Shown here: positions 1 to 64,000 of the stretch, in pieces
Numbering within the stretch: position 1 is the stretch's first letter
How the letters are laid out: each line of letters starts with the position of its first letter
Assembly (NCBI RefSeq): GCF_019649055.1
Contig: NW_026570309.1
Span: 62,001-126,000 of the forward strand
DNA: 64,000 bases
From: Paramacrobiotus metropolitanus
Taxonomy: Eukaryota; Tardigrada; Eutardigrada; Parachela; Macrobiotidae
Reading direction: 5' to 3'
Notes under the pieces: model-generated
Database searches by the model: none
Seen by the model: the letters and a program-made list of their open reading frames with translations, nothing else
Told to the model about the DNA's origin: nothing
Position numbers and translations under genes: made by a program

Positions 1-3000
1 GATAAATCCGGTGTGTCTACCAAACACGTCATGGAGGAAATCGCCAATTTCCGTACTAACCAATGGAGAATTTGGAGGTGTGGTTCAGATTTTCTTCAGG
101 TTTTCTTGCTTACTGATCAAATACCAAATAAAATTTTACGTTGAATTATTCGTCATACCCCTTAATTGTACACAGACTGCATGCGACACCGCGACGGCAT
201 TACCCACTGCAGAGAAAAAAATCATTATTAAAACGTTTAAGATAACTGTTGATTCTTATTTTCACATGTAAAGTCGGAACTTAGGAAACAGCTTTTTATG
301 TATTTTTTTGCAGCTTTGACTGGGTCAGCGTGCCTTTGGTGTACACCCAGGTAATGGAGCTTATGATGTTCGCAAATGTGACCTATTCTTCGATTTGGAG
401 TTTTGACGACCGGCTTTTTGGTAGGTAGTAACGTTAGCCACGTATGGATACTTTTTCTGCTGTCTGTTCTCCCGACAATTCCTGGATCCATCGCAAGGCT
501 ACGAGCATTTCTATGTGGATTTTTATTTTCCCGTTTTTACATTCTTACAAGTAAGCGGCGCTTTTACGCTTTTTGAAAATATTTCTGCTACATAATTTCT
601 GGAATGACGCACCACTATGGTAAAGTCGTAGAAATGGCGTTCTGTAGGACAGTAACTTCGTTGCATGGGCTTTTGCCGAATAAAAGTATGCGTGAACTGT
701 TTAAATCAAATTTTTTGTTATTCTATTGTCAAATTCTCTGAATGCAAATTGACTGAAGATTATTAATCGTCGTAATTAATCGGCTCTGGAGACCGATCGC
801 TTACTTTTATTACGGCGAAACATGTGGATTATTGGCAGTGGGCTTCAAAATTCTGCACTTGTAGTTTTTTTTCTACGTTGGTTGGCTAAAGGTGGCCGAA
901 TCACTGATTAATCCCTGGGGTGAGGATGATGACGATTTTGAGGTTAGTGCAGCATAAGATTAATATCACAATGCAAATGTTAACTGTCTAGTATGATTTT
1001 TCCTCATTTTAACGATCCGACATATATTATTATTGATTTTATTATTACATAATTATGTTTTGCACACCTTCACGCGGCATATATGTGAAACGAAAGACCG
1101 TATTTAAACAAACGCACAACAAAGTGAACAAATAATATTGTTGGAGAAACAGTATATTAGCAGTAGAACATGTGCAAATAGATTATATCGTTACGTCTTA
1201 TTTTAAATTTAACGGAGTTAAAATGAAATAAAAAAGTTTAGAAATAAAATTTAAAAAATTCAGAAGTTATTTATTGTAACTGATTTAGTTTTATTTTGAC
1301 CGGCAACCGGTTTTTCTTCAGGTAAACTGGTTTATCGATCGGCACGTGCAAGTCGCGTTTCTGACCGTGGATGAAAAGTGAGACAATCTTCAATATAACC
1401 AGTTCAACTAAACTTAATTAATTATCAGATAACACCCATTTGTCGGATTTAATTTCCTTAGATTTGCTCAAATGCCGACTATTGGCAAAGATCGTTATTG
1501 GAATACGACGGAGGTCAAGGTGCCGTATACCAATAAGCGGGATCTCACGCGACGATTAAGTGTCAACAATATTGGTTCCACAATGAATTTGCAGTGAGTT
1601 AAAAAACCAGAGGAATTTAAAACTGAGAAGCAGTTTCTTCTTTCACAGTTTTGACTTCTTTGTGCTTTTATGCAGAGTCGATACTTCTATAGCCAATAAA
1701 GTGTGGTGTATACTATTAAATTCTTTGTTGTTGTTCGAATTCTTTGAATATAAATATGCTGTACCAATACTTAATTAATTGCTATTTTTAATTTATTCTC
1801 AATCTGGTGTTAAATTTAGAAAATCGGCAAAAATCTTGAAGGTCAAATGAAACCATGGTGTTTATATTACGCAATAAAAGTGTATCTAATAAAAACGAAT
1901 TTTCTTCCACAGCATTCCTAATGGAGCGGCTCAGCTGCTGCAAATTCCGAATACATTGACGCTGCCAAAACCGGGCCGAATAGGTGGACTGTTGAATGGC
2001 CGTAATATGCCGGGACTGACCAGACGCCGCTCCTCCTGCACCCCGAAATTTGAGCATTTATCCCGACACCCGACAAACTTACAGTACGATTGCAGTTAAA
2101 AGTTTAATGTACGTAGTATATATAATTCTACCGACGAGTACTAAAAGTGAAACTAACGATTGTAAGTAACATTTGAGTACACCATAATGATAACTGCGTT
2201 GGCTCCGTCTTGACATGGGCGCCGTTCCAGTCTAAAATTATAAATGCATCATTCATATGCCCAAAGTAAAAAATAACCGTCAAGAAATATCTGCTTTGCA
2301 TTGCGACTTATTTTACAGTCGCAATACGATAAAGGAGAAGCTACTCTACGTCATAATCGCGATTACATTGTAGGCTCGTACTCGAGCGCTTTTCCGTACC
2401 CCCGACTGCCATGGGGTCAAAGAAAGCGCTTGTTAAAAAGAAAAATTACTTAGTTTTAAACTTTATATATAAGTAAACCACTAAATACTACTCGTGCACA
2501 GGGATAATTTTTGAACTAAAAAACTTATGAGAATCGAGATTGTATTGACGTTTTTTTATTTTTTCGTTTGGGTACCATCCACGTCATAGCGCAATTTTTC
2601 GAATTTTGGTGCTGCATCTGACTGGCGCCAGACGTTTACTGTATCTGACAGATGTTCATGCACTAGGCCGAACGGCGACGTCGATTTCGACAACAACCCG
2701 GAAACCGGGACATTGCGGACGCCGGTGGACGTGGACACCATCTCGGAGCGATGGGAGACGTCGTCACTGCTGAGCCGCCACCGCACCGACACGCTGAACT
2801 CCCAGCTGCGCTATCCGCAGCACAGTGGTCTGGATGGACATCCGACGCATACGCGCATCAGTGTACACAGTATGCACAGTGAGCCAGTGGTGGCGCCCGG
2901 TGCGCAGACCCCGGTAATTACCATCAGCAAAGCGCCGATGGCCGACGACCAGTCGGCATCGTATGGCAGTGGCCTGGATATTAAGTAAGGAAAGGGTGCC

Positions 3001-3785
3001 AAATATAAGTGCAATATATTAATTTTATATAATGAGAACTTATAAAATAAAAAATCTTTAGTAGAATAACGATATTATACTCTACTTCAATACTTCAAGT
3101 ATATAGCGTACGAACAATTAATTTATTATACCCATTCCGCTTATAGAAAAACAAATAAAAAAAATACTGATAAATAGAATACTGATAATACTGCATGATA
3201 ATAGAATACTACTGATAATAGAATGAACAATACTGATAATAGAATATAGTACAGTAATGCTTATATTAATGCATGAATAATCATATATTATGCGCGAATG
3301 TGTACATGCTGATATGCACACAGCACGCATATATATGCAATTATTTATGAATTCCGAACGTATATATACGCTTAGCAGATGCGCATATGTAACCATACAC
3401 AAACGTATATGTGATGCATAAATTTATTAAATTAACAATAAATACGAATACAGATACATGGATATTGTTACCGCTATATGAGTATACATACATATATTTA
3501 AGCTCCGGTTATTATTGTTACTGAAAATCCAGCAATTGCTATACGAGTAGTATTTTGCTTTTAAACAACTGTATGCCCAGTGAAAAATCTTGCTGCTCCG
3601 CAGTATTACAAAAAAAGTACTCACGTAATATCGTTAACAAAAATTTTAACGCAAATTTCAGTTTCGAATGTCCCTGGCATTGCAGATAAATTGTTTTAAT
3701 TTATATTTTTAGTCAGTCGCTGGAGCAAGTTAGCCCCAGGAAAAATCCTCCTCGGAGAAAAATCACACTGGCCAGCTTGCTGTGA
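1..3785 (+). CDS. Bestrophin-family chloride channel, C-terminal part (5' truncated by window edge)
   Basis: Bestrophins are plasma-membrane, calcium-activated anion channels that assemble as pentamers. Nine exons fit one phase: 1-77, 314-350, 425-550, 865-942, 1322-1377, 1462-1593, 1913-2083, 2667-2984 and 3713-3785 (355 residues plus stop; the N-terminal half lies before the window). Family signatures are clear: [11 protein letters not shown] (exon 2), a hydrophobic segment ending [27 protein letters not shown] followed by the acidic calcium-clasp run EDDDDFE (exon 4), then [14 protein letters not shown], the conserved DRYW, and GSTMNLQ near the end of the core. Human BEST1 has the same order with [11 protein letters not shown]. 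The last two exons encode a poorly conserved, Ser/Thr/Pro-rich cytosolic tail, as usual. Exon 7 could also read on to a stop at 2097-2099, giving a shorter tail. The splice from exon 7 to exon 8 uses a weak donor and is the least certain join; the core is very secure. Confidence 0.93.
3164..3246. repeat. Degenerate minisatellite in bestrophin intron 8
   Basis: About five imperfect head-to-tail units built on TACTGATAATAGAA (roughly 14-20 bases each) lie in the AT-rich intron between the last two bestrophin exons. No coding or regulatory role is visible. Confidence 0.6.
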
Positions 3786-4033
3786 TCAGAATCTATATTT
3801 ACATTTTTCCGTGTTCATTTTTTATAATTCCTGTATCAGTTTTTTTGGGACCAACGAATGTTAGGCTACTTAGTTTGACTCCTGTGCCTTCGGCCTCCGC
3901 TACTTTTATTTGCGCTTTCAGTCTAACGGTTTGTGATACTGAAGAGTTAATTAATTAAATTTTGATATTTTCGAGTGATTTTTGACTGTGAAGGTTGCTG
4001 GACCATAACCAGCGGGTCATAAGGATTCCGCTG

Positions 4034-4039
4034 AATAAA
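4034..4039 (+). promoter_or_regulatory. Candidate poly(A) signal for bestrophin
   Basis: A canonical AATAAA lies about 250 bases after the bestrophin stop codon and just before the MITE-like element. It is a plausible 3' end signal but a short motif on its own. Confidence 0.4.
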
Positions 4040-4120
4040 ACGCCGGCTTGATGCGTATTTACTTACGTTTAAAATTATAAGTATATTTATCAAAATTAAA
4101 TTTATATTAACGACCTAATA

Positions 4121-4887
4121 AGAGAAACGCCGGCGATAGTGTTGGGGCATGTGGCCAGCCTCAGCTCGGCCGCGGAGTCTCGTGGAAACGTCAGAACATG
4201 CTCGACCACCGGAAGGAGCGTATGCGTAGAGTGGGACACCTGATGCGTGGCCAGGTGAATAGCTGCTTCCTGGTAGGTGGCCAGGGAGGTTTTGCGGCAC
4301 CTGATTCGTGGCCAGGTGATGCCCTGATACATGGCCAGGGTGATGGATCCTGATTCGTGGTCAGGACGTATGAGTGCACCTTCCGGTGCGGTTCTGTGCG
4401 TACCATGGCGAGAGAGCTGCGCGAGTGAGAACTGGCCTTTATTCAATATTTTACAAAGTACCCATTCGATAGTTTAAACAGTACAACATGATGCTAAAGA
4501 GGGGTGGGAAGGCGGGTAACTTCCAGCAGTTGAAAGGTCACATTCAACAGTAACGGTTGCAAAAATTATATGCGATCCGATACGCGTGCAAAACCAAATG
4601 AAATGACAGCCATCACTTAACGCACAACCAAATTTCACGCAATGCTATCGAGTAACTAGGTTAACTCCCGCTGCCGATGAAAGGGACGGAGTGGCAATAA
4701 GAGGAGGGACAGGTAAGCGCGGGAGTAGCTGCGGTGACAAAGGGCAGGCAGGCAATCCGCTAGTAAACAGGACGATTCCGCATTCCACGGAGATAGAGAG
4801 GAGGCAGTCATCACGTCCATGCGAAGTCCAGCAATTGTCCATCAATGTCCTGCATTAACGAGAATTCATGCAGGCCGGCGTTTCTCT
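4121..4887. mobile_element. MITE-like element with 14-bp terminal inverted repeats and TA target sites
   Basis: The ends AGAGAAACGCCGGC (4121-4134) and its reverse complement (4874-4887) are perfect inverted repeats, each bordered by TA (4119-4120 and 4888-4889). That is the target-site pattern of Tc1/mariner-type transposition. The 767-bp interior has no transposase-like frame. At 4229-4370 it has about five degenerate 24-32 bp units sharing a core like CCTGATTCGTGGCCAGG, which keep several minus-strand frames open by chance. Family assignment rests only on the ends. Confidence 0.55.
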
Positions 4888-4889
4888 TA

Positions 4890-7800
4890 CCGCGTTAAAC
4901 AAAGTTAGCGCACCAGCGCAAACTTCCATTATTTATTTTAAGAATTTTGGAGGTCACATTATTATTCATTTTTTCGGAACTGCACGTTAGAAACTCAAAC
5001 AGCAATCAAATTTTATAAGGAAACCGGTCCGACTGGGGATCACTGTTCCGTACAATACTGCTTTATTAACCAACACCGCCGCGACGACGAGAGGAAAAAA
5101 AAGCGCGGCGATAAACAATAACAATCCGTGCTGAATATTGCTGATTGGCCGGTATTAGCAAGCGTGATCGGTCGCGGTATAGGGAAATGGTTTTAGGACA
5201 ACAAACGTGGCGATTTATGGTTAGGAAAATACATACTTGACACTGCACAAATTCGGCCTGCGTTCAGCGATTTATTTATTGCACAGTAGAGAAAAATGCC
5301 GTTCTCGGAATAGGAAATCATATTAAGTGAGGGCCCGGCTTGTTATGGGACTAAATAAACAAACGTGTTGCATGCAACCGGCAAAATGTCGGCAAGTTGT
5401 CGCCTGTAATGTGTCGTGCCTGGTCAGTTCGACACTCGTACGTACGAGTACGAGGCACACGTGCACCGGATGTACCGGCGTATCGGTTACTTGCCGGAAC
5501 CTAGTTGCAGACAAAAGACTGGAACATATGCCGGAATATAACAAAAGGCCCGCCTTTTTGTCATAAAATCTCGGCAGCTTGTAATAAACGTCGTATGACA
5601 AAATATCCAATAGGTTTTATTCGCGAAAAATAATTTTATAAGAATAATCTAAAAATTACTTTAGTAAGTAAATTATTGGTATTTATTGTTTAATAATTAT
5701 TTAAATAATTCAAAATAATTTAATAATTATTTAATGTTATTTATTGTTTATTAATTACTTAATTATACTATGAACCACAGAAGCAACTACGATTAATTCG
5801 GAGAAGCGCAATCAAAAACATTCCTTACAATGATATTAATACAGTAAGACAAGACAAGGTATAAGAAACCTACCAAAAAATTCAAATGCACCCGAAAAAT
5901 TAGAATTTTTTTCCAGGAAACATTGACCAAAGCTATTTCGGTTATACTAAAAATTTAGAAATCTACGAACCACTGCATGTAAATTTGCGGCAATCTGTGG
6001 AAATGAAACGTTAATTTCCGTCGAAACTTAAATTCAGACTGTACCATAACAATTATTACGAATTCCTGACGCATTTTGTACGAGTACATGCAGAACTGCT
6101 TGCTTATTTGGCAGATTGTTTAGTCGGAAAAACGTATAAATAAACACGGTAAAACATCAAAGCACAGGAACCTGAAAACGAGGGAGATTAGCATGACAAA
6201 GCAAATAAAAAAATCTTGAAGAGTGGTAAAATAATATCCATTATTCTGTCTGGTCAGCAGATGCGCGCTGATTTCCGGTCGGACAGGCACACTACCGGCA
6301 CAATCGAGTTGCCGCGGCATAAACATCGCTACCGTGGCCGACACACACCGGCATTCTCGATACTTTTATATTACCGACACCTAACCGGCAAAAATGCAAA
6401 TAATAACACACATTTTCTTGGGCATATTTTCATGCTTCAGCGCATTGAGCATAATTTCTCTTGCGGAGTGAAAGCGCACGAGAAACAATTCTGCGGTGGA
6501 ATTTTTCTCTTCTCTACAGTGTAACAAAAGTTTCGACGCTTCGATATATTTTCGCAGCTTGCCGAACCGCATCACAGGTACGTTGGCCTCAATTTCGCAA
6601 TAATTGAGAATTAATAATTTTTATGCATTACGCAAGCATGCGGCACCGGTAGCAGCAGCTGACTGTATACAGCATAATACCGACCCAGAACACATTATGT
6701 TCCACGCTCGTCCGATGGGCCTGTAATTATGACGGGGTGTTACGCGGCATATTCGGCCATTCTGATCATACCTTTTATTTTCCAAGGTGATTGAGCAATA
6801 TTCTTGGCTGGAAAAAGAAAATAAGCAAATTTTTCTCATTCACACTTGCGGACTGCGCTTTTATTGACGACACCCGGTTTTTACTTAACTGATTTTTTAC
6901 TTCGCTCGCCGCACGCGGTAAGTTCCAGTTGCATGTAAGATTTAGAAATATTTGCTTTCTTCGCTTTTACATGCTGTACTGTGGCGGAAAACAGGTTTAA
7001 AAAAATAAAAAATATTATTTTAAAAGAATAATTTTATATTTTGCTATTAAAGTTACTTTCAGTATCATTATTATATCTGTTTACATTATATAAACCGAAT
7101 TTAGACGATATAGAAGATTAATTTCCTATTTTGTTTTGCTTATTTAAATATTATTTTTATTATTATGTTCTTCAAATAACTTGTTTTTGTAAACCGAAGT
7201 TCTTAATTATAAATTCAAATTGTTTTTATAGGTAAGAATAAATAAAAGCAATTGTTTTGCCTAATTTAAAAAATAGCCATATAACTGCCTTAAGATAATA
7301 TTATCACTCTTTACTTCCTTGGAAATCTTTTTTTACTAATCTCATTAGAGACATTGCCGTAAACGACTGAACGTGAGACAGTGTTTACGTCATAAACATC
7401 CGGTAAAATATTAATTAATACCGTATCTGTTGCGTCTTGCCGAACCGCTAATCCCGGCTATCTGATATGACAATATGTTGGGCCCATATAACTGCCTGTT
7501 GCCTCGCTCTCCCGGCGCACCTGAGCGGATATTAATTCCACAAAAATCTGTAGTTACCGGCATCCATTTACTTGCGTAATACTTACAGTAGCGGTCCCGC
7601 GACAGATGTATGAATATGTATTAATATATGCGGGTCACCGCGTTCCCCCATCCCATCTGCAGGATACAATTATCCGGCTGACGTCAATCAGAGCAACAAG
7701 ATAACTGTGTTATCCTCTGTTGCGTGCTTAATCTGCTTTTGATCTCTAATCTCGCATCGTGGGCTGGAAATTTCTGTTTGATGGGGTTTTTTATGCGGTG

Positions 7801-9249
7801 TAACAGATTGTGTAATTGCAGTTGTACGGGTTTCGTCTATATACCAGTGCGAAAATTACGAAAAACTTTTTTGTTAGTTGGAAAAATTATTAGTAATTTA
7901 CTGAACTTTTTCGCTTTAAGTCTGAAAAAGTATTAATAAATTTTTTATTAACATATTTATTATTGGTTAGAGCTAGAATTACTCTCGAGGAATGAAAATC
8001 TGATAATTTTTTGGAATGTATGATTTTTTTTCTGTCTGTCTCTTGAAAACGTGTGCGTCAATTTTTTTAATATTTTCCGCAGCTGTTTGCCTGCACCGTG
8101 TATATATACGATTAATTTCGAAAATAAAATACGCTAGAGTAATTAACTTCAATTGCTCGTCTAAACAAGCCGTATATTGATACTGCCCAGAGCAGGGTGT
8201 GTTCGTTGGCATTGATTAGAACGGGATGAACGCACCCAAACCCCCGCGTAGTCCCACACGAACCGATGCCGGTAACTGCGCATTATAGCGTGACCGAAAT
8301 TAATCCAACCTCTAATTTACAATGCGTAAGACGGCTTGTACGTGTTATCGCCAGACGAGGGCTAAAAAATCATTACGACTCATGATTAAATTCGCCGAAA
8401 AAGTATATACACAGACAGAAAAATCAACAAAATACCAAAAAAATTTGCCGGACCGTTGAAATGAAATCTGCAATTGTTTGAACGAAAAATAAAAAAAAGT
8501 TTACGTTTATATAAATATTATTTGTAGGTGTTCCTTATTCATATTTTTTTAAAAGTGTTAAAAACAAAATTTAACACGTGTCAGCCTATGAGCCTAATAA
8601 TATCTGTAATTAGTCAGCTGGCAGCCGAACTACAGCAAGAAAAACCACATAATTTTCATCCCGTGATTAGTCGCTCCAACGAACACGGCTGCGTTCCGCT
8701 AATGATCGTCGGGTTTACCTAAATTCCCGACAGCATCTACCGTATGCACGTAACACTATGCCGTCACTGATTATCGTACAGTCTGTTATTTTAAACATTT
8801 TCTCCCGCCCAGTAACCGACAGCCAATCGGTGCACACGCACTCCGCCCACTTCTTGTTTTCTCCTTTTTCTCAACAGGCAGCTGCACCCAGCTTTCTCTC
8901 TCTACCTCTCTTTACTCTCTGTCTGTCTCTCTTTTTCCGTATCTCGCTAGGGAACCATCTGTCTGTTGCACCGCATATTGCCGTTGCAGATCCCGGATCC
9001 CATTCCTCATCCATTCCATCGCTGCGACGACGGCAGCTGAATTCCTGTTTTATCCCATCAGCGTCTGTACACTCTTAAGCCCCGTTGTGTGGTTGGGATA
9101 TACTGTGTTATGTTTGTCATGTAATCTCTGGCTCGGCCTGTTGAGCCTGGGTCTCTCCTGTGAATGATGAACTGAAACCAGAGCCACTGTACTACGCTTT
9201 GTGTGTGTGTTGATTGTCCGTGTTCAGTCCAGCACCGCGCCCGACCACC
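4890..9249. other. Intergenic region between bestrophin and IA-2
   Basis: About 4.4 kb with no convincing coding signal on either strand. It is mostly AT-rich, including a run of ATTATTTAA-like sequence at 5640-5765. A pyrimidine-rich stretch at 8868-8943 (CTCTCT/TCTGTCTC) and a GC-richer stretch to 9249 lie directly before the IA-2 start codon and probably hold its promoter and 5' UTR. No TATA box could be placed with confidence. Confidence 0.5.
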
Positions 9250-12200
9250 ATGGTGCGCCATCAACGTCAGCAGTGGATTACGGCCCTCCTCGGCGTGACG
9301 CTACTGGTCAGCCCAAAGGTCACCGCCACACCCGGACGAGTCGGTACGTCGCCACTTTATTTTTTCAAATTTAGAATTTTTCTGAAATTACTATTTCCAG
9401 AATTTTGCTAATATTCTCTTTCTGTAGCGATAAAATTTCCGTTTTTAAAAAAAAAATAAGTATTAAAAAAATATCTCTGATATAGGTATTCTTTATATAT
9501 CTATGTACAACACCTTGTGACTTGTGACGTTAAAAGTTTTGTACATAAAAAAACGGGAAAGGTGAATTTTGCGTAGTTAGTTAGTGCGGTGTAATTGTGT
9601 CACCATATGGTGAGCTTGGCATGTCGTGCTGCTATACAAGGACTCTCGCTGACGCGGGCTGATTCCCCTTCGGATTAATTGGCGTGTGGCGGCTTCAGTC
9701 GCACTTTTCTCCCGTCAACGACGTCCGTATTTCTTGCTGTTCTTTCGACGTTGTCCTCTAATTACTTGGTGATGAACGCAAAACCAGTGCCGGCTGATTT
9801 CCTTCGAATTACAGAGCGTTGTAGTGCAGTGGCTACATCTTCTTCGGATTGTTAGGCTTCCTACATAGCGTCATGTATTCTGCACTCTGCAGTGTACACT
9901 GCAAATAATTTGTGGTAAATTTCGAAAATTATTTTTATTATATTATACTGCATATTTTAATGTTTGAACAATTAACATTTGTGGCAGAAATGTAGCGGTT
10001 CCATATGGCTGTCCATATGTCGCCGTGTATGTGCGTATTACTCTAAAGTCTAAATGTCAGCGATTGCGTAAAGTGGCCGCCCGCAGGAAGTGGTTGTTGT
10101 TGGAGGGGGACGAAAATGAAACGCTACTAACGTATAACTGTCGCGGTGTCATAAGAGACCATTAATCGGCCTACATAACCATACCGAAATGAAAATGATC
10201 CGACTGCCCGTTGACCGGTAAAAAATTTCAGCCATCAAACCATGGAAAGCATAACATTCCGCCGCTCTCTGTACGCTATACACACCACATGAGAGCGAAC
10301 TTCACTTTCATTTCCGGCTGTTTATTAACCTCAACAATCAAACTAGACTAACGTTCTTATCATAATCGATGAGAATGTTTTTCCGCGGCAAAACAAAAAC
10401 TCATAAACAATAATAACCAGCTGAACGACGTTTACGTAAGTAGCAATAATGTGAATGCACTTCTTTTAATGCTTCAATGAAAACCTGTGTTCTTGTAATC
10501 AATTTCTCACATTTCCGGTTAAAAATATGGTGCTTATCTACCGCTTTAAAGAATTTAGATTTTTTTGCTAAAGATATAAATGATTTCTGTAATCATAAAA
10601 AATTGTTTTAGCTTATAATTATATGTATTTAAAATATGTTTGCATATGTATATTAGACATAATGTATGTTATGTTTACATAATATATGTTAATTATATGC
10701 GCATATATATGTTTATAACTTAATGTCCAGCGAAAATTTAATTATTAAATTTATTTAAAAGCTGTATATATTTTTATGAGCCTCAGTAATTAAGCAGCGT
10801 TATATGTACAATCCCATTCTTTATATTTGTTTGTACTAGAAAAGGCGTTCACCAGCATCTTTCCGGTTTCTTGGTTTTTTTCCCGCTCCCTCATTAAACG
10901 GGAAAGAAATACGATGCTTAGCGAAGCATGCGCAAGGACAACACCATTATTTGGTGTACGTGTTCGGCGTTAATCTGGGAAATAGGTTGCCTTATGCTGG
11001 CAGCTTCCGGCGCAGGGATCGGCTGGTTTGTTTGGGCCACACGGCGTAGTCGGGGGGCGAAGCGTTGCAGTACACAAGACAGATGACGTCCGTTTGGGCG
11101 CACAATAAATATTTGATGGATGGGCCCGGAAGTGTACGGCGCTGCGCTTCGCGGGATACTGCGAGAGGGGGCGAACATCCAACAACAACAGTGCCAAATA
11201 ACCCACGTAGTCACCCGCAGTTTATTATGGACTGAGCTGTGAGCCTGGGTAAATAAACTCCACTGCATACTTGATGGATTGTTGTTGTTTCCCGAGACTA
11301 GGAAAAAAAAGTGCCGGTTATCTAACACTTTTAGGCCGTATTCAAATCTTATGGAAGTTTTTTTGGTAAATATTTACTGAATTAATTAGTCTAATATACA
11401 AGTTGACAGAATAAACTTTTTACTTTTCATGATCAGTTATTGATAACAAAAAAGGCAAACGCACTGAACATGAAAATTAAAAAATTTAAAATATCTTGGC
11501 AGATTGAAAAATATTAATATCTTTTTCACAATTTTTTTTTACTTGTAAAATAATGACCGCCGAGAATTAATAAATGATTACGCCGAAATGGTTAAAGATC
11601 TGTTATTACATAATACGGTCAAGCAGCTAAGAGGCTTAAAAAATAAATAACCATACTTTACTTCTCAGTCTTTACAGTTTTCTGTCACGAACTTGAACAT
11701 TCTTCACTATTATTCCCCCGCATTATTTATTTACGTCAGTTTCGGCGCTTTTATCGTGAGACTTTTATGTGCCACGCCAACGCTGATCGCGTTCGGCGGC
11801 GATAGTGGAAAATGACGTAAATGGTCCTGTCTTGGGCGCGATCGGCATGTACATAAAACGGAGAAAATATAAATTCAAATAGCACTGGGTGTCCCTGTGA
11901 TCTCTGTGTGTTTGCCCGGGACAAATGCCAGTGGGAAAACATCCAGCGTAATAAACATTTGTGGGCTTCCAATGCGGGGTGCGGACCCGGCAACCGGCTG
12001 CACCGGTACACAAGCGCGGATCTACTTATATGTTGCGCATATATATAAATGTGCGCACTGGGCGCAACAGCCGAAAAGGAAGAAAATATCGATTAATTGT
12101 CCTTGACGTCTTTCAAGTGCATCCAATACGTCAATCCCCGCCATGACTGACAAACAGTAACAATTCCTGCGCGCTGGCACTTTTAACTTTTCCCACTTTA

Positions 12201-15200
12201 TATTTTCCTTCGAAATAAATTTTCCGGATATGGGATATCATATATATACATGCACTGCATACGTATGGAATTATTTTTCCGATTTTCTTTGTGGTTTATC
12301 TTATAAATTAATCATTGTGGAAATTGGTTTTGATTATTTGAAATGAGATTATCCGCTAACGTCATCGTTAATTAATATCCCATTTTATCGGTCTCGTGCA
12401 CGTTATAGCCGTTGAAAATCGTAGAGCAAAGGCGCTTAGCGACAACGGTCCAAAAGGAGCCATTTATAAAATACACAATATGTATGGGGTAATTTTTGCC
12501 AGCATTTAAATGGCAGCATTCAAATTTCACGAAATTCTCGATTTGTTATTTATATTTTTCTGTTAAAACCTTCTACGCAGTCAACTAAAATTTCTTTCTT
12601 CTTTTTGTTTTCATGAAATATTTCCCGTCATCCATAAAACAGGCATAATATTATTTCAGAAAGAATTTTGAGAGTTGCAGAGTAAACAGCTAATGCTGAA
12701 AAAAGCAAAGAAAACATATTTCTGTTTATCAACAGAACTTGGGAATTATAACTAAAACTAATAGTCTAATACCTAGATGGCAATAAAATTGTAAAGCGAG
12801 AAGTTTTTGCACATAATCTGTGTTACAGTTAGGCAGATAATCCTGGGTATCGTGTCGAAAAATGGAAAAAAGCCATTTCTGATATAAACACAATAAAAAC
12901 GCTACCGCTTCGGTATGGTGCGCTCATTTTACGGTCAACCGGAAAGTTCTCGTATTTTTGGACGCAGCAGGGAAGCGGCAAGCGCAAGCGCTCACTCGGG
13001 AGTGCCGACAATTTTTTCTCCCGACTCTTCTCATTAACAACAAACGCTTCCCATTCTCCGTATGAGGCCGCGCCACAAAGCAGTTGACCCATTAACTGTC
13101 GAGCACATCATGGATAATACGAAGCCGGCGTCCCGGCTCCGGATCGATTGCTCGTCGTTTTTGATTTTCCAGCCGGCACAAACGTACATTATCGTTAGAA
13201 TACGTAATGATGCATTTGCCCACTGTTAGCACCTATTAGCCAATGTGCATGTTGTCTGTTGTGGATCGAATCTAGTTTTACCCAATTTTGTCAGATTTCT
13301 GCAACCAGTGTAATGATGATGGTGTTTTTTTTCTATACAGGCTGCTTCTACGATCTACAGCTGTGCGAATCCAACGAATTATGCTACAACGGTGAGCAAA
13401 ACACTAAAACGGAGTATTAACCGCTGTAACACATATGAAAATTTTTGAAAAAGTTATGAAAAAAATAAGTTTGTTAATTAAAAGCCCAATGGAAATGTGT
13501 TCGATATCATTTATCACTTTACTTACACTTTAACTGAAGCTTTTGTCGTAACCTCTGCTTAACGATATTTGTGAAATTGCCGATGATCGTAGAGCAATGG
13601 CTTATTAACTGATAAGTACAGAATATCGAAAAGCACTAAATTTAGGCACTATATATTAACTGTTAACAAATAATTTCCAATTTTTTTCTCAGATTCGTTA
13701 TTCGGCACCTGTGTGTCGCAGTTAAGCGACGCGGTCAGCTACGCCGATCTGCCACCGGAAGCGCTGCAGGAGGCCGCCCGCATCCTCCAGTACTTAATTG
13801 AGACCGGCTACAAATGGCCGGATTCCTATACGCAGTGTGTCGTGGGCAACTACCTGCAGGCGGTGGTTAGTGGCCAGCGCTACGATCCGCAGGTCTGCGA
13901 GTATCTCAAGCAGATCCTCAGTGTCATCGATCAGTCCCGCACTAGCCCGGTGCAGGCTGCGCCCATTAATCCACCGGCAGCCGTGCCGCAAATAGCAACT
14001 GGTACGTGGAATAAATGCAGCACTTTATCATTTATCCCTTCCGCTAGTGCGTTTCATTGAGGAACGCGGATATATATGTACGCGATGCGATAGAGCCGTC
14101 AAGATGCCAGATCGCTATCGATCGGGTTTCTGTGTCGAACGCTACAAGTTGTCGCTGACAAGTTCCTTACAATCAGTCCGTAGACAGCATGAAGAATGAT
14201 AGAAAATTCCAGCCTTTTCTACTTCTAATTATAAAATCCTTCGAGCGTAAAATAATTCGAAAGGTCACGCAGTAATGCGACATAAGGAAATAGCTCGAAT
14301 TACTGCACCTAATTTTAAAGGCATTTTATATTTCGTTAAAAATATCAGTCAAATCCATAAAAGCGAATAAAACTGAAAACAATATAAGTACTGAAATATT
14401 AAGAAAAATGTGAAAGGTCAGCAATCTGTAACGTCAATGAAAATTAAGAAGTTAAAGAGAATAATTTTACTGATATGAAAAAATGTAAAGGATCTTTTAG
14501 CATTAGTAATTATTTATGTTTATGCGATATCTTTGTATAAACTACACCTGCGCAATTGGTACTGATGCATTGCACTACGATATATTCGTAAGAATTAATC
14601 CGAACACGCACTGAAGCGTGTCGTGATAAGTTGGTTATTATACTGAACAGTGGTAACACATAATTATATATCCGTGTTTTTTGGTTCACTGCAACACAAC
14701 CCGCTTATTTATCGGTTAATATTGTGTTTTTCCCCTTTCGACAACGCACTGCGTCAGCAAGACGAATTATATTCCTTGATCTAAAACTGCATTATGCAAA
14801 CAGGACAATTTGCCGGTTATGCATTCAGTGCCGGTGAAGCGTCAATCTTTTGATGGCTAGTCCGTACCGAAAGAAAGACGTTTTCACGGATCAAGTCGGC
14901 AGTTTTTCTCTCTCTGCGCATTGTGTCAATGCTGAGAAATACCCAAGCTGATCCCGTTCATCGGCATTTTGTTTGCTTAGGCCTTTTTTTCTTGGACCTG
15001 AAGACTAGGGTAGCAGTTCTAAAGAGGTGTGACGTATGCATTGGCTATATGTCCGTAGATGCGGCTGAGAAACTGTGCCGAATTCATTTTATCCAGCAAA
15101 GATCAGTTTCATGAATAGCGAACATCTTTTTAATACATATAAAGTGCCGTACACGCATAAACAGTGACATTAATGAAGAATTACATAATTATATTTTTTC

Positions 15201-18200
15201 ATATTAACGAACAAATGATTATAGAATTACCTATATACAATATACATGAACAATTATGTACATATATATTTCCGTAACAGGAAAGATTTAGAAATATTAA
15301 TGACATTATTTCAGTTAAGATAATATTAACCTTTACTGAAAAGGTTCAAAAATTTTGATGCTGTTAAATCTGCAATTGGAACACGGATTGAGCGTAGCGC
15401 AACGGCAACTAAAACCGTTCGGATATAATATCATTACATTAGTCTGCTATTCGCGAAACAAAATTTGGTATTTTAAAGGCGAAGTGAAGGTAATTTTTTA
15501 TTGAAATGGAACGTGTATGTAGTATTTTGATTATTATGTTATCAGTGGTTTTTATTATTATTGAACTATTTTTGTTGAGGTCAATTTGTACAACCCAATC
15601 TTCAAACGAAACGAGGTATGCTTTCGGAAATCCATTGAGTATTTCTGCGGAGCATGTAATCAGGTTGATTTTAAAAATTAGGTACGTAATTTCCCACATT
15701 TATGTTTTGCAGATGTACAAGTACCCGTGGAGCCGTTGACCCACGGCGAATTCATGTCGAAAATGGACGGCAAAGCCGACTTTGACCTACCTTTAATGGA
15801 GGCCGCCCCCTCCTCCCTGGTGACGGACAGCCCCCCGGCGGCGGCCGCCTCCGTCAGCGCCGACGACGCCGCTTCGTACGCCGCCCTTGAGCAATACCTC
15901 CGCCAGTACCAACAAGCCATGGCCGAACAGCAGGCGGCCGCGCCCTTGACCGTAGAGAAGAAATCCGGATCCGCGGAGGACGTCACCACCCCCGCTCCGG
16001 AAGTGACCCCGACCACGCCCGCCACCGCCGACTCGACGCCAACGGTCAACCAGACTGCCATGGATCAGTCTATCCAGACGGACGCCCAGGCATTTGACAA
16101 CCTCTTCGCTATGTTGACGAGCGCCCAGGCCGCCCCGACCACTTCCGACGCCCAGGTGGCGGTGCCGGCATCCTCAGAGCTCGGGGTGGTTCCCCAGACA
16201 TCGGAGCTGACCGCTGTGCCCATGAACCCGCCCATGGAGTTCGTCCCGGAGAGCTCACCCTTCGAGATCATCGCCTCCGACCAGCAACAGATGCCGCTGC
16301 GCATCCCCTTCGATCTGGGAATGCTCCAGCAGAACGGCTTCGGAGGAATCCCAACCGGATTTGACGGTGTTCCGAACAGTTTCGGCGGTATGCCGAATAA
16401 CTTCGGAGGTGTGCCGAATAACTTTGGTGGTATGCCCAACCTCCCACCCAACCTCCAATTCGTGCCGGACTTCAACGCACTCCCTCCTCCCGGCATGTTC
16501 AACAGCCTGGACGAGATGCTACTAGCCCAGCAGATGGTGGCCGCCCAACAGCAGCAGTCGCAGTTCCCCCCGATGATGCCCATGCAGCAGCCGCAGATGG
16601 ATCCGCGCATGCTGATGGACATGTCCATGTTCCAACCCCAGATGGACCCGCGTCTCGCCATGCCCCAGATGTTACCCAACCAGTTCCCGTTCGCGCCGGT
16701 GCCCACCAAACGCGGCGACTACATGTCCATGCCCCCGATGGAGCTCCTGTACCAACGGGCCCCGCCCATGTTCGGGCCGCCGATGATGGACCAGCGGTTC
16801 GGTCCGCCGATGATGGACCAGCGCATGTTCGACCCCATGATGATGCCACCGCAGCTGCCGCAGATGCCCCCCATGGACATGTTCGGCGGCTTCCCGGCCC
16901 CGCCTCCCAACATGGGTGGCTTCCCTCCCAACATGGCCGGCGCCGGCTTCCCGCCAATGGCGTTCGACCAGCAGCAACAGCTGCAGATGGCGCTGCCGGC
17001 CGGGTTCGCCGTGATCGAGCCGGTGATGGTCGATAGCAATAGCAGTGAGGAAGCCATTAAGCAGTTGTTTGCCGAGAGTGTCGGCGATGTCGGTAGTGGC
17101 GCGGAGGGACCAGCGGCGCAGAGTAAGAAAGATCAGGAGTATAAGACCCTCCTCCCCAGCAACGAGAACCAGCAGAGTGAAGTGGTGGAGGATGTCACCG
17201 TAAAGGTCGTCAAAGGGTCACTGCCCGATGATGCCGTCACCGCGTCGACGGATACGCAGGTCAAGCCGGAGGCGGATGATGAAGAGGAATACGTCTTCTT
17301 GACCACCGAACCTCAGTATGTCATTGGGTTAAACGAAAAATCACGTGATAACTGTGTGTTAGCAATATATAAATAAAATTTTGCATTACAGACATTTACG
17401 GTAGTCTCGTGTTGTAGCTGAATTACCTAAATGCATTTTTAGTAGAAACATGTATCGAATTCCGCGTCATCTTTTAATGGTGAGTCGGTGACATTTGCAT
17501 GGTTTATCGAACTTGAATTATTACAGACTGAGCTACGATGAGGCCCGGTATCTTCTCAACTGGTTACGCGCCGTTATGAGTCTTCCAGTCCAGACATTCT
17601 ACGACCTCAGGTAAATCTACCACACCATTTTAATTTATCCTGACCTTAGGCACAGAGACTACGAACACTGTAGTGTAGGCCTTGCAGATCACCATATTAC
17701 AGCGTTAAATTGTAGGTATTTAATACATTGCCTCCTTACTACTGAATTAATATTGGCCCTAAAAGAGTATGAGACATCGATACCGTTAGGATTTCACTAA
17801 CCGTGAGACGTACAAAAATCATAAAAATTGGAAAAATTTAGATTTTCCTGACTCTTTTTCTCCATTTTACTTTTCCGATTTTAATGCGCTCGTACTATAC
17901 AGCGCTACAAATGGCATGATGCCGATTAAGGTCATCGAGTACCATAAAAACCCGTAGGCGCCTACAAGAGCACGGCACATCACGATTACCCGGTGAATAC
18001 GCAATTAGATAGTGCACACCATCTCATAGCAATCACTCCCGTGATCCCGCCACTTAACACTGATTAACCCGTTCTCTCCGCGTGTGGGCGCCAACACACG
18101 CTCAGTGATTGATTGTCTGTTGTTCCAGTGTGAACGATGACCTAGTGACCTTCCGTATTAATCCCGCCCTGAAGAACCTCAACGCTACCTACATTGCGCA

Positions 18201-21200
18201 GACGTTCGGGGATGATGAGCTGCGCAGTGCCATCCGCGGCGCTAATGGGCTGCAGATTAAACGGGCCGGTGTGGGACACTATTCCCTAATCCAGGCGCCC
18301 GGTGAGGATGTGCCCGAACTGCGCTTCGAGCCGACCGCCATCGTGGAGACTCACGAGGTGCCGGCCGCCGAGTCGACCGCCCAACCGACGGCGGATACCA
18401 TTAAGAAATACGATGTCCTGGATCCGACGTTCGCTTTCATCGTCACCGATCCACCGTACGTAGTCGTATTAACTGCACAACAACACGATTTCAAAATAAA
18501 CAACTTATTTGATCAATAACTGCGGAGATAAAAATTTTTCGCACATTAAAGTTGAAATTATAATTACTACTTATTTTATTTTTATTCGACATTTTGCTTT
18601 TAAAAAAAGCAAAATGTTGAATAAAAGTAGAATAGATTTCTTGACCTTTACAAAATAAAATAGATTGAAATATATTTAAAATCAAAATAATTTTTTGATC
18701 TTTCATAATCGATTGAGACTGAAACAACAAATTTGGTAGTTTTCTGTACTCGTGCGGAGTGAAAATTATTTTGGCAAGTCGCTTAAAAATTTACCTTTAA
18801 CACAATACAAAATTTACTAGTGTCACATATAATTTTGCAATGTATTTTGGCGTGGATACGAAAGATTTTGTGTCGAATTAAAGCACAAGATTTTAGTCCC
18901 ACTTTGAAACTTCTACGAAACGTTCTCTGTCAAAATTAACTAAATAAGCCGCTGACATACAATTGCCTTAAAAGTCTTTATAGTCTCTAAACCTAATTAT
19001 AACGTCATCCCGCGTTTTCACCGAACCCATTTCCCCGTGTGTCAGCAGTGCGGCTTCGCGGGACGACTTGTCTCTATAAGTTTGACGCACATAGTGCAAT
19101 TCAATTTGCCGGCCCGGCCCGCGCTTACCCGGTAGTAATCCAGTAGCCGCGAGAGTGACCTTTCAGCGTAATTAATCCGCAGAACGCTGCACTGGCCTTC
19201 TTATATGACACTCTGTGCCTCTCTTCCCCTGTAGGCTGACATACGACTTAGCCCGGCGTCTTCTCAATTGGTTGGCCGTGCAACTGCAAGTGCCGCAGAC
19301 TGTCTTCTCCTATCTGCAGTACGTGCTCTCAGTTTGTAACATTTTTTCATCAGCGCAATTTCCATTAATCTGTTATTGTATAATATTATACAGCATTGAA
19401 GGCAATCAGCTGGTGTTCCGCGTCAGTCCCTACTTCAGCCGGATTAATGCCAGCTCCGTGGTGGAGCACTTATCCGATGCCAGCATCCAGTCGGCGCTGC
19501 GTCAGCAGTTTGCCGTGGAAATCATCCGCGCCGGTATCGGCGACAAGGTAAGGATTTAGCGGTGACCTTTGAGTTATAATTATGTACTGTGGAAAGGGGA
19601 ATTAGCGAGTCGGATATAACTGGTCGAAAACGTGACCTTTAAATATACCGGGCATGACGGGAAGTCGTTAATGAGTTGGATAATTGCGGAAACGTGACGG
19701 TGTGTAGAAGGGTGCTGCAGTGCGGGAAGATTGATTTTGCAATGGTTGAAGGGTTCGTGTAATTGTGCGGTCACGTCAGGTGGTAGCAGTCAGAATTACT
19801 TAGAATAATTTTGCATTTCCGATCGATAAAGCATTTGCTCGCCAGCATTTGAACGTAACTCCTAGATGAAACATATGCTTTACTTCCTTAATATTAATTT
19901 TAAGCAAAACTCTGAGGTTTCTTAATATCATTTCGCCATATACAGTATACGTGCTTACAATTGCGACAGTGGAATATTATTTTTTGCAAGTGTCTTCGAT
20001 CACATGTACGTATAAAAACTGGAAGCGATTACTGCTGTTTCCAGTAATCGCTTCCAATTTCCTTGATCCGAATTTCCTTGCAGTATTGTTTGAAATTTGA
20101 AACCAACGCGCTATGTTGCTTAAGATATTTTCTATTGTTTACGATGTTGTTCCAAACTGGGAGGGGAGGTACACAGTGCTGGCTATACTGTACGTACGTG
20201 TAGGAAAAATAATTAATATGAAGGAGAAAAATAATAGGGAAGAAAAAAATAGTTCTTAACAGTCTGCAGTTTTAAATTGACGCTAGTCACATCATTTCTG
20301 GTACGTATGAATTGCACATGAGCCCTTCTGCTACGTTCGACCACAACACTTTAATGCACAGCGCCAAAATCGATGTACAGAGGTAGTTAGCCATAAAATC
20401 TGCAGACGCGTTTTAGCCGTAAATAATCTCACAGTATTACCACGGTAAAAACGATCTCTTTTATACCGTGGTATCACAGTCAAAATGAGTGCAGGAAAAA
20501 AGTTAATTTGTTTCCCATGCCGTACTGTTATGCGAAATATCTTTTGCTGTGACACCAGCTAGTAACGTAATCTGGTAATTACAGATGCTGTATTATGCTG
20601 TCCAAGTATTTGTTTCACGATTCTCAAAGATTACAACCAGACTCCACTGCTTAAAAATTTGCCTTCATTCTTATTTTTAATTATTAATTATATGAATGAT
20701 CACATAATATTTTTATTATTATGTGTTCATCTATAGGTTCAGGTTATTAAAGCCGACAACAAACAGCGCCAGAATCTCCTCATCGGCCTGATCGCCGTGG
20801 CCTGTGTGGCCGCCCTATTGATCACGTTGGGCATAATTTACTTTGTCCGCCGCAATCTCCTCCTCAAGAAGAAACTGCAGAGTGTGGAGGGCGACGTGGA
20901 GTCCAGTAAAGAGTACGAGGTAAGGATGAACAAGGAGAAGGAAGCCGAAGCCGCCGCGGTGGCCGCCGCCATTGCCATCTCCCAGGCGGAAGCCAATACG
21001 GCACCGGTTATTAAGACCATTGCCTGATTACTTAATGTTGCGCGTTTTTGGTTGCGACTATTTTTTTCTAGATTCTGACACACAAATACTCAGTTTTATT
21101 TTTCTTTTGACAGACGAGATATGTGTGCTTTTATTTTTTGGGTGTGGCTTGGTCTTTCAGTTGAAGTTTATGTTGTGCATGCTGCAGCAGAAAAAATGCA

Positions 21201-24200
21201 ATAAAAATTATATTGTCCACTGGCGACGCTTTGATTTATTTGCCTTCTGTTATGCCTAGATTTTCAGTTTATTCTGCTTTTCCTTTATTCATTTTTATAA
21301 GGGTTATTCAACTCTAATTTTAAAATCAGCATATTTTCGGGCGTCTTCCTGTAGTGATCAGAATGCAGGCAGCTTCGGAGAAATTCGTGACAGCGCATAT
21401 AAGGGATAATGTTGTTGATGTCAGATTGCATAAAAGCCATTTTCCCTGAAAATCAGAGGGACAATCAACTGTGGCGAGAAAACTGATATATGCAGCAGCA
21501 GCTTTTGACATGACACGGGAAGCTCAAGCTGGATCGATAATAATCCGGCAGCCGGCTCTTCAAAAACATCATGCTGCAACAGCAGCAAACCGTATTAAGC
21601 CGTTATATCCGTTTCATATCGTGGTGGATTTACTGCTTCGATCACAGTTAATCGCATATGACTGCATGTTTGGAAGAAACAACAAATATCTGTAATTTCC
21701 GATCTGCGCAGTTGACTTGCTATTACAAAATAGCAAAACCCAAAATTATTACGCTCGATTAATGGAATGCAGCGCAAGCTCAGGTACCAAAGGTCAGCTG
21801 CTTTTATTATGAGTTTGTACGCTGTACGCCTAGTTATTATACGTTTTCATAGCATGTCTGTTTTTGCCATGTGGAAGCTTATTTTTCCGTTATGATAATC
21901 GTTGCTTTTGCAAGCATCCACGTTTTAAGCTATCCATCAGCCTTTCTCCCATTTTAAGCAGCCCACATTTCCTGTGCATCAAGCAATAATAACCCACTTC
22001 CCGTGGGCTCATTTACATAGGAAGCAGTCACGGGAAATGAGTGGCAATGATGGATGTAGGGCATTTCGCTTCTTTCAAGACTCGCTCACTCTCGCTCTGA
22101 CAATATTAGTCGAAAAACGCCTGTGGTGTCAATTGACAGGAATTATGTCGCCAGCGAATGGCCAGCAAGAACCTGGAAGCCGGCACCGTCAAATCGACAC
22201 CCGAACGCGACCGTACCGCCCACAGCAGCACATCGTCCTGGTACGTGTACTCACTGTACGGTACATATTAACTATGCTGTCGCCTTAATCAACCGTCTGC
22301 AACGCTGCAATATCGGCCCATCGGGCATCATTAGCCGGCTTTCCGGTTGGTTGACGAGATGTCGACATGCCATTTACTGTTCAGATCGGATAACCAATGT
22401 TGAACGCGTCAATCCCGGGTGTGCTGCCAGTATTCTGACTGCTCTCTTGTTTTCTAGGAGCGAGGAACCGGCGCCCAACAATATGGACTTAACCACCGGC
22501 CATATGGTGCTCGTAAGTACTTAATTATCGTTGTGTAAACGGTAGTTATGTCCCACGCTGACCTTTATCGTCGTTTTCCTGCTAAATGAAAAATCTTTGA
22601 ATTCTATAATCATAACGGTATAAATAAATATTAACCATAAAGGTCACTAGAGCTATTTTTATAATTTCTCAAGTTAATAGGGTAAAATTTCTGGTAAAAA
22701 TCTCCTATTAAAGGTTACGAAAAGCGTCATGCCTGGCATGTTCCCTGATTAACAAGCTTACAACGCCTACTTTAAAAATTCACCAGACTTTCCAAATTAT
22801 GTTTTTAACTTTGATAGTTTTTGCGAAAATATTTTTAAAAAGTTTTCGGTTGATTAGATGCACGTTTTTCGAAACCGTTACACCAACACTGCAGCCAGCT
22901 TAGCATCACTAATCCATCATTAATCTTTCTGTTTAATGCATGTTACCGGCATTGTGTTCCTGTTTTTCAATACGGATTGCGTGCAGCGCAGCGCGCATCA
23001 CATGAAATTTAATACCGCTCTTTCTTTAATTAGTCGTACATGGAAGACCACCTGAAGCACAAGGAGCGCCTGAATGAAGAGTGGGCCTCACTTTGCACGT
23101 ACGAAGCCGATCCGCGCCAAACGGATGCGGCCAGTCGCAAGGAGAACCTGATAAAAAATCGATATCCGGATGTACTGCCCTGTAGGTGCTCTCTCCCCCT
23201 CGCTTAATTAGCCCCGCCGTACGCCGGAATAACCCGGTTGTTTGTCATAATGCACCGGTGCGGGTTGTTGCATCTGGATCAACAAGGTGATTAGACGTTG
23301 TTGTTCGTTTGCAGATGATCATACCCGGGTGAAGCTGAATCCGGAGGGCAATGTAACCAAATCCGACTATATCAATGCCAGTCTCATTGTAAGTCGTCAC
23401 GGCTGCCGGTGGTGATAATGATAGACCGGATGTGCGTCGGCGTTTAGTAGCGTCAGTGGGTTGTTTGTTTTATAGACCGATGCTGATCCCAAGAACCCAG
23501 CGTATATCGCCACACAGGGACCCTTGCCCGATACGGTCGCTGATTTTTGGCAGGTCAGAAAAAACTAATATTTGCTTTTGCCGGCATTCAATCAAATTTT
23601 CATATGTACAATGATGTTTTTAAGTAATAATCAGTTTTCTTGATCACATACAGAGAAAACGTCCTCAAGATTTCAAGATTTTACGTTTTCTTCTCACGTT
23701 AAATGAGAAAAAGATTTTACTAGAAATCTGGAGCGTCCAGCGATGCTTACCTGCAAAAATGCTGGTTTGCTAAAACAGTGAATGTTTTTAGATGGTTTGG
23801 GAGCAGAACTGTACCGTCATCGTCATGCTGACCCGACTGCGGGAGAACGATCAGGATCTGTGTCATGTCTACTGGCCCAAAGAGGGCAGTGAAGTGTATC
23901 ACAATTACGAAGTCCATCTGGTCAGCGAGCATATCTGGTGCGACGACTATCTGGTGCGCAGTTTCTACCTGAAACATCTGCGCACCCACGAGACCCGCAC
24001 CGTCACCCAGTTCCACTATCTAAACTGGCCCAACCTGGCCGTGCCCACATCGCAAAAGTCCTTCCTGGAATTCCGACGGTACGTAGACGGCAGCTTACTT
24101 TAAGCGTATCCGAGCCATGTAAAAATGGCGTTGTGACCTTTCATATGGTGACACTTTGGCAGTTCTTCTGTGTAGAGCACTGACCCTTCGATGGTGTACA

Positions 24201-25208
24201 TTTCACACTGTGTGAGTGGTGCAACATCCGAAGGGCCAGCGCACACAGATGTACGAGTGACACAAAATAAATACGCTACGCTCCAATTTGATTGCATGCG
24301 CTACCTTTTATCCCACGCCAGGATAGAGATTCTGGTTGTTTTTCAATGTTTTTTTTTAATTTAGTGAGTGAAGGTTTTATAGCTTAACCTACTCGTAGTG
24401 CCGAAAATTGCGCGATCACCTTTGACACTTATTCCAATATGTACGAGTAGCACATACTAATATTACACGTTGACCGAACGTGTCAGTAGGATATCGGCCA
24501 GTTGTACAAGTACAGTCGCTCGTGCTGGATGACGTTACTGTCGGAGGGTCGAATTTAATTCAATACTCCGGCAGTACTGTCAACTGGCACCCAAGCCGGG
24601 TAGTACCTGTTTCCAGCAATTGGGCAATAATGTCTCCTCTTTGTGCACAACTTCAGTGTTATACAATCCAAATATATCCAGACGTTACAACTTGCGTAAC
24701 TTCTAGCTGTCCAGTTCATTTATCTTGTTACTAGATTTAATTTGGATGTTGTTATTTGCAGAAAAGTTAACAAATGCTACAAAGGCGGGCCTTCGCCGAT
24801 CGTTGTTGGTACGTCTCATGTGCAGTTATTTGCATAATCATGTATTTATTTACGTACATATTTAAATATTTTAGCGTAATTATTACATACTTATTTTACA
24901 TATCTACTCTTGAATACTTAGCGATTGTTAACTATTAAAGTTGCAAAATCTTCAGGGGATGTAAATTAAGTGCTGTGTTTTTTGCAGTTTGCAGCGACGG
25001 AGTGGACCGTACCGGCGCCTACTGCTTAATCGATCTGGTCCTCAACCGTATGGCCAAGGGCGTCAAAGAGATGGACATTGCGGCCACCCTGGAACATCTG
25101 CGCGATCAGCGCATGGATATGGTCCGCACCAAAGAGCAATTTGAGTTCGTCCTGACGGCCGTGGCCCAGGAGATCCAGGCCATCCTCAAATCCATGCCGC
25201 AGAAATAA
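9250..25208 (+). CDS. PTPRN: IA-2/phogrin-type receptor protein tyrosine phosphatase-like protein
   Basis: IA-2 proteins are single-pass proteins of neuroendocrine dense-core vesicles with a catalytically dead PTP domain. Seventeen exons fit (1299 aa): 9250-9343, 13341-13391, 13693-14001, 15713-17315, 17527-17610, 18129-18455, 19235-19318, 19394-19547, 20737-20919, 22140-22240, 22458-22512, 23034-23181, 23315-23388, 23476-23553, 23792-24078, 24762-24808, 24988-25208. Seen in order: signal peptide; Cys-rich RESP18-like part ([18 protein letters not shown]); the conserved [18 protein letters not shown]; a long Met/Pro/Gln-rich luminal exon; two tandem copies of the membrane-proximal ectodomain (about 675-785 and 815-902); a TM helix (about 916-938); the juxtamembrane [10 protein letters not shown] and [11 protein letters not shown]; and a PTP domain to the C-terminus ([20 protein letters not shown]). 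The PTP loop reads [10 protein letters not shown] (Cys about 1228) and the WPD loop reads WPN, so it should be inactive. Intron 1 is about 4 kb, with no nested gene recognised. Assignment is secure; the tandem ectodomain is unusual. Confidence 0.96.
18581..18625. repeat. 21-bp-stem hairpin in IA-2 intron 6
   Basis: TTTATTCGACATTTTGC and its near-exact complement form arms 18581-18601 and 18605-18625 with one G/A difference (a G-U pair in RNA) and a 3-base loop. It lies inside an intron of the IA-2 gene. The tiny loop argues against an ordinary pre-miRNA; a fossil foldback or palindromic duplication is more likely. Confidence 0.6.
20020..20056. repeat. Perfect 15-bp-stem hairpin in IA-2 intron 8
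   Basis: TGGAAGCGATTACTG (20020-20034) and its exact reverse complement (20042-20056) are separated by 7 bases. Beyond one mismatch the pairing resumes for 3 A-T pairs. It is GC-richer than the surrounding intron. Function is unknown. Confidence 0.6.
20920..21027 (+). CDS. Possible alternative 3' end of IA-2: read-through of the TM exon
   Basis: If the donor at 20920 (GTAAGG) is not used, the frame of the transmembrane exon stays open for 35 more codons to a TGA at 21025-21027. The extension is Glu/Lys then Ala-rich ([20 protein letters not shown]). Its GC-rich codons resemble IA-2 coding sequence, unlike the AT-rich introns around it. AATAAA follows at 21200-21205. It would give a membrane-anchored luminal receptor without the PTP domain. 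RNA evidence is not available here. Confidence 0.45.
   Translation, partial: VRMNKEKEAEAAAVAAAIAISQAEANTAPVIKTIA
21200..21205 (+). promoter_or_regulatory. Candidate intronic poly(A) signal
   Basis: AATAAA lies about 170 bases after the stop codon of the possible short IA-2 isoform, inside IA-2 intron 9. It is listed because position and reading frame agree. Confidence 0.35.
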
Positions 25209-25797
25209 ATCCACCAGCGGCTAGTCAAGTCAAATTTCCAACGCACGTTTCCGAAATCAATCAACACAAAAGAAAGCTCCAGCAGCAGTCTTATCAAGAG
25301 TCAGATTTGTTTTTCTAAGAGAAAGTTGCTATTTTTGTCAAGAGAAAAAAAGTTCTACAAAACGGATCCTTTATATCCTGGTGTCAACGCGACGGGGGTG
25401 TCATTATTTCCGGGTGCACACAGAAAATGCAATGATGTTGTTAGTTAGTGCGGCGCGGGTAGATGTGTTAGGCGAATATAATATATTTCTTTTTGGTTAT
25501 TGCTTCGTTTATGTTAAAAATGGACAGGCTGACGTGTACCGCTTTTTTAGGTTTTAAGTTTGACCTTGGTTTTTAATAAACAATAAAGAAAAACCCAAAA
25601 CATGCGATCGTCGCTCGTAATCTGAAAAACATAACTACATACTTTATACTTCATGGTACTGTATTTATGAAAAACGACATCCACATGATGGTCATTATTG
25701 CACGGGTAATTCTGGAACATAGATTTGAGGACGAGTGCGTCTCGCAGTCTGATCGAAGATTTGGTTGTCCGACAGGAAAAAGAAATGTGTGACATTA

Positions 25798-26508
25798 TAG
25801 CCACCCCTTTTCCGCACCCCGATGATTATAGGCACCCTTGTTAATAATTAATTTACTTTTTAGACACCCTGTTTTTTACAGGCACCCCATAAGTAAGTGA
25901 GTTTTCGATACAAAGCTTGTACGAATGCTTTACACGTTAAGTACGGTTTATTATCATGATCGCTCGATCATAGAAATTAAGCACCTTGATACGTTTACTG
26001 TATCGCTCGAAGATGGTGAGGTTGAAAACGGCGAAGCAGCGGACAAGTTAAGCCTGACAATTTAGATGGGCACCCGGCTGCCAGTGGCGTTCCCTTCATT
26101 TTACCAGGTTCATAATTAACACAAAAAGCGCCCACAAAAGGCCGACCGCGATTAAGATCTGGAATGCGCGGAAAAACCTTTAATAACACAAAACCAGCTA
26201 TAAATAATCAGGGAAAGAGGGTACCATGTACCGGCTCACTTCCCTTAAGAGTGCTCTCACTTCTCTGCAGAGTTTGGCCACGCACGGACACCGCGAACAT
26301 TTGAATTGGTGTAGAACAAAATTCTGTAAAATATTACAAAAATCACGCGTTGTTTTAAATAAATTAAACAGCTTAAAAATTAAATGGGTGTCTATGAAAA
26401 ACCAATATAGGGTCTCCTTATTTAATTAATAGCGGAAAAGGGTGGCCATAAAAAAACAGTTTGCGAAAAGGGGTGGCTGTAGAAAACGGGGGTGAAAAGG
26501 GGTGGCTA
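25798..26508. mobile_element. Non-autonomous DNA transposon-like insertion in pseudogene copy A
   Basis: The ends are inverted repeats of about 14 bases (TAGCCACCCCTTTT / AAAAGGGGTGGCTA) next to TA dinucleotides at 25796-25797 and 26509-26510. Related GGGTGGC and GGCACCC motifs recur inside. The paralogous copy at 31490-31540 runs straight through this point, so the segment is an insertion. A short host stretch resembling AAAGAAATTCGTCATT occurs on both sides, longer than a TA duplication alone would explain. There is no transposase-like frame. Confidence 0.5.
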
Positions 26509-26792
26509 TAGTGATTTCCAAAAGAAATTCGTCATTTTCAGTTTATGTTTATGAAAATTCGATAGGCTTTGCATGGCAGTTCTGCAGTCCGATTCGCCCG
26601 TGCAACACGATATCCCAGTGTGCTAAGTGTAGTCACTGTAGTGCACACTTTGAAGAGCAGGTGCTGGGTGGGTCGCGTTCGTCCAACATCCACTTACAAA
26701 GCCAGCCTAGCCAGGTGATTGTTTTTATGTGCCGACTGGTTTCGGCCGCGTTAGTTGGGATCGGCGCCAAGATCTCAGCCTGCGGTTCGGTT

Positions 26793-27491
26793 AAGGGAAG
26801 TGGCCCGGTACATGGTACATACCAAATTCGTGCACATGCACGAAGTCTTTCCCTTTCGCGTACATACTCCGAAACCCTTTTTTCTCTTGTTTTCATGACA
26901 TTTTGTAGCCAAATGATTTGTATACACGGGCGTGAAAACTGTTTGTGCGCGCAACATCCGGTTCGGGAGTTATGGCTGTTAGAAAATTCCAAAAAGTTTG
27001 AATGCATTCAGGTGTACCAAAAGTCTCATTATGGACTGATCTCTTTCAGATTTTGCATGTAAATGCACATAATGTAAATAATGAAGAACGTTTTTACACC
27101 GATCCACCTAGCATGTTTTTCAAATTTTAAAATGAATTTATAAAATTTTAAAATTCATTTTAAAACTGGAAAAAAGCAGGGAAGTCTGGGTCGGTGTAAA
27201 AACAATCTTCATGGCCAAGTACATTTACGTGAAAAATTTGAAGGAGATCGGTTCATAATGAAACCTTTTTTGGTACATCCAAATGCATTTAAATTTTTTG
27301 GAATTTTCTAACAGCCATAACTCCGGAACCGAATGTTGCGCGCACAAACGGTTTTCCGCCAGTGTACAAATCGTCTGGCTACAGAATATCATAAACCGAA
27401 ACAAAAATTTGTTTGGGAGTGCGCGAAAGTGAAAGTCTTCGTGCATGTATCTGTACACGAATTTGGTATCATGTACCGGGCCACTTCCCTT
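26793..27491. mobile_element. Foldback (long palindromic) element inserted in pseudogene copy A
   Basis: The arms are inverted copies of one another: roughly 26793-27104 pairs with 27189-27491. The outer ends are AAGGGAAGTGGCCCGGTACAT and its complement, and the centre is itself palindromic (27125-27165). The arms differ at many positions, so the element is not recent. The related copy at 31800 shows an apparently empty site (GGTTAAGTATTCGTCGC), placing the insertion between GGTTA and CGTCGC. A fragment resembling the outer end also lies at 26222-26250 inside the other insertion. Confidence 0.65.
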
Positions 27492-29331
27492 CGTCGCTAA
27501 TTCAAAATCCAGTGGCTTTTTATGCAAACGTACTCTGTAAGTAGTAGGTTTTCTCTCATAACTACGGTAAGAAAACTGCATGTCTTTAGGCAATTGTACC
27601 CGTTTGTCGTAGTCAAATTCGAAGTACTGCAGATCGCGCAGGGGAATTCCTTTGCACAATGCCGACGGCGGTCCGCCGGGTACATCCGCTCCACGCTGGG
27701 AACAACCGCCGGATGCGGCTTTATGGGTGCTCCTTCCCAAGTTGAACCTTAACTTGCAGAAAGATAGTTAAACTAAAAATACTTGTAAACGTATCAATTA
27801 CTGACAATTACTGACATCAATTAACATCAGTTAACACCAATTACTGACGAGGTGAAATTCAGATGTTGTGACAACATTAGTTTCGTGTGCTGCGGGGCAG
27901 AAGTACAATATTAGTTAGCCACTTCGCTACGCTTCGTAATAACAGAAGTCTGAAAAAACGTCAAATTCTTTATTACTGTACATTAAATATTTTGTAAATT
28001 TAATTTTACGCTTCAAGTGTTACAATCGTACAATTACTTTGGTAAGTGCGAGCTGATTGTGTGTGCACGTAATCTCTGCATACAAACATTTCTGAAGATC
28101 AGATGGGGGATTCGGCAGATGCTATATTATTTGCAATAAAGTATACATACGTGTTTAATTGTACAGCATCATGCAGTAATAAATTTGAAAAAGCCGACTC
28201 GAATGTTGTGGATAGAGAATTTTTCACACTTCTAGTTATCAAAACAAGTTACGTGCATGTGAATTTTCGCATTTTAAACCGCATTTGCGTTGTAGCAAAG
28301 CTTGCATTGTCCCCCGATTATTACTAGAGTCGCCACCGATCCCAGCTTCGTCCCGGTCAACTAGCTCCACTTTGTTTCGAACATGTGCATTTTTCTCTCA
28401 CTGCCTGCGTGCGTCTGCGTCCTCTCGGGAATGTAAATTTTCGGAGGCATCCGCCGGAGGTTTGGACCAGCCTCCCTGAAGACTGGAGGGAGGGGACGGG
28501 GGCAGTTATCCGTTCCCTTTCCTCGTCTCTATGACCACCGCCATACAGACGGCGACAAGGTGTAATTTCCCCGAAAGGCTTCTTTCGACCCTTTCTGTTG
28601 TTCTGAACTTTCGATCACTGCGCCGAAGCACGCTCCGCCACCTCTTTCAGTAATCGTGCTGATGACCTTACGCGTGCTGCCGGCTCGGCCGTGACCGTAT
28701 GATTGCCAGGAAATTAAAAAGATATTTCTTCACTCTAGAAATACTGCACAATTATCTTAAATGCCCCGAAAGAATTTAATATGCCGGCATTAAAATCACT
28801 TTTATGATTGTCCCGTCCGCCCAAGCACTACCATATCATATGCCCTGCCAAGGTCTACGTACACTGACAGTGGTATGCAGGTGCGATATTTGTCACTGAT
28901 TACACTGAATTCAATTTAAACACAAGCACAGGGCGACGAAACGCTGCCGAAACCGACCAGCACTCACAGCAGCATTAGCTTAAATTTTGTATTATTTGTA
29001 GGACGAGAGATGACAACAATCGCAGTACGAGAGTTGCCTTCTTCTCTTCCGTCCTGGTCAGAAGTTTTGTGGTAATCTAACAATCTGTGGAGAGCGATTT
29101 TTAACAATCTTGCGGGTTCTAACGCTTCCACTCCGACTCATATCACTTCCGGTGTCACAGACTTTGGCTTTCTAGTGTGGTCCCAGATCCACGCCGAAAT
29201 AATAATTACTCCAGTCTGCGGTGCCTCTACCATGTTCTGGGTCTCGGTTCGACTGTTGGAAAACGAATATTTGATGACAGAGAAATTGTTCCGGGTTCCT
29301 ACCTGCGGCAGACTTTAATAATTTTAAACAT

Positions 29332-29410
29332 CATTACACTTACACATTACAAGCGCATCACACATTACACACACATTACATTACACATTACATTACACAT
29401 TACATCACAC
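29332..29410. repeat. CATTACA-type microsatellite flanked by a 21-bp direct repeat
   Basis: Units such as CATTACA and CACATTA repeat irregularly for about 80 bases. The 21-bp sequence GCAGACTTTAATAATTTTAAA occurs on both sides (29308-29328 and 29418-29438). The region from 29180 to about 29570 otherwise shows nothing recognisable. Confidence 0.7.
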
Positions 29411-29569
29411 TATAATAGCAGACTTTAATAATTTTAAATTACATTCTCGTTTATCACCAACGGTTACAAGATGTTTTGTTGCTCCAGTCGGTTTCCGGCG
29501 GCGTAGCAGTGCGTAACAATTTTAGTGGTATTAATACGAGTATCATACGTGCACAATGCTTAGCCTATG

Positions 29570-31008
29570 AATGCACCCAACGTGCACGGCAGTAACGTAG
29601 TGTATGGGCGTAATGCGCGCACATCCTTATTCACTCCTATAATATTATAACACGGCACTACAACTGTATGTGTGGCAGAATTTTTCGGGGAATTTATTTT
29701 TTTCCTGTTTTTAGATTTTGTCCACTTCAGTAGAGGGGGAAACCTTACTTCAAAGCAGACGTACGAGCCTGTCGGGGTACCCACCCGAACGAAGGACGCC
29801 GCCGGGCAGGAAACATCCGAAAGGTCATCAGCACGGTTACCGAGGAAGAGGAAGAAGGGAGTGATGCGGCACAACGGCATCCCAAGCCACAAAAGTGGTC
29901 GAAAGAAGCCTACGGGGAAATGGCACCGCGTCGCCATCTCTACGGCGGTGGCGATGGAGAGGAGCTAGGGAGGAAAAGGGGAACGGACCCCGGTGTCCAG
30001 GGACGGCTGGTCCAAACCCCCGGCGGTTGCCGCCGGGATCTCTGATGTCGGAGCAAAGAGGAGACGGACACAGACGGTCACGGAGGAACGATGGTCGAAG
30101 CAAAGTGAAGGTAATTATTTTCAAATTTATTACTGCATCTTGACGTCTTGACGCTTGCATCTACGTAGCTATATAAAAGATTGTTTTAGTATAAACAGTT
30201 AACATTTTGGCTTTACTTCGTCATTACTGGGGATTTTGATTCCTAGCTTATTTGTGAATTTATCGTTTTAACAATCAATGGCAGTTTCTTCCAGAATTTT
30301 GTATTTTTGTATAAATATCCAATGTACAAAGTATGTACTTGAAAATTTTATATTGTACTCTAATAAAGTACTTCTAGTCTATTTGGCGCATGAGTACTGT
30401 CTTTATAGCCCGACTGCTTGCGCACAGCGCGAGTACAGCTCGTCGTAATACGTTATTCATTTACAGGATCGAAGGGATGACCGCGACGACAACAGCTCCC
30501 GACGATCGGTCATCGCGGATGCGGGGTGGCCACTGGCAGGGAAAGAGTAAATCGCCGGCCGGAGCGCATGCCGGCAGTGCTGCCCGGAGTAAACCAGCAA
30601 AGTAACGAGCGAAACGCGCGAAGAGGAAACAAAAGACCCGTGGTGGGGAACGCCCAAAGTGCGCTCCGGGATTGACCGTGCCATTTTTTCCGCTCTCGGC
30701 TTTTCCACAACAGTTTTTATTGATTCAAGAATTAATTTTAGGTGAATTTTTGGGTTGAATTTCTGTGCATGTTTGACATAAACTCAGTGAAGTGTTTTTA
30801 CACAACATTTTTATATGTACGATGTTGCGTGATGACCTTTCGGAAACACAACGTTAATGCATTATGAAGCGTCGATATTATACATGCAGGTATTAATATC
30901 TGTTTTGTTAATTAGGGTACGCTGCGGGAAGGTATGCCGGCCATCATGCAGGCCTTCTACCTGCAGTTCTACGATCCGGACACGCACCTAAAAAGGAAGT
31001 ACAGACAG
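29570..31008 (+). pseudogene. Decayed copy B of the F5/8C-domain gene, plus-strand orientation
   Basis: Copy B runs opposite to its parent. 29570-29720 resembles intron 5. 29730-30110 resembles exon 6, with the same GKWHRVAI/GKWRRVAI stretch in an alternative frame. 30466-30640 resembles the start of exon 7 (AGSAARSK retained). 30750-30915 resembles intron 8 and 30916-30990 the start of exon 9 (REGMPAIMQAFYLQFYDPDTH). Exon 8 and the rest of exon 7 are missing. The copy ends inside exon 9, where it is joined to copy C in inverted orientation. Frame breaks make it non-functional. Confidence 0.75.
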
Positions 31009-31010
31009 AT

Positions 31011-32570
31011 AGTCTGTACATTCTTTTTACTGAGTTTGGTGTGCTGGAAGAGGATAAAAGGTTTGGGCTGGTTATCCTGGCCGACCCACTGCCACACCTG
31101 CGTGTCCGGATCGTAAAATTGCAGGTAGAACGCCTGCATTACAACCGGAATGCTCCCACCGTATTAATAAGAATAATAATTAAACACGTACCTGCAAGTC
31201 GATGCTTTAGGAGGCTGTTCAACTTAAAGGTCATCACGTATACCGTAAAAATCAAGAACGCAATCGTACTACCGTATTGCATTATATCGCTGAACGAAGT
31301 CAGTGTCAGGCTTGCAAACAAATTCAAAACCAAAGATCATTTTTGATCAATTTTTACGCAAATAAAAATGGTCAACTGAGGAAAAATAAGGAAAGGTTTG
31401 GCACTTACTGCACGGATAATCCCGGAACATATTCTGAAGATATGAGAACGGGTTCGTCTCGCAGTTTAATCGAAGTTATGACTGTCAAACTTATGACTGT
31501 CAAACAGGAAAAAGAAATTCGTCATTGTCAAAATTTTATGTATATACGATGGGCTTTGCACGCCATTCATGCAGCATAACTCGCCTACACACTACAATAT
31601 TACAGTGTTACTAAACAGTGCATATATTGAAGAGCAATTGCTGGATGGGTCGCGTTCGTCGGAAATCCACTTCCAAAGCAAGGTGATTGCTTTTGGTATG
31701 CTGACTGGTTTCGGCCATCAGTAAACGTCGGGTGCCATAACCGTCGGTCATAATACCCGGACTGGTGCCAGGATCTTGGACGTGTCTAATCGGATCTGGT
31801 TAAGTATTCGTCGCTAATTCAAAATCCAGTGATTTTTTTACGAAGACGTACGTAGTCGGTACTAGATCGTTTCCTAATTAGTAATAAAACTGCAAAATAA
31901 TGTTTCGGCAGTTTTGCCCGTGTGTCGTAGTCGATTGCGGATTTGCTATTTTGTCGTTGTCGTAATCGCTGCTGCAGATCGCGCAAGGGAATGTTTGCAC
32001 CATGCCGACGGCGGTCCCCCGAGTACCCGCTCCACGCTGAACGTACGGCGTCACTCCAGCGCCAAATAGACTAGAAGTGCTGTAGATGAAATCCAATTTT
32101 CAATGCACATCTAGGTAATATTAAAAATTCGTTTAAATTCGAACAGTTTTTAACTTTCGAATTCCCAACCGTGCTGATGACCTTTCGTGCGTGTTGCCGG
32201 CTCGGCGGCGTCCTCCGATCGGGTGCGTATCCAGGCAGGTTTGCATGTCGACTGTAAAGTAAGGTTTTGCGCTCTGCTAAAGCGGATAGAATCTACCAGA
32301 AAAGGCATCTGTGACAGTATGATTAAGGTAAAAAACATTTCTTCAAAAAAACACTGTATAATTTATTATCTGAACTTTTCAGAAAGTACTGTAACGTGAA
32401 GACCAATCTTTGTAGCTACTGCCTCCGGGCCCATACACTACGATATCATATGCCCTGCTGAATATTGCATACCAAGCTTCCACGTGCTCTGACACTGGGT
32501 GTACGCAGGTGCCATACTTGTCACTGCTGGTGCTAGCGCTTAAGCCGAATTCGGGGTAAAATACGAGTAA
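31011..32570 (-). pseudogene. Decayed copy C of the F5/8C-domain gene, minus-strand orientation
   Basis: On the minus strand 31011-31140 matches exon 9 (YLQFYDPDTQVWQWVGQDNQ versus YLQFYDPDTHVWQWVSQDNQ), 31150-31600 intron 8 and 31630-31800 exon 8. 31920-32055 is a damaged end of exon 7, 32165-32290 the beginning of exon 6, and 32290-32570 intron 5. It is tail-to-tail with copy B; the join at 31003-31023 is the short palindrome GTACAGAC-AGATA-GTCTGTAC. Deletions and shifted frames make it non-functional. Confidence 0.75.
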
Positions 32571-33443
32571 CAAAAGAGTACAGTAACAGAATGACTCTGT
32601 TGAGGATTATGTAGATGTGCATTGACAGCTAATCGTAAGCACTGTATAAAATTTTTGAAGCCGTTTTCACGCCTGTGTTCTGCATTCGTGCGTGACTTTC
32701 TCTATAACTAGATCTGCATTTTAAATTGAACAAGTTCGAGGTTTTTATAGTGACTGCTGAAAACTAAGTAATAATAATTATTATTATGAAAGCGGAATAA
32801 AAGCACTTTAAGTACAAGAACTATCTGAAATAATAAGCAGCAATAAAGAGAAAATAATTCTGTTAATTATACTCGGGTGCGGATGTGTATCATTGGCATT
32901 TCCGTGTGCGCACAGAAAATGGGATGATGTTTGTTAGTTAGTGCGGCGCCGCGGCTAGACGCGCTAAAAAAGATTACAATAAATAAGTAAATTATTTACT
33001 TTGTTCTTGCTTATATTTCTTCTAAAAATGTACTATCTGGCGTGGACTGCTTTTTAGTTAGTTTTGCTTTCGGTTTTCGGGAAAACAACAAAGAAAACCC
33101 CAAAACATACAATTGCCGTTCGTAACCAGAAAACTTATCCAAAGCATTGTTCATAAAAACATTCATAACACTAACGAGTAACGACATCAACGTACACGAT
33201 ACAAGTGCGCTGAAAAATGCCAAGCCAACATAAGTAAGCAAAAACCATCGAATCCAACAAGCACCGCTGACTAATTCTACCCCAGTAAACTAAAGGTCAC
33301 CAGAGCTTCACAGACGACACTCGCCAAGCCCTACAACAACTAAGTTACCAACAAGAAATCATTTCATAAGAAACTACAACTGACGAAAACGCAGAAATGT
33401 CCAATGCTTCCAAAAGGACAAATTCCAAAAATAATTCCCAGAA
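32571..33443. other. Non-coding 3' flank of the F5/8C-domain gene
   Basis: No gene is seen. About 32880-33180 is the sequence duplicated at 25400-25680, including the shared GTTAGTTAGTGCGGCGC, so the duplication that produced copy A extended past the parent's stop codon. The rest is AT-rich. Confidence 0.5.
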
Positions 33444-36400
33444 TTAGCCACATGCAATAACGCCCATCCGAATGAGCGGCAAGTTAATCCACAATTCGGG
33501 ATAAATCCGCAGTTTCCTGGTAAGCAGGCTCTGGGTAAAGCGCACCGGGAAGATGGTCTGTACTTCCTTTTTATTGAGCTTCGTGTGCTGGAAGAGGATA
33601 AAGGGTTTGGGCTGATTGTCCTGGCTGACCCACTGCCACACGTGTGTGTCGGGATCGTAGAACTGCAGGTAGAACGCCTGCATGATGGCCGGCATCCCTT
33701 CCCGCAACATACCCTAATTAACAATAAATATCAATTTCGGCGATTATAAATGCTGTATAAGTAAATAAATACAAAATATATGAATAAATGAATATGTATA
33801 AGTGAATATGTATAAATAAATAAATATGGATAAACAACTAAACGTAGGTTTCAATAAATGTATGCATGTACAGTATTAATGCTGCATTGCTAAAAATTCA
33901 TCGCGCAACACCGTGCACATAAAAAATGTCGTATAAATTCTTAATTTCACCGCAGTTTATGTCAAGCATGTTAAGAAGGGAAAATGGCCGGGGAAAAAAT
34001 TAAATTACACGGGCAATCTTGATCGTATGCATGAGTAATGGTGCGTCATGCATTTCAAAAGCTGTGCCGGCGTGCATGGTTGCCCGGCAAGAAAAAGAGA
34101 AATTACCACTGTAATATTAATAACACGCTGAGCTGAGTGAGCTCTCCGTTAAAGACTGCGTCATTTGCCCATGCTCTACGATATCATATTCACAGGATGT
34201 ACAAAGTGTGGTCCATACTTTAAACAGCAGCTGCTGGATGGGTCGAGTGCGTCCAAAATCCACTTCCAGCGCCAGGTGATTGTTCTTATTCTGCTGACTT
34301 GTTTCGGCCGTCAAAAGACGCAGGTTGACATAGCCATCCGCCATAATATCCGGATCGGCGCCAAGGTCTTGTACCTGCGTTAATTAAGCTTTCTTCACTA
34401 GTTCAAAATCCAGAGCAATGTTTTGCGCCACTTCAATCGGTACTGATTTTTGTCATTAGCAAAAAACTAAGAGTATTTTAGCAAGTATACCCGTTTGTCG
34501 TAGTCGATTTCGAAATACTGGAGATCGCGCAGGGGAATGCGCTTGCACAGGGTGGGCGGCGGTCCGCCGGGTATCCGCTCCACACTGGGCTCGATCACCG
34601 GATGCGGCTCTTTGGGCGTTTCCCCACCACGGGCGTCTCCTGTTTCCTCTTCACGCGTTGCGCTCGTTACTTTACGAGTTTTACTCCGGGCAGCACTGCC
34701 GGCGTTCGCCCCGGCGACATACTCGTTCCCTGACCAGTGACCCCCTCGCATCCGCGACGACCGATCGTCGGGACGGCTGTCGTCACGGTCTTCCCTTCCT
34801 GTAAATGAATAACGTATCACGACGAGCGGTACTCGCTATGCGCAAGCAATCGGACTGAAACGGCCCCTTTCATGCGCCAAATAGAGTAGAAGAAATGTCT
34901 TTATTAAAAGTATATAAAATTGTCAAGTACATCAGATATTTGTACAAAATACATAATTAAACTCAATAAGCTGGAAAAAACTGCCGATTAATTGTTAGAA
35001 CGACTAATTCAAAAATAATAATCATAGCTCAAAAATATCAATTACTGACGAAATAATGCCAAAAATTAATGATAACTGTTACTAGCTTTCTCGTACATAC
35101 AAAACTACATACGTACATGCAAGCCTTAAGACTGGGCAAGCACTATCGAGCAATCAGCCACTGGACTACGTTTGACAACATCGTAGGTAAGAACAGCCGT
35201 CAAATTCTTCGTTACAATTAATATTCCAAATTTACTTTGTAAACTGTAAGTCTACGATGGCTTCATACGCGCTTATAACGAAGATATTTTGTAACATTTT
35301 TCAAGATCAGTTGGCAGTTCGGTTCGGCATATAGGGATGCAGTTGCCTATGCCAGATACTTGTTTAGTTCACATATCCTGCAGTGATAATTTCGAAAAAG
35401 CCGACCTAAATGTTCTGGAATGCAGAATGTGTTGCAGTCGCTTGTACTCTGATGGTGACTTATCTTTCTATTAGAAAAATTAACTGTATGAGGACGTATT
35501 CGAAATTTCGAAAGTTCGCGTTTTAACCCGCATTTACGGTTTCATTCTATTTATTCCATGTGTATCCACAAATCACATACACCCAATTTCTGGTTTAGTT
35601 GTAAGTGCCAAGAATTCTGCTGTTTCACGATTTTCAGTTGTCAGTTAGTCGCTGATCCCTGCTCGTGCCATGCAGTATTAAATTTAAAAATAATTACCTT
35701 CACTTTGCTTCGACCATCGTTCCTCCGTGACCGTCTGTGTTCGTCTCCTCTTCGCTCCGGCACCAGAATTCCCGGCGGCATCCGCCGGATGTTTGGACCA
35801 GGCCTTCCTGGACACCGGGGTCCGTTCCCGTTGTCCTCCCTCCTCTTCGCCACCGCCATAGGGATGGCGACGCGGCGCCATTTCCCCGTAAGCCTCTTTC
35901 GACCATTTCTGTGGTTTCGGATGCCGCTGTGCCGCATCACTCTCTTCCTCCTCTTCTTCGGTAACCGTACTGATGAGCTTTCGGGTATTGCCTGCCCGGC
36001 GGCGTCCTCCGGTCTGGTGAATTTCTCGGCAGGCTTGCACGTCTACTTTGAAGTAAGGTTTCCCGCTCCACTGCAGCGGATAAAATCTGGCAAAATAACA
36101 GAAAGATAATCACCCCGACCAAGAGCAGTCTACTGGAACTGTAATACCGCGATATGGATAAAATCAAGGGGGTTTCATGCTAATGAAGCGAAACTATGAC
36201 GGTATGGTATGATTGATCGACAGGAAGAATAAAATTTTTCACTTATCACCGCCGATGTCAAATAATTATAACGGGCTTCCGAGACTTATACGAAGTCACT
36301 AGTGGCCGGTATATCATACGCCCCTGCACTACGATACTGCCATCAGTGCCATGTATTGTGTGCATTTGTTAGCTACGAACGTAGGTGTGATAATTATTAG

Positions 36401-39400
36401 TACTAAAAGGGCAATAATATCACTAAATAAACCGAGCCTGAACACAGGAAGACGCAGCGCTAAAGAAAGCGACTGCAGCAGCAAAAAATTCTGTATCCGG
36501 TGGTAATGCGAGAGCCAGAATAAGAATTATTTGCCGGTTAAGCTCTTTCTATCGTAAAAAAACCGAGAAAGGCGTCCTTTTCATCGAACATTCATATTAT
36601 TTTGAACAACTGAGCCAGATTAACGCAGTAGAACGCATAAAGTACAACAGCGCAGTATGTACAAGCAGGCAGTTCGTGTTTCGATTCAACGTATGTAAAG
36701 TATATCATAAATAATTTACTAAACCTACGCACGGGTTCATTAATAATATGACAGTCCGTAAGCGACCGCAAAGCAGCACATCCTTGGAATTACCGTACTT
36801 ATTTTTAATAGTCATCGGCCAATATTCATCCGTGCTGGGCTTGTACTGTCCTATGCATAGTGTATGGATAAAACATATAAATTCTATACCTTATTCCGTC
36901 CGCTCTTTTGGGGGCGATTTTCACTGGGTACACATCACCAGTACGATCCGGATCAGCGGATGGTGCACCAGAAAATACCTAAACACCGTAATACTGTATC
37001 CAGTAACAGGAGAATTGTGTACAGGGCCGTTATACCTGCACTAAGTGTACTAACATGTAATCGTAAATTAATATGAAAAATCGTTAATTATTACATATAT
37101 ATAAACCATTAGTTATTTCTGCTGGGAATTAATGAGTTTCGAATAAATGTATTAACGATAACAGCACAAATAGTTAGTTGATTTCCCTGTAAATCTCAAA
37201 TTTGGTAAACTTATTTACTTAATTAGCTGTAGGGATATTGTTGATTTACCTACCCGCGGCTGACCCTCCGGTCCCAGGATGGTCGACCATTTCTTTTGGC
37301 TGGGATCGTGCAGGCGCACCGTGTACGCTTCCACCGCACCGGCATGGTGTTTCTGTCCGTTTCCGGTCACTTTCCATCCAGTCACCCTACGTGACGCGCC
37401 AAACTCGATCTGCAGCCAATAACCAGATACAGGCACATGCATGTTTTCAGCCAAAGTAAAGCGAAACAGAAAGATCAAATTAATGGTTGTATCGTCTAAA
37501 GCGCTACAATTGTTTTGGTGTCGTACTGCACCTAGAAATCTGTGCGGATCAGTTATTGTGTCGATTTGTGAAATAAAATACAATGTTTAACGATAAAAAT
37601 TAATATTTATTAAAAATTTAAAAAAATTATTTTAGTTTTAATTATTCACACCTAAAGATAAAAAAAGCTATACATATTTTGAAACTATACGTGCAAATAG
37701 TATTCAAGTACCTGCAAATAATAATCATCTCCTGGACCGGTAAATCCGTTTTTGCCTTGAAAGACGAAGGGATCATTGGAATTCCAGTTGGCTGTGGCCG
37801 CTACTGCCGGCTTGGTTAACGGGCTGCTGAACGCACTGCTAGGAAGAGTGTGAACGAAATACTCGGCTTCGCCGCCGCAATCTTCGTTATAAGCGCCCTC
37901 TTCTTCCATTTCTTCGCTTTCACCATGCACCGAAGTGCCGCGTATATTATCTACATGAAGTACAAAATCCTCAGAAATTCACGCAACATTACGTATCTAT
38001 TGAAATAACAGTATTTACTAGGGTGTACTGTGCACCGTAATCCCCCCTGCAGCCACATCAATCAGAAAGAAAGTCAGAAAAATTGCAAAAAAACTGAAAT
38101 ATCGCGAATTGTCAACTGCTGATTAATTCAGCTGCAATTCCTGGACTTCGTTACCCTGCGTGCCTATTACGTAATGTAAAGATAGAAGTGTAGTAATGCG
38201 TTAAACTGTGTTTTATTATCGCACCTGAATAATGCCGGCCGAATTTGTCCGGCTTGGGATGATCCGCTGACCCGCTCCAGTGATGCCTCGCTTCTTCTGC
38301 AGAAAGTAAAGTCTCATCAGTCGCGATGAGTAATACAATAAAATTCAGTAAGATTACAGTAAAAAATTAATTCTATCAGTAAATTAAATATCGCAAAGCC
38401 GCTTGCGAAATACGGCGGATCCCCATGCAAGGGCCATTTTACTACGTCGCATCCGCTGCAATTTTGAATGCTGTAGAAAAGGATTTGGTAAAATTAATAC
38501 AAGAGAAATCAAATCTCTGATAATACAGTTGTACTGTGCGTACAAGAGTTATTGAATTTTAAGGAATTCATGAGCCATCATTAAAACCGAAATCGATCCC
38601 CTCAATATAATTCATAGTCGGACGTTGTGGATGGCGTTTAAAGATTAACAGCAATGATTTTGAAAAACAAGCATTTCATTTGTTATTTGTTAATTTTAGT
38701 AAATCTGTTCAAGCGTGTGGTATATTAGCAAATAAAAAAACAAAAATAAGCTATTAGAATTGACAAAAACTTGAAAAAAGTAAAATTTTCAAAAACTGCA
38801 AGCCTCATACCGCGGGTGACGGTGGGGAATTTCTGCGGTTTCCGTTTGACATGACCGACAAAGCGCGGCGACTCATCCTCGCCATCTTCTCCGCCTTCCT
38901 CGGCGGAAGTTTCGTGGATAGTGGTTTTGACAATTTTGCGGGTCTTAACGTTTCCACTCCGACTTCTATCACTTCCGGTTTGGCTGGAACCGGATATTTG
39001 TACACTGGCAGCGTGCTCGTCGCGCATTTGCTGGAACCACCATTTTGGCACTTCTATAAATCAAAAATATTTCGTTAATTATTATTACAAAATGAATACA
39101 CAAAAACAGCGACGATAGTTACTGAAACTCAGAAATGCGTTTGACAAAAAACATAATCACTGCTCAAATTTCTTTTCATCAGTTTACGAATTGATACTTG
39201 TTGCATTCTGCATGCATGTGACCTTTTTTACCTGGTGCTGTTTGTCAAGTATTCTAACATACATAATGTAAAAGCTGTATATAGAAGAGCACGAACGCGT
39301 AGTATTTATAAAAAAACTAATAAAACATAAGTAGAAAAGTAAGTATTGTAGTAAAATCAGAGAAAAATAATTCTGTTTACCGTACTCGAGAGCGGGTATG

Positions 39401-39726
39401 GAATGATCGCCCAGCTTCAGTTTGATCTGCAGCGTCACCTTCTCCGGAGGCTGCACAGGGAGATCGGCATCGACAAAATCATCATTATGCATATCACTGA
39501 CATCATCCTGAATATTCACGGAATCCGCATACTGGCGATTCCGCAGCTGGTACATGGTTGGTCTGCCGACGGAACGTTTCCGGCTGGCTTCCAGGGGATG
39601 TGCGGGACGAAAGAGATGAATAGCGGGGAGGCGATGATCAAAAGGGAGCAGTGTCTCAGTGCAGCATAGTAACAGCATGACATTCAGCCAGGCGAAAAGG
39701 TCACACGCGCGCATACTGGTGAACAC
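33444..39726 (-). CDS. Secreted F5/8 type C (discoidin-like) domain protein
   Basis: Nine exons fit one phase on the minus strand: 39726-39381, 39053-38811, 38296-38225, 37950-37712, 37409-37254, 36070-35698, 34798-34491, 34374-34219 and 33713-33444, giving 720 aa. The first Met leads a hydrophobic signal peptide (LFAWLNVMLLLCC), followed by RKRS near residue 50, a possible furin-type site. Residues about 255-370 (YYLQIEFGASRRVTGWKV, TVRLHDPSQKKWSTILG) and about 590-720 (LALEVDFGRTRPIQQLLFK, YLQFYDPDTHVWQWV, RKLRIYPELWIN, ending GVIACG) resemble F5/8C domains, which bind carbohydrate or phospholipid outside the cell. The link between them is charged and low complexity (a Glu run after STVT). 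The first domain lacks a clear closing RIYP..W strand. No named orthologue is recognised; the partner is unknown. It is the intact parent of the copies at 25380-32570. Confidence 0.75.
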
Positions 39727-41225
39727 ATGGGGAGGGCGGGGGAAAGGTCATTGCTGGAGGTTAAAAAGGTCATCGAGGTGTGGCCACTGTGTCCGTGGAA
39801 TTGTCCATAGTTCATTATTTGGGATTCATTAAGTAGTCTATCAGCCAGATAAAGGCTGAGTTCTTTACTGGGTTGCTACACAACAGTTAATGGGAAATAA
39901 CTGTAATCCTGCCTGTATTAATTTGTTTGAAAAGTACTCTACTGTACTGATCTTCTGCATCATTATAGGAACGCCTCGTATTCTGTGCGTATTGTATGTG
40001 TACACACTGTGCAGTGATATTCAGTTTCTTATCAGCCATAAACGCAGACGCCAATATAGTGATTTTTTTCCATAATTTGACAAATTTTGAATGCTTACGT
40101 GTAACAATCCGAAAGGACAGCAACTGCTACTGCCACTCTCCACAGCTTCTTACCAAAAATCGGTGTTATCTACACAAATACCAAAACTCTTCACAAATGC
40201 ATAAATTTCGGGGGAAAACACCAGAAATTGCTTGAAAATTCGTTTAAAAGACATTGGTGCAGAGCAATGACTAGGATCTAAATAAAGGCTGCCGTGGTTC
40301 CTGATTAATCTCGTCACCATACACGTCAAAAACATTTTTATTATTTTACTTTAAGAACAGCAGGTTAAGGAAAATATGCAGAGCACTTCTCGATTCTGAT
40401 AGTCCTATATAGTCCGAGCTAGTGTACATAAGACCTTTCATTATTTTGCACCTGGCCCATGCAGCGGTAGTGGCACAGTTACCGACATGCTCTGAAGAGT
40501 CAAGACCGCGTTACTGACGAAACCAAAAGACAGTGGATATAGCATTTCAGGGAAACTGAGAAAGCTCATGGTCAGCTCGAAAAGAAGAGGCAAGGCCTTC
40601 CGAATTGTGGCAGGTCGTAAACACTTACAGAGTACAGTGCCAGATTGTATTGTTCTCCTGCCGAATGTTGGAACAAAGTCGTTCCCCTTCCAGTGAATCG
40701 CTGTGCCTTAGAGCGAAACCACACTGGCGAGCGGCTCTTTTTGCAAATCCCGTCTGTACCGGTACCCGCTCAGACCACTGGCTAGAGTGTTCTTCAGGTG
40801 ACAGGGCAGTCCAAAGTCTTCTGGCTTTGGGCAGTCTCGTCGGCCTGGCTACAGAACAGGTAATAAAACAATTCAGCTGGCTGCCGGCCACCCACCTCAA
40901 CCAGGTGCGATTTGGCTCTGACTCTGTGATCTACCCAACTAGTACAGATACTGACTGCATTATTTCGAGATACACAAACTCTGTCTACCGGCTATTCTGC
41001 AATCTGCACGATATCCTGCTTACCTGCAAATGCTCGCACTGTGCGAAGGCCTTCGCACTTGAAGTGTGGCCGTAGCAAAAGTCTTCATAACATTTTACCA
41101 ACGTGAGGCAGGTTGTCAGTTGTCACGGCTCTCCTTCATATCACTACGGTTGACCGAAACCGTTAGGGCGTACATGGGCATTCCACTCAAAATACTCAGT
41201 AATATTATTATTTTGTCATACATCT
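39727..41225. other. Non-coding region upstream of the F5/8C-domain gene
   Basis: No supported gene. A 156-codon frame at 40605-41075 and an overlapping antisense frame at 40625-40900 have no recognisable domain and no clean exon structure. The promoter of the minus-strand F5/8C gene should lie just right of 39726, where the sequence is GC-mixed, but no motif can be assigned. Confidence 0.4.
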
Positions 41226-41940
41226 TACCAGGGCTCGGTCACCACTCCCCCCCTCGGAAAAATCTCATTTTTTGTTTGAAGACACAATAGGTATGGGGAA
41301 CACTTACAAAAATACTTTCATCGGCAATGGTCCAGTGGGCGCGGCCAAACACGAATTTAATGGTTGACATTATGGCATGTATCGCCATTGCCGTATTGCT
41401 GTACATAATTATGGTGTTACAGATTACACTGATAAATTTACTTTTCGAGTTCTGTGGCATCTATCACCACTGTAGCTTTACTCCCTGATTTGATTTTGCT
41501 TCCTAATTCACTGTTTTGAAAAATTCAAAATTGTTAGAGAACTCGCCAATGGCTGCTGTACTTAAACCCGAACAGACCGTGTGCTGCAAGTCCATGCCTT
41601 TTAGAGCTTGATACGTGGCGTGATTCTTTAAAATGTTACGTCATTTCAAAACAGTGGATTAGGAAGCAAAATCAAATCAGGGAGTAAAGCTACAGTGGTG
41701 ATGGATGCCACAGAACTCGAAAAATAAATTTATCAGTGTAATCTGTAACACCATAATTATGTACAGCAATACGGCAATGGCGATACATGCCATAATGTCA
41801 ACCATTAAATTCGTGTTTGGCCGCGCCCACTGGACCATTGCCGATGAAAGTATTTTTTTAAGTGTTCCCCATACCTATTGTGTCTTCAAACAAAAGATGA
41901 GATTTTTCCGAGGGGGGAGGTGGTGACCGAGACCGGGTTA
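41226..41940. repeat. Near-perfect inverted repeat (about 0.3 kb arms, 0.12 kb spacer)
   Basis: Arms about 41226-41523 and 41645-41940 are reverse complements with only a few differences. Each encodes almost the same 73-codon frame (start MPQNSK, with YSNTAMAIHAIMS and FGRAHWTIADES). Near identity implies a recent event or ongoing gene conversion. The arms differ at splice-relevant bases: the left has GTAAGT where the right has TTAAGT, and the right has CAAAAG where the left has CAAAAA. Confidence 0.85.
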
Positions 41941-42082
41941 GTAGCAGCCTTGGTAGCCGTTATCATTATTGTAGTGGCCATGTTTCCGGTTGGCCGACGT
42001 TGCACTTCAGCGAACTTCAGCAATCGTAAGTACATATTTCGGTAGTCACCACTTAACATGGCGCCGTTTTCCCAATCGCAAG

Positions 42083-43664
42083 AAGGAACCGGCCAGCTGG
42101 CAAAGTATGTACGAATTCTGCAAGCCAGCGTACGAACCCGGCCGAAAAGCCATGATCTGCACTCCATGTTTTGAGGGATTCGCGTTTCGCCATCCGGGGC
42201 ATGATGAGGATAGTGGCAGCCCATCCACCAACACGTACCGGGAACCTTCTCCCACCGCCATCTCAATACACCAACCGCCAGCGCTGGTGACTTGTCAGAA
42301 AGGTAAACCACAACATGAAATAACACCGCGTTATGCACGTTACAATTATTGCAGTGCTTTTTTATACTGATGATTTTTTTTATCAGACGCTGTATTACTT
42401 ATATTACCTCACAACCGATAATTACGATTTTTACTGGAGTTTTATATTTTTCTCTACCGAAGTGTTAGAAATTTGTCTTCGGTGCTACATTACCTCAGTA
42501 TTTAATAATCACTGCCATAAAGAAACTCGATCATGTTTTTTTTAAATCTTCGGGCTCTTCATCGTACCAGTTATACGAGTTATCGTACCAGTTATACTCG
42601 TATATTATTTCATAAATGTCTGGTCGTTGCACTTATATTTTAAGCTTAATTTCTGCATTCCGATCGAGAGCTGCAGTGATTGTGTATGCGGGACGAGACC
42701 ATCATAAAAGCATTTAATACATTGATAACAGTAACCTTTACACGAGGATATTTAAAGACATTGAAAAATAATGAAATACCGTATCTAAAATTCATTAAAG
42801 TAAAATTTTGTGTCTGTTAGCGACATTATTACTGTAATTAATTAAAAATTATTTGCGACATTATTCAGATTCCGAGCTGTACAAAGATTTCGATGACCTG
42901 GTGCGCGACATCGGCAACGTGAGCACCACTTTTTCCCGTCTCATGATGCCCATCCAGAACAACGACCGCTACTGTGTATTTTATCGCAGTCGCTCGGATA
43001 CACAATCCCCTTCCGACGCCTTCGAGCGCTGCGTCTACTTCCGCAACACACTGGAGCCGTGCGTCGAGTCATTCAGCCGGCGCCGAGTACAACAACCGGG
43101 ATTGCCGGCCTCCGATGTGGAAGGGCGCGCGCAACTGGAAGCCCTGCTGGCGGGTGTGGACAGGCTTGTCCGCTGCCCGGGACTCGATGCCGCGTCCACA
43201 CATGCTCTGCTGCCGTCGGATGCGGTCTACCAGGATGAATCATCCATGCCGTACACCTTGCGCGTACAGAATTGTGAACTGCTGTACCAACCGATAACCG
43301 GAAGCCGTCTACGGTAAAATTGCATAAACTGGTATACGAACTGTTTGTCGTTCGCCTTCGTAATAATAATTATTTTAATGAATTTGCAATTTTTTTAAAA
43401 AATCACTTGTTATTCTTGTTCACAGCTGATGTAATTACGTTAAAACTGTAATGTTGCTTTTATACAGATACGAGTACATCTTTACTTACAGATGCATGCA
43501 GTATTTGTATCACTTTACAGATACATCTACTAATTTATTTAATTTGCAGATGTGCCGGGTGTTCTGCACTGCAAGCGAAACTTGCCCGTCGAAAAAAACG
43601 CCCATCCCAAAACGAATCGGAACTAGAAGGAGCTGCTGACTTCAAGCGCACCCATTTCGTATAA
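42083..43664 (+). CDS. Unrecognised Cys-containing protein, 3' exons (5' end unresolved)
   Basis: Three exons join in phase: 42083-42302, 42869-43313 and 43550-43664 (stop TAA at 43662-43664), about 259 residues. The first has four Cys in a short span (EFCKPAYEP...MICTPCFEGF). The second carries DSELYKDFDDLVRDI and scattered Cys (RYCVFY, RCVYF, EPCVE, RCPGL). The last has CAGC and a basic patch (ARRKKRP). Upstream, 41923-42025 is open in another frame and encodes a strongly hydrophobic helix (LVAALVAVIIIVVAMF), and the palindrome arm at 41705-41849 encodes a second hydrophobic stretch; either could be a 5' exon, but the phases do not join cleanly. I recognise no family. A membrane-anchored extracellular protein is a guess. 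Confidence 0.5.
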
Positions 43665-44143
43665 ATAGTGGTCGTATAAGTTTTTTTCATCAAAGTAACG
43701 CTGCGAAAATCGATCGCAAACATCATGGAATTCCATCGAAATCATGCCGACTCTATGTTTTATTAAGTTCTCACCAAATCTCTAATAAAGCCAAAAAAAT
43801 AGGTATAACCAATGTTCATAAATCGCTTTTCGAGTGGTAGCACAATTCTGTTAACCATTTAAGTACAGATAAAACTCGCAATCATTACAGAGTGTCCATT
43901 AAAAACCAGGGAAAAATCCTGTGTGACGGTGTTAATGACGACGTTCGTCAGAGAATATCAGAATAATATAAAACTGGATAAACCATTATATTAAGTAATA
44001 AAATAACGGAATAACACCTTTTATATTGACAAGGACAAATAAACACCTAACCTCCACGAGTACACATCAATCATCAGCACACTCAGATCAAAAGAAAACG
44101 CCTCCACTGTCGGCCACCGCCACCTCCCGGGGCGCGCGCCTCT
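43665..44143. other. Short convergent intergenic region
   Basis: This 0.48 kb stretch separates two genes that converge tail-to-tail. AATAAA at 43784-43789 may end the plus-strand gene. Nothing else is recognisable. Confidence 0.4.
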
Positions 44144-45524
44144 TCACAGATCCCACTCCTGGCGACACATGGGACAAGTCTGCTTCTGCTGCTGCTGCGA
44201 CTGCAGCCACTTCTGGATGCAGTGCACGTGGAAGGTGTGCGTGCACTTGCCGCTGACGATGGGGCAGTCCTCACCGGGGAAACGGCAGTCACTGCAGCAG
44301 CCGGCGAAGGGCGACCGGCAGATGCCGCAGTCGTCCTCGTCCGTGCCCTTCCAGCGCCAGTTCACCACGGCGTGCCACTCGTGGATCACCACCTTCATCC
44401 GCGGCAGACGCTTTCCCTGGGCGTTGTAGACGTCTACGACAAGAACGGGCAGTTACCGTAAATGTTCTGTCGTTGAACAATTTAAAACAGACGAAACCAA
44501 TACGCAAAGAGAACTCTTTCTTAAAAGCAGACTAACAAGAGGTAGTAAAAATAGCAAACTATAATTAGAAACAATAATAACTGATAGTAATAATTAACGA
44601 TAGTTAAAGTATTCAAAATGCTTGAAACTTCCTCACAGTGATAACAACAATTTTCCAAAAAAAGCCTCTTATTCAAAGATAAATACATTTATTTTTATTT
44701 TTCGCGGGAAATTTCGGGGCGCATAGAAGTTAATTAAAATAATAATGAAAAATAGTATTATCAATTATTACGATCTCAATTTTGTTCCAAAATCTTATTA
44801 CTACAATCGTATTATTTTAATCTATACTAGTACATTATAATACTATCGAGAAGATAAGGCAAAATTGAAAAGAGTCAAAAACTGGGCTTCAGTGCTTCAC
44901 CACTGATGTATTAAGTAACTGCGAATCTTGTTACAATGTTGCAACATTAGAAGTCTCTTTAGTCTTTCCGAATAAAATTATACAGCTGTTCATGATCATG
45001 TTATGATTTGAATGAATAATTTATTTTATCCAGATTTTACGACAACAGATTTCGCAAGTAAAACAATAAAAACATACAATAATCCGTTTTGGAACTTACT
45101 GTGTAACTAATCGTAAGTAACTTACATAACTTCGAGCAGTTTTTATGCAGTATGGAACTTCTCGCTACGTTGTTAATGGTTTACCCTGCCAGTTTCTTGG
45201 TTACTTAGAATATTCTACGCCCTGAATCATCAAAAAGGGAATGACGCTTTGTCGCTTTCCAGTTCGTGTAAATAACTAGCAAGCAGTACACAGCCCCGTT
45301 GCTCTTGTACCTTTAGGCGCTTCTTCAACAATCTCCATAGGCTGGTTCTCCACTTCAGCTGCAGAATAGGGCAGGATTTCGGGACTGGGCTGGTGGTGGG
45401 GATAGGAGGAGGTGGAGGGGCTCTCGCTGAGATCAGCCGATGTGGGGAGATTATCCGATTTGCTCCGTTTAGCAGCAGCTTCCCGTTCCATCGCCGCGGT
45501 GCGCGAACGAGTCATGCGCTTCAT
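44144..45524 (-). CDS. ANAPC11: Anaphase-promoting complex RING subunit APC11, with a possible N-terminal extension
   Basis: APC11 is the RING-H2 subunit of the APC/C ubiquitin ligase that recruits the E2 and drives exit from mitosis. From the Met at 44398 the product is exactly 84 residues, like human APC11. It has all zinc ligands in order: CGIC, CCSDC, the C/H cluster CTHTFHVHCIQKW, and CPMCRQEWDL at the C-terminus. The start MKVVIHEWHAVVNWRW parallels the human beta-strand that binds APC2. The same frame is open upstream to an acceptor at 44434-44435 and joins in phase to an exon 45524-45311 (starting MKRMTRSRTAAMEREAAAKR) with a GT donor, giving a 167-residue protein with an 83-residue basic and Ser/Pro-rich extension. 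The core is certain; the extension is inferred from splice signals and could instead be a separate gene or an alternative first exon. Confidence 0.85.
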
Positions 45525-48500
45525 TTTCCAACGCGATCCACGAAAATTACATAAAGTATCAGGGTATCGGGTCCACGTAGCACGAGACTAAACCAGCTGA
45601 TGTTCCTGTGAATGTCAAATAAATCTTCGACGTACAGTTTCTCTAAAATTGTAGCACAACTTCACAAGAGACAAAGTCAAAGTGGCCAACAGTTGTGAAA
45701 AAATTTCCAGGATAAATATTTTAACTTTTAAAATAGCACGAAATGAAAAATGAAAAACTACGGCAACGGTGGAAAAGCTCATGGTGAGCTAAATTCGAAG
45801 TGACTGCCAGACGGCAGGAGATGTCGTTGTGGACGTCGGACAGTAGTACGTATTTAACAATACCAGTATGTATTTAATAATAACTTTTTTACATTTTGCT
45901 GCCTTTTTGCTTTGATTTATTTATCGGAACATCCAGCCAATTTCTTAGAGATAAAAATTAAAATGGATTTAAATAATTACCGTAAAACAGTTGCAATCTT
46001 GTACGAATTTTCTCAATGCTAAGCAGCAACGAAAAAGTATTACATTAGCAAAACCATAACAAATTTTAATATTAATGAATATTAATTATAATAATTAATA
46101 TTAATAACAATTTAAAAATGCTTTACAGTAAATAATAAATTAGTTGGATGCTTGCTTTTGTTACCCAGGTGCTTATGATGGGGCCCCTGCCTTGGCGGGT
46201 GCGATAAGTGCATCAATATCTTCAGCTGGGCACAGACGAATTGCACCGCACTGAGGCATCAGCTGCGCTGCACTTGCCTAATCGCTAGTGCACTTCTACT
46301 GTGTCACGAGCCTTTCTGATTTAAACAGCTTGTATTCAAGGACTTTATTTTTCGGCTGAACAGTTTTTGAATTTTAAGTCATAAAAAAACGAACGTTTAC
46401 ACATTTCGACATTCATACATCTAGATAGTAGGCTCATAAGACGTTTTACGTTAACGCAAAGAATTTCGATTAAAAGCTTGAAAATAATGTAAAAGCTATT
46501 TGACATAGATCGTTTTACATTCAGATTTTTTAATAAGATTTAAAAAGTTAAACATTTGAAGATAATTGCTATCCTGACACATCCCAATTTTCGAAGCAGC
46601 CGTTAATACATTATCTACCCAAAGCACCTAACAAAATAAAAGAACTTTTGTGAAAAATTAACGGTAAATTTAAAAATAGTAAGTCACGCAGATCAGAAAA
46701 AAGACCACATTTAAACATACTGTACTGACACCCCTGCACTCGGAGAAAGTTTTGCTGTGCAGCCACGCGTACGTTGTACGACTCTGCGTTCACATACACG
46801 GCTTGCAACTGCATGCAGACTGCTATTATTGGCTGAACGCAATCGGCTTTAAATCCACCTGTCTACAGTACCGTGCTGCTCATACTGTACAAAATTTCCC
46901 CAAGTGCAGGGTGTCAGTACAGTAACAGTAGGTACCGTAAACTAGCCGCAATACGTACAGAACGATATTATAGATGTTAGCAATTTACCAAGCATAATGC
47001 ATTTAAATGCTCAAAAACTATTGACCGTATTTTTCTCCGAATCTCGTCAATATCGTAATGCCGGAAGGTTAAGGAGTTATTTCTCTAATAATCTTAGTTT
47101 TCTATTGCTAATAGGAAAACTTCAAGAGATCTTCCAACCATGTCGTAAAAATCTGCGAGACAGTCAATCGAACAGTCAGCAATATGCAAACCAAAACGCA
47201 AATGGATCTATTAACAGCTTATATATAATATGTAGCTCTTGCGATACCCAATAGTCCCCATACAACTCGGTTTACACCCGCAATGGTTTCGAAACACAAA
47301 TAAAAGAAGGTTCCATCTGTATGAATTAAATGAGGTGAGTAAAGCGCGATTTGTCGCTGTAACTTTCCGATTTTTTTTATTAACTGAGGCTACAGCCTAA
47401 GTTTTCTGACTTCCGTTCCCTTCATTCACAAAACCTCTCTCCCAACTGATTCTATCTCAGAGTACAAGCGAAATAAGAAAGAATTATTTGGTATGCATTC
47501 CTTGATATCAAGACACAATTATTGATTTAGGCTGTAGCCTAAGTTGCTATTTTATTGTTTTCCAAAACATTCTTTTGAATTTAGGTTGCAGCCTATTTTA
47601 TTGCGGTATACTACAAGCTTTCCCCTTTCTGTGTCAATAGAAGCTGCGACTTATTTTCTTCCGCATATGTAATTTTCAACGGTGAGACTACCTTTAAGCT
47701 GATGTAAGATACCCTTTGTGATTCAAAGTACTTCTTTCTTCGGCTTTATCGAAAACTGTTGCCATTTTTTAATTGTTTCTTTTATCGCTTCTTGTTTTTA
47801 ACGAAATACCGGTACAATAGTTTTGTTGTTCTTTAGTAATGAATGCTGCATGTTAAAAAACATGCTAAAATTATATCCTAAAAAACTATGTCATCTGCTT
47901 GTCTTTTCATTTTGCATGTTATTGGGACTTATAATAAATTAAAATTCGGTCCTTAGTGAGCTCAACGTTAGACACTAAATTACAAGACAAAACTGCAAAC
48001 ATTTGAGCATGTTATGGTTTGCTATATGGTAATACTGATTTTCATCAGTGCGTAAATGCTGAAAATTGACAGCACTGTGGACAACTATATTAGAAGACAA
48101 AATTAACAGGACGTCGTTGCAAACAGCAGTCGTAGATATTGGTTTGTGTGGTCAAGTCACCGGAAGTTGCTTTTTTTACTGCTTTTCTTAATGTCATGGA
48201 TTTAATCGCTTTCATACACGGCTGGTAACTTATGAAGGCAAACTATATGTATTTAAATATTTTGCGACTATGCCTTTTACGGTAACAATCGTGTAAAAGA
48301 AATAGGTTTTCTGAAATTGGAGGCATAAAAATTCTCTGGCAACTTAAGTGAGTCTTTTGAAGCCATTAAAACAAGTGGTTTACCAAAGTAGCAATCACTG
48401 GGGACATGACCTGCATCTTGCATTACGCATTTTTTCAAATTACAACCAAGTCCAAGTCCAAGTTGCCCAACAAAACGATTTAGAAAGATCTGCGTATTTT

Positions 48501-48948
48501 TTTGTAAACAGTGTTACAAGGGGTGATTTTTGAAGGTCTCAAAGTTATAAAGCGTGCAGCAGCGTGAGGAAATATAGTGTATATGACTTGCACTGGCGGC
48601 AAGGATGCGCTCTAGTGGGAAAGTGCGCTGTGCAAATGCATTTCTGCAATGCCCGCCTGATGGTTAAGACCCGCCTCATCGCACCCGCCAAGGCGGGTGC
48701 CCGCCATAAGCACCTGGCCTGCTTGTTAGAGGCACGACAGCCTGCGTGATAGATACGCCACTTTGCGTATGCGTATCACTGCACACATGCTGATTCGCCC
48801 TCTCTTGTACGTACGTGAGTGGCTGCACTGCACTCTCCGCCTAGCGGATACACCGCGGGCGCACTCACTGAGCATACTTGCTCTCTCGCTCCTCTCTCTC
48901 GCTGTATGACTCAGCGCATATACGCTCGCGTTGGATACGAGTCCAGTC
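45525..48948. other. Long non-coding region with dispersed repeats
   Basis: No supported gene in about 3.4 kb. Imperfect inverted copies of a GC-rich sequence (core GCCTTGGCGGGTGCGAT with CAGGTGCTTATG at the outer end) lie at 46166-46208 and 48675-48716 and may mark the ends of an old 2.55 kb DNA element, but no target duplication or transposase was found. Three palindromic AGGCTxxAGCCT motifs lie at about 47385-47600. The rest is AT-rich. 48750-48948 is GC/CT-richer and borders the hAT element. Confidence 0.45.
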
Positions 48949-48956
48949 TGCGCACT

Positions 48957-49428
48957 TAGTGTTGGGTCGGCCCGGCCCGGCCCGGCCCGGCGCGGCCCGG
49001 CCCGAGCAAGAGGGCCGGGCCGTCATTTGCACGGCCCGGGCCGCGGGCCGATCCGGGCTGCGGCCCGACATGTCCCCGGCCGCGGCCCGGGCCGTCTGCA
49101 TCACAGCAAGATTTCATTCCCGGATGTCATTATAAAGCGGCTACAGCGGGTATGTCAACGGAAAAATAGACGGATTTTCGCCTAGAAACGTTTAATGCTG
49201 TGAGAATTAAGAAAATTCATCCAAAACTACTAAATTTCAGTAAATGCCAATGAAATTTTTTGTTTTTTCAAAGCTTTTTCCATATTTAACGTTTACAGCG
49301 GGCCACGGCCGCGGCCGGGCCATGGCCCTTCTCCCGGGCCGAGGGTCATGCCCGGCGCGGCCTCTCCAGCGGCCGGGGCCGAGGTCGGCCTGGCCGTTAC
49401 GGCCCTGGGCCGGGCCGGCCCAACACTA
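48957..49428. mobile_element. Non-autonomous hAT-superfamily element
   Basis: The element begins TAGTGTTGGGTCGGCCCGG and ends with the near-perfect complement CCGGGCCGGCCCAACACTA. It is flanked on both sides by the same 8-bp sequence TGCGCACT (48949-48956 and 49429-49436). An 8-bp target duplication with TAGTG-type ends is diagnostic of hAT transposition. Both outer 100-150 bp are made almost wholly of GGCCCGG-type repeats, while the centre (about 49110-49290) is AT-rich. At 472 bp with no transposase frame it needs an autonomous partner elsewhere. The intact duplication suggests a fairly young insertion. Confidence 0.9.
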
Positions 49429-49436
49429 TGCGCACT

Positions 49437-50211
49437 CACATTCCATGTGTCTGGACAGCGTGACGCCGTTGCCGCCAGCACATTTCTTTCTCTACATTTT
49501 CATTACGCTCTAGAACTAGCTCGCAGCAACTTGACTTGCTGATTTCTGCCAGACACTGGCCTTTGTTGTGGTTTTCCCCGCATTCACGCGGCATTTGCTC
49601 CACTTTATTTGTACAATAAAGTCACCTGTGAGCTCTCTGTGCTTGCCTGTCACATGCTCGATTTCAGATTAATTAGAAGTCTGATACTCATTGTAATGAA
49701 AGTATTTGTGTAAATAAAAAAACTCAAGCCTTTAGCACCGGTAGGGCGATATTCACTGTTTAATAATTTATATTTTACACCCTGGGACTCGATTTTTATT
49801 AGATTTCTGTTGTTTATTATACCTTGCAATTTTACCTTAAATATAATAGTATGCTGCGTTGCAATGACGTTATGTTCCACTTCCATCTTGGTGAAAAGCC
49901 CTTTTTCTTTGGACCTTCCAAAAATGTAATCTTGATGCACTGAATAACGGCAATCGAACGGAGTGCTGTTCGCTTTCGCGAACTCTGAATATATGAAGTA
50001 CTTCAGTAATGGATTCATGGATAAAGATCTGTAAGACAGTTCCTTACGCATTCAAATTCAACGTCCAACGTACACCGTGTTTAACAAAAATAAATAACAA
50101 CTGTATTAATCGTCTGATATAATCGCATCAGCAGCAAACTTATAAAAAACGGAATGTTAAATTTCTGTGAGCTTGGCTAAGCATGATCGTTCTTTTGGTC
50201 ATGGAGGCGCA
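49437..50211. other. Region downstream of HADH with one uncertain open frame
   Basis: This is mostly AT-rich 3' flank of the HADH gene. On the minus strand 50051-49838 is open, with coding-like composition (EFAKANSTPFDCRYSVHQDY) and a GTAAAA donor-like site at its end, so it could be an exon or an exon relic. I recognise no family and found no partner exon. Confidence 0.3.
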
Positions 50212-53100
50212 TCAGGTGCGTGATTTGATTAATCGCAGCTTCTCGATTTGTGCGTCGGCGTCCACCGACTGCTCCGCTTTGTACTCGTAGAATCCCGAAC
50301 CACTTTTCCGTCCCAGTCGACCCTCTTCGACCATTCGCTGGATGGTGCGGACGGGAGCGAATAAGGGATCGTTGGGCATTTTCTTATGCCATCCTACAAA
50401 AAAATTTATGAAACGATACGGTCTATTACTGAAATGAGTGGAAACAGGCAGTCTAAATGGGCGAAAGATATCCTCGCCCATTGACTACGATTATACTAAT
50501 AAAACGGTATGTACTGTACCAAGTCTTTAACTGTATATATCTATATTAACAAGAACATATCGCTGCACTTTACCAGTTCTTATTCTGCAAAAGACGTTTC
50601 TGTGATACTGTACAATAAAAATTTTAACATGTGGAAGTCATCATGAGCACTTAGAACTGTCACAAAGACAGCGTAACGTTGATCAAGCAATTAATGTAAA
50701 TTTATCCTAAACGAGTAATACAAAAGTACTTACCTTGAATGATAAGAAAGGCCACATCCAACCCAATGAAATCCATCAATTCCAGCGGACCGATTTTGTA
50801 CCCCGCTCCCAGTTTCATGGCCGTGTCAATATCCTTGGCTTCCGCATCACCGCGCTCCAGCATCCGCACCGCTTCCAACATATACGGAATGAGCAAGCGA
50901 TTGACGATGAACCCGGGAGTATCCTGCGGCAATAGCAAGAAAAATTTCAAAAACGATTTCAAAACTATGATATTCTGTGGATTTTCCATAAACGATTCAC
51001 ACCACCAAATATAAAGGTGGAAGAAAATTTCCAAAAGAAAAATCAAAGAAAATCCATTCTATTATTACAGTCATTATTAGTTAACTTCATGGCAACTGTT
51101 CCATTCCCACTGAGTATAGCTACCTACCACCACTGCACTACGAAATTATATATAATACTTGCGCAGTAAACGGCAACGAAATGAAAAGATAAAAACCACG
51201 GCATACAAAACCAAGATCACAAACCGACAAACACCCACCTTGCAGTCGACGGAGGTTTTACCGATGGTCTTCACGAATTCTTTAACACAATCGTAAACAG
51301 CGTCATTCGTACTGTCAAGTCGCGTCAGCTGAAATATAACCATAATTTAAAAATCGAAGCTTTAAAAATAGAACCTAATAAAAGGAATACAGAGACGCTG
51401 CATGATGACCGAGGTATGAGCAAGAAGAACGAATGTCTAAAAACAGAAGTTGTATAACCAGCAATCCTACCTCAACCAAAGGCATCACGGGCACCTGTAA
51501 AAAGAGCTGCTATTTTCGAAAACGGCTGATTACCATGTTGTCGAAAAATGTTTACAGGGCTGAAAAAATGCATGCCAACAAAACGATCTTTCCGCTCAGT
51601 ACCATCCGCCATTTCGGTAATGGATAGCGACGACGTGTTCGATGCAAAAATGGTATGCCTGCAGAACACAATTGAATTTATAAAACTGAATTTATTTTTT
51701 TATCGATGCGCCGTGACACATTTACAGCCAGCATCAGCAACAGGACGAAGCAGCTAAAACCTAAATTTAAAAAATTTCAACACTTTATCAAGGCGGAAAT
51801 GAAATCGTCAGTTGGTCTAAGAAAGTAAAGAATTCGAGAATATAGCAACTACCAACTATGACTGTGAAAAGCCGCATAACACTGCATTAAATTATAAAAG
51901 AACGGAAAATGAATAATCAGTACACAATATTTTTCCCGAAAATAAACGAGTAATTTTACTACCGGCTTACTTGGCGGCTGTGCGATCCAGTTCTTGGAAG
52001 AGCAATTTTTTGACTTGAATATTCTCCACCACGGCCTCAATCACCAGATCCGCTTGCGACGCGGCCTCACAGTGATCGGTCTGCAGCTGGACGTGCTGCA
52101 GTAACTGCGCTACCATCTCTTTGGCTTTCTGGAAACCAATAAACAAACGTGCAGTAGATGCTCTAATATTATTGCTTACAAAAATAACCGCCGCTGTAGA
52201 ACTGCCGCTAGGATTCCGTACTTAATGATTATAATAGTTACTAGTACTCTATTTAAAGGGGATGAGAAAATGGAAGCGTTCGTAGTGTAATGGCATGAAA
52301 GGGAATTCGTTGACTGCCTGCGCGCAAAAACATGACGTCGTCAGCGTACTTACGTCAGCGTACGGAGTTTGTATTTTCAAGATAAAAATATACAGTAGAA
52401 CTTAATTTTTTCCCACTATTCAGTGGCGTCAAACGAGAAACGTCAAACGGAAAAGCATAACACAGCAGCTATTATTTTTAGGCAGCATCCAAAAATCACC
52501 ACTATCGGAGTAAGAATTTTTTCAAATATGGTATTCGGAGTGATCAAATATCAAATATTAAATAATACTCTAGGTTTCCAGAACCTTTGCAGCCTTTGCA
52601 GCAATCGTAGAGTACAGATACTTGATTCGATCGCACTGTTCCAATTTAAAATTCCTCCAACCATAGTCGACGCATTTCAAATTTTATAACTGTCACATGA
52701 TAAGTTATCATAAGTACCATAACATAAGATCTCCGAAAGGACAAATTTTTTCTCTGCCAGTGCACATGTCTACATGACACCGTACGGCGTACCTGTTGAT
52801 TATCGGGAAGCTCCTTGGCCAGTTTGCGATGGTAGCGATAGGCCATGCTGTTGCGCGCACGGACCAGCGCGTCCTGCGAGTGATCCACCAGCGTCACATT
52901 CAGTCCGGCGGCGGCTGTCACCTGCGGAGCAGTCAGCCAAAATCATCGGCAAACCACAGCAGACAGAAACTCCCGTGGTGCCTTGCCTGCGCAATGCCCC
53001 CTCCCATCAATCCCGCTCCGATCACCACCACATCGCGGATACTCTTCCCGTTGCTCGTACTGTACAGACGGAAGAATTGTGCGCTCCGATGGGAAAACAT
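50212..53100 (-). CDS. HADH: Mitochondrial 3-hydroxyacyl-CoA dehydrogenase (short chain)
   Basis: HADH oxidises L-3-hydroxyacyl-CoA to 3-ketoacyl-CoA with NAD+ in mitochondrial beta-oxidation. Eight exons join in phase: 53100-52987, 52921-52793, 52128-51971, 51658-51556, 51494-51471, 51328-51239, 50923-50734 and 50393-50212 (329 aa; human about 314). The start [19 protein letters not shown] looks like a mitochondrial presequence; an in-frame Met ten codons upstream is an alternative. The NAD-binding motif is [15 protein letters not shown]. Catalytic-site motifs are all present: ASNTSSL (Ser), MHFFSP (His), VPVMPLVE (Glu) and PGFIVNRLL (Asn). The C-terminus keeps [12 protein letters not shown]. 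Odd points: intron 1 is only 65 bases with a GC donor (GC-AG), and exon 5 is a 24-base microexon carrying the catalytic Glu. It probably encodes an active enzyme. Confidence 0.96.
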
Positions 53101-53401
53101 TATGTGAAAGCTGTCTAGATAATCAGTCACCGGGACATGGAATGGTTAGGATGCATTTCATCAAAAACCAAAAATTAAATACGAACGTTTGAACAAAAAA
53201 ACTAAAATTAAGTTAATTAAGTAGCTCCAGATATGTTTCTCATTCTGATTCATAATTTCCTGACTAAAGCTGCACGTGGCGTAAAATGTAAAACCACAGA
53301 CGGTGCAGAGTGAGAGAGTGATTGGCTTAACCACCCCGTGCGGCAGTTGTTTTAAATATTCAAATGGCCAGAAGCCTAGGGTAGATTATATTCGTATTTA
53401 G

Positions 53402-53640
53402 ACGGCCGGTACATTTTCGCGGCTATTGCTTTCGAGGCAATGAGACAGTGGGGTCCATCGGCCATTGCTATCATCAAAGAACTGGGAAAAAGACTACGGG
53501 TTCATTCAGGAGAAGCGCGTGCACATGAATTTTTACGACAGCGATTGTCTTTAGAGATACAGCGCGGTAACACGGTGTCTGTCATTGGTACCGTAGAGAA
53601 GGCTGAGATGTTTAATGAGCTTTTGTTTATCTATCTGTAA
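53402..53640 (+). mobile_element. LINE (non-LTR retrotransposon) fragment: C-terminal tail of the reverse transcriptase
   Basis: The frame reads FEAMRQWGPSAIAIIKELG, then FLRQRLSLEIQRGN and SVIGT, ending at a stop at 53638-53640. This matches the familiar end of many LINE ORF2 proteins (WGPSA..FIKELGRRI...FLxQRLSLAIQRGN). No reverse transcriptase core, endonuclease or poly(A) tail was seen upstream or downstream, so it is a short 3' remnant, as expected of 5'-truncated insertions. Clade cannot be assigned from so little. Confidence 0.65.
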
Positions 53641-54348
53641 TTGCTTCTTAACACGTTTTTGAGTGTGGATTTGAAATAAAGTATCTAGAATCGTAATGAC
53701 CAAATCACTGACGCTTGAATGATCATTCTGGAAACACTCACATTGGATTGCGGAGTGGATCTATCATCTGTCGACTGTCGAGCCCTCTGGATAGGTGGAT
53801 GGGGCGCGGAGGTGTGAAGCCGGAGTTTCTTTGTGTTCTGCCCGATGGGATCTGGTCATCTGGGGCGAGTATTACCGCAAGGTTTCGCCATCTACAGATA
53901 GCGTGTGTGTGACATGTGGAGATTTTGATTTTGCGCTGACATTGCTTTGTTCCTCTGTCTTTGGTGTTTAATGGATTTACGAATACTTCAGAAGTATGAC
54001 GCGAAGTGTGTACATAATGTATTGTCATTTCAACAAAAAAGTACGGCTGTAAGTAGTACAGATCTGCGATACGTACTGTTCTTTTGATTTCGTTGTTTTC
54101 GGTTTGTATAGAAAATAGAAATCTGTACGAGTATAGAATTTCGGTAGTTGTATAGAAAATTTCTGTAGAACTCGAGCTAAATATTTATTTACTACAGAGC
54201 TACATATTATTTTGATATGGTCGTACGAAAGCTTTTACTGTCGCGAAAGTTTTTCTTCTGCTGCTTGCAGTTGCAAGGTTACGGTATATGCTAAAGAGGC
54301 GGCAGTCTCGACTTCAGTTGATTTTCATCACCATCCCGCCAACCTTTA
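53641..54348. other. Intergenic sequence between the LINE fragment and the HRM gene
   Basis: About 0.7 kb with no supported gene. No run long and hydrophobic enough to be a transmembrane helix was seen on the minus strand. This matters because the 7TM exons of the GPCR-like gene at 54349-55667 should lie here if they existed. Confidence 0.45.
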
Positions 54349-55667
54349 TCAAAGGTTAATAGTGCAGAAAATGCAGATGAAAGGTGTGGGAAGTTTAGAA
54401 AATTCCCTGGAACGCGAAGTATTTGATGCCTGGATGTTTAAACTGCTCGACGTGTGAGAGATATCGGAAGCGCCTTGGTTGGATTGGGACTGGTTGTGCA
54501 GAGCTTCGAATTTCTGGCGTATTATTGCCGCTTCGGCAGAACCACCATAGTACGTTTCGAACATTTGTTTTGTGTCGTCGTTAAAGCAGTCATCGTAGTA
54601 GGTGTACCCGGCATCCCCGGAGTCCGGCTTGCTCTCCCAAGTCCCGTTCATGTCGCAAGTTTTATTTGCAAATTCTGTTAATTAATAAAGTTAAAACACA
54701 GCAACGTTTTTCTAAATGCATTTTCTTTGAATACTGTAATAGTACTTTTTGTTGCAATTATGTACTTACGTACTTACATCAAACGCTGCTTACTGCAATG
54801 TGGGCTAATGTGGCTCGTTTTAATTTTTTAAATGCCCTTTCCTACCTTATACGCAACGGGCAAATTAACATTACCAAAGCACAAAAAATTATTCAGATGT
54901 ATTTATCGACGTATTTACTGGTGGTATCGGTGCCAGTCATGTTGGGACATGGCTGCAGGATGGTTTCGCCGGGTGCAGTTGTTGGCCAGCATAGTACGTC
55001 ATCCGTTACACCAGGACACCATCCTGAAACGTTATAAGTGTCGTGTGCAAGTAGTTTATCTTTTTTCGTGAAAAACATTTTTTTTCATAAATACACCGGC
55101 AAAATCAGGTGACTTCCGGTCATCGACTGCTGCCGTTTTTGTAGTTTGCCGGCGGTACGTTTTGAATTCTATAAATCTTTACAAATCTTTGTAAATCTTC
55201 ATTTCGGTGTCCCTATGAATGTCCCTATCTCTATAATGCTCATGGAATACTGTGGATGACTGTTAATTAAGACTAGTATTACGACATTCATTCTTACACG
55301 TCTTACCAGTGTATTCTGTCACTCTACAAATACAGTCAGCGTGCAATATTATATTATCAATATATCTTATTACTAACTACTATGGCTATACCAAACAACT
55401 GCTAAAAAATTTACCTTCTTGGCCTGTTAATAAACCACTAGTTTCAAGAAAGGAAATGCACTGATCTGGAGTAACCTTTTCCCACGGCTTATGGCTCGGG
55501 TTAGAAGGCACAGTAATCACAACATTTTCGTATCCCACACTTCGTCGCGTCCGGGAAATAAAACTGTTATTGCGATGTTGATTGCCATAATCGGTTGAAA
55601 TGACTGGAAGAACTCCGTACAAAATCATAAGAATACCAAAAACTGGAAATAATCGCAGACGAAGCAC
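54349..55667 (-). CDS. Secreted protein with a class B GPCR hormone-receptor (HRM) domain but no 7TM
   Basis: Exons 55667-55415, 55023-54919 and 54674-54349 join in phase (227 residues; the true start codon is probably in an upstream exon, since exon 1 follows a good acceptor). Exon 1 starts with a hydrophobic signal-like run (LFPVFGILMILYGVLPVIS), then a basic RTRRS and one Cys (DQCISFLE). Exon 2 holds GWCPGVTDDVLCWPTT, then LQPCPN; exon 3 holds KTCDMNGTWESKP then YTYYDDCF. These give the six-Cys HRM pattern with the hallmark CWPTT and NGxW motifs, which binds peptide hormones in secretin-type receptors. After the last Cys the protein runs on as hydrophilic, Asn/Ser/Gln-rich sequence to a stop. 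No TM helices follow before the HADH gene 1.2 kb away. It could be a soluble hormone-binding protein or the stranded ectodomain of a broken receptor gene. Confidence 0.7.
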
Positions 55668-57968
55668 CTGCAAAAGATTAAAACGAAGTTTATTATTTCT
55701 GTAAATGTATGCATCAGCTGTCAAAAATGTTAATGGCCGCAATATGGAGAAATCTAGCAACAGGCGTGCAGTGTAAGTAACTACTGCGCGTTTGTTTATG
55801 CTACGGTGCCATCAGTTGTGATCGACAAGCAAAAGCAAAATTCAGGGCGATAAAATTTGAGGGCTTTAGAGTATTCCTAATGCTGTGTTTGGATATTTAT
55901 ACACTTTTTAACTGGAAGCCGAGATAATATTTACAAAAATAATAATTGCAACCAATACAAAATAATATATATATATATATAGTATTTAAAATAATATTTA
56001 CAACCAATATATGGTAACACGAAGCGATAAATACCACGTGCAGCTGTATTACGAATACTCATTTGGATATCAAATCGTGAATGCTGTCATTCACCTTTTA
56101 ACACTTGTATCTGCGTACGCACGCATGAGTCCTATATTGGAATGATAATCAAATTACTTAACGTTTTCGAACTCGTCTACTAAAACAAAAAGTTTTCCAG
56201 AGAATTACAACAGACCAAAAATGTCAAATTATGACATGGAATACCAGTGCTAAAACCGGTGCTTTACCCCATTCTGCGTTGATCCGGCTCCGACTGCGCA
56301 GGATAAGGAATTGTGACTGCGTAAAAGGCACATTTGCTTGAATTAGGATAAGTTGAAAAAATTACTCTTCATGGGTAAATTCAGATTCTCAGATTCCAAC
56401 CAAAAAATTAAGTTATATTTTTGCGTAAATGATTGGTGTGGCGCTAAAAATGTGTTAGCGATCGTAAAACTAAAATACTATTACAATGAAAGTTCTTACG
56501 ATCGGTTTGTGAAACAGTACGGGCTAATCAACGAACTGATAATGATCACATATTAATCAGATTTAGATAAAGAAATAGTGTAGTACAATATGGTATTTGT
56601 ACATCACCGCCGCAAAACCTGCAATTGGCATTGGCCATATCCAGCCACAATTTTAACGGTTTATTCTTTATTACATCTTTTTTACGATGTACACTTCTAG
56701 AACTTAAAACTGATCAATCATCGCGGTAACATGTATATATGCCAATCTGTTACGAACGCGTGACCTTTCGAAAAAGGCAGATTATGTTCAGTGCAGCTTA
56801 TTGTTATTGGAGTACTCGTAGTATAAACTGCAGACGAAACATCGCAGATGCGCTAACAGTCTGCATTAATAGACCTATAAGCCAGATATTTAAATAACGT
56901 CAGCCTAAACCCGATTTTAACGAGCGAAACCAAGAATTCTACGGGTGAGAACAAGCAAACGGCTTAATCAGAAATAATGTAATTGTCCGTTTGACAATAC
57001 AAAAGCACACAGAGAATGCTTTGAATCTGTTTATATCCCGGTTGCGTTTTTAAACAAAATCTCACGCTTGTGTAAACCGGTCAGCGGACTCCAGCATCCC
57101 ATGCAGCGCGTTCTTGGTTTATAGATGTATTGTTAATGGAACTATGTAAATATTTCCGAAAACTTGATTTACTCTGTAGTTAAACAAAATTACCTAGTGG
57201 CCGATGTTTTTAAAAAAATATTTGAATGACAGACAAACGCATAGCAAAAATTCGAAATAGTCTTTGTACATGTTTGTTAGCAATGCATTGCGCTATATAA
57301 CGGCGAGGGTTTACGAAAATTTTCATGCGTCTTTCACAAGTTATGATTTTCTGTATCGAGACAACACTAATAATTATGCGCCAGACTATAAGCTGAGGTG
57401 CTGCTCATACGATCGTGGCTTTGACGGCTTCCTGCTGCTTTATTCTCGTCCAACAGCTGAACGTGATATTAATTTGCACAAATAATTTCTTTCTCTGTCT
57501 TGGTCACGGCCAGCACCTCCGTTTGTAGAAACCAATCCGCAGTGTTTGGGAAAAAACTGCATATTTAACAAGGCCATATGCATGTGATGTCAATGCCGAA
57601 AATTATCACTCAACTTCATGGTTAATTTATCCGTTACTTCACAGCACTTCTTCGGCGAAAGCTGACATTCTCGCACCTGACGGTATGATGTTTGGTTTTT
57701 TTTGGCTGCCCGATTAAACGGGCTTTTTTAGTGACAATTAATGACTGCAGAATCCTGACTCGAGTTCTGCACAAACCTTACAACCAGAATTAATTTCCGT
57801 GTAAAGGTCACCAGCCCTTCTGACGCCGTAATTGTGCGTATACTTGAAATTATTCATCTCTAACTGGGACAATTTTGAAGGATAAAACTGTGGTATTTTA
57901 ATTTTTGTGGTTCCTGACTGCCAGTTAATTGTCTACTTCCGGTTAGCAGTCGAGCCACAGCTAGAACC
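55668..57968. other. Divergent intergenic region between the HRM gene and TRPA1
   Basis: About 2.3 kb with no supported gene. It contains a short (AT)n run at about 55964-55981 and small open frames (56353-56556, 57264-57485) with no recognisable domain. The promoters of the divergently transcribed HRM and TRPA1 genes, and any first exon of the HRM gene, should be here. Confidence 0.45.
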
Positions 57969-60900
57969 ATGCCGTGGGCTTTGGTGTTTCGAAATTTCGC
58001 GCAATCCCGCTCATCGCCGCAGTTGTCGGATTTGTTGCTGCGGGACAATGCGTCGCTGTCATCTGGGCTTACCAGAAATTATCGGGATACGATACACGCT
58101 GATAAAAGCAATATTGGTCTGCATGGAATGCCGCACGGGATGGGGAAGAAGCGCTGGAGTAACGAATTAAGCACATCATCAACCGTAACATCATCGGTGG
58201 ACGACGCTGCCGACGAACACGGAGCCGTTGCTGAATTTTTTCAGGTTTATTAAGTATACATTATCGTTTATGTACTGTGATCCGTGGTTAACAGCTCTCT
58301 TAGTTATGTACTTATCGTTACCTGCGTCAGTAATTAGTGGTATTGTTATATTGTTATGCATGGTAATGATGGTATCGTAGTGTGTTGGCAAAATTTCTTT
58401 ACTGCCAAAGCTTTATTGCATGGTATTTATTGAACGGCGTTATAAAAATTGCATTTAAATTCTGGTTGTACACTTTTTTAAGATGTTTCGCTAAAAAATG
58501 CATGCTCGTATTTTTCCATTAACATTAACGAGTAAATTACAGCTGTTGTTTCGAATGTTTTTATGGTACGCACTTCCGCTCATAAGTGCGGCGCATTGTA
58601 ACGATAAACGCGCAAACAATAACAATTTGGAATTTTATGAAAGTTTTTTTACTAATAGTTATGAAACTCAAATCGATTCTATGTAAAACAAAAATACGAC
58701 TATAACTTTATTTGGCTTCGCGTGTAGGCCATTTCTGCTGGAAATCGCGATGTCGCCAAGAGTCTGATGCGCAACAACATCGATTTGGTGCATTCAAGAA
58801 ATCGCAGTGGCAAAACTGCGATTCATGTCGCAGTGGTCAATGAGAATTTTGCAGTTTTACAGGATCTGTTAGATAATAAAGCAGGTACTGTAATACAATG
58901 CATCAGGCAATAACTGCCACTATAAGCAACTCCGCTTTTAATGCAAGGGAGTGCTTGCTACAGTGTTTCGTTTGGCATTTTGCAGATATTAATGCTGTCG
59001 ATAACGAAGGAAATACAGCTCTGCATTTAGCAGCCGCAAAAAATGACGGTGCAGCAATTGCTGCTCTGCTGGCTTCCCAAGCAAATCCCAAAATAAAGAA
59101 TGGTAAACAGGACACCGCACTGCATGTTGCCGTGCGTGGACAATGCATGGATGCGCTTTCTGTACGTAAAAGACGTGTTTAATAAAAAGTAATTTTTAAA
59201 TTGATTTTTATTCATAAATTTTGTTACAAATCGATTGCATACACACTGTACATGATTAATTAAACTTAACTTGCACGCGCCGAAAATTACGCGGGCTTTA
59301 TGTATTGCTGTATAGTACTAACCATAAGTACAATACATATGCTGCTTTTACTTACAAATTTGCAATAGTACATACAATGTGTTGTTAAAAATTATCTAAT
59401 TGTGGGATTAGTCAGCTAAAACTTAAGTAACAAAGAGAAAAAGCACCACGTGAATCATATTCATGAAACTCTGTTTTAGTTGACACCAAGCGACACCAAC
59501 GTTAGCGCATCCGAAAATAAGTGCAAAGTCATGTGTAAGTAACGCGTAAATATTTTTTAGAAGTTGTTAAACGCCGCGTCATTGGATATTAACACGCCGG
59601 GTTTCAACGGGGAAACACCGGTACATATCGCCGGATGTCTGAACCACGTGGCGATGCTAGACCTGCTCATCCGACGCCGGGCCAGCGTCTGCCACGGCAA
59701 CGACCAGGGCCTGACCGTTCTGCATCTGGCCGCTGCGAAAAGCGCGAACATTGTTTTGCGGCACATTCTACAAGATGGCAACACCGGCTACACCGTGGCG
59801 CAACTGGTCAGTGTGGAGGATGATGAAAAGGGCACACCGCTTCACGCTGCGGTACACGGAGGCAACATGGAGGGCGCGGCGTTGCTCTTGGCCAATAAGG
59901 CGTCGGTGGAAGCGCAGACGGTGGACGGGACGACACCGCTGCATGTGGCGTGTTCGCAGGGCAGCGTGGAGATGGTGCAGATGATTTGTGCGAGCGTGGA
60001 GGATGAAGAGAAACTGGAACGGGTGCTGGCCATGAAGGATCATAATGGACTGACGCCACTGCATAGGTATACTGCGCTCACGCATTTTACTGGATAAACT
60101 TTACAGATTGTGTATCGCTCTAGCTGGGCAGTAATTCCAGTATCCTTTATTTGTAACTAACTTTTACCACAAACGATAAAAATATATAATGCTACATACA
60201 TAATTATACACTAACTGCTGTGCGCGGCAGCAGCGTCTATAAGTGTCAATAATGACATGCAGTGTCTATAAGAGATGAATATTCAGGTACTCGTACAACA
60301 TGACAACTGACTTACCGTCAGTAGTGAGACCGAGGGTGCCTTACACCGGAACATAAATAGTTACCGACTACCGACTGGAACATAAATGGAGATAAATATT
60401 TACCGACTACGAGTCTACGAGTATAACGTTTGCTTACGTTTTTAGGGCTGCCATCTATAATCATGTGGATTTAATAGAAATACTGATCCAAACTGTAAGC
60501 CTCGTTATTAATGTACAATTAAAAACAACAACCGGAAACCGGAATGTACAACCAGAAAATTACAGAGCATCATAATACGAGGACTGCTCGCTCGCATGTT
60601 GGTAGCTTTGAAATCATAATTCAAATTAGGGGGCCCCGGTCGATGCTCAAGACAAAACTGGCAACACTCCGCTTATCAGCGCCGCCACCCGAGCAGCGGA
60701 GGAAGCCATCCTGGAGTTGATCTACCGCGGTGCCGATGTGACCATTAAGAATAATGACAAAAAGAACTTCCTGCACTACGTTATAATCGGTGGGGCGGAC
60801 CAGAGTGCCATCGCCAGGGAAATAAATAACGTAAGCAGTGTGATTATATCAGTACGTAATTATTATAGCAATACTACGGTCAACTAAAGAGTATTTGGTA

Positions 60901-63900
60901 GCAGTTAATTCAGTAAAAGATAATATGGAAAATTGCAGAATGATCTGTTTACGAAACTGCTAAATGAGAAAGACAAGAACGGTTGTACGCCGTTGCATTA
61001 CGCAGCAGAAAGCGGCTTCGGCACAGCCAGCGAAGAGCTTATCCGAATGGGAGCCGCTGGTGACATCCGCGATGGCCAATCGCGGTCGCCTCTGCACGTG
61101 GCTGCGGCGTAAGTTAAGGTAGTGGTGCAACATAACCTTTTATAACGCCAGCCAAGACCATTCAAATTTTTAGCCTGGGACGATACAATACAGCCAAGAA
61201 GTTGCTGGAAACTTCACAAGGCATGAGCACCATGAATGCATATGACCGGCAAGGTAAAATCTAAACACCAAAAAAGACTTGAAGACTTGGGTATTTTTCT
61301 TTAAGTACCTACTGGGGCTGTGTACAGGCAATACGCCACTGCATTTGGCGGCAGCGGGGGGTCATTGCCGGGTGGTGCAGCTGCTCCTAACGAATGGAGC
61401 GTTAATTCATAAGTGAGTTTCATAAATAGAATAAAAATATATTGAAAGAAGGGTCAAGCTCGACACATTGCACAATCTGCAGAAACTTTATGGGAAAAAC
61501 CGCTCTTCACCTCGCAACGGTTGAAAACAGTCGAGGTGGGTTACGTTTCGCTATATCTGCCCACTATTCTGATGGAAAACAAAGTTTATAATGTGTTTGT
61601 AACCCTCTAGAATCCTGTTCCTTACTTCTTAAAAGCTACGCATACCTGGCACGGATTCAGGATCGTGAACAGGTACTGAGTGCATGATTTGTCTGGGGAC
61701 AGAAATGTGGCAGATGTCTATGACGATGAACAAGGCGAACCTTGGAGTTACAGAATTCAGCACTGCACGATGCTGCCGAGCACAACGCCAGCGACTGCAT
61801 TGATTTCCTTTTAACCGCGGGAACGGAGCTAGTCCGCAGTAAATCCGGTGCCACTGCGCTGGATGTCGCTATCTTTCATAAGAACGAAGCTGCGGTATCC
61901 GCCATGATGGAGCATGCACGCTGGGACGAGCTCTTGGCACAACCGTCACAATTGTATCAGTGGCCGATACTGGGACTGATCAAAGAGCTCCCGGATGTTG
62001 TACAGGTGCGCCTTTCTCTTCACTGCTTCCATACCTGGGGGTGGTAGCTAAAATTTCTTCCCCGCAGAAATTACGAACTATGCTTCTGTTCCGTATGATG
62101 TAATACGTCCTTGAGCACTGAAGTACGGTAACTTGGGTATGGTTGTTTTGCAGAACATACTCGATCGCTGCCAGTGTTCCACCCAGTGCCATCCACTGTC
62201 ACCAGCTTATTCCGTACGAAATGCAGTACCTCATAGCTAAACCCTCTTGTGTGTCGAGCAGTACAAGAACGTTGTTATGCGTAGGTTGTGTACGACTTTC
62301 GGGTCCTTGAGCCTGGCCACTGTCATACGTCAGCAGACAATACAGGGAAGAAACCAAAAAGCATGGAGACCATGGATGTAAGCGTTGAAAGACATGCATT
62401 CGCAAAACTAGTACCCATGAAATCCTGTAAATTTTGTGATGACAAATTGAGTTCTTTGGCAGTGTATTGTAAAGCATGGTCGACTGGATCTGCTCAGCCA
62501 TCCCGTCTGTAAGCATTACCTCGATACAAAATGGTGAGAAAGAACAGTGACTTTTAAGACTGCGCCTACGTAGTGGACAAAAGTTTTCCCACAGGACGAC
62601 GTACGGTATTTACTTCCACTTCGTGAACCTGCTAGTGTACATTGTCTTCTTGGCCATGCTGACCTTTCTGTTACTGCGCGGCTTGGAAACCGAACTGCGG
62701 CCGCATATGACGCGCATTAGCCTGCAGAATCTTCTCAAGTATAAACCGGATTTCAATCAAACCCATTTTGGCCCGGTCCCCCTGGTGTATGACTTTGACC
62801 AATTGGCTCCGGTTTCCCAAGCGTTTCTTACCGTTATCCTCATCTTCACCGCGTGTCAACTGTTCAAAAAGATTCTGCAAATTTATTTACAAGTGCGTCA
62901 TGATCCGCAAAAAATATTCTGATTATATAACATGATTTCCACATTTTTCAGGGATGCAAATATTTTTTCCGACTGGCCAACTACATGGAAGTGGTGTTGT
63001 ATGTTGCCGCATTATGTTTTGCCATTGGATTATTTGACACGAACGATCGCTACATGCCGTGGCGCGTACAGTGGATCCTGGGTGCCGTGGCTGCGTTTTT
63101 CTCCTGGATTAATCTGATTTTGCATTTTCAACGCTATGGAAAACTGGGCGTCTATGTTAACATCTTCTTTCGTGGACTGAAGGTGTATTTCAAAGCGGTA
63201 TCGGTGTACTTTATCATGGTGATAGCGTTTAGCATCACGTTTTGCGTGCTGAATCCGGAGAAAATTGTTCCCAACCAGTCGATCTTTTTCCAAGTAAGCA
63301 TTGGACAAAAGAATTTAATACTTTAGCAATTTTGCATATCAAAACAGCTGGAGACAATAATATAATTTAATTTAGTGTATACGCCATATTTGTCTTGATT
63401 ATGTATTATGTCCTTGACGTAAAACCTAGGGGGTACAACGCTGAGTACTGTATACTAAACCGTAATAGTGGTGTCTCATTTATTTTTCTCCTGTTTCGTA
63501 ACCAAAACAAAAACTTCAAAATTTTTTAATTCAGAAATTAACTTCATCGTAAAATTAAAATTCTTCAGGTTGACCATAAAGACGATGACCCGAACAACTA
63601 TCTTACGGCCAGCGTTAACCTGGCGTCGTCGATCATACGCATTTCCGATATGCTGGTCGGAGACGTCGATGCCATTCAGAATTACATTACACCGCTGTTA
63701 AGCGACATGCTGGTGTTCCCCGCCGCAACCTACTTCCTGGCGCTGGTTACCGTGGGAATGATTACTCTGCTGATCCAAGCCATCCTGGTTAGATTTTATA
63801 CCAAACTTAACCTGTATTTGATTTCGTAATCCATGGCTGCTTCGTATTCGTTTTCGAGAAGTTAATACATTTTGCGAATTTGTTTTGTAGATGAATATCG

Positions 63901-64000
63901 TCGTGCAGAATCTGCAGGAAGTCGAGCGCAACGCCTCCCTGAACATGTTAGCTATGCTGGTGAAGTTGCACACGGATCTCGAAGAGAAGCTGCCCAGTTG
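57969..64000 (+). CDS. TRPA1: TRPA1-type ankyrin-repeat cation channel (3' end beyond window)
   Basis: TRPA1 is a plasma-membrane non-selective cation channel for noxious chemicals and temperature. Nineteen exons join in phase (1086 residues in the window): 57969-58244, 58728-58884, 58986-59161, 59561-60066, 60446-60494, 60630-60830, 60939-61108, 61174-61253, 61328-61412, 61483-61535, 61611-61672, 61754-62005, 62154-62213, 62285-62377, 62463-62533, 62595-62892, 62952-63293, 63569-63787, 63891 onward. About 16 ankyrin repeats (TALHLAA, GTPLHAAV, GNTPLHLAAAGGH) precede the TRPA linker HPVCKHYLDTKW (human HPVCKEYLLMKW). S1 (FVNLLVYIVFLAMLTFLLL) to S5 follow. The pore has SDMLVGDVDA where human has FSMMLGDINY; S6 is followed by ERNASLNMLAMLVKLHTDLE, matching the human TRP-like helix. 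Cys at about 701, 722 and 756 lie where the reactive Cys of TRPA1 (621, 641 and 665 in human) are expected. The S6 gate motif is changed. The start Met is the first in a good exon-1 context and is moderately certain. Confidence 0.95.

Follow-up and report, generated by a model that had tools for sequence, protein, structure and literature searches.

A gene of the IA-2/phogrin type in the tardigrade Paramacrobiotus metropolitanus raises the question of whether its product carries the membrane-proximal ectodomain module of this family twice and, if so, how the doubling arose and what it would mean for the protein. The gene lies on the plus strand of the 64,000-nucleotide stretch of DNA analysed here (the window). 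It spans 9250-25208, with 17 exons encoding 1299 amino acids and no internal stop. The gene model was assembled exon by exon from the DNA sequence on the basis of homology and splice signals. GT-AG borders are present at 16/16 introns (splice sites were judged by GT-AG only, not by strength), and the frame is open until the stop at 25208. The features are the following.

Exon 1, 9250..9343, plus strand: start codon and probable signal peptide (by eye); GT donor; in frame with exon 2.
Exon 2, 13341..13391, plus strand: beginning of the Cys-rich N-terminal part, residues ~32-49.
Exon 3, 13693..14001, plus strand: remainder of the N-terminal part (gene model).
Exon 4, 15713..17315, plus strand: long Pro/Gln/Met-rich luminal region and, at its end, strand beta-1 of module 1.
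Exon 5, 17527..17610, plus strand: 84 nt, phase 2-2; helix-1 part of module 1 (helix via alignment to the human module).
Exon 6, 18129..18455, plus strand: 327 nt, phase 2-2; remainder of module 1 (to residue 765), linker 766-811 with KK806-807, start of module 2.
Exon 7, 19235..19318, plus strand: 84 nt, phase 2-2; helix-1 part of module 2 (helix via alignment to the human module).
Exon 8, 19394..19547, plus strand: remainder of module 2, up to residue 902.
Exon 9, 20737..20919, plus strand: membrane anchor (~residues 916-939, by eye) and juxtamembrane part.
Read-through of exon 9, continuing in frame until a TGA stop, 20920..21027, plus strand: codons coding-like; AATAAA at 21200.
Exons 10-13, 22140-22240, 22458-22512, 23034-23181 and 23315-23388, plus strand: with exons 14-17, cytoplasmic region and phosphatase-like domain.
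Exons 14-17, 23476-23553, 23792-24078, 24762-24808 and 24988-25208, plus strand: with exons 10-13, cytoplasmic region and phosphatase-like domain.

The read-through of exon 9 is a possible alternative 3' end without the phosphatase domain. Since it would end just behind the anchor, such a short form would retain the two modules, would be without the pseudophosphatase and might serve as a decoy.

The family assignment follows from the C-terminal part of the protein. Its phosphatase-like domain matches Y_phosphatase of Pfam in one stretch with 270.6 bits. Among the best 60 of 222 PDB matches, 2qep (phogrin, PTPRN2) leads with 461.8 bits, followed by 2i1y with 454.7 and the next structure with 384.9; hence, the single phosphatase-type domain is closest to the IA-2 group. 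We take 2i1y to be IA-2, since the PDB record itself says only receptor-type phosphatase. The catalytic loop is altered in the manner of a pseudophosphatase (the counterparts are HCSDGAGRTG in 2i1y and HCSDGAGRSG in 2qep), and the position that we take to be the WPD loop reads NWPNLA. The domain is probably inactive. A RESP18-homology domain at the N-terminus is a feature of the IA-2/phogrin family, and the Cys-rich N-terminal part of the tardigrade protein may resemble its human counterpart; searched with E values up to 10 allowed, this part matched nothing in Pfam, and the PDB gave nothing relevant for it. We regard the product as a membrane protein of the IA-2/phogrin type that would reside in dense-core secretory vesicles, a location assigned by family only. 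Searches with the conserved phosphatase exon gave 9 pattern matches in genome contigs and 11 in viral contigs, of which none was confirmed in either set.

The earlier note on this DNA had placed two tandem membrane-proximal ectodomain units in the protein and had named the Pfam domain Receptor_IA-2 (PF11548) as the check for each of them. Both units are found where they were placed, and the profile and the alignment agree on them. Module 1 comprises residues 675-765 (17281-17315, 17527-17610, 18129-18282) and module 2 residues 812-902 (18421-18455, 19235-19318, 19394-19547). Scored alone, module 1 reaches 47.0 bits (E 2.6e-12) and module 2 reaches 49.1 bits (E 6e-13), each above the cut-off of 29.7, and in the whole protein the domain occupies two stretches with 85.8 bits. 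Solved modules in the PDB are also recovered with both: 4hti (phogrin) at E 0.00096 and 2qt7 (IA-2) at E 0.0013 with module 1, and the same structures at E 2.5e-5 and E 0.0038, respectively, with module 2. Thus the trait of one membrane-proximal module, as described for the human members, is absent here; the number differs, not the kind, and a single module is typical of those members without defining the family.

Some details of the units had to be corrected. The end of unit 1, proposed at residue 785, is put at ~765 by the profile. The opening motif YxFxxT(E/D)P is common to both units only when written [YF]xFxxT[ED]P, since module 2 has F, and the strand motif L.FR(I/V).P is shared as FR[IV]xP (strands LVTFRINP and QLVFRVSP). 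Both modules carry an N-glycosylation sequon at the equivalent place (N732, N869), two columns off the IA-2/phogrin sequon.

The number of copies is two. When the protein was scanned by hmmsearch without filters, a profile made from both units and both solved modules recovered residues 675-765 and 812-902 and no third copy; as the profile contained both units, it gives copy number and not homology. When the window was translated in six frames, the next profile match after the known exons among stop-free stretches of at least 15 amino acids had E 2.1, and the best tblastn match over the window outside the known exons had E 0.92.

The common origin of the modules is evident from their alignment and from the introns. 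The units align without gaps over 86 residues, 30 of them identical (34.9%), with a score of 163, while 1000 shuffles averaged 26.1 and did not exceed 44. The introns cut both units at two matching places and in matching phases, as had been noticed earlier: module codon 12 is split by intron 4 (Q686) and intron 6 (P823), and module codon 40 by intron 5 (S714) and intron 7 (H851). All four introns are in phase 2, and exons 5 and 7, which they enclose, each measure 84 nt. Independent gain of two introns at matching places is, in our view, not credible. Hence, there is good support for the IA-2 ectodomain module having been duplicated in tandem, since both copies pass the Pfam cut-off and the introns agree with the alignment. 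The proposal that a clean pair of exons was copied does not hold, however. The copied block reaches from within exon 4 into the exon carrying the end of the module, and the joint lies within the present exon 6. With breaks inside exons, the event was not a simple copying of whole exons. We note that the ectodomain of the vesicle receptor IA-2 can thus grow via intragenic duplication.

The duplication is old. Identical residues other than Met and Trp share the codon in 14/29 cases, where 12.5 (sd 2.6) are expected from the codon use of the gene, and the nucleotide identity over the aligned codons is 127/258 (49%). Six pairwise comparisons of introns 4-7 gave a best match at E 0.23, meaning that they are unrelated, and the comparison of the genomic copies gave a single match below E 1.8, which covers 41 nt where exons 5 and 7 begin (75.6%, E 0.001). 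It is this chance-level sharing of codons, together with introns diverged beyond recognition, that indicates the age, and recent duplication or gene conversion is excluded by the same comparison. Both modules are open and keep the family pattern, sequon included, despite the diverged introns and chance-level codons, which argues that both are in use and have been under selection as protein. The suggestion that one module is a dead remnant, or that the tandem is an assembly error, is extremely improbable: an identity of 49% with unrelated introns is unlike any recent mis-assembly, and both modules score above the family cut-off.

Less certain is the time of the event relative to the split from vertebrates. 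The distances moderately favour a duplication after this split. The normalised distance between the units is 1.03, against 1.28-1.65 for the unit-human pairs. The units are closer to each other than every unit-human pair in 1692/2000 bootstraps, and closer than the mean distance of unit 2 to the human modules in 1885/2000; the comparison has little material, namely four sequences and 85 columns. Identities (30/85 between the units and 20 to 26 of 85 for unit-human pairs) are less clear than the distances. Alternatively, the duplication could be ancestral to the bilaterian IA-2 proteins, with the loss of one module in vertebrates. The divergence between the units is large, as this would demand, and the tree that joins the units on one side and IA-2 and phogrin on the other fits equally, the vertebrate proteins being sisters. 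For the same reason the four-sequence likelihood test (AU 0.98 for this tree, 0.018 for each alternative) is silent on timing and rejects only the pairings of one unit per paralogue. Against the ancestral origin stand the smaller distance between the units in most bootstraps, their similar branch lengths (0.73 and 0.71), with the midpoint placed by hand on the branch to the human pair, and three features common to the units against the human pair, although their polarity is not set: a gap of one residue, an insertion of two residues and the sequon in its shifted position. We therefore regard the ancestral origin as unlikely.

Given that the doubling is real and old, are both modules present in one protein? 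Exons 5, 6 and 7 are all of phase 2-2 and multiples of three, so that they can be skipped in frame singly or together, and skipping of 5+6 or of 6+7 leaves one intact module, in frame and without stops. Judging from this layout, single-module isoforms are possible. One could go further and propose that the copies serve alternative splicing, with transcripts of one module (exons 4-7-8 or 4-5-8) and a rare or absent two-module form; the equal length of exons 5 and 7 would fit as well. However, exon 6 holds the end of module 1 together with the start of module 2, which is not the layout of mutually exclusive exons, the linker within it is open and all splice sites are GT-AG, and common phases are expected from duplication alone. 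Such a role of the copies is thus quite improbable. Mutually exclusive exons as the plain reading were set aside, and strict mutual exclusion of the modules is unlikely, because exon 6 contains parts of both. Both modules in one precursor and one transcript is most likely.

Separately, we considered whether intron 7 is retained, as its 75 nt keep the frame and contain no stop. It was rejected as coding, with a log-odds of -1.15 per codon versus 0.44 for exons 5 and 7. A single structure prediction, for module 2 lacking strand beta-1 and with intron 7 translated as part of the chain, reached a mean pLDDT of 51.2 and was given no weight.

Hence, we suggest that an old duplication within the gene doubled the SEA-like module, that both copies are part of one precursor, and that a cut at KK806-807 would separate module 1; we hold this reading as probable. 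The precursor would consist of the signal peptide, the Cys-rich N-terminal part, the low-complexity luminal region, module 1, a linker of 46 residues, module 2, the membrane anchor and the pseudophosphatase. Module 2 occupies the place of the human mature ectodomain, and module 1 would be an extra association module. F815, where module 2 starts matching the human fold, stands eight residues after the dibasic KK806-807, and processing at this dibasic would part module 1 from the membrane-bound portion, so that the two modules would be together only in the uncut form. Among dibasic convertase sites, KK is weaker than KR or RR. By frequency this dibasic is not special, since the ectodomain has several others (at 234, 484 and 623, at 758 within module 1, and at 830 within module 2). 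In human IA-2, the excerpts of PMC3174154 and PMC10815196 describe furin-like processing upstream of the module, which according to the former leaves residues 449-575 outside the membrane.

The doubling may, as the earlier note suggested, alter dimerisation or cleavage. In crystals the human IA-2 module forms beta2-beta2 and beta4-beta4 dimers, and the beta2-beta2 dimer is also reported in solution (PMC3174154, in excerpt). At the positions of the human beta2 triad N506/S508/R519, module 1 has D712/S714/N725 and module 2 has Y849/H851/S862, so that the former retains one residue of the triad and the latter none. The end of beta4 with G-x-G is kept in both modules. With the triad mostly absent here and missing from phogrin too, beta4 would be the more likely shared contact. 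A more specific picture would be a lineage-specific two-module receptor, from which a convertase would release module 1 in soluble form and leave module 2 in the membrane, the two being able to pair with each other or with vesicle partners, possibly with the short form in addition. We consider this full combination doubtful.

Finally, the protein can be set beside the described members of its family. Phogrin/IA-2beta (PTPRN2) provides the best PDB match of both modules (4hti) and, among the best 60 of 222, of the phosphatase-like domain (2qep); we take both entries to be human proteins. Like the tardigrade modules, phogrin is without the beta2-beta2 triad (D/E/S), but its solved chain of 99 residues has one module. 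Human IA-2/ICA512 (PTPRN, 2qt7) has a ferredoxin-like, SEA-related module at residues 468-558 (PMC3174154, in excerpt), the same order of module, membrane anchor and single pseudophosphatase, and a sequon near the matching place. Unlike the tardigrade protein with two modules, it is described with one in the mature ectodomain in the excerpts of PMC3174154 and PMC10815196, this count being taken from descriptions. It differs also in the N506/S508/R519 triad of the beta2-beta2 dimer, for which module 1 has D/S/N and module 2 has Y/H/S. Two further invertebrate family members, IDA-1 of C. elegans and Ia-2 of Drosophila, are tied to dense-core vesicles (PMC2657203 and PMC7880684, in excerpts that give no module number). 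Among the matches listed for open-access titles and starts of abstracts, with subscription papers mostly outside this scope, no description of a doubled IA-2 module was found. The case is one of a known protein family with a doubled module. The human dimer modes were inferred from crystals of single modules (PMC3174154, in excerpt). The natural tandem offers an evolutionary test of them: surfaces kept in both copies are likely needed, and those kept in one are dispensable or specific to the copy.

In the IA-2/phogrin-type gene the reading frame does not close at the splice donor of exon 9, which encodes the membrane anchor, and remains open for 35 further codons up to a TGA at 21025-21027 (region 20920-21200), with an AATAAA following at 21200. 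The codons of this extension are coding-like, with a log-odds of 0.85 per codon, and all 8332 windows of the intron comparison set, which overlap each other, scored below it (highest 0.58). Measured against its own base composition the extension retains a log-odds of 0.28, which was equalled in none of 1000 shuffles. We suggest, from the sequence, that reading through the donor may give a short isoform, possessing both copies of the membrane-proximal ectodomain module and the membrane anchor, but not the phosphatase domain.

Intron 7, which lies inside the second module (19319-19393), is 75 nt long, in frame and free of stops, and exons 7 and 8 therefore form a single open frame. At a log-odds of −1.15 per codon, the codon usage of the intron does not resemble that of coding sequence. 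Further upstream, short repeats of the NNFGG[VM]P type occur at 16330-16450, in the Met/Pro/Gln-rich luminal region encoded by exon 4.

Downstream of the gene, 26640-36114 holds several dispersed repeats, direct and inverted, of 66-276 nt and 75-91% alike, which are probably old pieces of mobile elements. An inverted repeat at 41224-41941, with 298-nt arms 97% complementary and 122 nt between them, looks like a foldback element. The domain scan of 10 frames in the window left five without any match; matched frames are listed here.

Frames with domain matches
37218-37586, minus strand, F5_F8_type_C, weak, 24.6 bits (cut-off 28.2)
50705-51058, minus strand, 3HCDH, 77.8 bits
54352-54681, minus strand, HRM (hormone receptor domain), weak, 17.3 bits (cut-off 26.2)
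59561-63323, ankyrin-repeat frame (Ank_2, 77.3 bits), then Ion_trans frame, weak, 17.9 bits (cut-off 25)

Judged by its match, the 3HCDH frame is a hydroxyacyl-CoA dehydrogenase exon, and 59561-63323 is possibly a TRP-type channel gene.

The phosphatase-like domain of the IA-2/phogrin-type gene carries a ten-residue signature loop, encoded in the region 24988-25208, and the preceding exon (23792-24078) has WPN at the WPD-loop position. In the phosphatase structures 2i1y and 2qep (phogrin) the signature loop reads HCSDGAGR[TS]G. Its Asp is common to all three proteins; in the window gene, in addition, Val replaces the His preceding the Cys and a further Asp replaces one Gly.
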